Source: Cryobacterium luteum
GTDB taxonomy: Bacteria; Actinomycetota; Actinomycetes; Actinomycetales; Microbacteriaceae
DNA: 64,000 bases
NCBI RefSeq assembly: GCF_900110125.1
Contig: NZ_FOCN01000012.1
Location: forward strand, 1-64,000
Direction of reading: 5' to 3'
Below are positions 1-64,000 of this stretch, in pieces. The stretch's first letter is position 1. The number at the start of each line of letters is the position of its first letter. The position numbers were made by a program, and so were the translations under genes. The notes under the pieces are model-generated. The model was not told the origin of the DNA. It did not search any database and worked only from the letters and a program-made list of their open reading frames with translations.

Positions 1-1
1 T

Positions 2-1657
2 ATGGCCCTGAATTATCGTCCGGTGGATCGTGATCAATCGTTTCTGATACCGCCGGATATGCGTGATTGGTTGCCGACGAATCACCTCGCGTGGTTCCTG
101 ATCGATGTCGTGAAGCAGCTCGACACGAGCGCTTTGCACGACAAGACCAAACTCGGCGGCACGGGCCGTGGGGGGTATAACCCCGACCTGTTGTTGGCGG
201 TGTGGATTTACGCGTCGGCCCGCGGGATCTCGTCGTCGCGGCAGATTGAGCGGGCCTGCATCGAGGACGTCGCGTTTCGGGTGTTGTGCGGGCAGGACGT
301 GCCTGACCACACCGTTTTGGCCCGGTTTCGGCAACGCAACCGCGGCGCGATGGCGGGTCTGTTCGCGCAGGTCCTCGTGTTGTGTGTCAGCCGCGGGCTG
401 GGCAAATTCGGGGTCATCGCCATCGATGGCACGAAGATCAAAGCCAACGCGTCGAAGGACCAGAACCGGTCGTTGAAGAAGTTGCGCGACCTGGCGAAGA
501 CGATTCTGGATCAGGCGGCGGCGACAGATGCGGCCGAAGACGCCGCGAACACTCCGACGGCCGACGATGACCTTCCCGACGGGTTCGAGCCCGGCCCGGA
601 TCGAGCCACTCGAATCCGGGCAGAGCTCGACACCATCCGCGCAGCGATCGAGCCAGAGCCGGAAACCGATTCCGCGACCGAGGACACAACGGATGCGGCG
701 GTGAAGCAGAAGGATCCGCCGGGTCCGGGTGGGAGCCGGCTCGAGCGCATCCAAGACGGGATCGCGCAGCTGGAGGCCGTGGTCAAGGCCGAGAATGATC
801 CTCTGATCGAGGCGCTTCAGACCCGGCTTCTGTGCGCGCAGGAGCGGTTGAGCGATCTGGAAGCAAAGCAGGCTGCGTCCCGGGCGCGGTTCGCCGCCAA
901 GCCCAACGGTTACCCACCGAGAGAGAACAACGGGCGATGGCACAAAGCCGTTCATGGTGTCGCGTTCGCCGAAGCCAACCTGGCCCGGGCCAGAGAGCGC
1001 GCGGATCGGCAACTTTCGGGAGAGACGGAATCCACCGGACGGTATCTTCTGCGCCGCAATATCACCGACCCGGACTCGCGTCTGATGCACGCCCGCGACG
1101 GGTTTGTTCAAAGCTATAACGCCCAACTGGCCACCGCCGACGACCAACTCATCATCGCCGTTGACGTCGTCACCGCCCCCAACGATCAAGGCCAACTCAT
1201 CCCCATGATGGCCAACCTGGAAACCAACCTGCGGCGCTGCCAGCAGGAAACATCCCGCACCGATCTGGACGTTGGACTGGTCGTGGCCGACAACGGATAT
1301 CTCTCCAACGAGAACGTTGACGCTCCCGGGTTCGACCGGCTCCTCGCTCCGGGCCGCGGAAAGATGAAGGACGGCGCCTGGGCGGGGACCATTAACGCCA
1401 AGTCGGGCGAAGCCCGCTCGCATGCCGTGAACACCATGGTCACCAAGCTCGCCCTGCCCGGCAATCAGAAGATCTACAATCGCCGCGGCGTCCTCGTCGA
1501 ACCGGTCAACGCTTTCCTCAAAGACCGGCGCGGACTCCGCCAATTCGCGTGCCGTGGCCACGCTGCAGCCCAAGCCGAAGTCCACTTCGCCGCACTAACG
1601 ACCAACCTGATGAAACTCTTCACCGCCGGCCTCACCGCAGCTCCCGCCACGAGTTAG
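2..1657 (+). CDS. IS1182-family transposase
   Basis: A 551-residue DDE transposase that would move an insertion sequence by cutting and joining DNA ends. The N-terminal part (about residues 1-140) resembles the DUF772 region of IS1182/IS5-like transposases (NHLAWFLIDVV, then CGQDVPDHTVLARFR). The catalytic acidic residues are probably in VIAIDGTKIKAN, in VVADNGYLS and in the C-terminal VEPVNAFLKDRRGLRQF. A long charged insert lies between about residues 160 and 340. The frame is intact, so the element could be active. The start codon sits at the window edge, so the left inverted repeat and any ribosome site are not visible, and I could not place the right end with confidence. A hairpin-rich stretch follows. 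Confidence 0.9.
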   Translation: MALNYRPVDRDQSFLIPPDMRDWLPTNHLAWFLIDVVKQLDTSALHDKTKLGGTGRGGYNPDLLLAVWIYASARGISSSRQIERACIEDVAFRVLCGQDVPDHTVLARFRQRNRGAMAGLFAQVLVLCVSRGLGKFGVIAIDGTKIKANASKDQNRSLKKLRDLAKTILDQAAATDAAEDAANTPTADDDLPDGFEPGPDRATRIRAELDTIRAAIEPEPETDSATEDTTDAAVKQKDPPGPGGSRLERIQDGIAQLEAVVKAENDPLIEALQTRLLCAQERLSDLEAKQAASRARFAAKPNGYPPRENNGRWHKAVHGVAFAEANLARARERADRQLSGETESTGRYLLRRNITDPDSRLMHARDGFVQSYNAQLATADDQLIIAVDVVTAPNDQGQLIPMMANLETNLRRCQQETSRTDLDVGLVVADNGYLSNENVDAPGFDRLLAPGRGKMKDGAWAGTINAKSGEARSHAVNTMVTKLALPGNQKIYNRRGVLVEPVNAFLKDRRGLRQFACRGHAAAQAEVHFAALTTNLMKLFTAGLTAAPATS

Positions 1658-1814
1658 AACGGCCCGCGGGACCACCGCACGCTGCCCCAACACCCCCGTC
1701 GAACGCCGAAAACGGCCTTCGACGCGGTCACCGCGCCTGCTCAACCACCACCCGACGGGCATCCGCCTCGAAATTCACTGCTGACTGCCGAAAACCTCCA
1801 GCCATAAATCAACA

Positions 1815-1867
1815 AGCTCTCTATCGTGGTCCCGCTTTCCGGGCCCGGGCCCGGAAAGTAGAGAGCT
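1815..1867. repeat. Composite palindrome, copy 1 of a 38-bp dispersed repeat
   Basis: The core 1835-1858 is a perfect 24-base palindrome. A second pair of 9-bp arms (1815-1823 with 1859-1867) encloses it, leaving an 11-base bulge on the left side only. Bases 1821-1858 recur at 4493-4530 with one mismatch. This looks like a REP-type element or the remnant of a miniature transposon. Confidence 0.75.
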
Positions 1868-1871
1868 CACG

Positions 1872-1896
1872 GCGGGAGCGGGGCATCCGCTCCCGC
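1872..1896. terminator. Perfect 10-bp hairpin
   Basis: Arms 1872-1881 and 1887-1896 pair perfectly around a five-base loop and contain one GCATCCG heptamer. It may end transcription from the transposase before the lipid-kinase operon. There is no clear T run. Confidence 0.4.
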
Positions 1897-1977
1897 GTAC
1901 TGAATCTGATTTAAATTCAGCTACTGTAGCTCATGCCCGCCCGGACGATAATGCCCGAACAATTACCGGAGGTCTCC

Positions 1978-2970
1978 ATGAACGATGTGCTACCCACGTC
2001 TCAGCTCAGGCGCGCTGCCGTTATCTACAACCCCGTGAAGGTCGATATCGACGCGCTTCGGGAAGCCGTGAACACGGAAGCGGCGGCCGCCGGCTGGGCG
2101 GAGAGTATCTGGTTTGAGACGTCCGTCGACGACATCGGCCAGGGAGTGACCGCTGAAGCCCTGGCGCGCGGTGTTGACCTGGTGATTGTCGCTGGTGGTG
2201 ACGGTACGGTGCGAGCGGTCGTCGAGGCCGTCCGTGGGCGAGATGTTCCCGTCGGCCTCTTGCCATCGGGCACGGGCAATCTTCTCGCCCGCAACTTGAA
2301 AATGACCCTCAACGACATGCCCGACAGTGTGCGCACCGCCTTTGCGGGCGAGGATCGTGCCATCGATCTGGGCATGATCCGGGTTGAGCGAGCGGACGGC
2401 ACCCGCGATGAGCACGCATTCGTGGTGATGGCCGGCCTCGGCCTTGACGCGAAGATGATCACCAATACCGACGAGGACCTCAAGAAGAAGGCCGGATGGG
2501 TCGCGTACGTGAAAGCACTCGTCGCGTCCTTGCGGGACCCGGAGGAACTCCACCTGCGATTCCGGCTCGATGATCAACCGGTCAAGCGGGCTACGGTGCA
2601 TACCCTCATCCTCGGCAACTGCGGGTCACTGCCCGCGAACATTCTGCTGATGCCGGAAGCGGTCCTCGACGACGGCCTGTTCGACGTGATGATGACCCGG
2701 CCGGGCGGTGCCATGGGCTGGATCCGGGTTTGGGTGAAGATTGCCTGGACCAACGGTATCGTGCGACGGACCAAAGCTGGCCGGGCCATCGCCGGGGAAC
2801 ACAAGAACGACAAGGATCTGCGCTACGAAACCGGTTCGGTGCTGACCGCACGCTTATCCCGGCCGGAACAGATCGAACTCGATGGTGACGAATTCGGCCA
2901 CGCCCTCGCCTTCAAAGCCTGGATCGAGCCCGGCCGTCTGCGGGTACGAGTTCCCATCGTGCCCTCATGA
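1978..2970 (+). CDS. Diacylglycerol kinase family lipid kinase
   Basis: A 330-residue lipid kinase of the DagK/YegS/LCB5 family, which phosphorylates diacylglycerol or a related lipid with ATP at the membrane face. The glycine-rich nucleotide loop is GGDGT at about residues 73-77, and the second family motif PSGTGNLLARNL follows at about 96-107. The C-terminal half has the beta-sandwich pattern of the family. I chose the ATG at 1978 because GGAGG lies at 1968-1972; an in-frame ATG at 1933 would add 15 residues. The next gene overlaps its stop by four bases, so it heads a three-gene operon with two alpha/beta hydrolases, which suggests lipid turnover. Confidence 0.88.
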   Translation: MNDVLPTSQLRRAAVIYNPVKVDIDALREAVNTEAAAAGWAESIWFETSVDDIGQGVTAEALARGVDLVIVAGGDGTVRAVVEAVRGRDVPVGLLPSGTGNLLARNLKMTLNDMPDSVRTAFAGEDRAIDLGMIRVERADGTRDEHAFVVMAGLGLDAKMITNTDEDLKKKAGWVAYVKALVASLRDPEELHLRFRLDDQPVKRATVHTLILGNCGSLPANILLMPEAVLDDGLFDVMMTRPGGAMGWIRVWVKIAWTNGIVRRTKAGRAIAGEHKNDKDLRYETGSVLTARLSRPEQIELDGDEFGHALAFKAWIEPGRLRVRVPIVPS

Positions 2971-3734
2971 ACCGTCCGGATCGGGTCAGAATCGACGGGC
3001 ATGAATTCGGTGTGCAGCATTTTCCGGCGTCGTCGGGAGCGGTCACCACGCCCGTGTTCGTGATCGTGCACGGAATTGGAACCTCGCACCGGTACTCCGT
3101 TCCGCTGCAGCGCGCTCTCGCAGCCGGGCACCCCACCTACTTGGTCGACCTGCCGGGCTTTGGGGGCACCAGCACACCGCGACACCGATTGTGGGTTGAG
3201 GACTACGCGAACCTGCTCGGCGCTCTTCTGGACACCCTTGGCGTGACGAACAGCGTCGCCATCGGCCACTCGATGGGCGCTCAATTCGTCACCGAACTCG
3301 CCGTGCAGCGGCCCGAGCTGGTCTCCCACGTCGTGTTGATCGGACCGGTTACCGACGCGCATCGTCGAACGGCCGTGGCTCAGGCTGTCGACCTCTACCG
3401 CGACACGCTCAAAGAACCGGTGCGGGCGAACGCAATGGTTTTCGGCGACTACGCGCGCTGCGGCCCGTGGTGGTACACCAAAACGCTCAGCGCCATGCTC
3501 GCTTACGCGACCGACGAGCGCATCGTGCGCTTGGCCGCGCCCGTGCTCGTCGTGCGGGGCAGCGACGACCCGATCGCCCGACAGGGGTGGTGCCGCCACC
3601 TGGTTCGCTCTGCACCCCACGGGCGCCTCGTGGAAATTCCGGGACACCGTCACCTCGTGCATTACAGTGCTGCCGATCGTGTTGCGGAGCGAATCGTGGA
3701 GTTTGCGGGTGTCGAGCGCGGACTCGTGACGTGA
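2967..3734 (+). CDS. Alpha/beta hydrolase
   Basis: A 255-residue alpha/beta-hydrolase. The nucleophile elbow is GHSMGAQ with Ser102, the acid is probably the Asp in VRGSDDPIAR, and the His lies in the GHRHLVHY segment near the C-terminus. An HGIG oxyanion loop is at about residues 35-38. There is no signal peptide, so it should be cytoplasmic. The substrate cannot be read from sequence. It overlaps the lipid kinase before it (ATGA) and the next hydrolase (GTGA), which implies coupled translation, so an ester or lipid substrate related to the kinase is a reasonable guess. Confidence 0.85.
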   Translation: MNRPDRVRIDGHEFGVQHFPASSGAVTTPVFVIVHGIGTSHRYSVPLQRALAAGHPTYLVDLPGFGGTSTPRHRLWVEDYANLLGALLDTLGVTNSVAIGHSMGAQFVTELAVQRPELVSHVVLIGPVTDAHRRTAVAQAVDLYRDTLKEPVRANAMVFGDYARCGPWWYTKTLSAMLAYATDERIVRLAAPVLVVRGSDDPIARQGWCRHLVRSAPHGRLVEIPGHRHLVHYSAADRVAERIVEFAGVERGLVT

Positions 3735-4453
3735 CCGCCGGCATCCTCGATTTGGTGTCGTGGGCGCAGGACTATGCCTACGCCGCCGAGAGGCAGCTCC
3801 GGGCGTTCACGTCACGCCCGAGCCCTCGTGGCTTTCAGACCGGCACGGCGTGTCCGGTGGTGATCATCCCCGGCGTGTACGAAACCTGGAAATTTCTCCA
3901 GCCGCTGATCACGCGGGTGCACGACGCCGGCCACCCCGTGTACGTCGTCGACCGGCTGTCCTGGAATCTCGCATCCGTCCCCGACGCCGCCCGGCACGTG
4001 GCGGATCTCATCGCTGCGGAGCGCCTGGAAGACGTCGTTGTGCTCGCGCACAGCAAGGGCGGACTCATCGGAAAATATGTCATGGTCGGGCTCGACGCCG
4101 ACTCGCGCATCGCGGGCATGATCGCGGTGGCTGCCCCTTTTTCGGGCTCTGCCTACGCTCGGTATATGCTTTCGCCCAGCCTGCGTGCGTTCGCTGCGGG
4201 CAACGAACACATCACCGGCCTCAACACGAACACCGAAACGAACCGCCGGATCACCTCAATTTTTGCCCGGTTCGACCCGCACATTCCGGAGGGAAGCGCA
4301 CTGGCTGGGGCGACCAACATCGAGATTGACACCGGCGGGCACTTTCGTCTTCTCGCCGACGCGCGCGTTGCCGATGCTGTTTTGTCGGCGTTGGCCGGTT
4401 TCGGTTGGTCCCGCGACGGCACGAACCCCTCGGTGTCGCCGGGTTCACCTTAG
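3731..4453 (+). CDS. Alpha/beta hydrolase, lipase-like
   Basis: A 240-residue protein with a lipase-type fold. The nucleophile elbow is AHSKGG with Ser108, IIPGVYETW at about residues 45-53 is the likely oxyanion region, and the C-terminal GGHFRLL may carry the catalytic His. The GTG start at 3731 overlaps the stop of the previous hydrolase (GTGA), and upstream in-frame starts would lie deep inside that gene. It is the last gene of the lipid-kinase operon and is followed by convergent genes and a palindromic repeat. Triacylglycerol lipase or lysophospholipase are possible; the substrate is unknown. Confidence 0.78.
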   Translation: MTAGILDLVSWAQDYAYAAERQLRAFTSRPSPRGFQTGTACPVVIIPGVYETWKFLQPLITRVHDAGHPVYVVDRLSWNLASVPDAARHVADLIAAERLEDVVVLAHSKGGLIGKYVMVGLDADSRIAGMIAVAAPFSGSAYARYMLSPSLRAFAAGNEHITGLNTNTETNRRITSIFARFDPHIPEGSALAGATNIEIDTGGHFRLLADARVADAVLSALAGFGWSRDGTNPSVSPGSP

Positions 4454-4480
4454 AAAATCGCCGGGCCCATCCTCGGAAAA

Positions 4481-4533
4481 CGGGACCATGATCTATCGTG
4501 GTCCCGCTTTCCGGGCCCGGTCCCGGAAAGAGA
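4481..4533. repeat. Tandem hairpins, copy 2 of the 38-bp dispersed repeat
   Basis: Bases 4493-4530 match 1821-1858 except at one position (T4521 for G1849). The core forms a stem of 9 bp (4507-4515 with 4522-4530). A second, upstream hairpin is possible here between 4481-4491 and 4496-4506, with one mismatch. It lies between two convergent genes and may act as a bidirectional terminator. Confidence 0.75.
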
Positions 4534-4550
4534 TGGAAGGCTGGACCGGG

Positions 4551-5339
4551 TCAGCGGCCCAGGAACTCGGCGGGGGTTCGTGTGAGGAAGGACTGCATGC
4601 CGATGCGGGAGTCCTCGGTCGCCGCCAGGCGGGCCAGCGCGGGCTGCAGCGCTGCTTCAGCGGATGCCGCCCCCTCCCGCTCGGCCAGCCGCGCGTTGGC
4701 GAGGGTGGCCTGCACGGCGAGCGGAGCCTGGGCCGCGATTCTCTCGGCCAGTTCCAGCGCCCGATCGAACTGGGCGCCGTCGGGCACGACCTCCTGCACC
4801 AGGCCGAGGCGGTGCGCCTCGGCGGCATCGAACAGGTCGCCGGTGAGCAGCCAGCGCATGGCGTTGCCCCAACCGGCCGCGCGCGGAAACCGAATCGTGG
4901 CGCCGCCAAAGGGCAGAATACCGCGGGCCACCTCGATCTGCCCGAACCGGGCCGATTCGGCGGCGACGACGATATCGCTCGCGAGCATCAGCTCGATGCC
5001 GAGAGTGAGGCAGGTGCCCTGAACGGCGATGACGACCGGTTTGGTCAGTGCAACGCCATCCACCTGCCACGGATTGATGCCGCCCGCCGGCACCATCTCG
5101 AGCCCGTTCGGGCCGAGCCGGGGGCCGATGTCGGCGAGGTCGAGCCCTGCGGTGAAGTGCTCCCCGACCGCGTAGACCAGGCCCACGCGCAGGGCCGGGT
5201 CCCGGTCGAGCTCACCGTAGGCGAGGGCCAGCTGCTGAAGCAGCGAGAAATCGGCGGCATTGCGCTTGTCGGGCCGGTTGAGCCCGATGAGCAGAATGTG
5301 GCCGCGACGCTCGGTGAGGATGCGGGGCTGGTCGGTCAT
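4551..5339 (-). CDS. Enoyl-CoA hydratase/isomerase family protein (crotonase)
   Basis: A 262-residue crotonase-fold protein acting on a CoA thioester, typically hydration or isomerisation of an enoyl-CoA in fatty-acid or aromatic degradation. The oxyanion-hole segments are GEHFTAGLDL at about residues 58-67 and the TLGIELMLASD region at about 111-121. The following FGQIEVARGILPFGG carries the usual catalytic-Glu region. The start at 5339 is chosen because GGAGG precedes it at the right distance; an in-frame start 75 bases upstream would run into an inverted-repeat element. It stands alone, with no other beta-oxidation gene nearby, so the exact reaction is open. Confidence 0.85.
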   Translation of the reverse strand: MTDQPRILTERRGHILLIGLNRPDKRNAADFSLLQQLALAYGELDRDPALRVGLVYAVGEHFTAGLDLADIGPRLGPNGLEMVPAGGINPWQVDGVALTKPVVIAVQGTCLTLGIELMLASDIVVAAESARFGQIEVARGILPFGGATIRFPRAAGWGNAMRWLLTGDLFDAAEAHRLGLVQEVVPDGAQFDRALELAERIAAQAPLAVQATLANARLAEREGAASAEAALQPALARLAATEDSRIGMQSFLTRTPAEFLGR

Positions 5340-5399
5340 GGGGCCTCCATTGATCGGTGTGAATTCGTACATTTTTCGGCCGCTCTCGCCCCCGCGCGT

Positions 5400-5492
5400 G
5401 CATAACTCCTGCAATTCGTTCGGGAGTGCCTCGGAGTTGCCCGGAAAGACGCGGATGTCTTCCCGGCCGGCCAGAAATTGCAGGAGTTATGC
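5400..5492. repeat. 93-bp element with perfect 17-bp inverted ends
   Basis: Bases 5400-5416 and 5476-5492 are perfect inverted repeats of 17 bp separated by 59 bases. The dinucleotide GT flanks both sides (5398-5399 and 5493-5494), which could be a tiny target duplication or chance. It lies between two minus-strand genes and looks like a miniature inverted-repeat element or a long regulatory hairpin. Confidence 0.6.
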
Positions 5493-5534
5493 GTCATGTC
5501 CGGCGTTCCGACTGGCTTGTGCGGGGTGGCCTGA

Positions 5535-6368
5535 CTAGCGGGTGAGCGCTCCGATGATGCGCAGAATGCTCGGCAGATCGTCGGTCGCCGCCTCGGGTGA
5601 CGCCGGTGCGAACCCGGTGATGGTCGCGCCGGCCACAGTGAACTCGGCGCGCAGCGCGGTGATCGCGCCCCCGAGATCGGCCACGCTCAACCCGAACGGA
5701 ATCAGGTCGCTCAGGCCCTCGAGCGCCGAGGGGTCGAGCACGTCCAGGTCGATATGCACGAAGACATGCTTCGCGCCCGTCGCCGCGACCGCCGCGACGA
5801 GGGCGGCCGGGTCGGCCAGCTCTGAACACGACACGCTCACCAGGCCACGGTCGTGCAGCAGCACGTCTTCGGCGTCGTCGACGTCGCGAATCCCGGCCAG
5901 TACGACGTTCTCCAGCGGCACCGTGCTCGCGGCTTTCAGCTCGAGTTCGGCCGGTCCCTCACCGCTGATCGCGCGCAACACCATGCCGCAGAATCCGCCC
6001 GATGGCGAGGATTCGGGGGTGTGCAGGTCGGGATGGGCGTCGAACCAGACGACGGCCAGGTCGCCCGGATGCGTGCGCGCCGCCTGTTCAACGGCGGCCA
6101 GGGCGATGCCGCAGTCGCCGCCGATGGAGAGTGCCCAGTCGGCGGTGTCCCTGAGAACCTTGGCGTGGCGCTCGCGCACCACTTGGATCGCCGAGAACCG
6201 GTGCACCCCGGTATCGAGCGCATCACCGGCCTCGACGGGCACGTCGACCAGGCGGGTGGCAGAGAAGGGCAGGTCGCCCTGAATGGCCGCCGCCCCGTCG
6301 ACCAGGCGCATCGCGCGCGGAGAAATCGAACCCTGCCATTGCGGCACTACAACGAAGGTGGGAGCCAT
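5535..6368 (-). CDS. Arginase/agmatinase-family protein
   Basis: A 277-residue ureohydrolase-fold protein, probably hydrolysing a guanidino or amidino compound using two Mn2+ ions. The metal motifs are DAHPD (Asp110, His112, Asp114) and HIDLDVLDP (Asp207, Asp209). The first metal motif reads GGDC (Cys86) where arginases have GGDH, so one Mn ligand differs from the textbook enzyme. It is shorter than typical arginases (about 300 residues). Substrate specificity cannot be assigned: arginase, agmatinase, formiminoglutamase and guanidine-related hydrolases share these motifs. It lies downstream of pspA on the same strand but is separated from it by a hairpin. Confidence 0.82.
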   Translation of the reverse strand: MAPTFVVVPQWQGSISPRAMRLVDGAAAIQGDLPFSATRLVDVPVEAGDALDTGVHRFSAIQVVRERHAKVLRDTADWALSIGGDCGIALAAVEQAARTHPGDLAVVWFDAHPDLHTPESSPSGGFCGMVLRAISGEGPAELELKAASTVPLENVVLAGIRDVDDAEDVLLHDRGLVSVSCSELADPAALVAAVAATGAKHVFVHIDLDVLDPSALEGLSDLIPFGLSVADLGGAITALRAEFTVAGATITGFAPASPEAATDDLPSILRIIGALTR

Positions 6369-6400
6369 ACCTCAGTATGGCGCAGCGACCGGGCGGGTCA

Positions 6401-6442
6401 GCATCCGCTTCGCCAGCAGCGAATTTTCTGCGAAGCGGATGC
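6401..6442. terminator. 13-bp perfect inverted repeat after pspA
   Basis: Arms 6401-6413 and 6430-6442 are perfectly complementary around a 16-base loop, 22 bases past the pspA stop. Each arm contains a CGGATGC heptamer. There is no T run, so termination is only a suggestion. Confidence 0.45.
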
Positions 6443-6464
6443 CCGAACCTGTCGGACTCGCCGA

Positions 6465-7196
6465 CTAGCTCTCGATGGCTGCGGTGTTGCCGCCCTTGAG
6501 GGCGGCGAGGCGGGCATCCACTTCGGTGAGCTCGCCGAGGTCGTCGAGGCTTTCGAACTGGGCGTCGAGGCTCGACGCGGCCAGTTCCTGGGCGCCGCGT
6601 ACGCGCGCTTCTTCCCGACGGATCTTGTCTTCGAACCGGTTGACCTCGCTCGTCGGGTCCATCATGTCGATGCTTTTGACGGCGTCCATCACCTGCGCCT
6701 GCGCCTGGGCGGTCTTGGAACGCGCGATCAGTTCGGCGCGCTTGTTGGTGAGCTGCACCAGCTTCTCTTTCATGGCGTTCAGGCCGGTCTTGAGCTGGTT
6801 GACCACCGCGGTCTGCGCCTGAATCTGCGGTTCGGCGGTCTTCGCTTCCTTCTCCGAGGTGAGCTGGCGACCGAGCGCGACCTTGGCGAGGTTGTCGAAC
6901 TTGTCGGCGTCGGCGGCATTGCCCGTCAGGCGCAGCTGGTCGGCCTTGCGGCTGGCGGCGAGGGCTTTATCGCCCCACTCCACGGCGGCTTCCTGGTCTT
7001 CGCGATGGTCGTCTTCGAGCAGGCGCAGGTTGCCGATGGTCTCGGAGATGGCGCTCTCGGCGTCTGAGATGCTGCTCGAGAAGTCGCGCACCATCTGGTC
7101 GAGCATTTTCGCCGGGTCTTCCGCCGAGTCGAGGATGGCGTTGATGTTCGCCTTCGCGAGCTGGGAAATACGGCCGAAGATGGACTGCTTGGTCAT
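6465..7196 (-). CDS. pspA: PspA/IM30 (Vipp1) family protein
   Basis: A 243-residue, almost wholly alpha-helical coiled-coil protein of the PspA/IM30 family. These proteins form membrane-binding rods and rings and protect the cytoplasmic membrane under envelope stress. It opens with TKQSIFGRISQLAKANINAI, a typical amphipathic first helix, followed by LDQMVRDFSSSISDAE and a long charged helix rich in Ala, Glu, Lys and Gln. The ATG at 7196 is preceded by GGAAGGGA. An in-frame extension far upstream is not credible because it crosses the divergent promoter region. The shared 219-bp region separates it from a peptidase-C26 gene running the other way. Confidence 0.9.
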   Translation of the reverse strand: MTKQSIFGRISQLAKANINAILDSAEDPAKMLDQMVRDFSSSISDAESAISETIGNLRLLEDDHREDQEAAVEWGDKALAASRKADQLRLTGNAADADKFDNLAKVALGRQLTSEKEAKTAEPQIQAQTAVVNQLKTGLNAMKEKLVQLTNKRAELIARSKTAQAQAQVMDAVKSIDMMDPTSEVNRFEDKIRREEARVRGAQELAASSLDAQFESLDDLGELTEVDARLAALKGGNTAAIES

Positions 7197-7415
7197 TCGG
7201 AGGTCCCTTCCATAGGAGTGGTCCTGGCCCAAAAATTTCGCCAGGAAAGTGCGGGTATGTCCAAAGTTTAGGGTCACCGACCGACGCGAGTCTGGGAACC
7301 CGAAGAAATACCGCTGAGCAGCATGTTGCCCAGTGTTACAGGGCCACTCGCGTGCTCCCGCCGCGCCGCGCACAATTGACCAGGAACAGCAATTCGATAC
7401 CGACGGGAGCCGCGC

Positions 7416-8180
7416 ATGAACGAAGAATTCACGAACCGGATGCTCGTCGTCGTCGAGGTCACCACGGCGCGTCCCGATCGCCCCGCCTATCACGCCAAGG
7501 TGCAGGTGCTCAACTCTCGAGTGGTCGCCGACGCCGAAACCGCCGGCTGGGCCGTCATCCGCATTGCCGCCGCCGACGTCACCCCCGCCGAACTGCTGCG
7601 CCGCACAGCGGATGCCGACGCCCTCGTCATCGTCGGCGGCGAAGACATCACGCCCCGCTTCTACGGCGGCAGCGCCGGCTACGAGGGCGAGACGGCGCAC
7701 TTCGCCACGGCCGACGAGGGCCAGATTGCTCTCGTGCAGCGCGCCCTCGCCCTCGGCACCCCGCTGCTGGGCATCTGCCGTGGCCTGCAGATCATCAACG
7801 TCGCCCTCGGCGGCACCCTCGTTCAGCACATTGACGACGGCATCCACAAGAACATCGACGTGCCGATCGACCAGATCCTCGTCGCTCACGGAGTCTCGCT
7901 CGCGGCCGACAGCACGCTCGCGTCAAGTCTGGGTCGGGTCGACATCTCGGTACAAAGCGCCCACCACCAGATCGTTGACCGTCTCGGTGCCAATCTCGTT
8001 GCCGCCGCCCACGCCCCCGACGGTCTGATCGAAGCCCTCGAACACGAGAGCGCGCCGATCACCGGAGTGCAGTGGCACCCCGAAGCGCCCGATTCCCCCG
8101 CCGACCAGCTCGCCCTGCTCCTGGCCGGCCTGGCCGCCCAGCACTCAGCCCGCGCCCTGGCCGGGTCCCTCGCCGCCTGA
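7416..8180 (+). CDS. Gamma-glutamyl hydrolase, peptidase C26 (PuuD-like)
   Basis: A 254-residue class I glutamine-amidotransferase-like hydrolase of the C26 group, which cleaves gamma-glutamyl amides such as gamma-glutamyl-GABA. The nucleophile is Cys121 in GICRGLQ, and the His-Glu pair is in QWHPEAPDS near residue 217. VIVGGEDITPRFYGG fits the PuuD-like group. It lies 652 bases upstream of a gamma-glutamyl-amine-ligase-type glutamine synthetase on the same strand. That pairing recalls the Puu putrescine route, where PuuA attaches glutamate and PuuD removes it. The natural substrate is unproven. Confidence 0.85.
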   Translation: MNEEFTNRMLVVVEVTTARPDRPAYHAKVQVLNSRVVADAETAGWAVIRIAAADVTPAELLRRTADADALVIVGGEDITPRFYGGSAGYEGETAHFATADEGQIALVQRALALGTPLLGICRGLQIINVALGGTLVQHIDDGIHKNIDVPIDQILVAHGVSLAADSTLASSLGRVDISVQSAHHQIVDRLGANLVAAAHAPDGLIEALEHESAPITGVQWHPEAPDSPADQLALLLAGLAAQHSARALAGSLAA

Positions 8181-8257
8181 CCGGCTGTACGGTACCGCGT
8201 CGGAGCGGGTCGCGCCGAAACAGGGATATCCGCTCCTCGCTCAAACATCGCGGGTGC

Positions 8258-8296
8258 GCAGGAAGACTCCGAGAAAAACGCTCGGAGCCTTCCTGC
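8258..8296. terminator. Strong hairpin downstream of the C26 hydrolase
   Basis: Outer arms 8258-8265 and 8289-8296 (8 bp) and inner arms 8267-8273 and 8281-8287 (7 bp) pair with a single A-C mismatch between them. The loop is A-rich. It probably ends the C26 transcript, although no T run follows. Confidence 0.5.
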
Positions 8297-8305
8297 TTAC
8301 CCACG

Positions 8306-8394
8306 AAACTCGCAACCCCGCGGACACCCCTGCCCCGTCGCTCGGATTCCAAGAGTCAAGTGGCGGTGCGGGTTATTCGCGGAGTTGCGAGTTT
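8306..8394. repeat. 89-bp element with 17-bp inverted ends
   Basis: Bases 8306-8322 and 8378-8394 are inverted repeats with one mismatch in 17. Size and arm length resemble the element at 5400-5492, although the arm sequences differ. Confidence 0.55.
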
Positions 8395-8495
8395 TGAGGT
8401 ACTTCGGGGCGTTGCGCATGCTTTTCGCGCAATGCTCCGGAATGCCTATCCCCAGCCGGCCGGCGGGCCATCGATACACGCCCGGGACCGAAAAA

Positions 8496-8541
8496 GCCCC
8501 AGCACTTCTCGCCTGGGGGGAGGTGAGAAATATGCCGGGGC
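8496..8541. ncRNA. Nested stem-loop structure, possible leader RNA
   Basis: An outer 5-bp stem (8496-8500 with 8537-8541) encloses a 9-bp stem (8506-8514 with 8521-8529, one G-T pair) closed by six G residues. I match it to no known riboswitch or small RNA class. Confidence 0.3.
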
Positions 8542-8733
8542 CAATCGTTGGAGTGGGGGAACTCCGTGTTCAACCGTACGGGGCACGGCCTGAGAAGAGG
8601 CTGACAAATTGTGATCATGGAGTCTACCCCCGGTGTTGGGCGCCGCTCTCCCGGCCGGTCGGTTTGTTATGCATCCGTTGTATCCGCGCGTCCGACCGGT
8701 TTCCCCGTTCGGGGCGCACCGACCGGCCGCTGT

Positions 8734-8760
8734 TTTACCTGTTCGTAACATCCCGGTCAC
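8734..8760 (+). promoter_or_regulatory. Candidate GlnR-like half-sites before the GlnT/GmaS gene
   Basis: TTACC (8734), GTAAC (8745) and GTCAC (8756) are spaced exactly 11 bases apart, the 5-plus-6 spacing of actinobacterial GlnR boxes. The match is partial. It fits nitrogen control of the operon that starts at 8833. Confidence 0.35.
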
Positions 8761-8832
8761 GCCCCGACCAATTCAGTTGATTACTCTGAAGCAACAAGAT
8801 TCACTGACAGTGAACATGAGGAGAGGTCGGGC

Positions 8833-10221
8833 ATGACAAATATTGCAGAGCTGGGGGAGGCGCGACGGGCCCAGGCCCTCGCAGCACCCGAATCGGCCAC
8901 ACTGAGCCCACCGACCCTGCGCGAACTCGCCGAAGCCGACGGCGTGCGCTTCATTCTCGCCGTCTTCGTTGACCTGAACGGCAAGCCGTGCGCCAAGCTC
9001 GTACCGACCGCGGCGGCCGACCAGCTCGAAGCCGGCGCCCTCGGCTTCGCCGGCTTCGCGGCCGGCCTGATCGGACAGCAACCGCAGGATCCCGACCTCA
9101 TCGCCATCCCCGACCTGACCTCGTATGTGCCCATCCCCTTCGTCAAGGAGGGCCTCGGTATCGTGCACTGTGACCCGCACGTGAACGGCGAACCGTGGCC
9201 GTACGCCCCGCGGGTCATTCTCAAAAACGCGATCAGTGACCTGGCCCGTCGCAACTTGCAGGCCAAGGTCGGCGCCGAGGTCGAATACTTTCTCGTGCAC
9301 CGGGACGACGCCGGCGCCATCAGCACCGCCGACCGCCGCGACGACGGTGCGCGCACCTGCTACGACGCCCGCGGCGTGACGCGCATGTACGACCACCTCA
9401 CCGCGGTGAGCGACGCCATGAACAGCCTCGGCTGGGGCAACTACGCCAACGACCACGAGGATGCCGCCGGCCAGTTCGAGCAGAACTTCGCCTACGACGA
9501 CGCCCTCATCACCGCCGACCGGGTGGTCACCCTGCGCTACCTGATCAGCGTGCTCGCCGAACAGCGCGGCATGACCGCGACCTTCATGCCCAAACCCTTC
9601 GCCAATCGCGCCGGCAGCGGCCTGCACTTTCACCTTTCACTCTGGGCCGACGACGCCCCGGTATTTCCCGACGATCGCGACCGAAGGGGCCTTGGCCTGT
9701 CACCGACCGCCTACGCCTTCATCGGCGGCATCCTGGCCCACGCCTCCGGGCTGCAGGCGTTCCTGGCGCCGTCGGTCAACTCCTACAAGCGCCGCGGCGC
9801 TTCCACGAGCGCTTCGGGGGCGACCTGGTCGCCGAAAAAGGCCACCTACGGCGGAAACGATCGCACCCACTTCATTCGGGTGCCCGACGAGAAGCGCATC
9901 GAGTTGCGCGCCGGCGACGGCTCGGCCAACCCGTACCTCGCGATCGCCGCCACGATCTCGGCCGGCCTGGACGGGCTCGACCAGGCGATCGACCCGGGCG
10001 ACCCGTGCGGTCCGGGCGAGTCGCGCGCGACCTCCGCCGTGCTGCCCCAGACCCTGCTGCACGCCGTCGAAGCGCTGCGTCGTGACCGGGTGCTGCTCGA
10101 CTCGTTCGGCATCGAGCATCCGGTCGGGGAGTATTTCGCTCAGGCGAAGGAAGACGAATTTTTGACCTGGCACAACACGGTCACCGATTGGGAGATCAAC
10201 TCCTACCTCACCGCTTACTAA
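8833..10221 (+). CDS. Type III glutamine synthetase-like ligase (GlnT/GmaS type)
   Basis: A 462-residue ATP-dependent ligase of the glutamine synthetase fold. It joins the gamma-carboxyl of glutamate to ammonia (GlnT) or to methylamine (GmaS, forming gamma-glutamylmethylamide). Visible catalytic-domain motifs are KVGAEVEYFL, the NDHEDAAGQFEQNF segment typical of the GlnT/GmaS group, FMPKPFANRAGSGLHFHLSL and ELRAGDGSANPYLAIAA. AGGAG precedes the ATG. It heads an operon with three glutamate-synthase-like subunits, an Amt transporter and a sarcosine oxidase-like enzyme. That company favours an amine-glutamylating role over housekeeping ammonia assimilation, but sequence alone does not separate GlnT from GmaS. 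Confidence 0.88.
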   Translation: MTNIAELGEARRAQALAAPESATLSPPTLRELAEADGVRFILAVFVDLNGKPCAKLVPTAAADQLEAGALGFAGFAAGLIGQQPQDPDLIAIPDLTSYVPIPFVKEGLGIVHCDPHVNGEPWPYAPRVILKNAISDLARRNLQAKVGAEVEYFLVHRDDAGAISTADRRDDGARTCYDARGVTRMYDHLTAVSDAMNSLGWGNYANDHEDAAGQFEQNFAYDDALITADRVVTLRYLISVLAEQRGMTATFMPKPFANRAGSGLHFHLSLWADDAPVFPDDRDRRGLGLSPTAYAFIGGILAHASGLQAFLAPSVNSYKRRGASTSASGATWSPKKATYGGNDRTHFIRVPDEKRIELRAGDGSANPYLAIAATISAGLDGLDQAIDPGDPCGPGESRATSAVLPQTLLHAVEALRRDRVLLDSFGIEHPVGEYFAQAKEDEFLTWHNTVTDWEINSYLTAY

Positions 10222-10236
10222 CAGACAGGATTCCCT

Positions 10237-11172
10237 ATGTGTGGCATTGCAGCACTTCAAATTCGCGACGTCGGCCTGCGCGCCAGCCTCGGTGAGCTCA
10301 TGCACGGCATGCTCTGCGGCATCGTCGACCGCGGCCCCGACTCGGCCGGTCTCGCCATCTACAACGACCCGACCCTCACCCCGGCCGGCACGAGCACCGT
10401 CACCGTGCTCAACGCCGAATTGACCCCCGACGCGCTTGCCGCGGCCCTCCGCGACGCGTTGCCGCCCGCGGTCGGGGTCACCGTCACCGTCACCGGATTC
10501 GGTGAGACCACCCTCATCAACGCCCAGATCGGCACCGGCGCCCTCGAAGACGCCATCACGAGCATCCTTCCCGGCGTGCAGATCGCCGGCCGCGGCGAGC
10601 ACGCGGCGGTGCGCAAGGGCACCGGGCATCCGCTCGACCTGGCCGAGCTGTACGACCTGCGCTCGGCGACCGGCAGCCAGGGACTTTCCCACACCCGCAT
10701 GGCCACCGAGTCGGCCGTGACCGCCGCCGGCTCGCATCCGTTCACCGTCGCCGACGATCTCTGCCTCGTGCACAACGGGTCGTTCAGCAACCACGCCACG
10801 ATCCGCCGGCAGCTGCGCGCCGAGGGCGTCACCTGTGACAGCGAAAACGACTCGGAGGTCGCCGCCCGCTTCATCGCCTGGTGCCTGGCAGCCGGGGACA
10901 CCCTCACCACGGCCCTCGAAAAGCTCGGCAGCGTCTTCGACGGGTTCTACACCCTCGTCGTGACGACCGCCACGAGCATGGCGATCGTGCGCGACCCCAT
11001 CGCGTGCAAGCCGGCCATCATCGCCGAAACGGATGCCTGGGTCGCGATGGCGAGTGAATACCGCGCCCTCGCGCACCTGCCCGGTATTGAATCCGCGCGC
11101 ATCTTCGAACCCGCTCCCGGCGTCGTCTACACCTGGACCCTCGACTCGACCAAAGAACTGGTGACGCTGTGA
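10237..11172 (+). CDS. glxB: Class II glutamine amidotransferase-like subunit (GlxB/MgsA type)
   Basis: A 311-residue N-terminal-nucleophile amidotransferase domain protein. After Met removal, Cys2 (MCGIAALQIRD) is the catalytic residue, and DRGPDSAG at about residues 31-38 is the family signature. It matches the stand-alone first domain of glutamate synthase found as GlxB, or as MgsA of N-methylglutamate synthase, which would release the amino or methylamino group from a gamma-glutamyl amide. AGGA lies ahead of the ATG, 15 bases after the ligase stop. The next subunit overlaps its stop (GTGA). Confidence 0.87.
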   Translation: MCGIAALQIRDVGLRASLGELMHGMLCGIVDRGPDSAGLAIYNDPTLTPAGTSTVTVLNAELTPDALAAALRDALPPAVGVTVTVTGFGETTLINAQIGTGALEDAITSILPGVQIAGRGEHAAVRKGTGHPLDLAELYDLRSATGSQGLSHTRMATESAVTAAGSHPFTVADDLCLVHNGSFSNHATIRRQLRAEGVTCDSENDSEVAARFIAWCLAAGDTLTTALEKLGSVFDGFYTLVVTTATSMAIVRDPIACKPAIIAETDAWVAMASEYRALAHLPGIESARIFEPAPGVVYTWTLDSTKELVTL

Positions 11173-11870
11173 CCCTCACCCAAGCCCCCGTGCACATCGA
11201 GACTGTCGACCTCGCCGTGAGCACCGTGCGCGAACTCAACCAGGCGCTGCACGCCACCGACGACGGCACGAGCTGGGTTGTCGACACCCCGGCCGGGCAG
11301 CACAACATCGCCGTCGGCATCGACCGCGACCTCGACCTCGTCGTCAACGGACACGTGGGCTACTACTTCGCCGGCATGCACCAGAAGGGCCGCGTCACCG
11401 TGCACGGCAGCGCCGGCGTCGGACTGGCCGAGAACATCATGTCGGGCACGGTGCACGTCACCGGTGACGCCTCCCAGGCAGCCGCGGCAACCGGGCAGGG
11501 CGGTCTCGTCATCATCGACGGCAACACCGGCGCTCGCTGCGGCATCTCCATGAAGGGCGTGGACATCGTCGTGGGCGGCGACATCGGCCACGCCTCGGCG
11601 TTCATGGCCCAGGCCGGCCGGCTCGTGGTCTGCGGCGACGCCGGAGAGGGCCTCGGCGACTCCATCTACGAAGCCCGCATCTACGTGAAGGGCACGGTCG
11701 CCTCCCTCGGCGCCGACTGCGTCGAAAAGCCGCTGCGACCCGAACACCTCGCCGAGCTGGCCGAGCTGCTCACCCTGGCCGGTCGAACGGATGCCCCGAC
11801 CGACTTTCGCCGCTACGGCTCCGCCCGCACGCTGTACCACTTCGCCGCCGTCAACGCCGCCGCCTACTAA
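11169..11870 (+). CDS. glxC: Glutamate synthase GXGXG-domain subunit (GlxC/MgsB type)
   Basis: A 233-residue right-handed beta-helix protein that matches the C-terminal GXGXG domain of glutamate synthase (FwdC/GltB C-terminal family). Repeated Gly-rich turns such as VNGHVGYYFAGMHQKG, HGSAGVGLAENIMSG and CGDAGEGLGDSIYEA are visible along its length. In the full enzyme this domain is structural and helps channel the released ammonia or amine. The GTG start at 11169 overlaps the previous stop. It is the middle subunit of the split enzyme coded here in the order amidotransferase, beta-helix, FMN domain. Confidence 0.86.
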   Translation: MTLTQAPVHIETVDLAVSTVRELNQALHATDDGTSWVVDTPAGQHNIAVGIDRDLDLVVNGHVGYYFAGMHQKGRVTVHGSAGVGLAENIMSGTVHVTGDASQAAAATGQGGLVIIDGNTGARCGISMKGVDIVVGGDIGHASAFMAQAGRLVVCGDAGEGLGDSIYEARIYVKGTVASLGADCVEKPLRPEHLAELAELLTLAGRTDAPTDFRRYGSARTLYHFAAVNAAAY

Positions 11871-11915
11871 GCGTCGCCGACCCACCCATACGCTCACGAA
11901 CCCAAGGGACACACC

Positions 11916-13235
11916 ATGACGAACAGCTATGCCAGCCGGGGCCTGCGCGAATCGGCCACCTTCGACCGTGCCACCATCAACGACATCCAGCGGGCCGCCA
12001 CGACCGGCATCTACGACATTCGCGGCTGGGGCGCCAAGCGGGCCCTGCCGCACTTCGACGACCTGCTCTTCCTCGGCGCGAGCGTGTCCCGGTATCCGCT
12101 CGAGGGCTACCGCGAGAAGTGCGGCACCGACGTCACCCTCGGCGGCCGCCACGCGCTCAAGCCGATCACCCTCGACATTCCGATCACCATCGCCGGCATG
12201 AGCTTCGGCGCCCTCTCGGCCAACGCCAAGGAGGCCCTCGGCCGTGGCGCCACGGAGGCCGGCACCTCCACCACCACCGGCGACGGCGGCATGACCCCCG
12301 AGGAACGCGGGCAGTCCCGCCACCTCGTCTACCAGTACCTGCCATCCCGCTACGGCATGAACCCCGACGACCTGCGCAAAGCGGATGCGATCGAGATCGT
12401 GCTCGGACAGGGCGCCAAGCCCGGCGGCGGCGGCATGCTGCTCGGCCAGAAGATCACCGAACGCGTCGCCGGCATGCGCACCCTCCCGGTGGGCATCGAC
12501 CAGCGGTCGGCCTGCCGGCACCCGGACTGGACCGGCCCGGACGACCTCGCGATCAAGATCGCCGAACTGCGCGAGATCACCGACTGGCACACACCGATCT
12601 ACGTCAAGGTCGGCGCCTCCCGCCCCTATTACGACACCGCGCTCGCCGTGAAGAGCGGCGCCGACGTGGTCGTGCTCGACGGTATGCAGGGCGGAACCGC
12701 CGCCACCCAGCAGGTGTTCATCGAGAACGTCGGCATCCCGATCCTCGCCGCGATCGGCCCGGCGGTCGCCGCGCTGCAGGAACTCGGCGTGCACCGCCAG
12801 GTGCAGCTCATCGTCTCCGGCGGCATCCGCAACGGCGCCGACGTGGCCAAAGCCATCGCCCTTGGCGCCGACGCGGTCTCGATCGGCACCGCCGCGCTCA
12901 TCGCCCTCGGCGACAACGACCCGCGCTACCAGGCCGAATACGAAGCGCTCGGCTCCTCCGCCGGGTTCTACGACGACTTCCAGGATGGCAAGGACCCCGC
13001 TGGCATCAGCACCCAGGACCCGATTCTCGCCGCACGGCTCGACCCGATCGCCGGCGGCAAGCGCATCGCCAACTACCTTCGGGTGCTGACCCTCGAAGCG
13101 CAGACCATCGCGCGGGCCTGCGGCAAGTCCCACCTGCACCACCTCGAACCCGAAGACCTGGTCGCCCTCACGGTGGAAGCCGCCGCGATGGCCGGGGTGC
13201 CCCTCGCCGGCACCAGCTGGATTCCCGGCCGCTGA
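11916..13235 (+). CDS. glxD: FMN-binding glutamate synthase domain subunit (GlxD/MgsC type)
   Basis: A 439-residue TIM-barrel protein equal to the central FMN domain of glutamate synthase. Recognisable parts are ITIAGMSFGALSANAKEALG, STTTGDGGMTPEERGQSR, GQGAKPGGGGML, VVLDGMQGGTAATQ and SGGIRNGADVAKAIALGADAVSIGTAAL. In GlxD/MgsC enzymes this part transfers the amino or methylamino group to 2-oxoglutarate. AGGGACAC precedes the ATG. It completes the three-part synthase, with the ammonium transporter gene directly after it. Confidence 0.88.
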   Translation: MTNSYASRGLRESATFDRATINDIQRAATTGIYDIRGWGAKRALPHFDDLLFLGASVSRYPLEGYREKCGTDVTLGGRHALKPITLDIPITIAGMSFGALSANAKEALGRGATEAGTSTTTGDGGMTPEERGQSRHLVYQYLPSRYGMNPDDLRKADAIEIVLGQGAKPGGGGMLLGQKITERVAGMRTLPVGIDQRSACRHPDWTGPDDLAIKIAELREITDWHTPIYVKVGASRPYYDTALAVKSGADVVVLDGMQGGTAATQQVFIENVGIPILAAIGPAVAALQELGVHRQVQLIVSGGIRNGADVAKAIALGADAVSIGTAALIALGDNDPRYQAEYEALGSSAGFYDDFQDGKDPAGISTQDPILAARLDPIAGGKRIANYLRVLTLEAQTIARACGKSHLHHLEPEDLVALTVEAAAMAGVPLAGTSWIPGR

Positions 13236-13275
13236 ACCTCCGTTCTCTTCACCGATCGACGACAAGGACACGCTC

Positions 13276-14592
13276 ATGGATACTGGCAATACCGCCTGGC
13301 TGCTGACCAGCTCGGCACTCGTGGCACTGATGATTCCCGGCCTCGCCCTGTTCTACGGCGGCATGGTCAGCTCGAAACGCATTCTGAACATGATGATGAT
13401 GTGCTTCGGCGGCGCCAGCCTCGTCGCCATTCTCTGGGTCATTTTCGGCTACTCGGCCACCTTCGGCGACTCGCTCGGCGACCTCGGACTCCTCGGCGAC
13501 CCGCTCCAATTCTTCGGCCTCGAAACGATCCTCGCCGACGATCCCGACGCGGCCCTGCCGCTCGCACTGTTCATCGTGTTCCAGCTGTTGTTCGCCGGAG
13601 TGACCACCGCCCTCGTGGCCGGGGCCGCGGCCGGCCGCATGAAATTCGGCGCCTGGCTGCTGTTTGCCGGCATCTGGGCCGCGCTGGTCTACTTTCCGGT
13701 GGCGCACTGGGTGTTCGCCTTCGACGGCGATAACGTCGTCGGCGGCTGGATCGCCAACGATCTGGGTGCCATCGACTTCGCCGGTGGCACCGCGGTGCAC
13801 ATGAACGCCGGCGTGGCCGCCCTCGCCCTGGCCATCGTGCTCGGCCGCAGCAAGGGCTGGGGCGGGCCGCTCAAGCCGCACAACCGGCCGCTCGTTCTTG
13901 TCGGCGCCGGCCTGCTCTGGGTGGGCTGGTACGGTTTCAACGCCGGCTCGGCCCTGAGCGCCGGCAACGCCGCGAGCGTCGTCTTTCTCAACACCACCGT
14001 CGCCGCGTGCGCCGGCCTGCTCGGCTGGGCCCTGGTCGACCGGCTCCGGCACGGCTCGGTCACGAGCCTCGGCGCTGCCTCCGGCCTGGTCTCCGCCCTC
14101 GTGGCGATCACCCCGGCCTGCGGTGCGGTCAGCCCGATGGGCGCTATCGCCATCGGCGCCATCGCCGGCATCATCTGCTGCCTCGCCGTGGAGTGGAAGT
14201 TCACACTCGGCTACGACGACTCCCTCGACGTGGTCGGCGTGCACATGGTCGGTGGCCTGGTCGGTACCCTGTTGATCGGGTTCTTCGCAACGGATGCCGC
14301 CCCCAACGGCCAAAGGGGCCTGTTCTACGGTGGCGGCGCACTGCTGCTCGGCATCCAGGCACTCGCCGCCGGCGCCGTGCTGCTGTACTCCTTTGTCGTC
14401 ACCTGGGTCATCGCCAAGGTGCTCGATCTGACCATCGGACTGCGCATCCCCGAACAGGACGAGGTCGACGGCATCGACCGCCACGCGCACGCCGAAGACG
14501 CCTACGACGACGAACCCAGTGACGACCAACCCAGTGACGACCAACCCAGTGACGACCAACCCAGTGACGCCGACCTGGTGTCGGCGCCGTAA
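13276..14592 (+). CDS. amt: Ammonium/methylammonium transporter (Amt family)
   Basis: A 438-residue Amt/Mep/Rh channel with about 11 membrane segments that brings ammonium, and usually methylammonium, into the cell. Family segments are FYGGMVSSKRILNMMMM, DFAGGTAVHMNAGVAALALA with the conserved pore His, WYGFNAGSAL and DVVGVHMVGGLVGTLLIG. The position right after the GlxBCD-type genes supports uptake of the amine handled by the cluster. The cytoplasmic tail is odd: after the last helix come many Asp residues and almost four copies of a five-residue unit PSDDQ, coded by perfect 15-base tandem repeats. No glnK follows. Confidence 0.9.
   Translation: MDTGNTAWLLTSSALVALMIPGLALFYGGMVSSKRILNMMMMCFGGASLVAILWVIFGYSATFGDSLGDLGLLGDPLQFFGLETILADDPDAALPLALFIVFQLLFAGVTTALVAGAAAGRMKFGAWLLFAGIWAALVYFPVAHWVFAFDGDNVVGGWIANDLGAIDFAGGTAVHMNAGVAALALAIVLGRSKGWGGPLKPHNRPLVLVGAGLLWVGWYGFNAGSALSAGNAASVVFLNTTVAACAGLLGWALVDRLRHGSVTSLGAASGLVSALVAITPACGAVSPMGAIAIGAIAGIICCLAVEWKFTLGYDDSLDVVGVHMVGGLVGTLLIGFFATDAAPNGQRGLFYGGGALLLGIQALAAGAVLLYSFVVTWVIAKVLDLTIGLRIPEQDEVDGIDRHAHAEDAYDDEPSDDQPSDDQPSDDQPSDADLVSAP
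14515..14569 (+). repeat. 15-bp tandem repeat, 3.7 copies, in the amt tail
   Basis: Three perfect copies (14515-14529, 14530-14544, 14545-14559) and a 10-base partial copy. The unit keeps frame, so gain or loss of a copy would add or remove PSDDQ without a frameshift. Confidence 0.9.
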
Positions 14593-14632
14593 GCATCCGT
14601 TTCACCCATCAATAACCGAGCAGGAGAACACA

Positions 14633-15769
14633 GTGGGTCACGCAGTGAGCAGTGCACAGTACGTCGTCATCGGGGCCGGCCTGGCCGGAGCCGCCACCGC
14701 CTGGCAGCTCGCCACCCGTGGCCACGAGGTCACCATTCTGGAACGGTCCACCCCCGCCAACGACGCCGGAAGCTCACACGGGTCGGCGCGCATCTTTCGC
14801 TATGCCTACCCCGATGCGTTCTACACCGGCCTCGTGCAGCAGGCCAAAGTCGGCTGGGACGAACTGACCCGGCTGGGCGGGCGGGAGCTGATCACTCCCA
14901 CCGGTTCGGTCGACTACGGAACGCTGCGCGAACCCGAAGCGCTCGCCCGGGTGCTGCAGACCGCCGGCATCGAGCACGAACTGCTCACAGCGGATGCCGC
15001 CCGCGAGCGCTGGCCGCAGATCACCTTCGATACCCCGGTGCTCTGGCACCCGGGTGCCGGAGTCATCGACGCCGAGACGGCCGTGACGACCATGGTCGAG
15101 CTGGCCCTCGCGGCGGGCGCTCGGCTATACACCGACTGGCCGGTCGCCCGGGTGACTGAAACGGCCACCGGGTACCGGGTGCACAACGATACCGGGGAGG
15201 CCGTCGATGCCGAGAACGTGATCGTCAGCGCCGGCGGTTGGCTGCCGAGCCTGCTCGGTGAGCTGCCGCTGCCGAGCGCCTTCCGCGCGCAGATCCCCGA
15301 GATCACCGTGATGCAGGAGCAGGCCTATCACTTTCCCTACGCTGACCCCGATACCGCCGGGCACTGGCCGACCTTCATTCACAAGATGGACGGCATGCAG
15401 GTGTACGGGCTGCCCGGCGGCCGCGACGCCGCCTTTCGCGGCCAGAAAATCGCCGAATACAACGGTGGCAAACGGCTCGCCTCGGCGGCCGACCAGGACG
15501 GCATCATGGGAGCGGCCAACCGGGAACGGGTCGTCGACTATGTGGCCCGCTACCTGCCGGGCCTCGACCCCACGCCGTACGCTGAGACCACCTGCCTGTT
15601 CACCAACACGCCGACGGAGGACTTCATCATCGACCGCGTCGATAACATCACCCTGCTCTCGCCGTGCTCCGGCCACGGTGCCAAATTCGCGCCGGTGATC
15701 GGCCAGCTCGCGGCCGACCTGGCCACCGGCGTCGGGTCGGTGCCGCCCCAGTTCCAAGCCCGTCCGTGA
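14633..15769 (+). CDS. Monomeric sarcosine oxidase-like FAD amine oxidase
   Basis: A 378-residue flavoenzyme of the monomeric sarcosine oxidase/N-methyltryptophan oxidase family (MSOX, SolA). It oxidises N-methyl amino acids to the free amino acid, formaldehyde and H2O2. The FAD-binding motif VIGAGLAGAATAWQLATRG is at about residues 10-28, SHGSARIFRYAY follows, and Cys321 in TTCLFTNTPTEDFIID aligns with the cysteine that carries covalent FAD in MSOX. The GTG at 14633 is chosen because AGGAGA lies just upstream; in-frame starts further upstream lie in the amt tail. Placed after a GmaS/MgsABC-like set, it could take the role of N-methylglutamate dehydrogenase. Other N-alkyl amino acids remain possible. 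Confidence 0.85.
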   Translation: MGHAVSSAQYVVIGAGLAGAATAWQLATRGHEVTILERSTPANDAGSSHGSARIFRYAYPDAFYTGLVQQAKVGWDELTRLGGRELITPTGSVDYGTLREPEALARVLQTAGIEHELLTADAARERWPQITFDTPVLWHPGAGVIDAETAVTTMVELALAAGARLYTDWPVARVTETATGYRVHNDTGEAVDAENVIVSAGGWLPSLLGELPLPSAFRAQIPEITVMQEQAYHFPYADPDTAGHWPTFIHKMDGMQVYGLPGGRDAAFRGQKIAEYNGGKRLASAADQDGIMGAANRERVVDYVARYLPGLDPTPYAETTCLFTNTPTEDFIIDRVDNITLLSPCSGHGAKFAPVIGQLAADLATGVGSVPPQFQARP

Positions 15770-17037
15770 CGGTTTCCGGGCCGACGCACCCGTCGGCGAG
15801 CACTCCGGCACCCGCCGACACGGTCGCCGGGCTTCTGGCCGAGATCAGCCGGGTCGGCGCCGATACGCACCGCGGCGGCTACTCCCGGCCGGTTTTCTCC
15901 ACCGCCGAACTCGACCTGCGCGCCTGGTTCCTCGCCCACGCAGCCAAACGCGGACTCGACGTGGAGACGGACCGAAACGGGGTCATCTGGGCCTGGTGGC
16001 ACACCCCGGTGGGCGGCACCGCCAACGCCGTCGTCACCGGCAGCCACCTCGACTCTGTCCCCGGCGGCGGCGCCTTCGACGGCCCGCTCGGGGTCGCCTC
16101 CGCGCTCGTCGCCCTGGATTTTCTGCAGGCCGAGGGCCTTCGCCCCGAACGCCCGCTCGCCATCGCGGTGTTCCCCGAGGAAGAAGGGTCACGATTCGGC
16201 GTGGCCTGCCTCGGTACCCGCGTGCTCACGGGCGCGATCGACGTCAACCTGGCCCGCGGCCTGCGCGACCAGAACGGTGACACCTTCGCCGAGGTGGCCG
16301 CCAGAAGCGGCTTCGACCCGACACTTCTCGGACCTGACCCCGAGGCGCTCGCCCGGATCGGCACCTTCATCGAACTGCACGTCGAGCAGGGTCGCGAGCT
16401 GATCGACCGCCACCAGGCGGTCGGCATCGGTTCGTCGATTCTCGGCCACGGTCGTTGGCGGCTGAGCGTCACCGGTCAGGGCAACCATGCCGGCACGACG
16501 CTCATGACCGACCGGCACGACCCGATGATCGCGGCGGCCGGCATCGTCATGGCCATCCGCGACACCGCCCGCGCCCAGCCGGGGGCTCGGGCCACCGTCG
16601 GCCGGCTCGAACCGGTGCCCGGAGGCACGAATGTGATCGCCTCCCGGGTCGACCTGTGGCTCGACGCACGGCACCCCGACGACGCGGTGACGGCATCCGT
16701 TGTGGCCACCATTCTGGCCGAGGCCCGCCTGATCGCGGCTGCTGAGGGCTGCACGGTGCAGCTCACCGAGGAGTCGGTCAGCCGCACGGTCAGCTTCGAC
16801 ACGGGCCTGCGCGATCACCTGAGCCTGCTGCTGCCGGATGCGCCGGTGCAGCACACCGGCGCCGGTCACGACGCGGGAATCCTCACCCAATATGTGCCGA
16901 CCGCGATGCTGTTCGTGCGGAACCCCACCGGGGTGTCGCACTCGCCCGAGGAATATGTCGAGGACGACGACGCCGAGGCCGGCGCTCTTGCCCTCGCCCG
17001 CGTGCTGGCCGACCTGTTGGTGCCCACCACCCCCTGA
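15766..17037 (+). CDS. M20-family amidohydrolase (N-carbamoyl-amino-acid/allantoate amidohydrolase type)
   Basis: A 423-residue Zn/Mn-dependent hydrolase of the HyuC/AllC group. These enzymes cleave N-carbamoyl amino acids, allantoate or ureido compounds and release ammonia. The metal-site motifs are GSHLDSVPGGGAFDGPLGV, FPEEEGSRFG and FIELHVEQG; the dimer or substrate motif GNHAGTT and the late HDAGILTQ and SHSPEEYV segments are also present. The GTG start overlaps the stop of the amine oxidase (GTGA), so the two are translationally coupled. The substrate is uncertain. In context it probably frees nitrogen from a product of the amine cluster. It ends the operon before a very strong hairpin. 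Confidence 0.85.
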   Translation: MTVSGPTHPSASTPAPADTVAGLLAEISRVGADTHRGGYSRPVFSTAELDLRAWFLAHAAKRGLDVETDRNGVIWAWWHTPVGGTANAVVTGSHLDSVPGGGAFDGPLGVASALVALDFLQAEGLRPERPLAIAVFPEEEGSRFGVACLGTRVLTGAIDVNLARGLRDQNGDTFAEVAARSGFDPTLLGPDPEALARIGTFIELHVEQGRELIDRHQAVGIGSSILGHGRWRLSVTGQGNHAGTTLMTDRHDPMIAAAGIVMAIRDTARAQPGARATVGRLEPVPGGTNVIASRVDLWLDARHPDDAVTASVVATILAEARLIAAAEGCTVQLTEESVSRTVSFDTGLRDHLSLLLPDAPVQHTGAGHDAGILTQYVPTAMLFVRNPTGVSHSPEEYVEDDDAEAGALALARVLADLLVPTTP

Positions 17038-17044
17038 TCCCACG

Positions 17045-17101
17045 CGAAAGCGGGTGAATGGTTACTTCAGGTGAGCTGAAGCAACCATTCACCCGCTTTC
17101 G
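17045..17101. terminator. Very long hairpin after the amine cluster
   Basis: Perfect 19-bp arms 17045-17063 and 17083-17101, one mismatch, then a further 6-bp stem (17065-17070 with 17076-17081) and a five-base loop. It probably acts as terminator for the operon. A stem this long is also typical of dispersed palindromes. Confidence 0.65.
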
Positions 17102-17159
17102 ACGAGCGGACAGCCGGCATCAATCGTTCGGGTTGATTGATGTCGTCAGGATTGTGGGG

Positions 17160-17414
17160 TCAGGCGGCCTGGTGTTTGCCTGCGCTCACCGCACTGGTGG
17201 AGTGGGTCCAGGCGAGCAGCTCGGCCTGGGCACGCCGACGGCTTGCGGCAGTCTGTTTGGGGGGTACCGGAACGGTCATTCGTGAGCCGGGGCAATCCTC
17301 GGTGGAGTTGGCCAGGGAGTGGTAGGTCGCGAACCGGGTATCGGACGTGATCCACACCATTTGCTGGCATTCTGGGCACTCTGTCTGCAACATTTTCACG
17401 ATTGTCCGTTCCAT
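17160..17414 (-). CDS. Small protein with a Cys-rich motif
   Basis: An 84-residue frame that I do not recognise as a named family. It has CPECQQMVW near residues 13-21, a possible half zinc-binding motif, then Tyr and His residues (FATYHSLAN) and a Cys in EDCPGSRM, followed by a basic, Ala-rich tail. It lies alone between the long hairpin and the gamma-glutamyltransferase gene and has no clear ribosome site. An ATG seven codons in is an alternative start. The patterned cysteines argue for a real gene. Confidence 0.5.
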   Translation of the reverse strand: MERTIVKMLQTECPECQQMVWITSDTRFATYHSLANSTEDCPGSRMTVPVPPKQTAASRRRAQAELLAWTHSTSAVSAGKHQAA

Positions 17415-17529
17415 CGCCGACTCGGGTTATCGGTTCGATAGCTCCAACCTAGTGGGGATAGACAGGTCGATGTCCTCCCCCGTCGTGGGGACAGCAGTAA
17501 ACCCGAAACGGTGCTATTTTGCTGCGGGG

Positions 17530-19395
17530 TCAACGACCGGCGGCGTACCCCTGGGCCCCGCGGGGGTTGGCCGCAGCCTGCAGCAGCCCGCTCTGCGGGT
17601 CGCGGGTGACGGCCGAGATGCGGCCGAGCGCCCAGTCACCGGCCCGGGTGATTCGGTGGCCGCGCTGCTCGAGTTCGGCGATGACCGGCTCGCCCAGACG
17701 GTCCTCCACGACGGCGCCGCCGGGCTCCCAGGTGCGCGGCCAGAACGAGCCCGCAAATGAGGTGCTGTGAAAGGCGGGCGCATCGATCGCCTGCTGTGGG
17801 GTGTAGCCGCCGACGATCGTGCGCAGCAGGTAGAGCAATTGCCACTGGTCCTGCTGGTCGCCGCCGGGGGAGCCGAGCGCCGTCACCGCCTGCCCGTCCT
17901 TGAGCACGAGGGTGGGGGTGAGGGTGGTGCGCGGACGCTTGCCGCCGGCCAGGACTGAGGGGGCCCCGGGTTCCAGCCAGGTCATCTGCAGGCGGGAGCC
18001 GAGGCAGAATCCCAGCTCGGGAATGGTCGGTGACGACTGCAGCCAGCCGCCTGACGGTGTCGCGGAGATCATGTTGCCCCAGCGGTCGACAACGTCGATA
18101 TGGCAGGTGTCGCCGCGCAGTTCACCGGTCGAGAGCGTTTCGGCCTCGGCCTCGGCATGTGCGGCGCGAATCGGCGCGGCGACCGTCGGTTCACCGACCG
18201 CAGCGGATGCCGCAGCCCCCTGCTTCGCCAGCGCCTCCGTCGTGTACGCGGTGCGCAGGATCGGCAGGTACGGGGTGTGGCCTGGCACGACGCCGGGCCG
18301 CAACTCCCATGAGGCCTGCTCGGTGATGAGCGCCCGCCGGATGGCCGCGTACTCGGCCGACAACAGGTATTCCAACGGCACGTCGGCGTCGCCGTAGTAC
18401 GCTTCCCGGTCGGCGATGGCGAGTTTCTGAGCCTCGAGGATGGTGTGCGCGCCGAGCGCGGTCGACGGGTCCAGCTCAGCGTCGCTGAACCCGTCCAGAA
18501 TCATCAGGGTCTGCAACAGCGCCGGTCCCTGGCCCCAGGCGCCGGTCTTGGCGATCGTGTGGCCGCGAAATATCACGGTCGTAGCCTCCTCGATGCTCGC
18601 TTCGAACCCGGCGAGATCGGCCAGGGTCATCACACCGGCATGGTCGGTGCCCGAGGAATGCCGGTGGGGTGTGCGTGCGAAATCAACGATGGCGCGGGCC
18701 ACGAACCCCTCCCGCCATTCCCGCCGAACGGCGTCAATGCGCCCCTCCCGGGTGGCGGCGGCCGATTCCGCGCCCACCGCGAGCAGGCGCTCGAGGCTTC
18801 TCGCCCACGCCGCATTGGTCACGAGCGAGCCCGCCTCGGGAAGGTGCCCATCCGGCATCCACTGCGCGGCCGAGGTCGGCCAGTGCTCGGCGAACAGCGT
18901 CGAAACCGCCGCGATCGTCGCGACGACCCGACCGAGAATCGGATGACCGTCGCGCGCGTACCCGAGGGCGAAGCCGAGCACCTCCGGCAGCTCCCAGGTG
19001 CCGTGATCGCGCAGCAGCACGAGCCAGGCGTCGACGGCGCCGGGGACGGCCGCAGCGAGTACGCCCGATCCGGGAACCAGGTCGAGGCCCTCCGACCGGT
19101 AGTGCTCGATGGTGGCCGCCTGCGGGGCCGGGCCCTGCCCCATCAGCACGCGCGGGGCATCCGGTTCACTCGCCGTGACGAAGACGCCGGTCAGGTCGCC
19201 GCCTGGCCCGTTCAGGTGCGGTTCCACGACGTGCAGCACGAAGGCGCCGGCCACTGCGGCGTCGAACGCGTTGCCGCCTTGCTCGAGCACGGCCTGGGCG
19301 CACGCAGTGGCGAGCCAGTGCGTCGAGGCAGTCATGCCGAAGGTTCCCTGCAGGGTCGGACGGGTGGTGAAAGCGTTCGGGGCGGTATAAGTCAC
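17530..19395 (-). CDS. ggt: Gamma-glutamyltransferase family protein
   Basis: A 621-residue Ntn-hydrolase that cuts gamma-glutamyl bonds in glutathione-like or gamma-glutamyl-amide compounds. The precursor should self-cleave before the Thr in GDTCHIDVVD, which becomes the nucleophile of the small subunit. Downstream PSGGWLQSS and SPGGDQQDQWQ correspond to the Gly-Gly oxyanion and substrate loops. The N-terminal QAVLEQGGNAFDAAVAGAF and PHLNGPGGDL are typical of the large subunit. No secretion signal is evident, unlike many periplasmic GGTs. It faces the amine cluster, which also handles gamma-glutamyl compounds, so a joint role is possible but it has its own strand and promoter. Confidence 0.87.
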   Translation of the reverse strand: MTYTAPNAFTTRPTLQGTFGMTASTHWLATACAQAVLEQGGNAFDAAVAGAFVLHVVEPHLNGPGGDLTGVFVTASEPDAPRVLMGQGPAPQAATIEHYRSEGLDLVPGSGVLAAAVPGAVDAWLVLLRDHGTWELPEVLGFALGYARDGHPILGRVVATIAAVSTLFAEHWPTSAAQWMPDGHLPEAGSLVTNAAWARSLERLLAVGAESAAATREGRIDAVRREWREGFVARAIVDFARTPHRHSSGTDHAGVMTLADLAGFEASIEEATTVIFRGHTIAKTGAWGQGPALLQTLMILDGFSDAELDPSTALGAHTILEAQKLAIADREAYYGDADVPLEYLLSAEYAAIRRALITEQASWELRPGVVPGHTPYLPILRTAYTTEALAKQGAAASAAVGEPTVAAPIRAAHAEAEAETLSTGELRGDTCHIDVVDRWGNMISATPSGGWLQSSPTIPELGFCLGSRLQMTWLEPGAPSVLAGGKRPRTTLTPTLVLKDGQAVTALGSPGGDQQDQWQLLYLLRTIVGGYTPQQAIDAPAFHSTSFAGSFWPRTWEPGGAVVEDRLGEPVIAELEQRGHRITRAGDWALGRISAVTRDPQSGLLQAAANPRGAQGYAAGR

Positions 19396-19485
19396 TCGTC
19401 TAGCCTCGCACGAGGCCTGGAGAAAAGTTGCGGGTGCGTCGGGGGAAAATCGTGCAATGATCAGGCCAACAGGCAGGAGCCACCG

Positions 19486-20328
19486 GTGAGCAACCCGTCA
19501 ACTGGCCGATCCGATCGGCTGCGCCAGATCGTGGTGATCAGCAGCGCGACCTTCGCCGTGATCGGAGCGTTCGTGGGGTCGGGCGCCGCGGGGGGAATAC
19601 CCATCAATGAGGCGTCCGGCGGTGCGCTCGCCGCCGACGCCACCCTGATCGCACCGGGTGGGCCGGCCTTCGCCATCTGGACCCCGATTTACCTCGGTTT
19701 GGTCGGCTACGCCGTGTGGCAGGCACTGCCAGCCCAGAAGGCGGATGCCCGCCAGCGGCGGCTCGGCTATCCGATCGCGCTGTCCCTGGTTCTGAACGCT
19801 TTCTGGATTCTCAGCGTGCAGTTCGACCTTCTCCCGCTGAGCGTGCCCGTCATCGTCGCCCTGCTCCTGGTGCTGGTGGGATTTTTTCGACTGCTGTGCC
19901 GGTCGCCGCCCAGAAATCTCATCGAGGCGATCCTGGTCGACGGAACGATGGGGCTGTACCTGGGCTGGGTCAGTGTTGCGACCGCGGCGAATATTGCGGC
20001 CGTGCTCGTGACGGCCGGTTTTACCGGGTTCGGTCTGGATCCGGATCTCTGGGGTGCACTCGTGATCGCGCTGGCCGGTCTGGTCGGTGTCGGTCTTGCC
20101 GTCTATGGCCGGGGACGATGGGCACCAACGGTGGCGCTCGTCTGGGGTCTCGCCTGGGTGGCGGTGGCTCGGCTCACCGGCTCGGCCCTGTCAACTCCCA
20201 CCGCGGTCGCGGCGATTGTCGCCGTGATCGTGATCGTGATCGTGATCGTGGTCGTCGCAGTCACCATCCGTGCACGCGGGCGGCGGGGCTCGAACTCGAC
20301 ATCTGGAGAGACTCAGCATGAACATTGA
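19486..20328 (+). CDS. TspO/MBR-like tryptophan-rich membrane protein
   Basis: A 280-residue membrane protein with about seven hydrophobic segments, rich in Trp (FAIWTPIYLGLVGYAVW, LNAFWILSVQF, GLYLGWVSVAT, LVWGLAWVAV). The layout resembles actinobacterial tryptophan-rich sensory/TspO-like proteins; ligand and role are unknown. The GTG at 19486 has GGCAGGAGC upstream, while longer frames overlap the antisense ggt gene. The last membrane segment is coded by a hexamer repeat and reads as alternating Val and Ile. The next gene starts inside its 3' end. Confidence 0.7.
   Translation: MSNPSTGRSDRLRQIVVISSATFAVIGAFVGSGAAGGIPINEASGGALAADATLIAPGGPAFAIWTPIYLGLVGYAVWQALPAQKADARQRRLGYPIALSLVLNAFWILSVQFDLLPLSVPVIVALLLVLVGFFRLLCRSPPRNLIEAILVDGTMGLYLGWVSVATAANIAAVLVTAGFTGFGLDPDLWGALVIALAGLVGVGLAVYGRGRWAPTVALVWGLAWVAVARLTGSALSTPTAVAAIVAVIVIVIVIVVVAVTIRARGRRGSNSTSGETQHEH
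20224..20253 (+). repeat. Hexamer tandem repeat in a membrane segment
   Basis: Four perfect GTGATC units (20224-20247) and a fifth altered one code for alternating Val and Ile in the last membrane helix of the TspO-like protein. Confidence 0.8.
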
Positions 20329-20824
20329 TTGGGAATTCAACGGCCTGCCACTGCACGTTCTGATCGTGCACGCCGTAGTGATCGTCGTGCCGCTGGCGGC
20401 CCTGTGCGCGGTGCTCACCGCCTTCTGGCCGGCGGCTCGGAGGAGGCTGGGCGTTGTGACGCCCCTCGTAGCCCTCGCCGCGCTCGTGCTGGTTCCGATG
20501 GCAGTGCAGGCGGGCGAGTGGTTGCAGTCGCGCCTCGTCAACGTCACCCCGCTGCTCGGCACGCACACGTCGCTCGGTAAGACGATGCTCCCGTGGGTGA
20601 TCGTGCTGTTCCTCGCCGCCGCACTGCAGTGGTTCTGGTACCGCTATGTTGAAGCTGAGGGTGCCCGTTTCTCATCCGCTGTGCCGAGCCACAGGGGGCG
20701 CCTCGTGGCGACCATCGTGCTCGACCTGGTCATTCTGGCCGGCGCGATCGGTTCAGTCGTGTTGGTCGCGCTCATCGGGGAGTCGGGGTCGCGAGCCGTG
20801 TGGACCGGCCTGTTCACCTCGTGA
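20318..20824 (+). CDS. DUF2231-like four-helix membrane protein
   Basis: A 168-residue membrane protein with four predicted helices. It opens with FNGLPLHVLIVHAVVIVVPLAA, the LPxHxxxVHxPIG-like start of DUF2231 proteins, whose two His residues are suggestive of metal or haem binding. The ATG at 20318 follows GGAGAG and lies 11 bases inside the upstream TspO-like gene, so the two are probably co-translated. Function is unknown. A strong terminator follows immediately. Confidence 0.72.
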   Translation: MNIDWEFNGLPLHVLIVHAVVIVVPLAALCAVLTAFWPAARRRLGVVTPLVALAALVLVPMAVQAGEWLQSRLVNVTPLLGTHTSLGKTMLPWVIVLFLAAALQWFWYRYVEAEGARFSSAVPSHRGRLVATIVLDLVILAGAIGSVVLVALIGESGSRAVWTGLFTS

Positions 20825-20828
20825 AAAA

Positions 20829-20856
20829 GGGGTGCCGCAGCACAGCGCGGCACCCC
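20829..20856. terminator. Bidirectional terminator
   Basis: Perfect 10-bp arms 20829-20838 and 20847-20856 with an eight-base loop, A residues before and T residues after. It sits between convergent genes and fits intrinsic termination from both sides. Confidence 0.8.
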
Positions 20857-20876
20857 GTTTCATGTGATGGCCTGGT

Positions 20877-21821
20877 TCAGGCGCGCTTTCGAGGCGGCTG
20901 CGGCTTCTGCACGGCCAGTTCGCCGCCGACGCGACCGCCGAACGGGCGGCCGTGGTCGGCGAACTCCTCGCGGAAGTAGCCCATGCGCCACGGGCCCATT
21001 TCGAGCCGCGAACCGGTGCGCAGAATCTGCCCGTTGCCGATGCTGCGGCCGTCTTCGGTGGGCCGGGAACTGCCGGCCACCTCGCCGATCGCGAACAGTC
21101 GGTACTCGTCGTTCTCGTCGTGGCGAATCTCGGCGTGCAGGGGCTTCAACCCGGGCAGTTGCAGGTCGGCTTCTGGCGACGAGCCAATCGTGGTCGTGCC
21201 AGGCAACAGGTTGAATTCCCGGGGCATCTGCCCATTCCAGTTTTCCGACCCCACGACGAAGATGAGGCGCGGTCGGCCACTTCCCGGCGTGTAGTGCGTC
21301 GTGGTGACCTTGCGCCGACTGCGCCGGTCGAAGGTCGGTGCGAGCGGAAACACGGTCGACGGCGGAAGCGGAATGGCCACCGGCATCCGTGCCTGCCCGC
21401 GCAGGCGGGCCTGCACGAGCGGACCGAGCGCGTTTCGCGCTCCGAGAACGATGTGCGGCGACCGCGTCACAAGCCGCTGTGTGACGGATGCCTGCACGTC
21501 ACCCAGGCGGGCGATCAGCCCGACCGGTCCGGTGATGGACACGGTCAGTTTTCGGGCAGCCAGCTCCGCGGCCAGTGCCCGCAACGGTTCCAGATTGAGT
21601 GCACGGCCCTGCACGAACATTTCCGGGTTGCTCGTATAGATGGTCACGTCGGTTCCGTCCGCCGTGATCGTGCCCTGCATCGTGTCGGTGGGCCCAAAGG
21701 TGTCCCCGGTGGAACCGTCAGAGGAGCCCTCGGACGTGACCGTTGGTTCCTCCAGTGAGAACGCCAGGTCGATGTGCAGGCCGAAGCGAGAAGGCGTGGG
21801 CATGCTCGCGGAGGAGCTCAT
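20877..21821 (-). CDS. FHA-domain protein
   Basis: A 314-residue protein whose C-terminal half has a forkhead-associated domain that should bind phosphothreonine peptides. TTTIGSSPEADLQLPGL is the first signature and LHAEIRHDENDEYRLF the second, at about residues 210-250. The N-terminal half has a beta-rich, Thr-rich region of unknown fold (TMQGTITADGTDVTIYTSNPEMF). There is no signal peptide. The ATG at 21821 lies two bases after the stop of the small gene upstream, so the two form an operon. FHA proteins usually act with Ser/Thr kinases; none is in this window. Confidence 0.8.
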   Translation of the reverse strand: MSSSASMPTPSRFGLHIDLAFSLEEPTVTSEGSSDGSTGDTFGPTDTMQGTITADGTDVTIYTSNPEMFVQGRALNLEPLRALAAELAARKLTVSITGPVGLIARLGDVQASVTQRLVTRSPHIVLGARNALGPLVQARLRGQARMPVAIPLPPSTVFPLAPTFDRRSRRKVTTTHYTPGSGRPRLIFVVGSENWNGQMPREFNLLPGTTTIGSSPEADLQLPGLKPLHAEIRHDENDEYRLFAIGEVAGSSRPTEDGRSIGNGQILRTGSRLEMGPWRMGYFREEFADHGRPFGGRVGGELAVQKPQPPRKRA

Positions 21822-21823
21822 GG

Positions 21824-22096
21824 TTAGCCGCGGAACGGATCGGAGCCGAGGGATTTCTCGTCGCTCGTGGTGACGCGCAGAGTGCCGTTGAGCTTCCACA
21901 CGGCGCGGGGTGCATCGGGTCCGATATCGCGGGGAACCTCGACGACCATGTCGATGAAGCTGTAGTTGATGGCGGCGCCCTTGCCGGTGAGATACGACCA
22001 CATCTCCTGGCCGAGATCGGCCCAATCCTTGATGGTGTGCGCTTCCTCGCTGGCGCTGGTTTCGACGTTTCCCAGGTAAGTCTGTCGTTCGGTCAC
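21824..22096 (-). CDS. Small conserved-looking protein next to the FHA gene
   Basis: A 90-residue acidic protein I do not recognise. It has SASEEAHTIKDWADLGQEMW, then GAAINYSFIDMVVEVPRDIG and a C-terminal WKLNGTLRVTT strand. No membrane segment or cysteine cluster is seen. I use the GTG at 22096 because GGAGAAGGA lies at the proper distance; an upstream GTG at 22117 lacks such a site. Its near overlap with the FHA gene implies a common role, possibly a partner or target of that protein. Confidence 0.65.
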   Translation of the reverse strand: MTERQTYLGNVETSASEEAHTIKDWADLGQEMWSYLTGKGAAINYSFIDMVVEVPRDIGPDAPRAVWKLNGTLRVTTSDEKSLGSDPFRG

Positions 22097-22249
22097 AGTA
22101 GAGTCCTTCTCCGTCACGCGCAGGGGTATTCTCGGGGATTTCAGGAAGATTCCCCCGATCGGATTCGCACCCGGATGGATGCCCGCCGATCTGCCTAGCT
22201 TAGGTACCCAGTTGCGACTGGTAAAGACCTTTACCGAACTGCGCGGCGA

Positions 22250-22528
22250 CTATTCGGCGTCGAGGTCGGTTTCCAGAATCTTGACGAGCGAGTCGAGGGC
22301 CTCATCGGCGCCCTCTCCGTCGGCCCGCAGCACAACGGTGTCGCCGTTGGAGGCGCCGAGGCTCATGATCGAGAGGATGCTCGACGCATCCATGGCGTCC
22401 TCGGCGGGTTCGCCGGCCAGGGCGATGGTGACTTCGAGCGGCAGCTCGCCGACGGCGGCGACGAAAATACCGGCGGGACGGGCGTGCAGGCCGACGCGGC
22501 TGGCGATGACGGCGGTTCGTTCAGACAT
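22250..22528 (-). CDS. ptsH: Phosphocarrier protein HPr
   Basis: A 92-residue HPr, the small phosphocarrier of the sugar phosphotransferase system. It receives phosphate from enzyme I on the His of VGLHARPAG (about residue 15) and passes it to enzyme IIA. The region of the regulatory serine is ASSILSIMSLGASNGD. GGAGG lies just ahead of the ATG. It is the last gene of the fructose PTS run, 41 bases after ptsI, so HPr and enzyme I are made with the fructose permease here. Confidence 0.93.
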   Translation of the reverse strand: MSERTAVIASRVGLHARPAGIFVAAVGELPLEVTIALAGEPAEDAMDASSILSIMSLGASNGDTVVLRADGEGADEALDSLVKILETDLDAE

Positions 22529-22569
22529 GGGATCCTCCAGGGTGGGCAGAGCGGATGCGGGATGGCCGG

Positions 22570-24300
22570 TTACAAACCCAGCGTATTGAGTATGGGGAGT
22601 TTTTCGCGAACGAGGCGGCGGGCATCCGTTGCTGAATGCGCGGTCAGGGCCAGCGCGGCGAGTTGCTGCGCTTCGGGGAGAGTGACGCTGGCCAGTACGG
22701 CGGCGACGGCGGAGAGCGCCCGGGCGGTCATCGACAGCGTCGAGACGCCGAGGCCGACCAGCACGACCGCGAGGGCCGGGTCGGCCGCGGCCTCGCCGCA
22801 GACGCCGACCGGCTTGTCGTGGCCCTCGTCGCGTGACCCGGCCACGGTCAGCCGAATCAGCTGCAGCACGGCGGGCTGCCACGGCGTGTTCAGAGCCGCG
22901 AGCGGGCCGAGCTGGCGGTCGGCCGCCATGGCGTACTGGGTGAGGTCGTTGGTGCCGAGGCTGACGAAGTTTACGTGTTCGAGAATGCTCGCCGCCGTCA
23001 GCGCGGCCGAGGGAACCTCGACCATGACGCCGGGCGTTGTGAGCCCAGCGGCGGCGCAGAGCCCGGCGAAGTGCTTCGCCTCCTCGGCGGTCGAGATCAT
23101 CGGGGCCATCACCCAGACCTGGGCTTCGGTGCCGTCGGCGGCCTGCGCGATGGCTTCGAGCTGGCGCTCGAGCACACCGGGGGAGGTGAAATCGGTGCGG
23201 TAACCGCGCACACCGAGGGCCGGGTTCGGCTCGGAGGCATCCGTCAGGAACGGCAGCGGCTTGTCGGCGCCGGCGTCGAGGGTGCGCACGACGACCTTCT
23301 TGCCGGGAAAAGCGTCGAACACGCCGCGGTACGCCTCGACCTGTTCGGCAATGGTGGGCTCCGTGTCACGTTCGAGAAAGCAGAACTCGGTGCGCAGCAG
23401 CCCGACACCCTGGGCGCCGGCCGCTGCGGCTTTCACCGCATCCTTGGCACCGCCCACGTTGGAGAGCAAAGGAACGAGGTGGCCGTCTTTCAGCCGCCCG
23501 GTGCCGTCGAACACGGCGAGGGCCGCAGTCGTTGTCTCCCACGCCTTGGCGAGGGCGAACTCGTCGGCGCCAGGGTCGACCCGAACGGTTCCGGCAGCCC
23601 CGTCGACGAAAACGAGGGTGCCGTCGGTGAGGCCGTCAACCCCGGCGGCGGCGACCACGGCCGGCAAACCGAGGGCACGAGCGATAATGGCCGTGTGTGA
23701 CTGCGGTCCGCCGCTCGACGTGACGAGAGCGAGCACCTTGGCCGGGTCGAGGGTGGCGGTATCGGCCGGGGCGAGGTCCTCGCCGACCAGAATGAACGGG
23801 GTGTCGGAATAGGGGATGCCGGGGGCCGGAACGCCGCGCAGCTCGGCGACGATGCGGCCGCGCACGTCGAGCACGTCGGTCGCGCGCTCGGCCATGTAGC
23901 CGCCGAGGTTGTGCAGCATCTCAGCCACCGACGCCGCTGCGTCCCAGATGGCCCGCTCGGCGGAGGCTCCGTTGGTGATGAGCTTGACGGCGGCCTTGAC
24001 CAGCATCGGGTCGTTCGCCATCAGGGCCGTGGCCTCGAGCACCTCCCGACCGGCGCCCGAGGCGCCGGCCGAGCGGGCCGTGAGGTTGGTCTGCACGGCT
24101 TTGGCAGCGGTGCGCAGTGCAGCGGATGCGTCGTCCGGTGCGGTGCCCTCGGCCAGTCGCTCACCCACCGCGGGCTCGCGGACGGGTTTGGGCATCAACA
24201 GGATCGAGCCGATGATGCGACCGGGGCTGACGCCGACTCCGGCGAAGGTGCGGCCGGTTTCAGCCTGGTCGGTACTGGCCTTGCCTGACAGCGTCTGCAC
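22570..24300 (-). CDS. ptsI: PTS enzyme I (PEP-protein phosphotransferase)
   Basis: A 576-residue enzyme I, which takes phosphate from PEP onto the active-site His in SSGGPQSHTAIIARALGLP and passes it to HPr. The PEP-binding C-terminal half shows LLRTEFCFLERD, VVVRTLDAGADKPLPF, GVRGYR and SLGTNDLTQYAMAADR, and the late Cys lies in VGVCGEAAADP. The start is GTG with GGAA upstream. The length is normal for the family. It follows fruA by 75 bases and precedes ptsH. Confidence 0.93.
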   Translation of the reverse strand: MQTLSGKASTDQAETGRTFAGVGVSPGRIIGSILLMPKPVREPAVGERLAEGTAPDDASAALRTAAKAVQTNLTARSAGASGAGREVLEATALMANDPMLVKAAVKLITNGASAERAIWDAAASVAEMLHNLGGYMAERATDVLDVRGRIVAELRGVPAPGIPYSDTPFILVGEDLAPADTATLDPAKVLALVTSSGGPQSHTAIIARALGLPAVVAAAGVDGLTDGTLVFVDGAAGTVRVDPGADEFALAKAWETTTAALAVFDGTGRLKDGHLVPLLSNVGGAKDAVKAAAAGAQGVGLLRTEFCFLERDTEPTIAEQVEAYRGVFDAFPGKKVVVRTLDAGADKPLPFLTDASEPNPALGVRGYRTDFTSPGVLERQLEAIAQAADGTEAQVWVMAPMISTAEEAKHFAGLCAAAGLTTPGVMVEVPSAALTAASILEHVNFVSLGTNDLTQYAMAADRQLGPLAALNTPWQPAVLQLIRLTVAGSRDEGHDKPVGVCGEAAADPALAVVLVGLGVSTLSMTARALSAVAAVLASVTLPEAQQLAALALTAHSATDARRLVREKLPILNTLGL

Positions 24301-24375
24301 GATCGTTCTCGATTCCTTTATTCCCAGCGTTCGGCTGGCGTCACTGTACTGCGGAACTGCGGTGCTGGTCTCGGA

Positions 24376-26394
24376 TCAGGCGTTGACGAGAGCGGCCTCC
24401 GGTGCATCAACCGGGCGCTTGCGCACCGCGAAGCGCTTCAGGCCGACAACGGCGAACGCCGATACCAGCGTACCGATCACGATCGCGAGCAGGAACAACC
24501 AGAAGTTGTCGATGGCGAAGAACACGAACACGCCGCCGTGCGGCGCCTGGCTCGTGACGTTCCAGGCCATCGACAGGCCACCGGTGACGGCGGCACCGAG
24601 CATGGCGGCCGGAATCACCCGGAACACGTCGGCGGCGGCGAACGGAATGGCGCCCTCGGTGATGAAGGATGCGCCGAGCAGCCAGGCAGCCTTACCGTTC
24701 TCGCGCTCGGTCACGCTGAAAAGCTTCTTGTCGACCACGGTGGCGAGGGCCATCGCGAGCGGCGGCACCATGCCCGCAGCCATGACCGCGGCCATGATCT
24801 GCCACGGAGCCTGGTTGGCGAGGGTTGCTGTGCCGAGGCCAGTGACGGCGAAGGCATAGGCGACCTTGTTGACCGGTCCGCCGAGGTCGAAGGCCATCAT
24901 GAGGCCGAGGATGACACCGAGAATCACAGCGGATGCTCCGGTCATGCCGGTCAGCCAGTCACCCAGCCCGATGGTGAGCAGGGCGATCGGCCCACCGAGC
25001 ACGATGAACATCAAACCGGAGGCGACGATCGACGCGATGAGGGGAATGATCACGACGGGCATCAGGCTGCGCAGCCAACGCGGAACGCTGAGCTTGGCGA
25101 AGCTCGCGGCCACGACACCGGCGAGCAGACCGCCGACGATGCCGCCGAGGAACCCGGCATCCATGAATCCGGCGACGGCGCCGGCGACGAAGCCAGGGGC
25201 GATGCCGGGGCGGTCGGCGATGGCGAAGGCGATATAGCCGGCCAGCGCGGGAACCAGGAAACCCATCGACAATTGGCCGATCTTGAAGAAGACGGCCCCG
25301 AGGTAGGTGAGGAGACCGCCGTCGGGCAGGTTGAACAGGCTGTTGTCCAGCACGACTTTGTCGGCCACATCCGTGATCTGGTAACCGCCGAGCAGAAAGC
25401 CGAGGGCGATGAGCAGGCCTCCGCCGGCGACGAACGGAATCATGTAGCTGACGCCGGTGAGCAGCGCGCGCTTGAGCTTCTGGCCCAGGTGCTCGCTCTT
25501 CTCCTCCGACGCGCCACTCTGGTCAGCGGAGCCGCTGACCCGACGGGAGTTCGGATTGAGCGCGGCGGCGAGGGCTTCCTCGATCAACCGTTCGGGTTCG
25601 TCGATGCCGCGCTTGACCGGGGCGTTGATGACGGGCAGGCCGGCAAAGCGTTCCCGACCGCGCACGTCGACGTCGACGGCGAAGATGACGGCGTCGGCCG
25701 CGGCGATCACGGCGGGGTCGAGCGGGGTGAGGCCGGCCGAGCCCTGGGTCTCGACCTGCAGGTCGACTCCGACGGCCTTGGCCGCGGCCACGAGGGAGTC
25801 GGCCGCCATATAGGTGTGGGCGATTCCGGTCGGGCAGGCGGTGACGGCGACAATGCGCTTCACGCCGCTCGCAGCCGGGCCGGTGCCGGTGTTCGCGTTG
25901 TCACTGGCATTGTCGCTGGCGTGGGCGCCCGCGACAACGGCAACCGGGGCGACGACTTTGTTCACCAGCTCGACGATCTGCTCTGCGGTCGACGCGGACC
26001 GCAGGGCTGCGGTGAAGTCCTTCTTCATGAGCGACCGGGCGAGCTTGGCCAGAATCTTCAGGTGCTCCTGGTCGGCACCGTCGGGCGCGGCGATGAGAAA
26101 GACAAGGTCGGCCGGGCCGTCCTTGGATCCGAAATCGACCGGGGTCGACAGGCGGGCCAGCGCGAGGGTGGGTTCGAGCACGGCGGTGGAGCGGCAGTGC
26201 GGGATGGCGAGGCCCCCCGGAATGCCGGTGGCGGTCTTCGCCTCGCGAGCGAGGGCATCCGCGTAGAGGCTGTCGAATTCGGTCGCGCGGCCGGCCGCGA
26301 CGACGAGCTCGGCCAGGTGTCGAATGACATCTTTCGGCTCGGTACCGAGATGGGTGTCCAGAGCGACAAGCTCCGGGGTAATCAGTGCACTCAC
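24376..26394 (-). CDS. fruA: Fructose PTS permease EIIABC
   Basis: A 672-residue membrane permease that imports fructose as fructose 1-phosphate. Domains in order are IIA at about residues 1-150 (His in GGLAIPHCRS), IIB at about 185-280 (phosphorylated Cys in VTACPTGIAHTYMAAD) and IIC with about eight to nine membrane segments from about residue 310 (SYMIPFVAGGGLLIALGFLLGG onward). A linker rich in Ser and charged residues joins IIB and IIC. The GTG start overlaps the fruK stop, so translation is coupled. All partners, including 1-phosphofructokinase, enzyme I and HPr, lie in the same run. Confidence 0.93.
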   Translation of the reverse strand: MSALITPELVALDTHLGTEPKDVIRHLAELVVAAGRATEFDSLYADALAREAKTATGIPGGLAIPHCRSTAVLEPTLALARLSTPVDFGSKDGPADLVFLIAAPDGADQEHLKILAKLARSLMKKDFTAALRSASTAEQIVELVNKVVAPVAVVAGAHASDNASDNANTGTGPAASGVKRIVAVTACPTGIAHTYMAADSLVAAAKAVGVDLQVETQGSAGLTPLDPAVIAAADAVIFAVDVDVRGRERFAGLPVINAPVKRGIDEPERLIEEALAAALNPNSRRVSGSADQSGASEEKSEHLGQKLKRALLTGVSYMIPFVAGGGLLIALGFLLGGYQITDVADKVVLDNSLFNLPDGGLLTYLGAVFFKIGQLSMGFLVPALAGYIAFAIADRPGIAPGFVAGAVAGFMDAGFLGGIVGGLLAGVVAASFAKLSVPRWLRSLMPVVIIPLIASIVASGLMFIVLGGPIALLTIGLGDWLTGMTGASAVILGVILGLMMAFDLGGPVNKVAYAFAVTGLGTATLANQAPWQIMAAVMAAGMVPPLAMALATVVDKKLFSVTERENGKAAWLLGASFITEGAIPFAAADVFRVIPAAMLGAAVTGGLSMAWNVTSQAPHGGVFVFFAIDNFWLFLLAIVIGTLVSAFAVVGLKRFAVRKRPVDAPEAALVNA

Positions 26395-27392
26395 TGGTCA
26401 TCCTCCTTTGGATGTGTGGCCAGCACCGGCCGGGGGACCGATTCTGGGGCAAGGTCCGTCACAGTGACGGCGCTGGGGTTGGTTTGGTGCAGGGCGGGAA
26501 CGGTGGAACCGGGCAGGGAGGCTGCGGCGGCGCCGTGAGCGGCGGCCTGGCGCAGGCAGTCGGGGGCGCTCGCGCCGAGGTTGCTTTGCAACAGGTAGCC
26601 GGCGAGGGCGGAGTCGCCGGCGCCGACGGTGCTGACGGCGAGCATCGGGGGAGTGGTGGCGAGCCAACTGCCGCCGGCGGTGACGAGCACGGCGCCCTTC
26701 GCGCCGAGGGTGGCCAGCACGGCTCCGACGCCGCCGGCGATGAGAACGCGCGCCGCGTCCACGACCAGGTCGGGGTTCGCCTCGAGGGTGTCACCGTCGA
26801 AGAGTCCGCTCAGTTCGGCGAGTTCCTCGGCGTTGGGCTTGAGCAGGTCGGGGTGGGCCAGTGCGGCGGCGGCGAGCGGGCCGCCCGAGGAATCCACGGC
26901 CACCCGGGGTGCCTGGCTGCCGAGCCGAGCGCGCAGCTCGCGAATGATCCGCGCGTAGAAGTCGTCGGGCACGCCCGGCGGCACCGATCCGGCCAGTACG
27001 AGCCAGCTCGCGCCGACCGACTGTTCCAGCACGAGGGCGACGAGGGCATCCTGCTGGGCGAGCGTCAACACCGGACCGGGTTCGTTGAGCTTGGTCGTGG
27101 TGCCGTCGGGTTCGGTGATCGCGACGTTGCTGCGGAGCGGTGCTCCGATCGGCAGGCCGAGGTGCGGAATGTGGTGGCTGGTCAGGGCCAGCAGCACCGG
27201 GTCGTCGGGGTCTCCGGGCAGAATGGCGAGGCTTTCGATGCCGCTCGCTTCCAGGGCGCGGCAGATGTTGACGCCCTTGCCGCCCGGCTCGCCGTGGGCG
27301 GCGACCGCACGCTGTACCTCGCCGCGCTCGAGCGGGCCGGCCAGCTCGATGGTGCGGTCGAGGCTTGGGTTGGGGGTCAGGGTGACGATCAT
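26391..27392 (-). CDS. fruK: 1-phosphofructokinase
   Basis: A 333-residue PfkB-family kinase that turns fructose 1-phosphate into fructose 1,6-bisphosphate for glycolysis. The family start TLTPNPSLDRTIEL, the substrate motif GGKGVNICRALEASG and the catalytic STVGAGDSALAGYLL with its Asp are all present; KPNAEELAEL is a further hallmark. It overlaps fruR upstream and fruA downstream by four bases each. The position between regulator and permease supports fructose 1-phosphate over tagatose 6-phosphate as substrate. Confidence 0.92.
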   Translation of the reverse strand: MIVTLTPNPSLDRTIELAGPLERGEVQRAVAAHGEPGGKGVNICRALEASGIESLAILPGDPDDPVLLALTSHHIPHLGLPIGAPLRSNVAITEPDGTTTKLNEPGPVLTLAQQDALVALVLEQSVGASWLVLAGSVPPGVPDDFYARIIRELRARLGSQAPRVAVDSSGGPLAAAALAHPDLLKPNAEELAELSGLFDGDTLEANPDLVVDAARVLIAGGVGAVLATLGAKGAVLVTAGGSWLATTPPMLAVSTVGAGDSALAGYLLQSNLGASAPDCLRQAAAHGAAAASLPGSTVPALHQTNPSAVTVTDLAPESVPRPVLATHPKEDDQ

Positions 27393-28177
27393 GCGATCAC
27401 CACGTCGACGTCGGCTGCGGCGAGGGCTGCGGCGAGCTGCGCGGAGGGCGCAGCATCCGTTATCAAAGTGTCGATATCGGCGAGGGCGGCAAAGCAGACG
27501 AGCGTCTCCTGGTCGAGCTTGCTGGAATCGGCGAGCACGACGACGCGGCGGGCCGACGTGACGATGGCCGATTTGACGGCCGCTTCAACCGAGTCGGGGG
27601 TGCTGAGCCCGAAACTCGCGCTGATGCCGTTGGTGCCGATGAATGCGATGTCGGGGCGGAGCGCCTCGAGCTGCGCGACGGTGCCGGCGCCGACGATGGC
27701 ACTGGTGAGTCCGCGTACACGCCCACCGAGGATGTGCAGTTGGATCGTCTCGTTGCGGGAGAGCTTGCCGGCGATCGGAACCGCATTGGTGATAACGAGC
27801 AGCGAGTCGCCGGTGACGGCTGGCGTCCAGCCGGCGAGACGGTCGGCGAGACGCTCGGTGGTGCTTCCGGCGTCGAGCACGATGGAACCGGTGCGGCTCG
27901 CGGGAATCATGCGCATGGCGGCGTCGGCAATGCGCGACTTCTCGTCGAGACGCTGCGTCTGGCGTTCGTCGAGGCTCGGTTCAGACAGGCTCAGGCGGTC
28001 GATGGCGACGGCGCCGCCGTGGACGCGGCGCAGCTGGCGGGCGGCTTCGAGGGTGTCGAGGTCGCGGCGGACGGTCTCGGCGGTGATGGCGAATCGCGCG
28101 GCGAGGTCGGTCACGGTGACCCGGCCCTGGGTTGCCACGAGCGCGGCGATCAAGAGTTGACGTTCTTCGGCGAACAC
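27389..28177 (-). CDS. fruR: DeoR-family transcriptional regulator of the fructose operon
   Basis: A 262-residue DeoR-type repressor. The N-terminal winged helix-turn-helix reads LLIAALVATQGRVTVTDLAA then FAITAETVRRDLDTLEA, followed by RVHGGAVA, and the C-terminal half is the sugar-phosphate-sensing DeoRC domain (DAGSTTERLADRL, FIGTNGISA). GAGGAGG precedes the start. It is the first gene of the run, so it probably controls its own operon in response to fructose phosphate. AT-rich inverted sites overlap the promoter just upstream. Confidence 0.9.
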   Translation of the reverse strand: MFAEERQLLIAALVATQGRVTVTDLAARFAITAETVRRDLDTLEAARQLRRVHGGAVAIDRLSLSEPSLDERQTQRLDEKSRIADAAMRMIPASRTGSIVLDAGSTTERLADRLAGWTPAVTGDSLLVITNAVPIAGKLSRNETIQLHILGGRVRGLTSAIVGAGTVAQLEALRPDIAFIGTNGISASFGLSTPDSVEAAVKSAIVTSARRVVVLADSSKLDQETLVCFAALADIDTLITDAAPSAQLAAALAAADVDVVIA

Positions 28178-28227
28178 GATGCCTCCTCGTCGATGAGTGA
28201 CGTTGTCACAAGAAGTTGTTTCAACTG

Positions 28228-28257
28228 ACTTTAGCTGTGTTTATTTTTGTTTGTCAA
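28228..28257 (-). promoter_or_regulatory. Promoter of the fructose PTS operon
   Basis: On the minus strand there is a perfect -35 TTGACA (28257-28252), an 18-base spacer and a -10-like TAAAGT (28233-28228). The region is markedly AT-rich against the surroundings and lies about 50 bases ahead of fruR. Confidence 0.7.
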
Positions 28258-28274
28258 GAAATAGAAGATAAACA
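28238..28274. promoter_or_regulatory. Candidate FruR operator
   Basis: TGTTTAT at 28238-28244 and its inverted copy ATAAACA at 28268-28274 flank and overlap the -35 box, and a further TTTTGTTTG lies between them. Binding here would block the fru promoter. Confidence 0.5.
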
Positions 28275-28384
28275 AAGAATAACGGGGCTCGGTCTGCGGT
28301 TGGCAGCGGCGGTCAGGTAAAGCGGATGCTGTCGGTCGGCTCTGCCGGTCAGTACTGTCGGTGCATCCCGGTAGCGTCGAGAGC

Positions 28385-29605
28385 ATGAAGATTTTGCACA
28401 CCTCGGACTGGCACATCGGGCGCACCTTCCACACCCACTCCACGCTTGAGCACCTCGGCATCGTGCTGGACGCCCTGGTGGAGATCGTGCGTGACCGCGG
28501 CGTCGACGTGGTGGCTGTGGCGGGCGACGTGTTCGACTCGGCCATACCCTCGAAAGAGGGCTACGCGCTGCTGACCGGCACGCTGCGGCGCCTTAAAGAG
28601 GCCGGGGCATCCGTTGTCATGACGAGCGGCAATCACGACTCGGCGACCCGGCTCGGCTTTCAGTCGGAGTGGGCGGCCCTGGCCGGCATTCACGTTGTGA
28701 CCGGGCCCGAGCAATACCTCGAACCGATCACCATCACCGACGAGCACGGCCCGGTATATTTCTACGGCATTCCCTATCTGGAGCCCGTGCTCATTCGCCA
28801 TTTGCACCCCGATGTGCCGCTCAAGACGCACGAGCAGGTGCTGAACTTCGCCATGACGCGTATTCGAGCGGATCTGGCACTGCGCAACCTCACCCTCGGT
28901 TCCCTATCTGCCCGCGGCGGCCGCAGCGTCGTGCTCTCGCACTGCTTCGCGGCCGGAGTGGCGCCGGCCGCCGAGGCGAGCGATGTCGAGCGCGATATCA
29001 CCGCCGGCGGGCTCGACGTCGTGCCAGTCGGTGTCTTCGACGGCTGCGACTACGTCGCGCTCGGCCACATTCACGGACGGGCCACCCTGACCGAGCGGGT
29101 TCGTTACTCCGGCGCGCCCCTGCACTATTCCTTCTCCGAGGTCGGCAAGCCGCGTGGGGCCTGGCTGGTCGAACTCGGTGCCGCGGGCCTCGGTGCCACT
29201 GAAGACGGTACCCACGCGACCGTTGAGTGGATCGACCTGCCCGTGCCACGCCGACTCACGGTGCTCACCGGCGAACTCGCCACGCTGCTCGCCGATGAGA
29301 CCCTCGCCGGCACCGAGGGCGACTGGGTGAAGGCCATCCTCACCGACCAGGTGCGCCCGCTCGATGCCATGCGATCAATGCAGACCAGATTCGCGCACTG
29401 CGTGGCGCTCGAGCACCGGCCGACGATCACGCTCGAAGCGGATGGCTCTACCTACGCCGAGCGGATACGTGCCGCCACCAGTGATGCAGAGATCGTGGCG
29501 GGGTTCCTGTCGTTCGTGCGCAACGGGGTCGGGCCCTCCGAATTCGAGAGCGCACTGATCGCGCAGCTGCAAACCGAACAGGGCGCGAAAGAGGCAAACG
29601 CATGA
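28385..29605 (+). CDS. sbcD: Exonuclease subunit SbcD
   Basis: A 406-residue Mn-dependent nuclease, the Mre11-like partner of SbcC, which together open hairpins and process DNA ends. The phosphoesterase motifs are SDWHIGR (about residues 7-13), AGDVFD, TSGNHD and LGHIHGRA. A capping domain follows. I use the ATG at 28385, the one that starts MKILHTSDWH. It overlaps the next gene by ATGA, so the two subunits are co-translated. It runs divergently from the fructose operon. Confidence 0.93.
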   Translation: MKILHTSDWHIGRTFHTHSTLEHLGIVLDALVEIVRDRGVDVVAVAGDVFDSAIPSKEGYALLTGTLRRLKEAGASVVMTSGNHDSATRLGFQSEWAALAGIHVVTGPEQYLEPITITDEHGPVYFYGIPYLEPVLIRHLHPDVPLKTHEQVLNFAMTRIRADLALRNLTLGSLSARGGRSVVLSHCFAAGVAPAAEASDVERDITAGGLDVVPVGVFDGCDYVALGHIHGRATLTERVRYSGAPLHYSFSEVGKPRGAWLVELGAAGLGATEDGTHATVEWIDLPVPRRLTVLTGELATLLADETLAGTEGDWVKAILTDQVRPLDAMRSMQTRFAHCVALEHRPTITLEADGSTYAERIRAATSDAEIVAGFLSFVRNGVGPSEFESALIAQLQTEQGAKEANA

Positions 29606-32600
29606 AGATCAAGCGCCTGCGTCTGGCCGGGTTCGGCCCCTTCAAGAACGAGCAGATCGTCGATTTCGAGCGGTTCGACTCCGACGGAATCTTTCTCATC
29701 ACGGGCAAGACCGGCGCCGGCAAGTCCAGCATCCTCGACGCAATCTGTTTCGCCCTCTATGACCAGGTACCGCGTTTCACCGACACCGAGCAGCGGTTGC
29801 GCAGCGACTACTGCGAGCCCGATGATCCCACCTTCGTCGAACTCGACTTCAGCCTGCGCGGGCGGGACTACCGGCTGCTGCGCAGCCCGAAATATGAGCG
29901 AGCGAAGAAGAACGGTACCGGAACGACCAGCGCGGCGCCGACGGCTGTGCTGCAGCTTCGCCAGGGCGGGGAATGGCGGGGTATTGCGGCCAAGCCCCGA
30001 GAAGTCGGCCTCGAACTGAGCACCATCCTGCCCTTGAAGGCCGACCAATTCCTCCAGGTGATCCTGCTCGCTCAAAACCGGTTCCAGTACTTCCTGTTGG
30101 CCAAAACCGAGGAACGTCGTGCGGTGCTGCGCACACTGTTTGGCACCACCCGCTTCGAACAGTTGGAGTCCGCGCTGATCACGCGCCGCAAATCTCTCGA
30201 CGAGAGTCTCGCTGCCGTTCAGCGCGATGTCGCTGAGCATGCCACCGCAGCCATGCACCAGCTGCGACTCTCCGTGCTGCCAGTCGAGCCCGACCTCGGC
30301 TGGTTTCGGGGCGCACTCGACGGCCTGAATCGCGAGGTCGACCTCGCCGCGCACGACGCGGAAGCCGCGGCGGCGACGCTGGCCGAAGCGACGGTCCAGC
30401 ACCGAGCGGCCACCGAGACGCAGCGGCGTCAGGCCAGGCGTGCCCTCGCCGAGTCCACTCTGGCGACCCTCGACACCCGGTCTGGCGAGGTCGACGACCA
30501 GCGCGATACGCTGCGCCACGCCGCGCGGGCGGCGCGGGTCTGGCCGCACATTCGCGCCAGCCGGGCGGCGACTCTCGCCTGGCAGGCGGCTCTGGCCGAC
30601 GAATCCCTGGCCCGGGCGGCCTGGCTTTCGTTCGACGTGTCGTTGCGTGCACATGGTGTCGGTGCACATGGTGGCGGTGCGATTGGTGCCAGTGCGAATG
30701 GTGTCAGTGCGAGCGGTGCCGGTGCGAATGGTGCCAGCGCGAGCGACGCGGCTGCGCCGGCAGGCTCCGAGTCGGCGCTGGGCCCGATCATGGATGCCCT
30801 CGTGAGACGGCTCGGAGCGCTCGCCGAGGTGCTCGAGGAGGAGAAGCGACTTCCGGCCCTTGACCATGAAATCACGACGTTGTTCGATCTGCTCGCCGGT
30901 CACACGGATGACCTGAAGCGTGCCCAGCAGCGACTCGATGATCTGCCCCAGCAGATCGATTTCGTCGGCGTGCAGCTCGCGGCAGCGACCGTCACCGCCG
31001 CCGGTGAGACCGACGCTGAGGAAGCCGTTCACCGGGCCGACGCCGGGCTCGCGGCCGCCGAAGACGTCGTGTTCGTACTGGCCGGGTTGATCGGGGCGAA
31101 CGAGCACCTGCTGGGCCGCAGTCGCGATAATGCGGCGGCCGCCATCGACTACGAGGTGCTCGTGGCCCGGCGCATTGCCGGGCAGGCGTCGGAACTTGCC
31201 GGGTACCTCGTGGATGGTGCCGCGTGTGCGGTCTGCGGGTCCATCGAACACCCCGCACCGGCGGCAGCCCAGGAGGGGCTGGTGACTGCGGCCGACCTCA
31301 GTACGGCCCGTGACCAGCTGCAGGAATGGCAGCAGCAACTGGCCGACGCCCAGGAGACCGCGGCCGCCCTCACGAATCGGCTCGCGCAGGCGCAGGCGCT
31401 GGCCGGGCAACGCAGTGTCGATGAGTTTCGTGCTGACCGCGCTGCCGCGGCCACTCGGTTGGCGACCGCACGCACGGCGGCCGGTCTGGTCGAGGGGCTT
31501 CGGCAGAATCAGGCCGACCTCCGGCACGGCCTGACCCTGGCCCAGGCAGCGGTGCTGGCCGCCCGAGTGTCACGCGATTCCGCGTCCGACACGCACAGCG
31601 TGCGCTCCGGGCTGCGCGACCTGCTCGCTGCACGCGTGGGAGCGCAGCGCGGCGAGTGCGACAGCGTGACCGACCAGGTTCTCGCCCTGCAGCAGCAGCT
31701 GGCCTGTGCGCGCGCACTCGACGGCGCGCAAGATCTCAGCCGGCAACGCGCCGCGGCCACCGATGCCGCAACTCGCCAGCGTGACGGTCAGCTGGAGGAA
31801 GAAGGCTTCGACGACGAGCAGACGGCCGTCGCGGCGCGGCGGGATGAGAGGGAGATCGCACGCTTAGAGACCGTCGTGCGCTCCTATGACGACGAGCGTG
31901 CAGCAGCGCGAGCGGCAGCGGCCCATCCTGAGCTGGTCGATCTTGCGTGGGAACCGGTCGATATCGAGCCGTCCCTGCGGGCGTTCGACTCCGCCAGCAG
32001 CGCGCGCGATGCGGCGGTGAGCGCGCACGGCTCGCTCACCGAACGGGCCGGTCAGCTCACGCAACTCGTGCGGCAGGTCGCGACGAGATTCGCAGCATCC
32101 GCTGACTTATTGAACGTGCACTCCCAGGTGCGTCAGCTGGCCGACGTCATGCAGGGTGACGAACCGAACACCAAGCGGATGCGGTTGGAAACCTACGTGC
32201 TGGCCGCCCAGCTGGAAGAGATTGTCGTGGCGGCCAACCTGCGGCTGCGGACGATGACGAGCGGACGCTACGCACTCGAACACGATGACTCCCGGGTGAA
32301 GGGTGGCGCGCGCTCCGGTTTGGGCCTGATGATCCGAGACGGGTTCACCGGTCGCGCGCGGGCGACGCACTCGTTGTCGGGAGGTGAGACATTCCTCGCC
32401 TCCCTCGCCCTCGCGCTCGGCCTGGCTGAGGTGGTGTCCGGGCAGGCGGGCGGGATCACGCTCGATACCCTGTTCGTTGATGAGGGCTTCGGCTCGCTCG
32501 ACAGCGAGACCCTCGAGACCGCCATGGGCACCCTCGACACCCTGCGCGCCGGTGGCCGCACGATCGGCCTGATCAGCCACGTCGACTCCATGAAGGAACA

Positions 32601-32676
32601 GATTCCGGCCACGCTGCGCATCTCGGTGACCGACCAGGGCCACAGCCGAATTGAGGCCGATTCGGCCGGCGCCTGA
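29602..32676 (+). CDS. sbcC: Exonuclease subunit SbcC (SMC-like ATPase)
   Basis: A 1024-residue Rad50-like ATPase. The Walker A is GKTGAGKSS at about residue 36, the zinc hook is C542-A-V-C545 in the middle of a long coiled coil, and the C-terminal signature SLSGGETFLASLALALGLAEV and Walker B LFVDEGFGSLD complete the head. It uses ATP to hold DNA ends and control SbcD. One odd stretch, about residues 350-390 in the first coiled-coil arm, consists of repeated Gly, Ala, Ser and Asn units and should break the helix. The next gene is separate. Confidence 0.93.
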   Translation: MKIKRLRLAGFGPFKNEQIVDFERFDSDGIFLITGKTGAGKSSILDAICFALYDQVPRFTDTEQRLRSDYCEPDDPTFVELDFSLRGRDYRLLRSPKYERAKKNGTGTTSAAPTAVLQLRQGGEWRGIAAKPREVGLELSTILPLKADQFLQVILLAQNRFQYFLLAKTEERRAVLRTLFGTTRFEQLESALITRRKSLDESLAAVQRDVAEHATAAMHQLRLSVLPVEPDLGWFRGALDGLNREVDLAAHDAEAAAATLAEATVQHRAATETQRRQARRALAESTLATLDTRSGEVDDQRDTLRHAARAARVWPHIRASRAATLAWQAALADESLARAAWLSFDVSLRAHGVGAHGGGAIGASANGVSASGAGANGASASDAAAPAGSESALGPIMDALVRRLGALAEVLEEEKRLPALDHEITTLFDLLAGHTDDLKRAQQRLDDLPQQIDFVGVQLAAATVTAAGETDAEEAVHRADAGLAAAEDVVFVLAGLIGANEHLLGRSRDNAAAAIDYEVLVARRIAGQASELAGYLVDGAACAVCGSIEHPAPAAAQEGLVTAADLSTARDQLQEWQQQLADAQETAAALTNRLAQAQALAGQRSVDEFRADRAAAATRLATARTAAGLVEGLRQNQADLRHGLTLAQAAVLAARVSRDSASDTHSVRSGLRDLLAARVGAQRGECDSVTDQVLALQQQLACARALDGAQDLSRQRAAATDAATRQRDGQLEEEGFDDEQTAVAARRDEREIARLETVVRSYDDERAAARAAAAHPELVDLAWEPVDIEPSLRAFDSASSARDAAVSAHGSLTERAGQLTQLVRQVATRFAASADLLNVHSQVRQLADVMQGDEPNTKRMRLETYVLAAQLEEIVVAANLRLRTMTSGRYALEHDDSRVKGGARSGLGLMIRDGFTGRARATHSLSGGETFLASLALALGLAEVVSGQAGGITLDTLFVDEGFGSLDSETLETAMGTLDTLRAGGRTIGLISHVDSMKEQIPATLRISVTDQGHSRIEADSAGA
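30655..30770 (+). repeat. Degenerate low-complexity repeat inside sbcC
   Basis: An imperfect 12- to 15-base unit related to GGTGCCAGTGCGAAT recurs about seven times and codes for Gly/Ala/Ser/Asn-rich sequence within the coiled-coil arm. The frame stays open. Confidence 0.7.
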
Positions 32677-32790
32677 CCCTGGGGGCGGCGGGTGGACTGA
32701 TGGGGTTGACCGCAGGCATTGCCGATCCGGGGCGAGCCTGTCACCATCGGAACGTTGCCTCAACGAAGCGAGCCGCGCCAGGGAGACCGA

Positions 32791-33330
32791 ATGAAAAAGA
32801 TCCTCTACATCGACCTCGACAACACCCTCGTCAACGTGCAGTCGGGAATCGACCGACTCACCAACGCCGAGTACATCCGCTACGAGAAGCGGCTCGATGA
32901 AGTACCCGGAATTTTCGCCCGGATGGAGCCGATCAGTGGCGCTATCGACGCGTTTCACACTCTCGCCCGCTCGTTCGACACCTACATCCTGTCGATGGCC
33001 CCGTGGGGTAACGCGACTGCCTGGCAGCACAAGCTCGAGTGGGTGCAGGAACATCTCGGAGCGGATGTCGGTGGCCCGGCCTACAAACGCCTCATTCTCT
33101 CGCACCACAAGCATCTCAACCGGGGCGACTTTTTGGTCGATGACGGGTCGGCCATCGGTGCTGACCGGTTCGAGGGCGAGCTGATCAAGTTTCTGTCCCC
33201 GCTCTTTCCTGATTGGAATACGGTGACGCGCTACCTGCTGGAACGCGCCGAGAGCGCACCGCGCCCGGAGTTCTCCTCCCGCTCGCTGCGCCGACGGGCG
33301 CTCCACGGTGGCGCGGCGCTGACACCGTGA
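32791..33330 (+). CDS. 5'(3')-deoxyribonucleotidase-like HAD phosphatase
   Basis: A 179-residue HAD-fold protein of the NT5C type, which removes the phosphate from (deoxy)nucleoside monophosphates. Motif I is YIDLDNTLVN with the nucleophile Asp and the acid Asp, motif II is probably in ILSMAP, and motif III or IV is in FLVDDGSAIGADRF. The ATG at 32791 has GGGAGA upstream. The last 30 residues are basic and look disordered. It follows sbcC by 114 bases and may be transcribed with it, which would fit clean-up of nucleotides from DNA degradation. Confidence 0.8.
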   Translation: MKKILYIDLDNTLVNVQSGIDRLTNAEYIRYEKRLDEVPGIFARMEPISGAIDAFHTLARSFDTYILSMAPWGNATAWQHKLEWVQEHLGADVGGPAYKRLILSHHKHLNRGDFLVDDGSAIGADRFEGELIKFLSPLFPDWNTVTRYLLERAESAPRPEFSSRSLRRRALHGGAALTP

Positions 33331-33395
33331 TCGTGAGTTCAAGTGCCCCTAACCTAATTTCGCGATTCTGGTAAGAAAACGAGTGAATTGGGATC

Positions 33396-33424
33396 TTGAT
33401 CACGTGCGGGGCATTCGGTATATT
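33396..33424 (+). promoter_or_regulatory. Promoter-like sequence directly before a hairpin
   Basis: TTGATC (33396-33401), a 17-base spacer and TATATT (33419-33424) make a good sigma-70-type promoter. The hairpin at 33435-33470 begins only ten bases after the -10 box. Confidence 0.45.
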
Positions 33425-33434
33425 CATGGTGCTT

Positions 33435-33470
33435 AGACCAGTCCGATCGCCCTGCCGACCGGACTGGTCT
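33435..33470 (+). terminator. Intrinsic terminator
   Basis: Perfect 11-bp arms 33435-33445 and 33460-33470 around a 14-base loop, followed by T-rich sequence. It may end the nucleotidase transcript, a tiny RNA from the promoter at 33396, or both. Confidence 0.65.
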
Positions 33471-33539
33471 TTCCATTTCGCGAGCGCGACACCTGAACCT
33501 GTGCAATGCGCGCGGGATACCACACTTCGTCCAAATTCT

Positions 33540-33568
33540 TTGTCTAGGGGTTTACCCACATGTAAATC
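33540..33568 (+). promoter_or_regulatory. Candidate promoter and operator of the toxin-antitoxin pair
   Basis: TTGTCT (33540-33545), a 17-base spacer and TAAATC (33563-33568). An inverted repeat TTTAC/GTAAA (33551-33555 and 33562-33566) overlaps the -10 side, as expected for autoregulation by an antitoxin. Confidence 0.4.
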
Positions 33569-33646
33569 TGGGGTAATCTCACTTTCAGACAGGCTCGCAT
33601 CGGTCCCGGAATCCACCCGGACGGGTGCCGGCCACCAGATGATTGG

Positions 33647-34003
33647 GTGAAGACGATGGTGGAACTGAAGAAGATGACAGAACTGAAATCGGACTTCGTT
33701 CCGATGGGCGAAGTCAGCGCTGATGAGCGTTCGCGCATGGCTTTCGGCAAAGCCGGAGTGCACCGCGATGATCGTTACGCCGTCGCCGTGAATGCTGAAG
33801 GCGAAATTCTTTTGACCCCGCCCGTGTCCATACCTCGCCGCGAGCTCCTGGTCTGGGACGACGAGGGCATCCGGGCCGCCCTGGTGCGGGGCCTCGAACA
33901 CAGCAGTAAGGAAGAGACCAGCGAGGGTGGCGACTTCACCCGCTACGCCGATGAGGAGCACGCGGACGACGAGTCTGCCGCATCGGCCGAGCCCCGATCA
34001 TGA
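33647..34003 (+). CDS. Putative antitoxin of a type II toxin-antitoxin pair
   Basis: A 118-residue acidic protein. The middle contains DRYAVAVNAEGEILLTPPVSIPRREL, which resembles a beta-rich, AbrB-like or DNA-contact segment, and LVWDDEGIRAALVRGLEHS may be a helix that grips the toxin. The last 25 residues are mostly Asp, Glu and Ser and look disordered, as is usual for a labile antitoxin. The start is uncertain (GTG 33647 or ATG 33656). Its stop overlaps the toxin start by ATGA. I cannot name the antitoxin family; the assignment rests on the partner gene. Confidence 0.65.
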   Translation: MKTMVELKKMTELKSDFVPMGEVSADERSRMAFGKAGVHRDDRYAVAVNAEGEILLTPPVSIPRRELLVWDDEGIRAALVRGLEHSSKEETSEGGDFTRYADEEHADDESAASAEPRS

Positions 34004-34296
34004 GTTTCACGCTCCTTCTCACGAGAGAAGCAGCATCGGGACTGTCCATCCTCGAAACGAAGCCACAATTGGTGGGCCGTCTCAAACGGGTGCGCACCGC
34101 ACTCGGTCGGCTTCAATTGAACCCCGACGACCCGGCGTTGCGCTCACACAAGTACGTGTCTCTCGCCGGCAAGAAGGGGGAAGCCGTTTGGGACTCCTAC
34201 ATTGAGCACCGAACGCCTACGGCCGGCCGCATCTACTGGCATTACGGCCCGGGACTCGACCGCATCACCGTGGTGATCATCACGCCGCACCCGTAA
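34000..34296 (+). CDS. RelE/ParE-superfamily-like toxin
   Basis: A 98-residue basic protein with the small alpha-beta plan of RelE/ParE/YoeB toxins. Two N-terminal helices (LSILETKPQLVGRLKRVRTAL) are followed by LRSHKYVSL, a central strand with WDSYIEH, then GRIYWHYG and a last strand ITVVIITPH. RelE members cut mRNA on the ribosome and ParE members poison gyrase; the catalytic residues do not let me choose. It overlaps the antitoxin gene and ends 24 bases before a convergent ABC transporter gene. Confidence 0.72.
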   Translation: MSFTLLLTREAASGLSILETKPQLVGRLKRVRTALGRLQLNPDDPALRSHKYVSLAGKKGEAVWDSYIEHRTPTAGRIYWHYGPGLDRITVVIITPHP

Positions 34297-34320
34297 GCTT
34301 CTCGCCCCGGCTGCTGCGCC

Positions 34321-35190
34321 CTAGAACGGGTGGAGCAGCCGGTGCAGGAACTGGCGGGTGCGTTCCTGCTTGGGGTTCCGCAGCAGTTGTTTCGGGTCGC
34401 CACGCTCGACGATGGTGCCGCCGTCTACGAAGGCTATTTCGTGTGCGACCTCGCGGGCGAATTCGAGTTCGTGGGTGACGATGACCATGCTCCAGCCCTC
34501 GTCGGCCAGCTCCTTGATCAGGCGGAGAACATCGCCGACAAGCTCCGGATCGAGGGCCGAGGTCGGCTCGTCGAACAACAGCAGCTGTGGGCGCAGTGCG
34601 AGGGCCCGAACGATGCCCACCCGCTGCTGCTGGCCGCCGGAGAGTTCGAACGGGTAGCTGCCCTGCTTGTCGGTCAGGCCGACCCGGTCGAGCAGCGCGA
34701 GCGCCTCGGTCGTGACCTCGGCGATCGGGCGACGCTGCACGACGACCGGACCCTCGATCACGTTCTGCAGCACGGTTTTATGCGGAAACAGGTTGTAGTG
34801 CTGAAAGACCATGGCCGACCGGTCGCGCAGGCCGGCGAGCTGCTTCGGCGTGGTCTTGGCGGCGAAGTCGATGGTTACCGTGGCGGGCGATGCGGTACCC
34901 CGACCGGTAGCCGTGACGGCCCCAGCCCGGTCGCCACTCACCGCTGCGGCGACCTCGATGGTACCGCCGTCGGACAGTTCCAGCCCATTCAGGCAGCGCA
35001 AAATCGTGGTCTTGCCGGAGCCGGAGGGGCCGATCAGGGCGAGCACGCGGCCGCGGCCCACGGTGAGGTCCACCGATTCCAGCACCCGGTTGCTGCCGAA
35101 ACTCTTCCGCAGGCCCCGAACCCGCAGCAGCCAAGCGGATGCGGCGGCATCCCCTTGGCCGGTCGGTTGTGAAAGATCAGCGGGCGACAT
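34321..35190 (-). CDS. Polar amino-acid ABC transporter ATPase
   Basis: A 289-residue ATPase of the GlnQ/HisP/TcyC type that powers uptake of an amino acid. Walker A is GPSGSGKTT at about residues 54-62, the signature is LSGGQQQRVGIVRAL, Walker B is LLLFDEPTSALD and the switch His is in VIVTHELEF. Between Walker A and the Q-loop (FQHYNLFPHKT) there is an unusual insert of about 30 residues rich in Ala, Thr and Gly. The ATG at 35190 lies 14 bases inside the permease gene, so translation is probably coupled. Confidence 0.88.
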   Translation of the reverse strand: MSPADLSQPTGQGDAAASAWLLRVRGLRKSFGSNRVLESVDLTVGRGRVLALIGPSGSGKTTILRCLNGLELSDGGTIEVAAAVSGDRAGAVTATGRGTASPATVTIDFAAKTTPKQLAGLRDRSAMVFQHYNLFPHKTVLQNVIEGPVVVQRRPIAEVTTEALALLDRVGLTDKQGSYPFELSGGQQQRVGIVRALALRPQLLLFDEPTSALDPELVGDVLRLIKELADEGWSMVIVTHELEFAREVAHEIAFVDGGTIVERGDPKQLLRNPKQERTRQFLHRLLHPF

Positions 35191-35848
35191 AACGGTCCAA
35201 TCGCTTCTCAAGAAAACCCTGCCCGGTGGACAGCACCAGGCAGATGACCCAGTAGATGAGGGCTGCTTCCAAATAGATCAGCATGAATTCCTGACTGAAA
35301 GCCGCTATCTGCTGCGCCTCACGAAACAGCTCGGTGACCAGAATCACTGACGCCAGCGAGGTGTCTTTGACGAGGCTGATGAACGTGTTCGACAGCGGCG
35401 GCACCGACACCCGGGCCGCCTGCGGCAGGATGATGCGGGTGAGGGCACGGCTGTGCGACATGCCGATCATGTAGGCGGCTTCCCACTGGCCTTTGGGCAC
35501 CGAGAGAATAGCGGCACGGATGACCTCCGCTGCGTACCCGCCGACATTGATCGAGAAAGCGACGACCGCGCTCGGCCACGGGTCGATCGTCACGCCGACC
35601 GAGGGCAGCCCGTAGAAGATCACGAACAGCTGCACAAGCAGCGGAGTACCGCGCACGATCGAGATGTAGCCGCGCGCTATGCCCGACAGCCAGCGCTTCG
35701 CCGACAGCCGCATGAGCGCGAGAACGAGCGCGAGCGCGAGACCGATCGCGAACGACATCAGGGCAAGCGGAATCGTGCCGCGTACCGCGCCGTCGAGCAT
35801 CGGCCAGAGCGAGTCGACGAACAACTCCCAGTCAGGCTGGATCATCAA
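35177..35848 (-). CDS. Polar amino-acid ABC transporter permease
   Basis: A 223-residue inner-membrane permease of the HisM/GlnP family with about five membrane helices. The EAA loop that contacts the ATPase is AAEVIRAAILSVPKGQWEAA followed by HSRALTRIILPQA. GTPLLVQLFVIFYGLP is the typical second-helix motif. It lies between the binding-protein gene and the ATPase gene and probably works as a homodimer, since only one permease gene is present. Confidence 0.89.
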   Translation of the reverse strand: MMIQPDWELFVDSLWPMLDGAVRGTIPLALMSFAIGLALALVLALMRLSAKRWLSGIARGYISIVRGTPLLVQLFVIFYGLPSVGVTIDPWPSAVVAFSINVGGYAAEVIRAAILSVPKGQWEAAYMIGMSHSRALTRIILPQAARVSVPPLSNTFISLVKDTSLASVILVTELFREAQQIAAFSQEFMLIYLEAALIYWVICLVLSTGQGFLEKRLDRYVAR

Positions 35849-35855
35849 ATGAGCG

Positions 35856-36659
35856 TCACTGGCTGACGTCGGCGCCGAAGTACTTGTCGGAGAGCTCGGC
35901 GAGCGTTCCGTCGCTGCTGAGGGTCGTGAGGGCTTCGCTCACGGCTTCGGCCAGCGCAGTGCCGTCCTTCGCGAAGGCGAAGGCGCTCTCCGAGCGATCC
36001 TCGGTTTCGGCGGCGATCTTCAAGTTCTTTGCGCCGGAGGACTTCTGGTAGTCGAGGAAGGTCAGTTTGTCGTTGACCGTGGCATCAACCCGGCCCTGTT
36101 CGACCAGGGCGACCGACTGGGCCCAGCCCTCGACGCCTTCGACGGTCGCGCCGCTCTCGGTGGCGAGGGCGTTCCAGTTGCTGGTGAGCGACTGCGCTGT
36201 GGTCAGGCCGTCGAGGCTCGCGAACGACGTGATCGACGTGTTGTCGGCGGGAACGACGATGACACCGGTCGAGTAGGTGTACGGCGTGGAGAATTCGTAC
36301 GCCTCAAGGCGTTCCGGAGTGATCGACACCTGGTTGGCGATGGTGTCCCAGCGGCCCGCGGTGAGGCCGGCGAAGATACCGTCCCACTGGGTTTCTTCGA
36401 ACACGGCGACAACGCCGAGTTCGGCGGCGACGGCTCGCGCCACCTCGACGTCATAGCCGGTGAGGTCGCCCGAACCGTCTTTGTGGAACGAGAACGGCCG
36501 GTAGGTGCCCTCGGTGCCGATGGTGAGCGTGCCGGAGTCGAGTACGCTGCTCAGCGAGTCGTCGGTGCCGGCCGCGCTCTCAGCGGTCGGGGCGGAGCAG
36601 CCGGCGAGGGTGAGCGCAACGACGCTGAGCAGGGCAGCCGGAATGAATCTGAGCTTCAT
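35856..36659 (-). CDS. Amino-acid-binding lipoprotein of the ABC transporter
   Basis: A 267-residue extracytoplasmic binding protein. The lipobox is LTLAGC with Cys21 after a short hydrophobic signal, so it should be anchored to the outer face of the membrane. The body is the SBP family 3 fold: GTEGTYRPFSFHKDGSGDLT, GYDVEVARAVAAEL, then DTIANQVSITPERLEAYEFS. This set is closest to cystine- or polar-amino-acid-binding proteins such as TcyJ/FliY; the ligand is a guess. It leads the three-gene operon. Confidence 0.87.
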   Translation of the reverse strand: MKLRFIPAALLSVVALTLAGCSAPTAESAAGTDDSLSSVLDSGTLTIGTEGTYRPFSFHKDGSGDLTGYDVEVARAVAAELGVVAVFEETQWDGIFAGLTAGRWDTIANQVSITPERLEAYEFSTPYTYSTGVIVVPADNTSITSFASLDGLTTAQSLTSNWNALATESGATVEGVEGWAQSVALVEQGRVDATVNDKLTFLDYQKSSGAKNLKIAAETEDRSESAFAFAKDGTALAEAVSEALTTLSSDGTLAELSDKYFGADVSQ

Positions 36660-36783
36660 GAAAGAACGCCTAACGATCTAGGTGGAGCGAGCGCGGGTCG
36701 TGCGGGTGCTGCCCCAGAGTGTGCGGAGGCCGCGGGTGGCGGCCTACTCAGGGTAACAAGGAGCCGCAAGCCCTAAATATTCC

Positions 36784-36816
36784 AGTTACGCACTATTTCG
36801 GTTATGCACTGTTTTC
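36784..36816. repeat. Two imperfect direct repeats ahead of the ABC operon
   Basis: A 16- and a 17-base unit starting GTTACGCACT and GTTATGCACT lie head to tail, and a third GTTA follows. They lie 125-157 bases upstream of the binding-protein gene and just past recQ. They may be regulator sites for the transporter. Confidence 0.4.
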
Positions 36817-36835
36817 GGTTAAGCGCGACGAGGAG

Positions 36836-38986
36836 CTACGAGCGCAGGGCCAGGGTGAACGGCAGCACGGCCGAAGCGCCATGCCGGCGCAGCACGCGGG
36901 CCGCCACGGTCAGAGTCCACCGGCTGTCGGCGAGGTCGTCGATGAGCAGGAGGGGGCGCCCGGCGAACGGGGTGAGCGCCGACGCCAGCTCGGGGCCGAC
37001 GGTGAAGCGGTCCCAAACGCTCGACAGTCGGTAGGCGCTGTTGCCGCCGGGCTCGCCGGTGGGGCCGCCATTCGCCCAGTCGAGTGCGCCGAGCCACGGC
37101 AGCCGGCCGACCTCGGCTAGTGAACGGGCCACCGAATTGATGAGAAGCGGATGCCGCCGCGACGGCATCCCGACGATGGCCGCCGGGCGCTCGGCCCACC
37201 CCCACTCGGCCAGCACACGCACACAGGCGGCGAGCATGGCGGGCGGGGCTGCGGCATCCGCGTGGCCGGTCGCGAACAGGTCACGCAGGGGACCGCCCCA
37301 GCCGAGGTCGGTGAGTCGGGCCAGCGCGCGGCCGGGTTCGGCGCGTTCGGTGAGCGGGATTTTGCCCGTGGCAGCGACGCCGAGGCTGCTCATGCCGGTG
37401 GGCCACTGGGCGCGCACCTCGATGGCGACGCCGACCCGGTCGAGCGACTTCGCGGCTGTGACCGCAGCCCCCTCGGCCAGATCACTCGGATACCAGATGC
37501 CCTGGCAGTTGTCGCAGCGACCGCAGGCTACGGCGGTGTCGTCATCGAGGGAGCGTTGCAGAAATTCCATGCGGCAGCCGGTGGTGCTTTCAAATTCGAG
37601 CATCGCTTGCTGCTCGCCGAGCCGGGCCGCCGCGATGCGTTCGTAGCGTTCTTCGTCGTAGACCCAGGGCTGCCCGGTGGACTGCCAGCCGCCTTTCACC
37701 CGGTGCACGGCGCCGTCGACGTCGAGCACCTTCAGCAGCAGTTCGAGCGGCGTGCGCCGAAGGTCGACCCTGGCTTCCAGCGCCGGGGTCGACAGGGGAG
37801 CGCCGGCCGCTTCGAGCGCGCCGATCACGGCGAGGGCCTTCGCCTGGTTGGGCATCGAGGCAGTGGCGAAATAGTGCCAGATGGCCTCGTCTTCGGCGCC
37901 GGGCAGCAGCAGCACGTCGGCCGAGGCGGTGGCACGGCCGGCGCGACCGACCTGCTGGTAGTAGGCCACCGGGGATGAGGGAGCCCCGAGGTGCAGCACG
38001 AAGCCGAGGTCGGGTTTGTCGAACCCCATGCCGAGCGCGCTCGTCGCAATGAGCGCCTTGACCTGGTTGGACTTGAGCAGCCCCTCGGATTCTTCACGTT
38101 CGGCCGTGTCGGTCTGCCCGGTATAGGCGCGCACCGCGTGGCCGGCTTCCCGCAGCAGCCGGGCGGTGTCCTCGGCGGCCGCCACGGTGAGGGTGTAGAT
38201 GATGCCGCTGCCCGGCAGCTCGCCGAGGTGGCTGAGTAGCCAGGCCAGACGGGCGCGCGAATCGGGCAGTCGCAGCACGCCGAGCCGCAGCGAGGAACGA
38301 GCGAGCGGGCCGCGAATGGTGACGACCTCGGCCGTGCCCATTGTGCCCACGGTAGCGCCGTCGACACCGGTCGCGACCATGCCGACCTGCTCCGCGACAT
38401 CCTGCACCACGCGGCTGTTGGCGGTCGCCGTGGTGGCGAGCACGGGAACGCCCGCCGGCATCTGCGCGATCAGCTCGCGCAAGCGGCGGTAGTCCGGGCG
38501 AAAATCGTGGCCCCAGTCGGAGATGCAGTGCGCCTCATCAACCACGAGCAAGCCCACCCGAGCGATCAGCGCGGGCAGCTGCTCATCGCGAAAGGACGGG
38601 TTGTTCAGTCGCTCCGGCGACACCAGAAGCACATCGACCTCGTCGGCGTCGAGCTGCCGCAGCACGTCGGTCCATTCGTGGGCGTTCGACGAGTTGATCG
38701 ACACCGCCCGCACGCCGGCGCGGGCCGCGGCGGCGACCTGGTCGCGCATGAGGGCCAGCAGCGGCGAGACCAGAATGGTCGGGCCGGCGCCCTGACGACG
38801 CAGCAGCAGGGTGGCCACAAAATACACGGCCGATTTGCCCCACCCGGTGCGCTGCACCACGAGCGCGCGGCGGCGGTGGTCGACGAGGGTTTCGATGGCC
38901 TCGTACTGACCGGTATGAAAATCGGCGTCGCCCTGCCCCACCAGGGTGCGCAGAATGGCCAGAGCGGATGCGCGGGTGTCGGTCAT
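36836..38986 (-). CDS. recQ: RecQ-type DNA helicase with C-terminal phosphoribosyltransferase-like domain
   Basis: A 716-residue 3'-5' DNA helicase. The helicase motifs are QRTGWGKSAVYF (I), VSPLLALMRDQ (Ia), VVDEAHCISDWGHDFRPDY (II), TATANSRV (III), ATSALGMGFDKPD (V) and YYQQVGRAGR (VI). The Zn-binding part is in CRMEFLQR and CGRCDNCQG. The last 130 or so residues differ from classical RecQ: RPLLLIDDLADSRWTLTVAARVLRR looks like the PRPP-binding loop of a phosphoribosyltransferase (DD..DSxWT), as in ComF. Similar fusions may be common in actinobacteria. The gene stands alone. Confidence 0.88.
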   Translation of the reverse strand: MTDTRASALAILRTLVGQGDADFHTGQYEAIETLVDHRRRALVVQRTGWGKSAVYFVATLLLRRQGAGPTILVSPLLALMRDQVAAAARAGVRAVSINSSNAHEWTDVLRQLDADEVDVLLVSPERLNNPSFRDEQLPALIARVGLLVVDEAHCISDWGHDFRPDYRRLRELIAQMPAGVPVLATTATANSRVVQDVAEQVGMVATGVDGATVGTMGTAEVVTIRGPLARSSLRLGVLRLPDSRARLAWLLSHLGELPGSGIIYTLTVAAAEDTARLLREAGHAVRAYTGQTDTAEREESEGLLKSNQVKALIATSALGMGFDKPDLGFVLHLGAPSSPVAYYQQVGRAGRATASADVLLLPGAEDEAIWHYFATASMPNQAKALAVIGALEAAGAPLSTPALEARVDLRRTPLELLLKVLDVDGAVHRVKGGWQSTGQPWVYDEERYERIAAARLGEQQAMLEFESTTGCRMEFLQRSLDDDTAVACGRCDNCQGIWYPSDLAEGAAVTAAKSLDRVGVAIEVRAQWPTGMSSLGVAATGKIPLTERAEPGRALARLTDLGWGGPLRDLFATGHADAAAPPAMLAACVRVLAEWGWAERPAAIVGMPSRRHPLLINSVARSLAEVGRLPWLGALDWANGGPTGEPGGNSAYRLSSVWDRFTVGPELASALTPFAGRPLLLIDDLADSRWTLTVAARVLRRHGASAVLPFTLALRS

Positions 38987-39226
38987 CCTTCAAGGGTGCC
39001 AGATGCCGCCGACACTCCTATTCGCTGGTCTGGTGATGACGGCAGCAGCGATCGACCCCGCCTGAAATTGGGATTGCTTCGATGGTGTTGATCCCGCTGG
39101 GAATACACCCGCCGAACCCATTCGCCAGACACAGCCGCTGAGCCCCGTCGCCGTCGGGGCGGGTTCGCAGTGCGTGTCGCGGGGCATCCGACGCCGTCGA
39201 GGGGGATCGCTCAGTAGGCTCGGTGG
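38987..39226. other. Divergent intergenic region
   Basis: About 240 bases between recQ and an unknown gene. Apart from a perfect 6-bp hairpin (39142-39147 with 39155-39160) I see nothing specific. Confidence 0.4.
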
Positions 39227-39994
39227 GTGAACGTGATTCAGGAGATCGAAACGCGACTGCCGGAACAGGCCGTCGTCGGTTTTCGTCGGCTCATCGGGCA
39301 GGCGCGGGTCAACGATTCGATCCTGCTGCAGGAGCGCGCCATGGCGCGCATGGTCGCTCCCGCGCAGTGGATACTGACCCGGGTCGGGACCGACGGCATC
39401 CGCTTGACCAAAGCCGGGCACCTGCCGCCGGCGGTCGTGCTCGAAGCTTCTGCCGAGCTTGACTGGGGCTGGCCGATGAGCGTCAACCGCGAAGTGCACC
39501 TGCGGCCGCTGCAGGAACTGCGCGGGCACCTGCGCGACGTGGGATTGCTGCGGGTCAGTAAGGGGATGCTCGTGCTCACGAGAAAGGGCGCCGCACTGTC
39601 CGGCTCGCCCCGCGAGCTCTGGTGGTACCTGGCCCGCAGCATCCACCACAGCCGTACGCCCGCGGTGAGTGACGCCACCCGCCTGCTGCTGTTGTTCGTC
39701 GCGACCCGCGGCCTCGCCCGGCGCGAAGACTATCTCACAACCCTGTCGCGCGCGCTGGGCTCGCTTGGCTGGGTGCAGTCGGACGGCCAGGAGCCCACGA
39801 CGGAGTCGGTCTGGCACCTCGTCGACACCAAGTGGCGCCTGCTCGACCGGCTCGGTGCGTTCGAGCAGACCGAGGCCTGGCACGGGGACCGCGGCACGGT
39901 CACCGTCGGTGGCGCCGCCTTCGCGCGCGCCGCGCTGCAGTCCGACGCACCGAACGACCCGCCCGCCGATTTGGACGCACCAGGCGATTTGTAG
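39227..39994 (+). CDS. Protein of unknown function
   Basis: A 255-residue cytoplasmic protein I do not recognise. The middle (GLLRVSKGMLVLTRKGAAL at about residues 105-123) looks like the wing of a winged-helix domain, and a second such segment may be at the end (WRLLDRLGAFEQTEAWHG followed by GTVTVGGAAFARAAL). Trp residues are frequent. The start is GTG with a poor ribosome site. It runs divergently from recQ and lies 49 bases before the aminopeptidase gene, so the two may share a transcript. Confidence 0.6.
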   Translation: MNVIQEIETRLPEQAVVGFRRLIGQARVNDSILLQERAMARMVAPAQWILTRVGTDGIRLTKAGHLPPAVVLEASAELDWGWPMSVNREVHLRPLQELRGHLRDVGLLRVSKGMLVLTRKGAALSGSPRELWWYLARSIHHSRTPAVSDATRLLLLFVATRGLARREDYLTTLSRALGSLGWVQSDGQEPTTESVWHLVDTKWRLLDRLGAFEQTEAWHGDRGTVTVGGAAFARAALQSDAPNDPPADLDAPGDL

Positions 39995-40043
39995 CACGCG
40001 GCCCGCGGCAGCCGCTGCCTCGCGCTGGTGGTTGGATGGATGA

Positions 40044-41315
40044 ATGGATGCCTACACCGCCGATTTCTCCGCCTTTCTGCAAGCGTCACCGTCGTCGTAC
40101 CACGCCGCCGCCGAGGTAGCTCGGCGGCTCGACGTGGCCGGTTTCACCCGGCTCGAGGAATCGGCGAGTTGGACGACCGACGAGGTCACCGGTCACTACG
40201 TCGTGCGAGACGGCGCCGTCATCGCCTGGTCACAGCCGGCTGCCGCCGGTCCCATCACGCCGTTCCGTATCCTCGGCGCCCACACCGACTCCCCGGGTTT
40301 CAAACTCAAACCCAAGCCCACGATCGGCGCGTTCGGCTGGCTGCAGGCCGGCGTTGAGGTGTACGGCGGGCCGCTGCTGAATTCCTGGCTGGACCGTGAG
40401 CTCGAACTCGCCGGTCGGCTGGTCACCCGGGACGGCACCGAGCACCTCGTGCGCACCGGACCGTTCCTGCGCATTCCGCAACTCGCCGTGCACCTCGACC
40501 GTGAGGTGAACAACGCCCTGACTCTCGATCGGCAACGTCATCTCACTCCCGTCTTCGGCGTTGGCGACGCGTCGGAGGCCGACCTGGTGGCCCACCTTGC
40601 CGACCTGGCCGGCCTGCAGGCAGCGGATGTCGCGGGTTACGACGTTCTGACGGCTGACACCCAGCCGCCCGCCACCTTCGGTCTCGGCAACGCGCTGTTC
40701 GCGGCCGGCCGCCTCGACAATCTTTCCTCCGTCTACGCCGGCCTGCAGGCCCTGATCCAGGCGAGCGAGCAGACCGGCGGCCCGATCAGCGTGCTCGCCG
40801 GGTTCGACCACGAAGAACTCGGCTCCCAGTCCCGCTCCGGCGCGAGCGGCCCGCTGCTCGACGACATTCTCACCCGCATTGGTCACGGCCTCGGCGCGAC
40901 CGGGTCAGAGCATCTGCAGGCCTACGCCGAATCCTGGTGCCTCTCCGCCGACGCCGGTCATGCCGTGCACCCCAACTATCCCGAACGGCACGATCCCACG
41001 AACCGGCCCATTCTCGGCGGCGGCCCGCTGCTCAAGATCAACGCCAACCAGCGCTACGCGACGGATGCCCACGGCGCAGCCCTCTGGGCTCGCAGCTGCG
41101 CCCAAGCGAACGTCGACTACCAGGAATTCGTCTCGAACAACACGGTTCCCTGCGGTTCGACCATCGGACCGCTGACCGCGACCCGGCTCGGCATTCGCGT
41201 CGTCGACGTGGGCGTGCCCTTGTTGTCGATGCACTCCGCCCGTGAACTCTGCCACGTCAACGATCCGCGGGCTCTGAGCGCGGCCGCCAGAGCCTTCTTC
41301 GCGCCGGAGGCGTAG
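40044..41315 (+). CDS. apeB: M18-family aspartyl aminopeptidase
   Basis: A 423-residue Zn-dependent aminopeptidase that removes N-terminal acidic residues in the cytoplasm. The metal-ligand and catalytic motifs are ILGAHTDSPGF (His, Asp), AGRLDNLSSVYAG (Asp), DHEELGSQSRSGA (Glu-Glu) and the C-terminal LLSMHSARELCHVNDP (His). The length is typical for M18 enzymes (about 430). The ATG at 40044 lies within a short ATGGATG repeat and lacks a strong ribosome site. It converges with the MpaB-like gene after only 26 bases. Confidence 0.92.
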   Translation: MDAYTADFSAFLQASPSSYHAAAEVARRLDVAGFTRLEESASWTTDEVTGHYVVRDGAVIAWSQPAAAGPITPFRILGAHTDSPGFKLKPKPTIGAFGWLQAGVEVYGGPLLNSWLDRELELAGRLVTRDGTEHLVRTGPFLRIPQLAVHLDREVNNALTLDRQRHLTPVFGVGDASEADLVAHLADLAGLQAADVAGYDVLTADTQPPATFGLGNALFAAGRLDNLSSVYAGLQALIQASEQTGGPISVLAGFDHEELGSQSRSGASGPLLDDILTRIGHGLGATGSEHLQAYAESWCLSADAGHAVHPNYPERHDPTNRPILGGGPLLKINANQRYATDAHGAALWARSCAQANVDYQEFVSNNTVPCGSTIGPLTATRLGIRVVDVGVPLLSMHSARELCHVNDPRALSAAARAFFAPEA

Positions 41316-41341
41316 CGGTCCGCCCGGGCGGCGTCGGGAAA

Positions 41342-42256
41342 TCAGGCTTCCGGAACCAGCCCGGCGGTGGGGGCGAGTCGCGCGAGCCGCGTGCGGGCGG
41401 CATCCTCTGAGGTCGAGGTGGGGCCGAGCAGCGTGCGAACGATACGGAGAACGATCCGGGTACCCCAGATGACGGGCAGACGGGATGGTTTCAGGCCGAG
41501 CATGTCGCGATACTCGCGCGGAATCGACGCCACAGCCCCCGCGAACATGATGCGGTAGAACGGCAGCATGCCCCGACTGAGCGGCGGGTAGCGGATGAAT
41601 CGCACCGCGTCGGCCACGCGGGCGTCACTTTTCAGCGTGCCGGCCCGGCGAAAAGCCTCGAGCTGTGCGGCAAGCTCCGCGGCGGAATGTGGGGCATTCT
41701 GCACGCCGATGAGTTCGCCGGCGGTCGCCCATTCGCTGACGTAGCGGTCGGCGCCGCCGGGAATGGCGTCGCCCCAGAGCAGGTGGGATTGCAGGAACGC
41801 ATCGGTGAAGACGACGTGCACCCACGACAAGAGCTCCGGGTCGCCCGCGGCATAGGGGCGCTCTTCGCCGCGCGCATCAAGGTAGGTTCCGGCCACGCGG
41901 TCGTGAAAGTGGGCGACGCGGCCCGATTCGCGCTCGGCGACGACCGTGTCGGCGAAGGTCACCGTGACCAGCCACTGAATCGTGCCGGACAGGCGGCCGA
42001 GCGGGTCCTCGTGATAGCGGGACCAATCGTGTACACCGGCCATGGCGCCGGGGTGCAGGGTCTGCATGAGCAGGGCGCGGATGCCGGCGACCATGGTCGC
42101 CATTCCGCCGTGTACGGTCCAGGCCGCGCTTCCGGGGCCGAAGTATCCCGCATTGTCGCCGGTCTCGATCTTGTCGACCCAGCCTGGCCGCCCATCGCTG
42201 TTCCCTGAGAGCGTCACCAGAAGGTGCGAGCGCCAGCTGTCCGTGAATCTGGTCAT
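41342..42256 (-). CDS. MpaB-like oxygenase-family protein (DUF2236)
   Basis: A 304-residue protein of the DUF2236/MpaB/latex-clearing-protein superfamily. Members bind haem b and some are oxygenases. Visible hallmarks are LLMQTLHPGAMAGVHDWSRY at about residues 62-81 with the likely haem-side His, then FADTVVAERESGRV and LSWVHVVFTDAFLQSH. No signal peptide is present. The substrate is unknown. It is divergent from the sugar transporter gene. Confidence 0.82.
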   Translation of the reverse strand: MTRFTDSWRSHLLVTLSGNSDGRPGWVDKIETGDNAGYFGPGSAAWTVHGGMATMVAGIRALLMQTLHPGAMAGVHDWSRYHEDPLGRLSGTIQWLVTVTFADTVVAERESGRVAHFHDRVAGTYLDARGEERPYAAGDPELLSWVHVVFTDAFLQSHLLWGDAIPGGADRYVSEWATAGELIGVQNAPHSAAELAAQLEAFRRAGTLKSDARVADAVRFIRYPPLSRGMLPFYRIMFAGAVASIPREYRDMLGLKPSRLPVIWGTRIVLRIVRTLLGPTSTSEDAARTRLARLAPTAGLVPEA

Positions 42257-42419
42257 TCAAGATGGTAGCTCTGTCTCGCTGGACGCCCGCCGCGAACGGC
42301 CTGTTCACCTCCACGATGACGAAGACCAGGCGGCCAACTTCGGATCGGATGGCACCCGACGTAGGCTGATTCGGTACACGAATTCGACCCAGGGGGCGGC
42401 ACTTGACCGACACAGCACT

Positions 42420-43883
42420 ATGAGCACGTCCACGATGGCCACCGATTCCCCCGCGCCGAGCACCAACAGAAAAGTCATCGCACTCGCCGTCGCCGGCGCT
42501 CTGGGCGGCTTTCTGTTCGGATTCGATTCCTCGGTCATCAATGGAGCCGTCAATGCGGTGCAGGAGGAATTCGGGCTGAATGCCACCCTCACCGGGTTCG
42601 CCGTGGCCTGCGCCCTGCTCGGCGCCGCGGCGGGCGCCTTCTTCGGCGGCCGCTTCGCAGACCGCTACGGACGCATCCCCATGATGCTGCTCGGCGGCGT
42701 GGTGTTCCTGGTCAGCTCGATCGGTTCCGGCTTTTCTTTCGGCGTCGTCGATCTGATCATCTGGAGGGTTGTTGGTGGACTCGGTATCGGACTGGCATCC
42801 GTTGTCGCGCCGGCCTATATTGCTGAGATCTCACCGCGTCAGATGCGCGGCCGACTCGGGTCGCTGCAGCAGCTCGCGATCACCCTCGGCATCTTTACTG
42901 CTCTGCTCTCCGACGCCGTGTTCGCCGAAAGCGCGGGCGGCGCCGGCAGTGAATTCTGGTTGGGCCTCGAAGCCTGGCGTTGGATGTTCCTGGCCGGCGC
43001 CGTGCCGGCCATCGTTTACGGCGGCATCGCCTTCATCCTGCCGGAATCTCCCCGCTTCCTGATTTTGAAAGACAAGGAAGCGGATGCCCGCGCCGTCTTC
43101 ACTCGGCTCTGGCCGAGTGGTGACGTCGATCGGGAGATTCGCGACATGCGTCGTTCGATCGAGGTCGATGCCCGGTCGCAGAGGGCTGGATCCCTGCGCG
43201 GCAGTGCCTTCGGCCTCAAGCCGATCGTCTGGGTCGGCATCATTCTGTCGGTATTCCAGCAGTTCGTCGGCATCAACGTGATCTTCTACTATTCGACCAC
43301 CCTGTGGGAGGCGGTCGGTTTCGCGGAATCCAACTCGCTGACCATCTCCGTGATCACCTCGGTGACCAATATTCTGGTCACCCTGGTCGCGATCGCCCTG
43401 GTCGACCGGATCGGTCGACGACCGATCCTGCTGAGCGGGTCCATCGGAATGACGGTGTCCCTCGCGACGATGGCAGTGGCGTTCAGTCAGTCGGTGACGG
43501 TCGGCGGCGAGCTGAGCCTGCCGGGGGCGTGGGCGCCGATCGCCCTGGTCGCCGCGAACCTGTTCGTCATCGCGTTCGGTGCGTCCTGGGGTCCCGTGGT
43601 CTGGGTGTTGCTCGGCGAGATGTTCCCCAACTCGATTCGAGCCAAGGCCCTCGGTCTCGCCGCGGCCGCCCAGTGGATCGCCAATTTTCTCATCACCGTC
43701 AGCTTCCCGCCGATGGCCGATGCCTCCCTGCCGATCACCTATGGCCTGTACGCCCTGTTCGCCGGGCTCTCCTTCTGGTTCGTGCTGCGCAAGGTGCCCG
43801 AAACGAACGGTATGTCGCTTGAAGAAGCTGACACCCTGTTGCCTCCGAAAAATTCAGCTAAAAGAGCCACCGCAGCGAGGTGA
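42420..43883 (+). CDS. MFS sugar transporter (sugar porter family)
   Basis: A 487-residue transporter with 12 membrane helices, probably a sugar/proton symporter. The sugar-porter signatures are GGFLFGFDSSVINGA in helix 1, GRFADRYGRIPMM after helix 2, PAYIAEISPRQMRGRLGSL, PESPRFL in the loop after helix 6, QQFVGINVIFYYS in helix 7 and VPETNGMSLEE at the end. I use the ATG at 42420; no good ribosome site precedes it, and an ATG five codons later is possible. The sugar is unknown. Confidence 0.9.
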   Translation: MSTSTMATDSPAPSTNRKVIALAVAGALGGFLFGFDSSVINGAVNAVQEEFGLNATLTGFAVACALLGAAAGAFFGGRFADRYGRIPMMLLGGVVFLVSSIGSGFSFGVVDLIIWRVVGGLGIGLASVVAPAYIAEISPRQMRGRLGSLQQLAITLGIFTALLSDAVFAESAGGAGSEFWLGLEAWRWMFLAGAVPAIVYGGIAFILPESPRFLILKDKEADARAVFTRLWPSGDVDREIRDMRRSIEVDARSQRAGSLRGSAFGLKPIVWVGIILSVFQQFVGINVIFYYSTTLWEAVGFAESNSLTISVITSVTNILVTLVAIALVDRIGRRPILLSGSIGMTVSLATMAVAFSQSVTVGGELSLPGAWAPIALVAANLFVIAFGASWGPVVWVLLGEMFPNSIRAKALGLAAAAQWIANFLITVSFPPMADASLPITYGLYALFAGLSFWFVLRKVPETNGMSLEEADTLLPPKNSAKRATAAR

Positions 43884-43900
43884 GATTTAAGCAGCATTTG

Positions 43901-43933
43901 GCGATACCCACAAGCCCCCGAACGGGCTATCGC
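43901..43933. terminator. Hairpin after the sugar transporter
   Basis: GCGATA (43901-43906) pairs with TATCGC (43928-43933), and AGCCC (43913-43917) can pair with GGGCT (43924-43928) as an alternative inner stem. The termination role is inferred from position. Confidence 0.4.
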
Positions 43934-43985
43934 AACACGAGGGGTTTGCGGATAACTTCGCAGAACAAGATTGTGGAGTGTGACC

Positions 43986-45224
43986 ATGCCCGAACGTGGA
44001 TACGCCGTTATAAGTTTGAAAACCACCGGACTGTTCCCGTACCAGCGGGATCGGGTCGTCGAGGTAGCCGTGGTGCACCTCGACGAGGGTGGTCACCTTT
44101 CTGCGCGCTGGCAGACCGTCATCAACCCCGGCAGCAATGCCGGTGACGTGGCGACGCATGGCGTCAGCACTGCCGAGCTGCTGCGAGCGCCGACCTTCGA
44201 GCAGGTTGCGCCACGACTGGTCGAGCTGTTGCGCGGCCGGGTGTTGGTGACCCACAACGCTCAGTTCGTCACCGGATTTCTGATGCGTGAATTCGAACTG
44301 ATCGGCTATGCCCCCGGGCGAGGGCTGGAGGCGGTCTGCACCATGCACCTGGCCCGCAACTACCTGCCGGGAGCAGGCCGACTGCTCATAGACTGCTGCG
44401 CGGCCTACGACATCGAGATCGAGCCCGGTCCCGGCGCGCTGGTGCAGGCCGAGGCGTGTGCGAGCCTGTTGGCGGCCTACGTGCACGGCTCACCCAGCGC
44501 GGCACCGTGGATCAACGCCCTCGACCGAGCCGAACAGTGCGACTGGCCGACAATCGTGGGTTCGAGCGCGGCCCCGTGGGTGCAGCGCGACCCCTCGATG
44601 ACGATCGACGTCGTGCCGACGCCGAGTTTCTTGGCCAGGGCGGCCGTGAAGCTCCCCGACTACACCGGCCCGGAGGAACACCTCGACTATCTCGCCCTGC
44701 TCGACCTGTGCCTTCTTGATCGCGTCCTTTCGCCGAGCCAGACGCGAGAACTTCACGTTCTCGCCGAATTGAGCGGTATCACAGCGGCAGATCGTGGTGC
44801 CCTGCATCATCGGTACTTTGACGACCTCGTGCGCGTGGCCTGGAGCGAAGGCACCCTCCGCGTCGAAGATTCTGCGGACCTGATCGCGGTCGCCCGCATG
44901 CTCGATGTCACTCCCGAGGCCACCGCCGCAGTGCTGGCCGCACCCACCACGCCGGCTCGCCCACCGATCTCCTCGATCGATACGGTGCTCCTGGAACACG
45001 GTGACATCGTGGTGTTGACCGGTGAGATGGCCCGCGCCCGCTCCGACTGGGGCCGGGAGCTGGTCGCGCGTGGCCTCTCGCTCGGCACCGCGGTCACCCT
45101 GCGCACCCGCCTGCTCGTGGCCGCCGATCCGGAGTCGGTGACCGGTAAGACCGGTAAGGCCCGCGACTACGGCATCCCCATTGTCTCCGAATTCGGCCTG
45201 CGGTCTCTCATCGGGGTGCGCTGA
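43986..45224 (+). CDS. DnaQ-like exonuclease-fold protein with BRCT-like domain, catalytic residues lost
   Basis: A 412-residue two-domain protein. Residues 5-170 follow the DnaQ/DEDDh exonuclease pattern. The metal-binding residues, however, are replaced: the D-x-E of motif I is S10-x-K12 (ISLKTTGLF), the Asp of HNAxFD is V95 (HNAQFVTGFL), and the last H...D motif reads PGALVQAEA. It should therefore bind but not cut nucleic acid. Residues of about 330-412 look like a BRCT domain (VVLTGEMARARSDWGREL, then TRLLVAADPESVTGKTGKAR and GIPIVSE). The ATG at 43986 follows GGAG. It converges with the DksA-like gene after eight bases. Confidence 0.8.
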   Translation: MPERGYAVISLKTTGLFPYQRDRVVEVAVVHLDEGGHLSARWQTVINPGSNAGDVATHGVSTAELLRAPTFEQVAPRLVELLRGRVLVTHNAQFVTGFLMREFELIGYAPGRGLEAVCTMHLARNYLPGAGRLLIDCCAAYDIEIEPGPGALVQAEACASLLAAYVHGSPSAAPWINALDRAEQCDWPTIVGSSAAPWVQRDPSMTIDVVPTPSFLARAAVKLPDYTGPEEHLDYLALLDLCLLDRVLSPSQTRELHVLAELSGITAADRGALHHRYFDDLVRVAWSEGTLRVEDSADLIAVARMLDVTPEATAAVLAAPTTPARPPISSIDTVLLEHGDIVVLTGEMARARSDWGRELVARGLSLGTAVTLRTRLLVAADPESVTGKTGKARDYGIPIVSEFGLRSLIGVR

Positions 45225-45232
45225 ACGGACGG

Positions 45233-45619
45233 CTAACGGCGGCGCGCTGCCGCCTTCTCGGCGCAGGCGATGCACAGATCAGCGGCCGGTTTGATCTCCA
45301 GTCGCCCGTCCGGGATGCGCTCGCCGCCGCGCACGCACAGACCGTACTTTCCATCGACAATGCGTTGCAGGGCCCGATCGATCGACGCGAGCTCTTCGAC
45401 GGCTTCGCCCTGGAATCCCGACATGCGTGACCATTCGGTGCGCAGCGAGGAGGCTTCCGCGTCGTGGGCGCCGTCCGCGGAACCGTCACTGCGGGAGCTC
45501 TGCACCCCATCGAAGGTGTCGGCGAGGCGCTGGAACTCGACGGTCAGCTCGAGCCGACGTTCCCCGAGTGCGGTCTCGAACACGTGCAATTGGGCGGCGT
45601 CAAAGGGAGAAGCGGACAT
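45233..45619 (-). CDS. TraR/DksA-family protein with an incomplete zinc finger
   Basis: A 128-residue DksA/TraR-like protein that would reach into the RNA polymerase secondary channel and modulate transcription. A long helical hairpin (residues of about 10-85) precedes the C-terminal zinc-finger region YGLCVRGGERIPDGRLEIKP, then LCIACAEK. Three ligands are visible (Cys95, Cys116, Cys119), but Gly98 stands where the second Cys of the usual CxxC should be, so the finger may be partial. The ATG at 45619 is used; an in-frame GTG 15 bases upstream is possible. It follows the RNase HI gene closely on the same strand. Confidence 0.8.
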   Translation of the reverse strand: MSASPFDAAQLHVFETALGERRLELTVEFQRLADTFDGVQSSRSDGSADGAHDAEASSLRTEWSRMSGFQGEAVEELASIDRALQRIVDGKYGLCVRGGERIPDGRLEIKPAADLCIACAEKAAARRR

Positions 45620-45637
45620 ATTCCATGGTCCCACGGC

Positions 45638-46417
45638 TCAAATCAGGCCGCGGACATACTCTTCGACGGTCACACCGCGGGCTGCAGCCCGCTGAACCAA
45701 CAGCCGGTGCTCGTCAGCGCTCAATGACAGCGTCACCCGGTGCAGCTCACCGTTGCTGCGAATCACGTCGGGGCCGTGCGGGTCGGTCAGGTCGCGATGG
45801 TCCTCGCCGATGTCATCGCCGAGGTCGTCGAAGGAGAACAACTCGTCGTGCGCGTAGGCACCGGCCCGTTCGGTGACCCGCTCTGTCGTGAGGGTCGGTG
45901 CGCTCTGCCCACCGGATACTGCCGCCCTGCTCGACGCCACCGGTTCGGGCGAACCCCCGCGAAACCCCGGTCCGGCCGGCGCGGACCGCCCGCGCTGGAA
46001 CGCCTCGGCCGCACCGCGCGCGCGCACATCGGCGGCCTCGTTGAGCGGATGCCCGACGTGACCCTTCACCCATTCGAACCGGTACCGACGCCCCGCGATG
46101 GCCTCGTCGATCTCCTTGAGCAGGTCCAGGTTCATCACGGGCTTGCCGTCACCCTTGCGCCAGCCCTTGGCCTTCCAGCCCTTCATCCACTTGGTCACCG
46201 AATTGATCACGTACTGGCTGTCGCACAGGATGAGCAGGTCGTCGTCGAGGTGCGCGGTGGCCCGGAACAGCTCGAGTACGGCCTTCAGCTCGCCCTGGTT
46301 GTTGGTGGCGTGCTTCCAGCCGCCGGCCGCCCAACAGGAATCGTCGACGTACCAGGCCCAGCCGGCCGGTCCGGGGTTTCCGAGGGCAGAACCGTCGGCG
46401 GCGGCGGTGATCGTCAT
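45638..46417 (-). CDS. RNase HI with C-terminal ribbon-helix-helix-like tail
   Basis: A 259-residue protein. Residues 1-140 are RNase HI, which cuts RNA in RNA-DNA hybrids: the four acidic residues are Asp8 (ADGSALGNPGPAGW), Glu43 (NNQGELKAV), Asp66 (CDSQYVINS) and Asp130 (NEAADVRAR), with the WVKGHVGHP loop. A disordered linker follows (about 140-220). The last 35 residues read HRVTLSLSADEHRLLVQRA then GVTVEEYVRGLI, matching the strand-helix-helix plan of ribbon-helix-helix DNA-binding domains. GAAAGG precedes the ATG. It is upstream of the DksA-like gene, separated by 18 bases. Confidence 0.85.
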   Translation of the reverse strand: MTITAAADGSALGNPGPAGWAWYVDDSCWAAGGWKHATNNQGELKAVLELFRATAHLDDDLLILCDSQYVINSVTKWMKGWKAKGWRKGDGKPVMNLDLLKEIDEAIAGRRYRFEWVKGHVGHPLNEAADVRARGAAEAFQRGRSAPAGPGFRGGSPEPVASSRAAVSGGQSAPTLTTERVTERAGAYAHDELFSFDDLGDDIGEDHRDLTDPHGPDVIRSNGELHRVTLSLSADEHRLLVQRAAARGVTVEEYVRGLI

Positions 46418-46557
46418 GTGCGGGCCTTTCAAACAGCGTCCCGTTCGGGCGCAAGGTGTTCCAGTCTGCCACTTCGGGTATCCGCTGCCGGCATCATCGG
46501 GCGCAATCGGATTGTGTCCGTCATGTAACAGCGCCCCAACAACCCCCCGAACGGCCT

Positions 46558-46606
46558 GTGATCATCTGGTGATCGAAAGGTAACGGGTGTCACGGTTGCC
46601 GGAAAC
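46558..46606 (+). promoter_or_regulatory. Array of GlnR-like half-sites before narK
   Basis: GTGAT (46558), GTGAT (46569), GTAAC (46580), CACGG (46591) and GAAAC (46602) start exactly 11 bases apart. GlnR boxes of actinobacteria alternate GTnAC and GAAAC with six-base gaps, the same period. It lies about 70 bases ahead of the nitrate operon and fits nitrogen control. Confidence 0.55.
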
Positions 46607-46677
46607 ACACGCTGGCTAACGTCGAAGTCATGGTCAGCCGCTCGGGCTGCCTGCCGTTTCATTTCAAGGGGACTTCG

Positions 46678-48084
46678 ATGACATCCAGCACCGTTGAATC
46701 AGCACCGAACCTGATCGACACCGATAGGGCGGTGCTCGTACACCGTGCGGGTCGCTGGATCGACAATTGGAATCCCGAGAACAAGAAACAGTGGGACCGG
46801 GGCGGTAAGCTCATCGCCGCCCGCAACCTCAAATGGTCGATCTTCGCTGAGTTCCTCGGTTTTGTGGTCTGGCAGCTGTGGAGCATCGTCGTGGTGTCGC
46901 TGCCGGCCGCCGGCTTCACCTTTTCCATCACCGAGGTGTTCTGGCTCATCTCGATGCCGAGCCTCGTCGGCGCGACCCTGCGTTTTCCGTACACCTTCAT
47001 GGTGCCCAAATTCGGTGGCCGCAACTGGACCATCATCTCGGCCGGGCTGCTGCTGATCCCGTCGATCGCCCTCGGCTTCTGCGTTGGCAACCCCGACACC
47101 CCGTTCGGTGTGATGCTGTTCGTCGCCGCCCTGGCCGGTTTCGGCGGCGGCAACTTCGCCAGCTCGATGTCGAACATCACCTATTTCTACCCGCAGAGCC
47201 AAAAGGGTTACGCGCTCGGCCTGAACGCCGCCGGCGGCAACCTCGGCGCCTCGATGGCCCAGCTCATCGTGCCGATCGTGATCACCCTCGGCGCCGTCGG
47301 AACACTGAACATATCTTTCGCCGGCTGGTTCTGGATCCCGTTCATCCTCGTCGCCATGTGGGGTGCCTGGAAGTATATGGACAACCTCACCAACGCCAAG
47401 GCCGACTTCGCCGGGTCGATCGCGGCGATCAAGGAACCGCACTTCTGGATTCTTGCCGTGCTGTACATCGGCACCTTCGGCTCCTTCATCGGCTTCGCGA
47501 GCGTGTTCCCCAAGCTCATCGCCGACCAGTTCCCGACCTATTCCACCTTCCAGGTCGCGTCGGCCTCCCTGTCGCTCGCGTTCATCGGTGCCCTCGTCGG
47601 TTCGCTGGCCCGCCCGGCCGGCGGTCGCCTGGCCGACCGCTTCGGCGGGGCATCCGTCACGGTCGCTGCTTTCGGCGTGATGGCCGTCGGCGCCCTCGTG
47701 GTCGTCGCGGTGCTGCCGCTCGGTAACTTCTGGGCGTTCCTCGGCAGCTTTCTGCTCATCTTCGTAGCGACCGGCATCGGCAATGGCTCGACCTACCGCA
47801 TGATCCCGAGCGTGTTCTCGGCCCGCAGCGGCGTGAAAGACGCCCACCAGAACTCGGGCGACGTCAACACGCAGCGCAAAACAGCCGCAGCCCTCGGCCT
47901 CATCTCCGCCGTCGGCGCCTACGGCGGGTTCATCATCCCGCAGGTACTCGGCTTCTCCAAAACCAGCACCGGCGACTATTCCAGCGCCATCTACGCCTTC
48001 GCGCTCGCCTACGTGGTCATGATGTGCGTCACCGCCTTCGTCTACCTGCGCCGCGGTTCCTCCGTCGCCGGCCAGAAGATCTAG
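46678..48084 (+). CDS. narK: Nitrate/nitrite transporter (NarK type)
   Basis: A 468-residue MFS transporter with about 12 helices that imports nitrate and/or exports nitrite. The nitrate signature regions are AALAGFGGGNFASSMSNITYFYP and GNGSTYRMIPSVF, and the conserved Arg residues are in TLRFPYTF and TYRMIP. The ATG at 46678 is chosen because AAGGGGA lies upstream. It leads an operon with nitrate reductase and its reductase partner, so uptake for assimilation is the likely job. Confidence 0.91.
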   Translation: MTSSTVESAPNLIDTDRAVLVHRAGRWIDNWNPENKKQWDRGGKLIAARNLKWSIFAEFLGFVVWQLWSIVVVSLPAAGFTFSITEVFWLISMPSLVGATLRFPYTFMVPKFGGRNWTIISAGLLLIPSIALGFCVGNPDTPFGVMLFVAALAGFGGGNFASSMSNITYFYPQSQKGYALGLNAAGGNLGASMAQLIVPIVITLGAVGTLNISFAGWFWIPFILVAMWGAWKYMDNLTNAKADFAGSIAAIKEPHFWILAVLYIGTFGSFIGFASVFPKLIADQFPTYSTFQVASASLSLAFIGALVGSLARPAGGRLADRFGGASVTVAAFGVMAVGALVVVAVLPLGNFWAFLGSFLLIFVATGIGNGSTYRMIPSVFSARSGVKDAHQNSGDVNTQRKTAAALGLISAVGAYGGFIIPQVLGFSKTSTGDYSSAIYAFALAYVVMMCVTAFVYLRRGSSVAGQKI

Positions 48085-48091
48085 GCATCCC

Positions 48092-50215
48092 TTGCCCGGC
48101 ACCCGAACCCACTGCCCGTACTGCGCCCTGCAGTGCGCGATGATGCTGAACCCCTCTCCAACGGATGCCGACGCGGTGACGGTGGCCGGCCGGGACTTTC
48201 CGACCAACCGGGGCGGCCTGTGCAAGAAAGGCTGGACCGCCGCCGAATTGCTCGTCTCCCCGGACCGCGTCCTGGAACCGCTGTTGCGGCAGCCCGACGG
48301 TTCTTTCGAACCGGCGTCCTGGAGCGATGCACTCGACCTCGTCGCCGCGAAACTGCGCGGCACCCGGGCCGAGCACGGGGCCGACGCGGTCGGCGTGTTC
48401 GGCGGTGGGGGACTGACCAACGAGAAGGCCTACCAGCTCGGCAAGTTCACCAGGGTGGCGCTCGGTTCGAGCCGCATCGACTACAACGGCCGGTTCTGCA
48501 TGTCGAGCGCCGCGGCCGCCGGCAACCGGGCGTTCGGCCTCGATCGCGGGCTCCCGTTTCGCGTCCACGATCTCGATACGGCCGACACCATCCTCATTCT
48601 CGGCTCCAACGTGGCGCAGACCATGCCGCCGTTCATCGGCCACCTCGAGGGGGCCCGCGCTGCCGGCGGCCTCGTCGTCGTCGACCCGCGCCGCACCGCG
48701 ACCGCCCGGCTCACCGATAACGGCGCCGGCATGCACGTGCAGCCGACTCCCGGCAGCGACCTCGTGCTGCTGCTCGGCCTGACCCACCTCGTCATCGCCA
48801 AGAAACTCACCGACCAGCACTACCTCCACGCCCGCACCACCGGGTTCGACGCGGTACGCCGCAGCGTGAACCAGTGGTGGCCAACCCGCGTGCAGGAACA
48901 CACCGGCGTTCCGGTCTGGCAGCTGCGCGAACTCGCCCGCCGCCTGGCGGCAGGGGCTGCCCGCGGACAAGCGACCGGCAACGGTACCTACATTCTCACC
49001 GGGCGCGGCGTCGAGCAGCACGTCGACGGCACCGACACGGCCACCGCGGCGATCAACCTCAGCCTCGTGCTCGGCCTCGTCGGCACGACGCACTCCGGCT
49101 ACGGCACCCTCACCGGCCAGGGCAACGGGCAGGGCGGCCGCGAACACGGGCAGAAGTGCGACCAGCTGCCCGGCTACCGCAAGATCAGCGATCCCGCTGC
49201 CCGCGCGCACGTCGCCGGGGTCTGGAGCGTCGACCCGGACAGCCTGCCCGGCGTCGGCCTGCCCGCGGTCGAGCTGCTCGGCGCGCTCGGCGAGCCGGGC
49301 GGCATCCGCTGCCTGCTCGTGCACGGTTCCAATGTCGTCGTCTCCGCGCCGAACGCGAACCGGGTGCGAGCCGCCCTGAAAACCCTGGATTTTCTGGTCG
49401 TGGCCGACTTTTTCTTCTCCGAAACCGCGGTGCTCGCCGACGTGGTGCTGCCGGTTACGCAGTGGGCCGAGGAGGAAGGCACGATGACGTCGCTCGAGGG
49501 TCGCGTCATCCGGCGCCGGCTGGCGGTCGCTGCACCCGAGGGTGTGCGCAGCGAACTGTGGATCTGGCAGGAACTCGCCCGCCGCCTCGACTCGGCGTCG
49601 ACCTTCAGCGCCGAAGCCGGTGAGGTGTTCGATGAACTCTGTCGAGCGTCGGCGGGTGGCCTGGCCGACTATTCCGGGCTCAGCTATGAGCTGCTCGACT
49701 CCGAAGAGCCGGCCTTCTGGCCGTATCCCGCAGGGTCCACCGGAACGCCCCGCCTATTTCTTGACCGCTTTGCCCACCCCGACGGCCGCGCCCACCTCGT
49801 CGCCGTCCAGGCCCGTCGCCTCGGTGCACCGGCGCAGGTCGACGGCACCCTCACGCTGATCACCGGCCGCCTGCTCGAGCACTACCAAAGCGGCACCCAG
49901 ACCCGGCGGGTGCGCGAGCTCGCCGACGCCCAGCCGGAGGCCCGACTGCAGCTGCACCCGGCTACCGCTGAGCAGCTCGGCATCATCGACGAGGCCTGGG
50001 TCGAGGTCAGCAACGACCGGGGAACGGTGCGCTGCCGGGCCCAGGTGAGCACCGACATCCGCTTTGACACGGTCTTTCTGCCGTTTCACTTTGCCGGCGA
50101 TCAGCGTGCCAACCTGCTGACGGACGACGAGACCGATCCCGTGAGCGGTATGCCCGAATTCAAGAAGACGACCGTTCGAGTGCGTGCGCTCGTGGAAGCA
50201 GGCGCCCATGTCTGA
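48092..50215 (+). CDS. nasC: Assimilatory nitrate reductase, molybdopterin catalytic subunit
   Basis: A 707-residue molybdopterin oxidoreductase that reduces nitrate to nitrite in the cytoplasm. The N-terminal [4Fe-4S] cluster is held by CPYCALQC and the Cys of GGLCKKGW. Mo-cofactor parts include YNGRFCMSSAAAAGNRAFG, GSNVAQTMPP, VVDPRRTATARLTD and GTLTGQGNGQGGREHGQKCD. The start appears to be TTG, seven bases after narK, since no better codon precedes the iron-sulfur motif. It overlaps the next gene by eight bases. No nirBD-type nitrite reductase is in this window. Confidence 0.9.
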   Translation: MPGTRTHCPYCALQCAMMLNPSPTDADAVTVAGRDFPTNRGGLCKKGWTAAELLVSPDRVLEPLLRQPDGSFEPASWSDALDLVAAKLRGTRAEHGADAVGVFGGGGLTNEKAYQLGKFTRVALGSSRIDYNGRFCMSSAAAAGNRAFGLDRGLPFRVHDLDTADTILILGSNVAQTMPPFIGHLEGARAAGGLVVVDPRRTATARLTDNGAGMHVQPTPGSDLVLLLGLTHLVIAKKLTDQHYLHARTTGFDAVRRSVNQWWPTRVQEHTGVPVWQLRELARRLAAGAARGQATGNGTYILTGRGVEQHVDGTDTATAAINLSLVLGLVGTTHSGYGTLTGQGNGQGGREHGQKCDQLPGYRKISDPAARAHVAGVWSVDPDSLPGVGLPAVELLGALGEPGGIRCLLVHGSNVVVSAPNANRVRAALKTLDFLVVADFFFSETAVLADVVLPVTQWAEEEGTMTSLEGRVIRRRLAVAAPEGVRSELWIWQELARRLDSASTFSAEAGEVFDELCRASAGGLADYSGLSYELLDSEEPAFWPYPAGSTGTPRLFLDRFAHPDGRAHLVAVQARRLGAPAQVDGTLTLITGRLLEHYQSGTQTRRVRELADAQPEARLQLHPATAEQLGIIDEAWVEVSNDRGTVRCRAQVSTDIRFDTVFLPFHFAGDQRANLLTDDETDPVSGMPEFKKTTVRVRALVEAGAHV

Positions 50216-51836
50216 ACACCGGAACCCTGAGCACATCGTGCTGGTCGGCTACGGCCCGGTCGGTGCCCGTTTCGTCGACGAGCTGCTGCCGCTTGTGCGG
50301 CAGGGCGCGGCGACGCTGACCGTAGTCGGGGCCGAGAGCGCGGACGCCTACAACCGGGTGCTCATCGCCGAATATGCCGTCGGCAACGCCGACCGGGAGA
50401 GCCTGGATATCACCGACCCGCTCGCCGCCCGGGAGGCCGGCGTGCACCTGCGCCTGGGCCTGAGCGTCACGGCCATCCTCCGCAGTCGCCGTGCGGTGTC
50501 GCTCAGCGATGGCACGCTGTTGCGCTACGACCGGCTCGTGCTCGCCACCGGCGCCCGTGCCAACGTGCCCACCCTCGACGGCGTCACCCGTGTGCGCCGC
50601 GATCGCCAGGCGCCGCCAGCGGATGCCGCCACCCTCGACACCAGCGGCGCCCCACTCCCGCGCGGGGTCACCGTGCTGCGTGACCTCGACGATGCGAGGC
50701 GGGTGCTCGCGGCCGTGACTGCCGGAGCCCGCATCGTCGTGCTCGGCGCGGGCGTGCTCGGTATGGAGATTGCCCTCGCTGCGGCGACCGCCGGTGCCCA
50801 GGCCTGCGTGGTTTATCACGGCGAGATTCCCATGGCACGCAACCTCGACCGCGGCGGCGGCAGCGTGCTCGCGCAGAGCGCCCGCCGGGCCGGCGTGACC
50901 ATGGTCAACCACTCTCGCGCCGAGAGCCTGCTCTTTCACCAGGACGACGACGGAGTGGACCGGTTCGACGCCCTGATCTGTGCTGACGGCAAGCAGATCC
51001 ACGGCGACCTGCTGCTGCTCTCCTGCGGTGTCGGCGCCCGTACCGAGCTGGCCCAGTTGGCGGCCCTGCCGGTGTCGACCGGAATCCTGGTCGACGAAAA
51101 CCTGCAGAGTTGGGGCGACCCGCAGGTCTACGCGATCGGCGACTGCGCGCACGTGGCTCCTGCGCCTCGCGCCGGCGATTCCACGGCGCGTCCGACCGGC
51201 GGGCCGAGCGGCCTGATCGGTCCGGGCTGGCGCCAGGCCGACTGGCTGGCCGCGCGGTTCACGGCCGAGCTGTTGAACCGGGAGGCGGCGCTGTCGCTGG
51301 CGGCGGCGACGCCTGCCGTGGTCATGCTCAAGGCCGAGGGCGTCGATGTCGTGTCGGTCGGCAACACGGCCGCTGACCCGTGGGATGCCGGTCTTGACGA
51401 ACATGCCGCCGGGTGCTCCGGCGCCCCGGTGCGCGTCGCACAGTGGGCCGACCCCGAAGCCGGTCGTTACGTGAAGATGGTCACCCGCCACGGCATTCTC
51501 GAGGGCTTCGTCTGCGTCGGTATGCCGCGCACGGCCGCCGAGCTGACCCTGCTGTTCGAGCGCGGCAGCGAACTGCCGGCCGATCGCTCTGTGTTGCTGC
51601 GCTACGACGGACCGGACTATGAGCCATCCGCCGGCAGCGCGTTCGCGCTCGATGCAACCATCTGCTGGTGCAACGGCGTCACCGTCGGCGCCATCACCGA
51701 GGCGGCTGAGGCCGGCAACGCCACCGTCGCCTGCATCGGCGCGGCCACCCGAGCCGGCACCGGCTGTGGCGGCTGCACAACGCGCATCGGCGACGTTCTC
51801 GAGCATTTCCGGGCAGCGGAATCCACCCCGGGATAG
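50208..51836 (+). CDS. nasB: FAD-dependent oxidoreductase with BFD-like [2Fe-2S] domain (nitrate reductase partner)
   Basis: A 542-residue NAD(P)H/FAD oxidoreductase that probably delivers electrons to the nitrate reductase encoded just before it. The N-terminal FAD-binding motif is IVLVGYGPVGARFVDELL, a second Rossmann motif IVVLGAGVLGMEIALAAATAG binds NAD(P)H, and VYAIGDCAH closes the FAD site. Near residues 480-525 a bacterioferritin-associated-ferredoxin-like [2Fe-2S] site reads CWCNGVTVGAI then GCGGCTTRI. It resembles the N-terminal part of NirB/NasB, without a sirohaem domain, so it is not a complete nitrite reductase. Confidence 0.87.
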   Translation: MSEHRNPEHIVLVGYGPVGARFVDELLPLVRQGAATLTVVGAESADAYNRVLIAEYAVGNADRESLDITDPLAAREAGVHLRLGLSVTAILRSRRAVSLSDGTLLRYDRLVLATGARANVPTLDGVTRVRRDRQAPPADAATLDTSGAPLPRGVTVLRDLDDARRVLAAVTAGARIVVLGAGVLGMEIALAAATAGAQACVVYHGEIPMARNLDRGGGSVLAQSARRAGVTMVNHSRAESLLFHQDDDGVDRFDALICADGKQIHGDLLLLSCGVGARTELAQLAALPVSTGILVDENLQSWGDPQVYAIGDCAHVAPAPRAGDSTARPTGGPSGLIGPGWRQADWLAARFTAELLNREAALSLAAATPAVVMLKAEGVDVVSVGNTAADPWDAGLDEHAAGCSGAPVRVAQWADPEAGRYVKMVTRHGILEGFVCVGMPRTAAELTLLFERGSELPADRSVLLRYDGPDYEPSAGSAFALDATICWCNGVTVGAITEAAEAGNATVACIGAATRAGTGCGGCTTRIGDVLEHFRAAESTPG

Positions 51837-51850
51837 GCATCCGTCTCAGG

Positions 51851-51866
51851 CTTTTCTCGGGAAAAG
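51851..51866 (+). terminator. Short hairpin after the nitrate operon
   Basis: CTTTTC (51851-51856) and GAAAAG (51861-51866) pair around four bases. It is a modest candidate for the end of the nitrate operon. Confidence 0.35.
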
Positions 51867-51962
51867 GTTACAGCCGGAGCACATGCTGAGCTTTGCCCGG
51901 TTGTGTCGGCGGTGCGGCGGTTACACTGCTGCACGACCGACTTAATTCGAGGGAGAATTCGC

Positions 51963-52169
51963 ATGCTTCAAAACCTGACCGGCTGGCACTTTCTGGTCAT
52001 TCTCGTCGTGATCCTGCTGTTGTTCGGCGCTCCGAAGCTGCCAGGGCTGGCCCGCAGCCTCGGCCAATCCATGAAGATCTTCAAGAGCGAGATCACGCCG
52101 GACCGCACCGAGGATCACCCATCCGAGGCCGGCACCGACTCGAGCGGCGCCCCGAACCCGAAGGCCTAG
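51963..52169 (+). CDS. tatA: Twin-arginine translocase subunit TatA
   Basis: A 68-residue TatA/E protein. One membrane helix (about residues 7-20, [14 protein letters not shown]) is followed by the hinge [15 protein letters not shown] and an amphipathic helix, then a charged tail. It polymerises to form the passage for folded proteins. GGGAGAATT lies ahead of the ATG. tatC follows six bases after the stop; no tatB is seen here. Confidence 0.93.
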
Positions 52170-52175
52170 GCCCAG

Positions 52176-52967
52176 ATGGTCGCGCAGGGGGTGCGCAGCG
52201 AGAAGAGCACGATGTCGCTTGGGCAGCACCTGCTGGAACTGCGCAAGCGACTGTTCCTGGCGGCGATCGGTATTCTGGTCGGCGCGGTCGCCGGCTGGCT
52301 GCTCTCGAGTCTGGTCTGGGATGGTCTGCGTGAACCCATCTACGCCATCGTGCGCGCCCAGAACCGCAACGCGCAAATCAACTATCCCGACATCACGAGT
52401 GCTTTCGACCTCAAACTGCGCATCTCGTTCTACGTGGGTTTGATCGTATCGAGCCCGGTGTGGTTGTACCAGATCTTCGCTTTTCTCACCCCGGGGCTCA
52501 CCCGCCGGGAAAAGCAGTACACCTTCGGTTTCTTCTTCACGGCCGTACCGCTGTTTTTGGCGGGGTGCGCGGCCGGCTGGTACGTGCTGCCGCACGTGGT
52601 GGAGCTGATGACGAGTTTTGCGCCGCAACAAGATGCCGCGCTCATCAATGCGCAGAACTATTTCGACTTCGTGCTCAAACTCATGATCGCCATCGGGATA
52701 GCGTTCGTGCTGCCGGTGTTCATCGTGCTGCTGAACTTTGCCGGTGTGATCAGCTCCCGCTCCATCATCAAATCCTGGCGGGTGGCCATACTGGTCATCA
52801 TTTTGTTCACCGCGATCGCGACGCCGGCGGCCGACGTCGTGTCGATGTTCCTGCTCGCCGTTCCCATGGTGGTTCTCTACTTTGCCGCCTACGGCATCGC
52901 CGTGCTGCACGATCGTCGGGCCGCACGGCGGATGCCCCCGGTCGGTGTCGACGGTCTGTTGCTCTGA
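52176..52967 (+). CDS. tatC: Twin-arginine translocase subunit TatC
   Basis: A 263-residue TatC with six membrane helices, the receptor for twin-arginine signal peptides. The N-terminal MSLGQHLLELRKRLF carries the conserved Glu and Arg side chains, and FDLKLRISFYVGLIVSSPVWLYQIFAF and FLTPGLTRREKQY are family hallmarks. The ATG at 52176 is used; an in-frame ATG 12 codons later also has a purine-rich region ahead of it. It forms an operon with tatA, and a protein with a twin-arginine signal is encoded next. Confidence 0.94.
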   Translation: MVAQGVRSEKSTMSLGQHLLELRKRLFLAAIGILVGAVAGWLLSSLVWDGLREPIYAIVRAQNRNAQINYPDITSAFDLKLRISFYVGLIVSSPVWLYQIFAFLTPGLTRREKQYTFGFFFTAVPLFLAGCAAGWYVLPHVVELMTSFAPQQDAALINAQNYFDFVLKLMIAIGIAFVLPVFIVLLNFAGVISSRSIIKSWRVAILVIILFTAIATPAADVVSMFLLAVPMVVLYFAAYGIAVLHDRRAARRMPPVGVDGLLL

Positions 52968-53094
52968 CTCCCACGGTCCTTATCGTTTGCTTACGTACTT
53001 TGTCCAGTCATTCAGGAGATTGCTTTGCGCGGGTAGGTTGCCGGTGTTACGTCCGACACACCCGGCATATTCGCCCAACGACAGGAGAACAAGG

Positions 53095-54051
53095 ATGTTC
53101 GATCAGAGTTTCATTACCAACGCCATCAACCGCAGCGCCGAGAATTCCTCGGACCGGAGAAACTTTCTGCGGGCCGCCGGTGTTGCCGGTTTCGGAGTAG
53201 GGGCGGCAGTGTTCGCTTCGGGCGGACCTGCCCTGGCTGCCGAAGCGGCCGCTGTCCCGGCCGCCGCGCCGAGTGACGCATCCATTCTGAACTTCGCCCT
53301 CAACCTCGAATACCTTGAGGCCGAGTTCTACCTGCGGGCGACCACCGGCAGTGGGCTGCCCGACAATCTGACCACGGGAACCGGAACCCGAGGCGGCGTG
53401 ACCGGTGGTCGCATGGTGAACTTCAAGACCGGAATCATCAAAAAGTACGCCGATGAGATCGCCGCCGATGAAAAGGCCCACGTGGCCTTCCTTCGGTCCG
53501 CGCTCGGAAGCGTCGCCGTGTCCCGCCCGAAGATCAACCTCGACGCGAGTTTCACCGCCGCCGCGCTGGCGGCCGGGTTGGTCAAGCCGGGTCAGAAATT
53601 CGACGTCTACGCGAACGAGGCGAATTTTCTGTTCGGTGCGTTCATCTTCGAGGACGTCGGAGTCACCGCCTACAAGGGCGCGGCACCGCTCATCTCTAAC
53701 AAGACGTTTTTGGAGGCGGCCGCCGGCCTGCTCGCGGTCGAGGCCTACCACGCCGGAGTCATCCGCAGCACGCTCTACGCGCTCGGAATTGCACTGCCCT
53801 CGGTGTACACGACCGCACAAGCCATCTCCGATGTGCGCGACGCCGTCGACGGCAGGGCCGATCTCGACCAGGGCATCGGCAATGCGTCGAGGGCCAACCT
53901 CGTGCCGACCGACGCCAACGGCCTGGCCTACAGCCGCAGTGCCGCCCAGGTGCTCAACATCACCTACCTCAATGCGGCGCCGGTGCGCTCCGGTGGGTTC
54001 TTCCCGGCCGGAGTGAACGGTGTCATCAACATGAGCGGCGCCAACGGCTAA
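53095..54051 (+). CDS. Exported ferritin-like protein with twin-arginine signal
   Basis: A 318-residue secreted protein. The twin-arginine motif SDRRNFLRAAGVAG is at about residues 19-32, followed by a hydrophobic stretch and a likely cut after ALAAEA near residue 50. The mature part is a four-helix ferritin-like bundle (Ferritin_2/desiccation-related type): LNLEYLEAEFYLRATTG, then EIAADEKAHVAFLRSALG, with Glu and His residues placed as metal ligands, and later ANFLFGAFIFEDVGVTAYKG and AVEAYHAGVIRSTL. Exact role unknown; possibly metal-dependent redox or stress protection. AGGAGAACAAGG precedes the ATG. It follows tatA and tatC. Confidence 0.85.
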   Translation: MFDQSFITNAINRSAENSSDRRNFLRAAGVAGFGVGAAVFASGGPALAAEAAAVPAAAPSDASILNFALNLEYLEAEFYLRATTGSGLPDNLTTGTGTRGGVTGGRMVNFKTGIIKKYADEIAADEKAHVAFLRSALGSVAVSRPKINLDASFTAAALAAGLVKPGQKFDVYANEANFLFGAFIFEDVGVTAYKGAAPLISNKTFLEAAAGLLAVEAYHAGVIRSTLYALGIALPSVYTTAQAISDVRDAVDGRADLDQGIGNASRANLVPTDANGLAYSRSAAQVLNITYLNAAPVRSGGFFPAGVNGVINMSGANG

Positions 54052-54172
54052 ATTCGGCGTAGCGCGGTACGCGGGGGTTCCAGCCACGCCGAACTCCCGC
54101 GTTCCGGCGCACCACCCGAGCGGTGGACGACGTGAGTGTCCCGCATCCGCTCAACGGTGTTTTACTGGTGCC

Positions 54173-54712
54173 ATGGATGCTGCCACTCAGTCGATGATCG
54201 ACAACCTGCCCCAGAACACCGGCCGAAGCCTCGCGGACTGGTACACCATGCTGGGGGCCAGCGGGCTGGCGAAACACACCGAGCTCATGAACCACCTCAA
54301 GACCGAGCATGGGCTCAGCCACGGTTTCGCCAACGGCATCGTGCTGCAGTTCCGGGCACGCGACGTCTCGCAGACCGACACGGCGCTCGTGGACGCGCAG
54401 TATTCCGGCCCGAAAGCCAGCCTGCGACCGCTCTACGATGCGCTGATCGATGCCGTGAGTCGTTTCGGCTCCGACGTCGAGGTCGCCCCGAAGAAAGCGA
54501 GCGTGTCGCTTCGACGCCATAAGCAGTTCGCGCTGATCGAACCGGCCAGCGCCAAACGCCTGCAGCTGGGCATCAATCTGGCGGATGCCGCCCCCACCGA
54601 CCGCCTGCTCCTGGCCGGCGGAATGTGCACCCACAAGGTGTCGGTGACCGGCCTCGCCGAGGTCGACGCTGAGCTGCTCGGCTGGCTGCGCGCCGCCTAC
54701 GAGGGCAACTGA
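54173..54712 (+). CDS. DUF4287/DUF5655 domain protein
   Basis: A 179-residue protein with an N-terminal DUF4287-like region (MIDNLPQNTGRSLADWYTML, then LKTEHGLSHGFANGIVLQF) and a C-terminal DUF5655-like region (LRPLYDALIDAV, VEVAPKKASVSLRRHKQFALI, GINLADAAP). These families are usually found together in actinobacteria and have no proven function. No signal peptide or membrane segment. It ends seven bases before the convergent molybdoenzyme gene. Confidence 0.8.
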   Translation: MDAATQSMIDNLPQNTGRSLADWYTMLGASGLAKHTELMNHLKTEHGLSHGFANGIVLQFRARDVSQTDTALVDAQYSGPKASLRPLYDALIDAVSRFGSDVEVAPKKASVSLRRHKQFALIEPASAKRLQLGINLADAAPTDRLLLAGGMCTHKVSVTGLAEVDAELLGWLRAAYEGN

Positions 54713-54718
54713 CGCAGG

Positions 54719-56287
54719 TCAGCCCGAGACAGACATCGAGATTTCATGCAGTCCGGTGGCACCGTTGGGGGCGACGTCGGCGGTGGCTGACGTCTGAACG
54801 AGGCCGGCGGCATCCGTTGCCCGCACCTTGACCGTGTGATCGCCGGCGCTTGCGTCGGTCCAGGTGTACGCCCACTGACGCCAGGTGTCGACCGAGATGG
54901 CGTCGGCGAGGGTGGCGTCTCGCCAGGGACCGTCGTCGATCTGCACGGCGACGGCGCTGATGCCGACGTGCTGGGACCAGGCGACGCCGGCGATGACGAC
55001 CGAGCCTGCAGGAACGGCGATGCCCTCGCGGGGCACATCGATGCGCGAAGATAACTTGACCGGTCCGAGTTCGGACCAGCCGCGCGGAGTCCAGTAGCCC
55101 TGCTCTCGGTCGAATCGGGTGAGCTTGAGCTCGACCACCCATTTCGTGGCCGAGACATAGCCGTACAGGCCGGGCACGACCATGCGCACCGGGTAGCCGT
55201 GCTCGAGGGGGAGCGGTTCACCGTTCATGCCGACGGCGAGGATGGCGTTGCGGCCGTCGGTGAGCGCCTCGATCGGGGTGCCGGCCGTGAAGCCGTCCTG
55301 GCTGGTGGAGAGCACCATGTCGGCACCGCTCGTGGGCCTGGCGCGGGCCAGCAGCTCGCGAATCGGGTAGCCGAGCCAGGTGGCGTTGCCGATCAGGTCG
55401 CCGCCGACATAGTTCGACACGCAGGCCAGGGTGGTGGTGCTCTCCTCCAGCGGCAGCGCGAGCAATTCGGCGAAGTCGATCTCGACCTCGTTCTCGACCA
55501 GCCCGGTGATGCGCAGCCGCCAGGTGCTCGGGTCGATGCGCGGCACGCTCAGGGCGGTGTCGATGCGGTAGAAGTCGGCGTTGGGGGTGATCAGCGGGGT
55601 GATGCCCGCCACGTCCAGGCTCGCCCCGGCCGGTATCGCGGCCTGCCGAACGGATGCCGCGGGCAGGGTGAAGCGCGCGCGTGCGGCATCCGCTGCCCGG
55701 GTGGCGGCGGCGCTGAGCTGGCCGCCGGCCAGGGCGAGCAGCCCGACGCCCGCGGTGATGCCGGTGTAGACCAGAAAGCGACGGCGGCCTTGCGCAGCCG
55801 GTGCCGGGGCATTCGTGGGCAGCCGGGTGGTGAGAAAGGTCAGCGCAATCGCAGCGACGCCCATGGCCACGACGGCGGGGACCGCGTCGAGGGTGGAAGC
55901 GCTGGAACGGGACAGCGCCGCGAACAGGGCGATCGCGCCGATGAGTACCACGAGCAGGCGGCCGAATGGCGGGCGTCGGCTCTCGAGGATGCCGGCGAGA
56001 GCGGCGACCAGAAGCAGCACGAGCACGATGGTCGCGATCAGCACGATCTTGTCGGCCGTGCCGAACAGGCCGATCACGAAGTCCTTGACGACGGGCGGAA
56101 CAATGTCGATGACGAGGGCGCCGACGGTGAGTACCGGGCTGGCGCCGGGAGCGAGCCACGCGGCGGCCAATTCGGCCAGGCCGAGACCGGCCAGCGCGGC
56201 GGCGAGACCGGCGGCTGCCGGCCGCCAGAGTGCCCGAGGGTGGCGTGGCGAAGCGCTCGCAGCGGTGTCGGGAGTGACATAGACCAT
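54719..56287 (-). CDS. Membrane-anchored molybdopterin oxidoreductase (sulfite oxidase-like)
   Basis: A 522-residue protein. The N-terminal 165 residues hold about four to five membrane helices. A linker with GRRRFLVYTGITAGVG resembles a twin-arginine motif and leads into a sulfite-oxidase/YedY-type molybdopterin domain with the Mo-binding Cys in TLACVSNYVGGDLIGNATW. The C-terminal Ig-like Mo-co dimerisation domain follows (PVKLSSRIDVP then VIAGVAWSQHVGISAVAVQID). The substrate is unknown: sulfite or a protein methionine sulfoxide are options. It converges with the DUF4287 gene. Confidence 0.86.
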   Translation of the reverse strand: MVYVTPDTAASASPRHPRALWRPAAAGLAAALAGLGLAELAAAWLAPGASPVLTVGALVIDIVPPVVKDFVIGLFGTADKIVLIATIVLVLLLVAALAGILESRRPPFGRLLVVLIGAIALFAALSRSSASTLDAVPAVVAMGVAAIALTFLTTRLPTNAPAPAAQGRRRFLVYTGITAGVGLLALAGGQLSAAATRAADAARARFTLPAASVRQAAIPAGASLDVAGITPLITPNADFYRIDTALSVPRIDPSTWRLRITGLVENEVEIDFAELLALPLEESTTTLACVSNYVGGDLIGNATWLGYPIRELLARARPTSGADMVLSTSQDGFTAGTPIEALTDGRNAILAVGMNGEPLPLEHGYPVRMVVPGLYGYVSATKWVVELKLTRFDREQGYWTPRGWSELGPVKLSSRIDVPREGIAVPAGSVVIAGVAWSQHVGISAVAVQIDDGPWRDATLADAISVDTWRQWAYTWTDASAGDHTVKVRATDAAGLVQTSATADVAPNGATGLHEISMSVSG

Positions 56288-56534
56288 TTCGCCAGCCTAG
56301 AACCGGCGGCTGGGATTACCACCGGGCCAGGGCGCCCGGTCGGTTTCGTCAGACATCCGTCATATTCTGGCCGCGGGTTTGGTGGCTAAATCAGGAGATC
56401 CGCGCTGAAATGACCGATTACTCCGCCTTCGAGCACCTTTCCGAGGGGATTTCCTGAATTGGCCACGGAGGAGGGAGGCGCGGGGGACCATTCTGCGGGC
56501 GGGAGCTATAGAAGTAGTGCAGTCTTGAGGGACT
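56288..56534 (+). promoter_or_regulatory. Leader region of the helicase gene
   Basis: A 14-bp imperfect inverted repeat (56388-56401 with 56447-56460, 12 matches) encloses a 15-codon frame MTDYSAFEHLSEGIS (56410-56457) that has AGGAG 12 bases ahead of its ATG. This could be a leader peptide or chance. The helicase gene starts 77 bases later. Confidence 0.3.
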
Positions 56535-59033
56535 ATGTCTGTGCTTGAACGCCTCGAAAACGAAACCGACCCCGACGTTCTCTTCGAGGCGTTCGAAAAC
56601 TGGGCCACCGAGCAGGGTCTGACGCTCTACCCAGCCCAGGAGGAAGCGGTCATCGAGATCGTCTCGGGGGCCAACCTCATTCTGAGCACCCCCACCGGAA
56701 CCGGCAAGTCGCTCGTGGCCGTCGGCGCGCATTTCGCGGCGCTCTCGGCCGGCAAGCGCAGCTTCTACACCGCACCGATCAAGGCCCTCGTGAGCGAGAA
56801 GTTCTTCGCTCTGGTCGAAACCTTCGGTGCCGCGAACGTCGGCATGATGACCGGCGACTCGAGCGTCAACGCCGACGCTCCGATCATCTGCTGCACCGCC
56901 GAAATTCTGGCCAACCTCGCCCTGCGAAACGGCGAAGACACCGAGGTCGACCTCGTCGTAATGGACGAGTTTCACTTCTACGGCGACCCCGACCGCGGTT
57001 GGGCGTGGCAGGTGCCGCTGCTGCTGTTGCCGCGGGTGCAGTTCATTCTCATGTCAGCCACCCTCGGCGATGTGACGTTCATCAGCGACGACCTCACCCG
57101 GCGCACCGGCCGGCCAACGGCCGTGGTCACCGGGGTGGAGCGTCCGGTTCCGCTGAGCTACTACTACGAGCAGACGCCGGTGCACGAAACCGTCGAAGAG
57201 CTGCTGCACACCGACAAGGCGCCGGTGTATATCGTGCACTTCTCCCAGGCCGCCGCCCTCGAACGCGCGCAGGCGCTCGCGAGCGCCAAGGTGGCCACCC
57301 GCGAACAGCGCGACATCATCGCGGAGCTGATCGGCGAGTTTCGGTTCACGACGAGTTTTGGCAAGACCCTGTCGCGGCTCATCCGCATGGGTATCGGGGT
57401 GCACCACGCCGGCATGCTGCCGAAATACCGCCGGCTGGTGGAGCAGCTCGCCCAGCGCGGCTACCTGCGCGTGATCTGCGGCACCGACACCCTCGGCGTC
57501 GGCATCAACGTGCCCATCCGCACCGTGCTGTTCACGGCCCTCACCAAGTATGACGGCGTGAAGATGCGTCAGGTGAACGTGCGCGAGTTCCACCAGATTG
57601 CCGGACGGGCCGGACGAGCCGGTTACGACACGGCGGGGACCGTGGTCATTCAGGCGCCCGAGCATGAAAGCGACAATCTCAAGGCTATAGAGAAGGCCGG
57701 CGACGACCCGAAGAAGAAGCGCAAGATCGTGCGCAAGAAGGCACCGGACGGCTTCGTCTCCTGGGGCGAACCGAGCTTTCGTCGGCTGGTCGATGCCGAG
57801 CCCGAGACCCTGTCTTCGAGCATGCAGATGACCGCAGCGATGCTGATCAACGTGATCGGACGCGGCGGCGACGCCTTCGCTCATGTGCACGCGCTCGTGT
57901 TCGACAACCATGAACCGTGGCGCCGCCAGCTGGTGTTGGCCCGGCGTGCGCTGGGCATTTACAAGACCCTGCGCGAGGCCGGCATTGTGGAGCAGAGTGC
58001 GAGCGGCAGCATCCGCTTGACCGTTGACCTGCAGGCGAACTTTGCGCTGAATCAGCCGCTGTCACCCTTTGCTCTGGCCGCCTTCGAGCTGCTCGACCCG
58101 GAATCGCCCACCTACTCGCTCGACATGATCTCGATTCTGGAGTCGACCCTCGACGACCCCCGGCCGGTACTCATGGGGCAGCAATTCGCCGCCAGGGGTG
58201 AGGCCGTGAACGCGATGAAGCGTGACGGCATCGAATATGACGAGCGGATGGCGCTGCTCGAGGAGATCACGCACCCCAAGCCGCTCGAAGAGCTGCTGAA
58301 CTACACGTTCGAGACCTATAAGGCCTCCCAGCCGTGGATCGCCGACTTCGAGCTGCGGCCGAAAGCCGTCGTGCGGGACATGTACGAGCGGGCCATGTCG
58401 TTCGGTGAGTTCATCGCGTTCTACAAACTCGCCCGCAGCGAGGGCGTCGTGCTGCGCTACCTGTCCGACGCCTATCGGGCCGCGCGGCAGACCATCCCCG
58501 ACGAAGCCAAGAACGAAGACCTGCTTGACCTCATCGAGTGGCTCGGCGAACTGGTGCGCCAGGTGGACTCGAGCCTGCTCGACGAGTGGGAGGAACTGCT
58601 GCATCCCGACCTCGCCGCGCACGAGGCCGAAGCCCACGCCATTCTGCCGCCACCCCCGCGCCGGCTGACCACCAATGTGCGGGCCTTTCGCATTTTGGTG
58701 CGCAACGAACTGTTCCGTCGGGTGCAGCTGGCCGCGCTCGAGCATTACGACGAGCTCGGTGAGCTCGACCGGGAGCACGGTTACTCGGCGGATGTCTGGG
58801 CTGACGCCATGGACGGCTACTTCGCCGAGCACGATCAGGTGCTCACGGGTGGCGACGCGCGCAGCTCCGAGCTGCTGATGATTGAGGAGGGTGCCGAGGA
58901 GTGGACGGTGCGCCAGATTCTCGACGACCCGGCCGGCGACCACGACTGGGGCATCAGCGCGAGCGTGAACCTCGGCGCGTCCGACGAGCTCGGCGCTGCG
59001 GTCGTGCGGGTGACCGGGGTGAACCGGCTCTGA
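56535..59033 (+). CDS. Ski2-like RNA helicase with DUF3516 domain
   Basis: An 832-residue ATP-dependent helicase. Motif I is STPTGTGKSLVA at about residues 55-66, Ia is APIKALVSEKF, motif II is DEFH (MDEFHFYGDPDRG), motif III is LMSATLGD, motif V is GTDTLGVGINVP and motif VI is HQIAGRAGRAGYD. From about residue 380 onward the sequence matches the actinobacterial DUF3516 region. By analogy with Ski2/Mtr4 relatives it probably unwinds structured RNA. A DEAD-type name would be inexact because box II is DEFH. It stands alone and converges with the rhodanese gene. Confidence 0.88.
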   Translation: MSVLERLENETDPDVLFEAFENWATEQGLTLYPAQEEAVIEIVSGANLILSTPTGTGKSLVAVGAHFAALSAGKRSFYTAPIKALVSEKFFALVETFGAANVGMMTGDSSVNADAPIICCTAEILANLALRNGEDTEVDLVVMDEFHFYGDPDRGWAWQVPLLLLPRVQFILMSATLGDVTFISDDLTRRTGRPTAVVTGVERPVPLSYYYEQTPVHETVEELLHTDKAPVYIVHFSQAAALERAQALASAKVATREQRDIIAELIGEFRFTTSFGKTLSRLIRMGIGVHHAGMLPKYRRLVEQLAQRGYLRVICGTDTLGVGINVPIRTVLFTALTKYDGVKMRQVNVREFHQIAGRAGRAGYDTAGTVVIQAPEHESDNLKAIEKAGDDPKKKRKIVRKKAPDGFVSWGEPSFRRLVDAEPETLSSSMQMTAAMLINVIGRGGDAFAHVHALVFDNHEPWRRQLVLARRALGIYKTLREAGIVEQSASGSIRLTVDLQANFALNQPLSPFALAAFELLDPESPTYSLDMISILESTLDDPRPVLMGQQFAARGEAVNAMKRDGIEYDERMALLEEITHPKPLEELLNYTFETYKASQPWIADFELRPKAVVRDMYERAMSFGEFIAFYKLARSEGVVLRYLSDAYRAARQTIPDEAKNEDLLDLIEWLGELVRQVDSSLLDEWEELLHPDLAAHEAEAHAILPPPPRRLTTNVRAFRILVRNELFRRVQLAALEHYDELGELDREHGYSADVWADAMDGYFAEHDQVLTGGDARSSELLMIEEGAEEWTVRQILDDPAGDHDWGISASVNLGASDELGAAVVRVTGVNRL

Positions 59034-59069
59034 GGCGGCCGCGTGCCCGTGGTCCCGCCTGGTTTGGCA

Positions 59070-59095
59070 GCCGCTACGGTAATCGGCGTAGCGGC
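59070..59095. terminator. Hairpin between convergent genes
   Basis: Perfect 8-bp arms 59070-59077 and 59088-59095 lie between the helicase and rhodanese genes and could end transcription from both sides. Confidence 0.5.
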
Positions 59096-59163
59096 CGCCC
59101 AGATCTGGCGCGGTCATCCGCTGTCGGTGTGTCAGCGGGCGGTGGGTTTGCGGCTGCTGTGCA

Positions 59164-60099
59164 CTACCGGCCGGGCGTGCTCAGCGGCGCCGAGGCGTCG
59201 GCGGCCCACTCGTTGAGCGAGCCGTCGTAGATCGATACGTGCTCGTTGCCGGCGCGGATGAGTGCGAGGGCGCTCGCGGCGGCGGCGATACCGCCGCCGC
59301 AGTACGTCACGAGGTGACCGGATGCCCCGACCGCTGCGACAGCCGGGGCGATCGCCCGGTTGAGCTCGTCCCCGCGCAGGAACGCGTTGGTGGTGGGGTC
59401 GACGAGCCCCGCGGCTGGCAGGCTGATGCTGCCGGGAATGTGCCCGGCACGGGGGCGTGCGCCGGCTGTTCCGGCGAATTCGGCCGGCGGCACCGAGCAG
59501 ACGAGGGCGGCATCCGTTTCACCGGCAACGATCGACTCGATGAAACTCTTGTCGACCCACAGCTCGGGGCGCGGCGTTGTGGTGAAACCGTCGGCAGCGC
59601 GCGGGCGCGTGCCGCCGGTGGCGAACGGACGTGTCTCGGCGTGCCACTTGGCGAGTCCGCCGTCGAGCACGGCGACATCGTCGTAGCCGAACGAACGGAA
59701 CAGCCACCAGATGCGCGCCGCCCACTGGCCGACCACGGCGTCGTAGACGACAACGGTTGTGCTGTTGTCGATACCGACGGATGCCGCGGCCGCCTCGAAC
59801 AGCTCAGCGCTCGGCCGGGAGAAATCGTAGTCACCGGCGGGGTCGGAGAAGACGTCGATGAGGCCGGCGAACACGGCTCCGGGAATGTGGCCCTTGCTGA
59901 GGTAGTCGTCACGCCCGCTGAGGTAGCGTGGCCCCGCTGCGCCGGTCTCGGTCGAGGACGGGGCCAGGGCGAAGACGGTGGCGTCGAGAATGACCAGGTG
60001 GTCGGAACCGAGGTGATCGGCCAGCCATTGGGTGGACACGACGGGGGTGGACACGACGGGGGTGGACACGACGGGTGAAGAGAAAACGGGTGAACTCAT
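59164..60099 (-). CDS. sseA: Sulfurtransferase with tandem rhodanese domains
   Basis: A 311-residue thiosulfate or 3-mercaptopyruvate sulfurtransferase. The first rhodanese domain (residues of about 20-160) is inactive: VVVYDAVVGQWAARIWW has Asp in place of Cys. The second has the active Cys in VTYCGGGIAAAAS. The GHIPGAVFA and GHIPGSISLP motifs are typical. The first 25 residues are odd: a five-residue unit PVVST is repeated, coded by perfect 15-base tandem repeats, and resembles no signal peptide. The family normally starts just before STQWLADHLG, so the repeat may be an N-terminal extension. Confidence 0.88.
   Translation of the reverse strand: MSSPVFSSPVVSTPVVSTPVVSTQWLADHLGSDHLVILDATVFALAPSSTETGAAGPRYLSGRDDYLSKGHIPGAVFAGLIDVFSDPAGDYDFSRPSAELFEAAAASVGIDNSTTVVVYDAVVGQWAARIWWLFRSFGYDDVAVLDGGLAKWHAETRPFATGGTRPRAADGFTTTPRPELWVDKSFIESIVAGETDAALVCSVPPAEFAGTAGARPRAGHIPGSISLPAAGLVDPTTNAFLRGDELNRAIAPAVAAVGASGHLVTYCGGGIAAAASALALIRAGNEHVSIYDGSLNEWAADASAPLSTPGR
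60032..60076 (-). repeat. 15-bp tandem repeat, three copies, at the start of sseA
   Basis: Copies at 60032-60046 and 60047-60061 are identical, and 60062-60076 differs only at the last base. The unit keeps frame (PVVST), so copy number can vary without a frameshift. Confidence 0.85.
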
Positions 60100-60193
60100 G
60101 ATTCAAGGCTAACGGGGGCCACCGACACAGGGCGGAATCGGAACCGGTGCGAGTCATTCGGCGACACACGGCACCGCTGAACCCCACGGCCGG

Positions 60194-60682
60194 CTACCGG
60201 GTCGTGGTCCAGTCCAGGTTGATGATCTGTTTGATGTAGATGTTCTCTCCGAGCCCGGGCACCGAGGGGTTCATGGTCAGCATAAGCTGCACCGGAACAT
60301 TGAATCGTTGCGCGATGTCGAAGAACGCATCGCCCTCGACGACCGTGTAGGTGAGCAGGGCTCCTGCACCGTCAGCGGTCGTGGTGCCGCGAGCCCCGGG
60401 GGTGCTGCCGAGGTCCACGGCCGGTCCCTGCGGCAGCGGCACCGGTTCCGCGTTGGGAACGAGGTCGGGTACGGCCGGGTTCGGAATGAGCGCCGCTTCC
60501 TCGGTGGGTGCCGGCGCGGGTGCCGGAGTGGGAGTCGGGCTCGGTGTCGGCGTGGGGGTGACGGTCGGCGTGACGGTCACCGTGACCGCCGGTGCCGGTT
60601 CGCCGGCGCAGCCAGCCACGGTCACGAGCAGAAGAGCGGCCACGATGATGCCTGTCGGGCGGCGTGCGAGTGAGCTGCGAAT
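60194..60682 (-). CDS. LysM-domain lipoprotein, probable ATT start
   Basis: A predicted secreted lipoprotein of about 162 residues. After the lipobox VTVAGC comes a long Pro/Thr/Ala spacer, then a LysM-like domain (LTYTVVEGDAFFDIAQRFN, then MNPSVPGLGENIYIKQIINL) that would bind peptidoglycan. The first standard start codon (GTG 60643) would leave a signal peptide with no basic end. Reading from an ATT at 60682-60680 gives RSSLARRPTG before the hydrophobic core, a normal signal, and GGAAGG lies 8 bases upstream (60696-60691). I therefore extend the gene to 60682, with the start as inference. Confidence 0.72.
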   Translation of the reverse strand: MRSSLARRPTGIIVAALLLVTVAGCAGEPAPAVTVTVTPTVTPTPTPSPTPTPAPAPAPTEEAALIPNPAVPDLVPNAEPVPLPQGPAVDLGSTPGARGTTTADGAGALLTYTVVEGDAFFDIAQRFNVPVQLMLTMNPSVPGLGENIYIKQIINLDWTTTR

Positions 60683-60788
60683 GGTTCGACCCTTCCAGTG
60701 AGGCGCGCATCGATGCGCACGTTCAGCCAGCTTAGGCCGCTACGGTGGCGCACCAACCGTGTGGACTACCCCTGTTCGGGGGTGCCGG

Positions 60789-62186
60789 TCAGCACTCGAT
60801 GACGTTCACGGCGAGACCGCCCTCGCTCGTTTCCTTGTACTTCGTCATCATGTCGAGCCCGGTCTGCCGCATCGTTTCGATGACGGTGTCGAGCGAGACC
60901 AGGTGCGTTCCATCACCGTGCAGCGCCAGGCGGGCGGCCGACACCGCGGTCGATGAAGCGATCGCGTTGCGCTCGATGCAGGGCACCTGCACGAGGCCGC
61001 CGACCGGGTCGCAGGTGAGCCCGAGATGATGTTCCATGGCGATCTCGGCCGCATTCTCGACCTGTCGCGGGGTGCCGCCGAGCACCGCACAGAGGGCACC
61101 GGAGGCCATCGCGCAGGCGGCGCCCACCTCGGCCTGGCAGCCACCCTCGGCCCCGGAGATCGACGCATTGGCCTTGACCAGGGAGCCGATCGCGACGGCC
61201 GTGAGCAGGTATCGACGGATGCCGGCGGCATCCGCTCCAGGGACGAAACGCAGGTAATAGTGGCCGACGGCCGGGATGATGCCGGCAGCTCCGTTGGTCG
61301 GCGCGGTCACGACCCGGCCGCCGGCCGCGTTCTCCTCGTTCACCGCGAGCGCGAAGGCGTGCAGCCATTCGGTGGAGGTATCGCGGTCGCGCAGCGGCTG
61401 GCCGTCATATTCTTCCAGTCGCATACGCACCGCCGCGGCTCGGCGCTTCACCTTGAGGCCGCCCGGCAGTACTCCCGTGCCGGTGAGTCCCGCCTCCACA
61501 CAGGTGTGCATGGCCTCCCAGATGGCATCGAGCCCCGCATTGAGCGCCAGGGCGCCGTGGATGGCCTCTTCGTTGCGACGGGCGACCTCGCAGATCGCGA
61601 GGTTGTGGGCGTCGCACAGCGCGAGCAGTTCGGCGCTGGAATCGTAGGGGAGCGGCTGGACGACGCTCGTTTGCACGCTCGAGCGTTCGGCGCCCCGGCG
61701 GATGAACCCGCCTCCGATCGAGAAGAACGTCTCCTCGAGCACGGGGACGGCACCAGGCGCCGCACTGTCGCCGGCCCAGGCGGTGAGCGTGAGCGCGTTG
61801 GGGTGGCCTGGCAGCCGGGTGCGTGGCTCGAATCGAACGTCCTGCGCGCTGATGGCGATGCTGTGGCCGCCGAGCAGGGTGAGGGTGGCACCAGCAGTGA
61901 GGCCCGACCAGGCACCGCGCACCTCGTTGGGGTCGCAGGTTTCCGGGCAGAGGCCGGTCAGGCCGGCGAGCACGGCATCCGGAGTACCGTGGCCGAGCCC
62001 GGTGGAACCCAGCGATCCAAACAGTGAACAGCGGATGCGCTGCACCTCACCCAGGCGGCCGGTTGCCCTGAGATCTTCAGCGAACACCCGGGCAGCACGC
62101 ATCGGACCCACCGTGTGGGAACTGGACGGACCGATTCCAATGGAAAACAGGTCCAGGGCTGAGACGTACGCTGTCACGGTCCTCAT
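60789..62186 (-). CDS. sdaA: L-serine ammonia-lyase (L-serine dehydratase), single chain
   Basis: A 465-residue iron-sulfur enzyme that converts L-serine to pyruvate and ammonia. It carries the beta domain first (SALDLFSIGIGPSSSHTVGPM) and then the alpha domain with cluster cysteines in GAEGGCQAEVGAA, LTCDPVGGLVQVPCIERN and near TGLDMMTKYKETSEGG. The length fits the fused one-chain form. The ATG at 62186 is used; a GTG three codons later is possible. It lies alone between the LysM gene and the desaturase. Confidence 0.93.
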   Translation of the reverse strand: MRTVTAYVSALDLFSIGIGPSSSHTVGPMRAARVFAEDLRATGRLGEVQRIRCSLFGSLGSTGLGHGTPDAVLAGLTGLCPETCDPNEVRGAWSGLTAGATLTLLGGHSIAISAQDVRFEPRTRLPGHPNALTLTAWAGDSAAPGAVPVLEETFFSIGGGFIRRGAERSSVQTSVVQPLPYDSSAELLALCDAHNLAICEVARRNEEAIHGALALNAGLDAIWEAMHTCVEAGLTGTGVLPGGLKVKRRAAAVRMRLEEYDGQPLRDRDTSTEWLHAFALAVNEENAAGGRVVTAPTNGAAGIIPAVGHYYLRFVPGADAAGIRRYLLTAVAIGSLVKANASISGAEGGCQAEVGAACAMASGALCAVLGGTPRQVENAAEIAMEHHLGLTCDPVGGLVQVPCIERNAIASSTAVSAARLALHGDGTHLVSLDTVIETMRQTGLDMMTKYKETSEGGLAVNVIEC

Positions 62187-62208
62187 GGTACGGCACCCGG
62201 GACGCGAG

Positions 62209-62240
62209 GAAGGCCGCCTCCCCGGGGGGAAACGGCCTTC
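62209..62240 (-). terminator. Terminator of the desaturase gene
   Basis: Perfect 8-bp arms 62209-62216 and 62233-62240 with a C/G-rich loop, 20 bases beyond the desaturase stop and before the serine dehydratase gene on the same strand. Confidence 0.55.
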
Positions 62241-62259
62241 TGTACCTACGTGCGTGGTG

Positions 62260-63360
62260 CTAGTGCGTGCGGAAGCGCTGCACCATAGGGCAGTCGAACG
62301 GGTCACGTGCCGCCAAGCCGACCTTGTTGAGGTAGGCGATGACGATGCCGTAGCTCTCGAAGACACCGGTCTCGGTGTACTTCACGTCGTGCGAGAGGCA
62401 ATATTCCTTGGCGATCTCCTGCGCCTTGCGCAGGTGCGGGCGGGCCATGTTCGGAAACAGGTGGTGCTCGATCTGGTAGTTGAGGCCGCCCATGTAGGTG
62501 TCGATGAAGCTGCCACCGCGAATGTTGCGGCTGGTGAGAACCTGGCGGCGCAGAAAGTCGACGCGGCTTTCGGCCGGAAGCTGCGGCATCCCCTTGTGGT
62601 TGGGGGCGAAGGATGCGCCCATGTAGACACCGAACACGGCCATCTGCACGCCGATGAAGGCGAACGCCATGCCGAGCGGCAGAAAGTAGAAGATGACGGC
62701 GAAGTATGCGGTGATGCGGGTGACGAGCATCGTGATCTCGACCCAGCGTTCGCTGACCTTGTTCTTGCCGAATACGGTCTTGAAACCCTGGATGTGCAGG
62801 TTGATGCCTTCGAACATGAGCAGGGGGAAGAACAGATAGCCCTGTTTGCGCGTGACAAAGGAACCCAGCCAGCTGACCTGCTTGGCGTCGTTCTCGGTGA
62901 ACACGATGAAGTCGGGTTCGATGTCGGGGTCTTTGCCGATGACGTTCGGCTGGGCGTGGTGCCGGCTGTGCTTGGTCATCCACCAGGCGTAGCTGATGCC
63001 GACGAACAAATTGGCGAGGATACGGCCGGCACGGTCGTTGGCCTTGCCGGAGGTGAACACGGCACGGTGGGACGCTTCATGGGCCAAAAAGGCGAACTGG
63101 GTGAAGATGAGGCCGAGCGCTGCGGCGATGATCAGCTGGTACCAGGTGTCACCGAGCAGAACGAAACCGGCCGCAGCGCCGAGGGTGGCGACCACCAGAA
63201 TGGAAAAGACCATCCAGTAGAAGCCGGTGCGACGGCCGAGAAGGCCGAGATTACGCACGGTGTGCAGGAGTGCGGAATATTCGGTTGTGGGGTTCTTGGT
63301 ATCTCCACCCGGCCGGGTCCTGATGATGCGGACCGAGGGTGCGGCTAATGCTTCCGACAT
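62260..63360 (-). CDS. Membrane fatty-acid desaturase
   Basis: A 366-residue membrane di-iron desaturase that puts a double bond into acyl chains, raising membrane fluidity in the cold. The three His boxes are HEASH (94-98), HSRHH (131-135) and QIEHHLFP near residue 300. About four membrane helices are seen. The last box with Gln as first residue is typical of front-end or DesA3-like enzymes without a fused cytochrome b5. The position of the double bond cannot be read. A terminator follows. Confidence 0.9.
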   Translation of the reverse strand: MSEALAAPSVRIIRTRPGGDTKNPTTEYSALLHTVRNLGLLGRRTGFYWMVFSILVVATLGAAAGFVLLGDTWYQLIIAAALGLIFTQFAFLAHEASHRAVFTSGKANDRAGRILANLFVGISYAWWMTKHSRHHAQPNVIGKDPDIEPDFIVFTENDAKQVSWLGSFVTRKQGYLFFPLLMFEGINLHIQGFKTVFGKNKVSERWVEITMLVTRITAYFAVIFYFLPLGMAFAFIGVQMAVFGVYMGASFAPNHKGMPQLPAESRVDFLRRQVLTSRNIRGGSFIDTYMGGLNYQIEHHLFPNMARPHLRKAQEIAKEYCLSHDVKYTETGVFESYGIVIAYLNKVGLAARDPFDCPMVQRFRTH

Positions 63361-63515
63361 GAGGCCTTAGTGGATCGGGACTTCTCAGCCGGGACGTGAG
63401 CGATTACTCGTGGAGCAGATATGCGCCAGTCTACGTTCGCGAACGCCGTGAGCGTGTCCAATTCACACGCGTTTCCCAGTCATTATATGCCAAAAATGGA
63501 ATGTATTTGACCGAT

Positions 63516-64000
63516 CTATCGCCAACTTGGCATCCATATGTGCAGCTGCCAGAACACGAACGGAGTCTGCATTCCGGTCCATACCGGGAAGAAGAATGCC
63601 GTGAGTACCAGCGCGATTCCCAGGCCGACGGTCACGGCGGCCAGGGTCCCGACACGTGGCTTGGTGCCAGAATGGTGCACCTGCGAATGTGCTGAGTGCC
63701 GTCGTCGCGGTCGTGCCTGATCGGGAATTCGCCCCAGCAGCAGACCCAGAACGAAGGTGAGGCCGAGCAGCAGGTAGGGCTCAAAGGCGATGGTGTAGAA
63801 CTGGAAAACCGTGCGGTTCAGGTACATCAGCCACGGCAGATAGCCGGCGACCATGCCCATCAGAATGAAACCCACCCGCCATTCCCGGTAGCGGGCGAGC
63901 CGGTAGACGAGGTAGAACAGTGCGGCCGTCGCCGCCCACCAGATCAGCGGGTTGCCCACGGAGGTGATGGCCTCCGAGCAGCTCTGAAACTGGCAGCCGA
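63516..64000 (-). CDS. Protein O-mannosyltransferase, C-terminal part (gene runs off the window)
   Basis: The last 161 or so residues of a membrane glycosyltransferase of the PMT family (dolichyl- or polyprenyl-phosphate-mannose-protein mannosyltransferase). The reading frame is open to the window edge. SCSEAITSVGNPLIWW and GYLPWLMYLNRTVFQFYTIAFEPY are typical of the PMT C-terminal four-helix region, followed by more membrane helices and a basic loop (RIPDQARPRRRHSAHSQVHH). It transfers mannose to exported proteins. Confidence 0.85.
   Translation of the reverse strand, partial: GCQFQSCSEAITSVGNPLIWWAATAALFYLVYRLARYREWRVGFILMGMVAGYLPWLMYLNRTVFQFYTIAFEPYLLLGLTFVLGLLLGRIPDQARPRRRHSAHSQVHHSGTKPRVGTLAAVTVGLGIALVLTAFFFPVWTGMQTPFVFWQLHIWMPSWR

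Follow-up and report, generated by a model that had tools for sequence, protein, structure and literature searches.

What carries out the last step of the N-methylglutamate pathway when the genes for its ligase and synthase stand beside a single-chain FAD oxidase instead of the four-subunit MgdABCD? Many bacteria draw nitrogen from methylated amines, and the question is raised by the window, the whole stretch of 64,000 nucleotides of Cryobacterium luteum DNA analyzed here, whose reading frames outlined a + strand run at 8833-17037 with the order ligase-GlxB-GlxC-GlxD-Amt-FAD oxidase-M20. We consider it likely that this run is an N-methylglutamate-type operon for methylamine use with a replaced last enzyme. 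A sequence-only reading had listed eight genes on one strand, counting a C26 hydrolase in front of the run, and open frames, coordinates and family scans confirmed all eight, in the order and at the places given there:

7416-8180, + strand: C26 hydrolase, an adjoining gene judged to lie outside the unit (Pfam C26 match)
8833-10221, + strand: GmaS-type gamma-glutamylmethylamide synthetase, the ligase (TIGR03105 above cut-off, marker residues, tree)
10237-11172, + strand: GlxB/MgsA, class II glutamine-amidotransferase subunit with N-terminal MCGI (GATase_6/7)
11169-11870, + strand: GlxC/MgsB, GXGXG subunit (PF01493)
11916-13235, + strand: GlxD/MgsC, FMN glutamate-synthase-type subunit (PF01645, Glu_synthase)
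13276-14592, + strand: Amt (methyl)ammonium transporter (TIGR00836, Pfam Amt)
14633-15769, + strand: single-chain FAD oxidase of MSOX/MTOX fold, proposed N-methylglutamate oxidase (Pfam DAO, solved relatives, model)
15766-17037, + strand: M20 hydantoinase/carbamoylase-type amidohydrolase, accessory (NF006770 above cut-off)

The likely starts of the oxidase and M20 genes are GTG codons at 14633 and 15766, with stops at 15769 and 17037. Several overlapping stops and starts had been described; two were found, of 4 bases each (GlxB/GlxC and oxidase/M20). The remaining gaps within the ligase-M20 run measure 15-45 bases, and the C26 gene lies 652 bases from the ligase. Chance is ruled out for the run: across 80 named GlxD loci (68 actinobacterial and 12 proteobacterial, several with flanks that end at contig ends), the order ligase-GlxB-GlxC-GlxD-oxidase recurs in 25, with oxidase identities of 42-78%.

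Ligase, synthase and the amine

The ligase scored 570.5 bits against TIGR03105 (cut-off 469.6), and its best solved relatives, 7cql and 9qur, are both methylamine ligases. It keeps eight of nine GmaS marker residues, the exception being Gln175, which is changed to Ala. In a 92-row alignment the marker string KAYADEENW was present in all 72 fully readable ligases of window-type actinobacterial clusters, and KAYQDEENW in 7cql, 9qur and 15 proteobacterial loci; no ligase row could be used from L056 or L093 and L100 yielded a partial one, while L103/L117 and L021/L083, each pair being the same record or genome, count as two rows apiece. According to the accessible text of PMC7948447, GmaS has Ala for GS Asp50' and Trp for the flap Glu; the window ligase carries the same two letters, and the GS ammonia-binding residues are missing. 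In a tree of 44 rows rooted on three GS-like paralogues, the actinobacterial ligases formed one clade (support 100/100) between GmaS branches. A phylogeny of the ligase had been proposed earlier as a check; this tree places the window protein between two GmaS clades, and the GmaS-type assignment stood on profile, eight markers and position within the GmaS radiation. By its residues, the window protein is a predicted GmaS-type enzyme and not a GS-like ammonia ligase.

GlxB, GlxC and GlxD are 47, 57 and 78% identical to MgsA, MgsB and MgsC of Paracoccus aminophilus and follow the same gene order, which bears out their description as an MgsABC-type synthase. The window GlxD shares 82-93% identity with GlxD of the 80 named loci, and GlxB starts with MCGI or VCGI in 86 of 88 relatives. 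Amt scored 425.4 bits against TIGR00836 (cut-off 343.3) and is 79-80% identical to its counterparts in the Amt-oxidase-M20 runs of L177, L179 and L180. The gmaS-mgsABC-amt order given for Pseudomonas C5pp in the accessible text of PMC8292978 matches that of the window.

The ligase and GlxBCD might instead serve another primary amine (ethylamine, ethanolamine or a polyamine), with the oxidase cleaving the matching N-alkylglutamate. The Ala at pocket position 175 in the 72 actinobacterial rows could widen the pocket, and GmaS takes amines besides methylamine in vitro (PMC7948447, accessible text). As the mark of a different amine, the change is weakened by L206, L208 and L209 of the phylum sample, in which Sox subunits adjoin the cluster; because the same change coexists with Sox subunits there, we do not read it as a sign of another substrate. 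Moreover, Gln175 of RhGmaS touches an ATP phosphate, and its replacement therefore need not bear on the amine. Dimethylamine monooxygenase (dmm) genes lie in the flanks of 11 of the 68 actinobacterial clusters (0 of the 25 oxidase-linked loci), and in the C. luteum genome an orthologue (80%) of the clusters' usual regulator adjoins two dmm sets, away from the window cluster. Through this linkage methylamine, as the presumptive substrate, is better supported than in the earlier reading. An S-(hydroxymethyl)mycothiol dehydrogenase gene follows the oxidase in two Streptomyces, L116 and L070, which may be a single event; the C. luteum genome encodes this dehydrogenase (661 bits) outside the cluster. 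Both linkages speak against the other-amine reading, which we regard as quite improbable. Still less credible is the reading as an ordinary ammonia-assimilation island of GlnT and glutamate synthase that an unrelated oxidase gene adjoins: it agrees with the annotation (type III glutamate-ammonia ligase, glutamate synthase), but not with the missing ammonia-binding residues, the dmm linkage, or the flanking of 62 of the 68 loci by this oxidase or by FADb, a different single-chain FAD oxidase.

The FAD oxidase

Solved relatives of the oxidase are 7exs, 2uzz, 1zov and 1el5. Its structure model (pLDDT 92.4) has 7exs as best fold match (Foldseek E 1e-34) and TM values of 0.84-0.89 to MSOX/MTOX entries, at 24-33% sequence identity to MSOX/MTOX; it stays under the curated cut-offs of TIGR01377 (189.9 vs 479.65 bits) and NF008425 (250.4 vs 257 bits). 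Arg53, Arg56, Lys272, Cys321, His348 and Lys351 match MSOX residues, so that the two Arg, the covalent-FAD Cys and equivalents of Lys265 and Lys348 are shared; the numbering of Cys321 is correct with the GTG start at 14633. We take the Arg and Lys residues to be carboxylate-binding and the Cys to be the covalent-FAD residue of the MSOX family. The fold, the covalent-FAD Cys and the carboxylate Arg/Lys that mark this family are all present, and both alignment and fold uphold the earlier description of a monomeric sarcosine oxidase-like enzyme with Cys321.

The window oxidase has Tyr in place of MSOX His269 (its closest kin have Tyr or Phe there) and Phe in place of MSOX Tyr317. In the 28 linked rows of the alignment, Arg264 was rejected as a general gamma-carboxylate binder, being missing in eight, and no residue emerged that would hold N-methylglutamate by its side-chain carboxylate. 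L070, whose oxidase match is in two pieces, was omitted from alignment and tree; on the latter, the oxidase-GlxBCD linkage requires eight changes. The C. luteum genome has one MSOX-type oxidase, the next match reaching 26% over half the length (E 2e-6). Unlike MSOX/MTOX, the window oxidase sits in a gmaS-mgsABC operon; we infer that it acts on N-methylglutamate, and put this no more strongly because the oxidase is also found without a close ligase.

Linkage across genomes and the search for MgdABCD

The neighborhood survey suggested by the sequence-only reading revealed conserved oxidase-GlxBCD linkage in 25 of the 68 actinobacterial loci. The oxidase starts at most about 100 bases from GlxD in 21 of these and about 600-710 bases away in L027-L030. 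FADb stands at 37 further loci, none has both and six have neither; an orthologue (55-68%) lies elsewhere in the genome for five of the six, the genome-wide FADb search having left out L064. At a threshold of 50% identity or more, FADb was found in 5 of 396 phylum genomes, in all five directly adjoining GlxD, and the C. luteum genome had no FADb match at E 1e-60. The predicted swap to a single-chain oxidase is common to many relatives and widespread. Sox subunits were found in the flanks of none of the 68 actinobacterial loci and, together with FolD/PurU, at 10 of the 12 proteobacterial ones. In Gordonia and Mycolicibacterium, the oxidase matches of 25-29% that follow GlxD were rejected as MgdA of MgdABCD; they are FADb, with no Sox partners in the flanks. 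FADb is a free-standing enzyme resembling the beta subunit of sarcosine oxidase.

SoxD (PF04267), the sole MgdABCD subunit sought genome-wide, had no match in a profile search of the C. luteum genome, which therefore gives no sign of MgdABCD; 14 control genomes in that search were also without a match, and the same model matched 25 of 50 genomes elsewhere. Together with the conserved linkage, this supports the earlier proposal that MgdABCD is absent and a single-chain oxidase is in its place. In the genomes of 50 of the 80 loci, SoxD was absent from 25 of 48 actinobacterial and present in both proteobacterial ones. That relatives might carry MgdABCD alongside, named beforehand as a point against the proposal, was true in part: SoxD occurs elsewhere in 16 of the 25 genomes with linked oxidase, but in nine there is none. 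Among genomes with FADb, it occurs elsewhere in 5 of 18.

Ligase and oxidase co-occur in 5 of 5 ligase genomes versus 15 of 244 others (Fisher 2e-6, uncorrected for kinship). These 15 family genomes have an oxidase of at least 50% identity without a close ligase (three have a ~40% ligase), with active-site letters nearly identical to those of linked oxidases; M20 adjoins the oxidase in seven, six of which also have Amt nearby. In the phylum sample, an oxidase of at least 57% was present in three genomes, with GlxD in the window's genome only; four same-genus genomes had no ligase match. The oxidase family can presumably serve another substrate such as sarcosine. The run could accordingly consist of two modules, with ligase-MgsABC making N-methylglutamate and a separate Amt-oxidase-M20 set, sharing the operon for co-regulation, acting on sarcosine or N-carbamoyl-N-methyl amino acids (M20 decarbamoylating, the oxidase demethylating). 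This would fit the Amt-oxidase-M20 runs (L177, L179, L180) and oxidase-M20 pairs (L176, L178, L185, L188) without a close ligase, the Pseudoclavibacter L133 and L134, with oxidase-M20 away from ligase-GlxBCD, and the same-genus genome G078, which lost the ligase-to-oxidase block and kept M20. However, it would leave the SoxD-less genomes without any known N-methylglutamate-oxidizing enzyme, FADb occupies the same place and is confined to the side of GlxD in the phylum sample, and there are loci, for example L045, L047, L063, L065 and L096, where the oxidase comes after GlxD and the flanks contain neither M20 nor Amt. We therefore consider the two-module arrangement unlikely.

The M20 protein scored 598.8 bits against NF006770 (cut-off 372) and lies in the flanks of 22 of the 68 actinobacterial loci; our guess is carbamoyl or formyl hydrolysis. 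The C26 hydrolase and ggt, once proposed to recycle gamma-glutamyl compounds, were rejected as pathway members and appear to be bystanders: neither is in the flanks of any of the 68 loci, and both are kept at 90-92% (C26 92%) in the cluster-less G078.

Proposed pathway and relation to known systems

From the genes, their kinship and order, the lack of SoxD and the methylated-amine linkage, we infer the reactions of the operon, above all the substrate of its oxidase. Amt would import methylammonium, the ligase would join methylamine to glutamate with ATP, giving gamma-glutamylmethylamide, and MgsABC (GlxBCD), using an FMN glutamate-synthase core, would move the methylamine from it into N-methylglutamate. 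The oxidase, probably covalently flavinylated, would then oxidize the N-methyl group with O2 to yield glutamate, formaldehyde and H2O2. The mycothiol-dependent dehydrogenase would clear the formaldehyde, and the two dmm sets could supply methylamine from dimethylamine. In actinobacteria, one of two single-chain FAD oxidases would thus stand in for the folate-linked MgdABCD. The balance of evidence leans toward actinomycetes having swapped MgdABCD twice, for an MSOX-type enzyme and for FADb, with an O2-dependent route through H2O2 and free formaldehyde that relies on mycothiol, not folate.

The Puu (gamma-glutamylputrescine) pathway resembles the run in its GS-like ligase, DAO-family oxidase and nearby C26, and in the HTH-cupin regulator of relatives, but was rejected on scores (PuuA 217.4 vs 650 bits, PuuD 63 vs 266 bits, PuuR far under cut-off); C26 is not a conserved neighbor of window-type clusters, and we know of no counterpart of GlxBCD in that pathway. 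With the proteobacterial N-methylglutamate pathway (gmaS, mgsABC, mgdABCD; Paracoccus aminophilus pAMI6, Pseudomonas C5pp), the window cluster has in common the GmaS-type ligase and the three-part MgsABC, and relatives of the cluster the nearby regulator of the same HTH-cupin make-up. In contrast to it, the window has no adjoining MgdABCD, FolD or PurU but a single-chain FAD oxidase, and formaldehyde would presumably be free and mycothiol-cleared. The accessible text of PMC5023230 describes gmaS-mgsABC in Mycobacterium sp. 141 and 155, as in the window, and assigns the last step in Mycobacterium to unlinked MgdA-D. In the mycobacterial loci of the present survey (strains 141 and 155 not among them) FADb stands with the cluster; of six such genomes SoxD is absent from five (L048, L054, L060, L066, L067) and present in L075.

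Among the open-access papers searched, with subscription journals and preprints outside the scope, none was found to describe an N-methylglutamate pathway with a single-chain oxidase; the accessible texts of PMC3160333, PMC4543880, PMC5520151, PMC7948447, PMC8292978, PMC11446756 and PMC5023230 contain none, nor were the terms N-methylglutamate oxidase and N-methyl-L-glutamate oxidase present among the open-access papers listed. The single-chain-oxidase form is apparently an undescribed variant of the pathway. gmaS serves as a marker for methylamine-using organisms (PMC7948447, accessible text), and our results suggest that, within these clusters, the annotations glutamine synthetase III and glutamate synthase are misnomers. 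Two orphan FAD oxidase groups would gain a testable substrate. If the proposal is true, Arthrobacter, Microbacterium, Streptomyces, Mycolicibacterium, Gordonia, Rhodococcus and others would run the pathway with an enzyme that mgdABCD-based surveys miss, with a different carbon fate (free formaldehyde, mycothiol) and a last step that consumes O2 and makes peroxide.

Gene order, ligase and synthase

The sequence-only reading had placed in the window a possible streamlined N-methylglutamate (methylamine) pathway with a single-chain oxidase instead of the four-subunit dehydrogenase MgdABCD. In the host genome (3.83 Mb, 73 contigs, 99.93% complete) the genes lie as follows.

Genes of the cluster and the C26 neighbour
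7416-8180, C26 gene, 652 bases away from the ligase-to-M20 run
8833-10221, + strand, ligase of the GmaS kind (TIGR03105)
10237-11172, + strand, GlxB (MgsA counterpart)
11169-11870, + strand, GlxC (MgsB counterpart)
11916-13235, + strand, GlxD (MgsC counterpart)
13276-14592, + strand, Amt
14633-15769, + strand, FAD oxidase (MSOX fold in the predicted model)
15766-17037, + strand, M20 hydrolase

The overlapping stops and starts described earlier hold for GlxB/GlxC and oxidase/M20, by 4 bases each, but not for the other junctions of the run, which are gapped by 15-45 bases.

The ligase scored 570.5 bits against TIGR03105 (cut-off 469.6), a model that does not separate GmaS from GlnT, as the name of 7cql (type III glutamate-ammonia ligase) shows. 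Among solved structures it comes closest to two: 7cql, which is the GmaS described in PMC7948447, and 9qur, whose deposited name is glutamate-methylamine ligase. The excerpt of PMC7948447 used here names the GmaS amine pocket and the residues replacing the ammonia binders of glutamine synthetase, and on these we based nine marker positions in an alignment of 92 ligase rows, one of them cut and not fully readable at these positions. Wherever all nine can be read, the ligases of window-type actinobacterial clusters (72, that of the window among them) share KAYADEENW. The pattern is KAYQDEENW in 7cql, 9qur and 15 proteobacterial loci, and KTYSDEEDW in two distant Microbacteriaceae ligases. At the Ala/Gln position, ligases of the phylum sample carry Ala in 10 of 12 cases and Gln in two (L212, L213). 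A 44-row tree, whose outgroup of three GS-like proteins of the same genome has long branches, gathers the actinobacterial ligases of the window type in a single clade (100/100), flanked by the 9qur plus Pseudomonas branch and the 7cql plus P. aminophilus branch. At the sequence level, marker residues and tree placement speak against a true GlnT; together with the closest solved relatives, they bear out the proposed GmaS type, and methylamine is very likely the substrate of the ligase.

Two other ligases were seen. A type ~40% identical, with Amt nearby, occurs in eight loci of the same family (L013-L017, L022-L024); it reads KTYSDEEDW in both rows read (L013, L016) and perhaps acts on another amine. 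A second GS-like ligase, on contig 23 of the host genome (L026, about 8.0-9.8 kb), adjoins a C26 hydrolase 33% identical to that of the window, and the two may form a gamma-glutamylation pathway in their own right.

The equation of GlxB-GlxC-GlxD with MgsA-MgsB-MgsC was likewise upheld. The part of PMC4543880 consulted describes the mgsABC-gmaS and mgdABCD operons of P. aminophilus pAMI6 (L115); against its proteins the three window subunits show 47, 57 and 78% identity and the ligase 38%, so that by homology GlxBCD is MgsABC. Ligase, MgsABC and Amt stand in the same order as gmas-mgsABC-amt of Pseudomonas C5pp, for which an excerpt of PMC8292978 reports activity and expression on methylamine. 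The closest named match to GlxD, among the best 80 named loci of a larger set, is from Cryobacterium frigoriphilum (93%). In a plasmid collection, GlxD relatives occur on 243 records (92 at 80-90% and 151 at 60-80% identity), with Rhizobium, Sinorhizobium and Acinetobacter as the commonest sources; plasmids are thus another vehicle for the synthase.

The last enzyme

One subunit of MgdABCD is of the SoxD type and served as its marker. No match to SoxD (PF04267) was obtained in the host genome, and none in 14 control genomes of the same search. The model works, since it matched in 25 of 50 cluster genomes, both proteobacterial ones included. SoxD was not found in 25 of the 48 actinobacterial cluster genomes, namely in 9/25 with a linked oxidase, 13/18 with FADb (a different single-chain FAD oxidase) and 3/5 with neither linked. 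By this marker the proposed absence of MgdABCD is supported for this genome. Speaking against the proposed replacement, 16 of the 25 genomes with a linked oxidase carry SoxD elsewhere.

The best 80 named GlxD loci of the larger set comprise 68 actinobacterial and 12 proteobacterial ones. With thresholds of at least 40% identity for the window-type oxidase and at least 45% for FADb, the former flanks 25 of the 68, FADb 37, both none and neither six, and no Sox subunits were found in any of the 68 flanks. Five of the six genomes (L031, L032, L036, L038, L068) encode a window-type oxidase (55-68%) away from the locus; in that of L064 none was found at E 1e-30. Among the 12 proteobacterial loci, ten have Sox subunits and FolD/PurU in their flanks (exceptions L090, L105), and neither single-chain oxidase was found there. 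The top model for FADb is TIGR01373 soxB, yet at 124.1 bits against a cut-off of 529.45; its predicted structure (pLDDT 86.5) is nearest in fold to the beta subunit of heterotetrameric sarcosine oxidase. FADb at 50% or more occurs in 5 of 396 phylum genomes, always beside GlxD. Thirteen GlxD loci fetched from the phylum sample have FADb (5), Sox subunits (5: L206, L208, L209, L212, L213) or no clear last enzyme in the flanks (L207, L210, L211; L210 with just a 27% SoxB match).

The window oxidase is predicted to have the MSOX fold (pLDDT 92.4; 7exs, E 1e-34). MSOX Arg49, Arg52, Lys265, Cys315, His345 and Lys348 correspond to Arg53, Arg56, Lys272, Cys321, His348 and Lys351, and His269 and Tyr317 are replaced by Tyr276 and Phe323. 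On a 56-row oxidase tree, linkage to GlxBCD requires eight changes, at least four of them forced by well-supported branches, and was therefore gained or lost several times. Across 249 family genomes, the oxidase (at least 50%) occurs in 20, a close ligase in five and both in five (Fisher 2e-6, uncorrected for kinship). The 15 with oxidase and no close ligase include three (G050, G175, G224) with a ligase of ~40%; M20 adjoins the oxidase in seven, with Amt also near in six of these. In L177, L179 and L180 an Amt-oxidase-M20 run (about 7.5-11.4 kb; Amt 79-80% to that of the window) stands as an independent module with no close ligase, which makes the window operon look like a fusion of ligase-MgsABC with such a pre-existing module. 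The unlinked oxidases differ little at the active site (Gln replaces His345 in three), so several N-methyl amino acids may be substrates of the enzyme. Three phylum-sample genomes carry the oxidase (57% or more), and GlxD gave no match in two of these, G142 and G164. Such occurrences without the close ligase or GlxD speak against the proposed reading. The best explanation is that the window oxidase would convert N-methylglutamate into glutamate, formaldehyde and H2O2.

Links to methylated amines and formaldehyde

Genes found near such clusters, or near a copy of their regulator, support methylamine as the substrate. Of 102 loci searched for dimethylamine monooxygenase (dmm) genes, 20 gave some match, including both query loci. 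Matches to HODM, reductase and DmmA flank 11 of the 68 actinobacterial loci (L038, L044, L046, L049, L051, L055, L062, L064, L079, L087, L089), nine with FADb, two with neither oxidase linked and none oxidase-linked. An XRE-cupin regulator flanks 62 of the 68; none was found in the window, and an 80% orthologue lies on contig 20 of the same genome (7819-8397). There, unlinked to the window, it directly adjoins two dmm sets in divergent orientation (PF11927, 217.8 and 186.4 bits; NF041259, 110 and 98.6, cut-off 60), an EutQ-like cupin and Amt (L131, about 4.2-15.5 kb). DmmABC converts dimethylamine to methylamine (PMC5520151, in part), and a section of PMC5023230 notes EutQ-like genes beside methylated-amine genes in actinobacteria. 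The gene that follows the oxidase in two Streptomyces loci (L116, L070) matches S-(hydroxymethyl)mycothiol dehydrogenase (L116: TIGR03451, 665.5 bits, cut-off 512.9; the L070 copy is 82-87% identical to it); the host genome encodes one on contig 63 (661 bits).

Neighbouring genes and the status of the pathway

In the same-genus genome G078 (L137, contig 14), ~73 bases replace window 8681-15490, a clean loss from ligase to oxidase that leaves about the last 86 oxidase residues upstream of an M20 gene whose frame is open. This genome retains C26, M20 and ggt at 90-92%, so M20 has a use of its own. C26 and ggt, which had been proposed to take part in the pathway, were each found in none of the 68 actinobacterial flanks and, being kept in G078 without the cluster, are bystanders. 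G078 also keeps a 96% identical copy of an arginase-family protein (window 5535-6368, - strand) that scores far under the arginase, agmatinase and HutG cut-offs. Elsewhere in the window (48092-51836 and 54719-56287) are two molybdopterin oxidoreductase genes, which belong to different Pfam families; an MFS gene precedes one of them and a Pyr_redox_2 gene follows it.

Gene content, kinship and order, the lack of SoxD and the linkage to methylated-amine genes are established by genome comparison. No description of a single-chain-oxidase variant was found in the open PMC papers searched. MgdABCD is a defining feature of the described N-methylglutamate pathway, which the window cluster lacks; we class the cluster as a variant because it appears to work like that pathway without this feature. 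That it would do so with a replaced last enzyme is the best explanation, and the picture is that in actinomycetes MgdABCD has been replaced by either of two single-chain enzymes.
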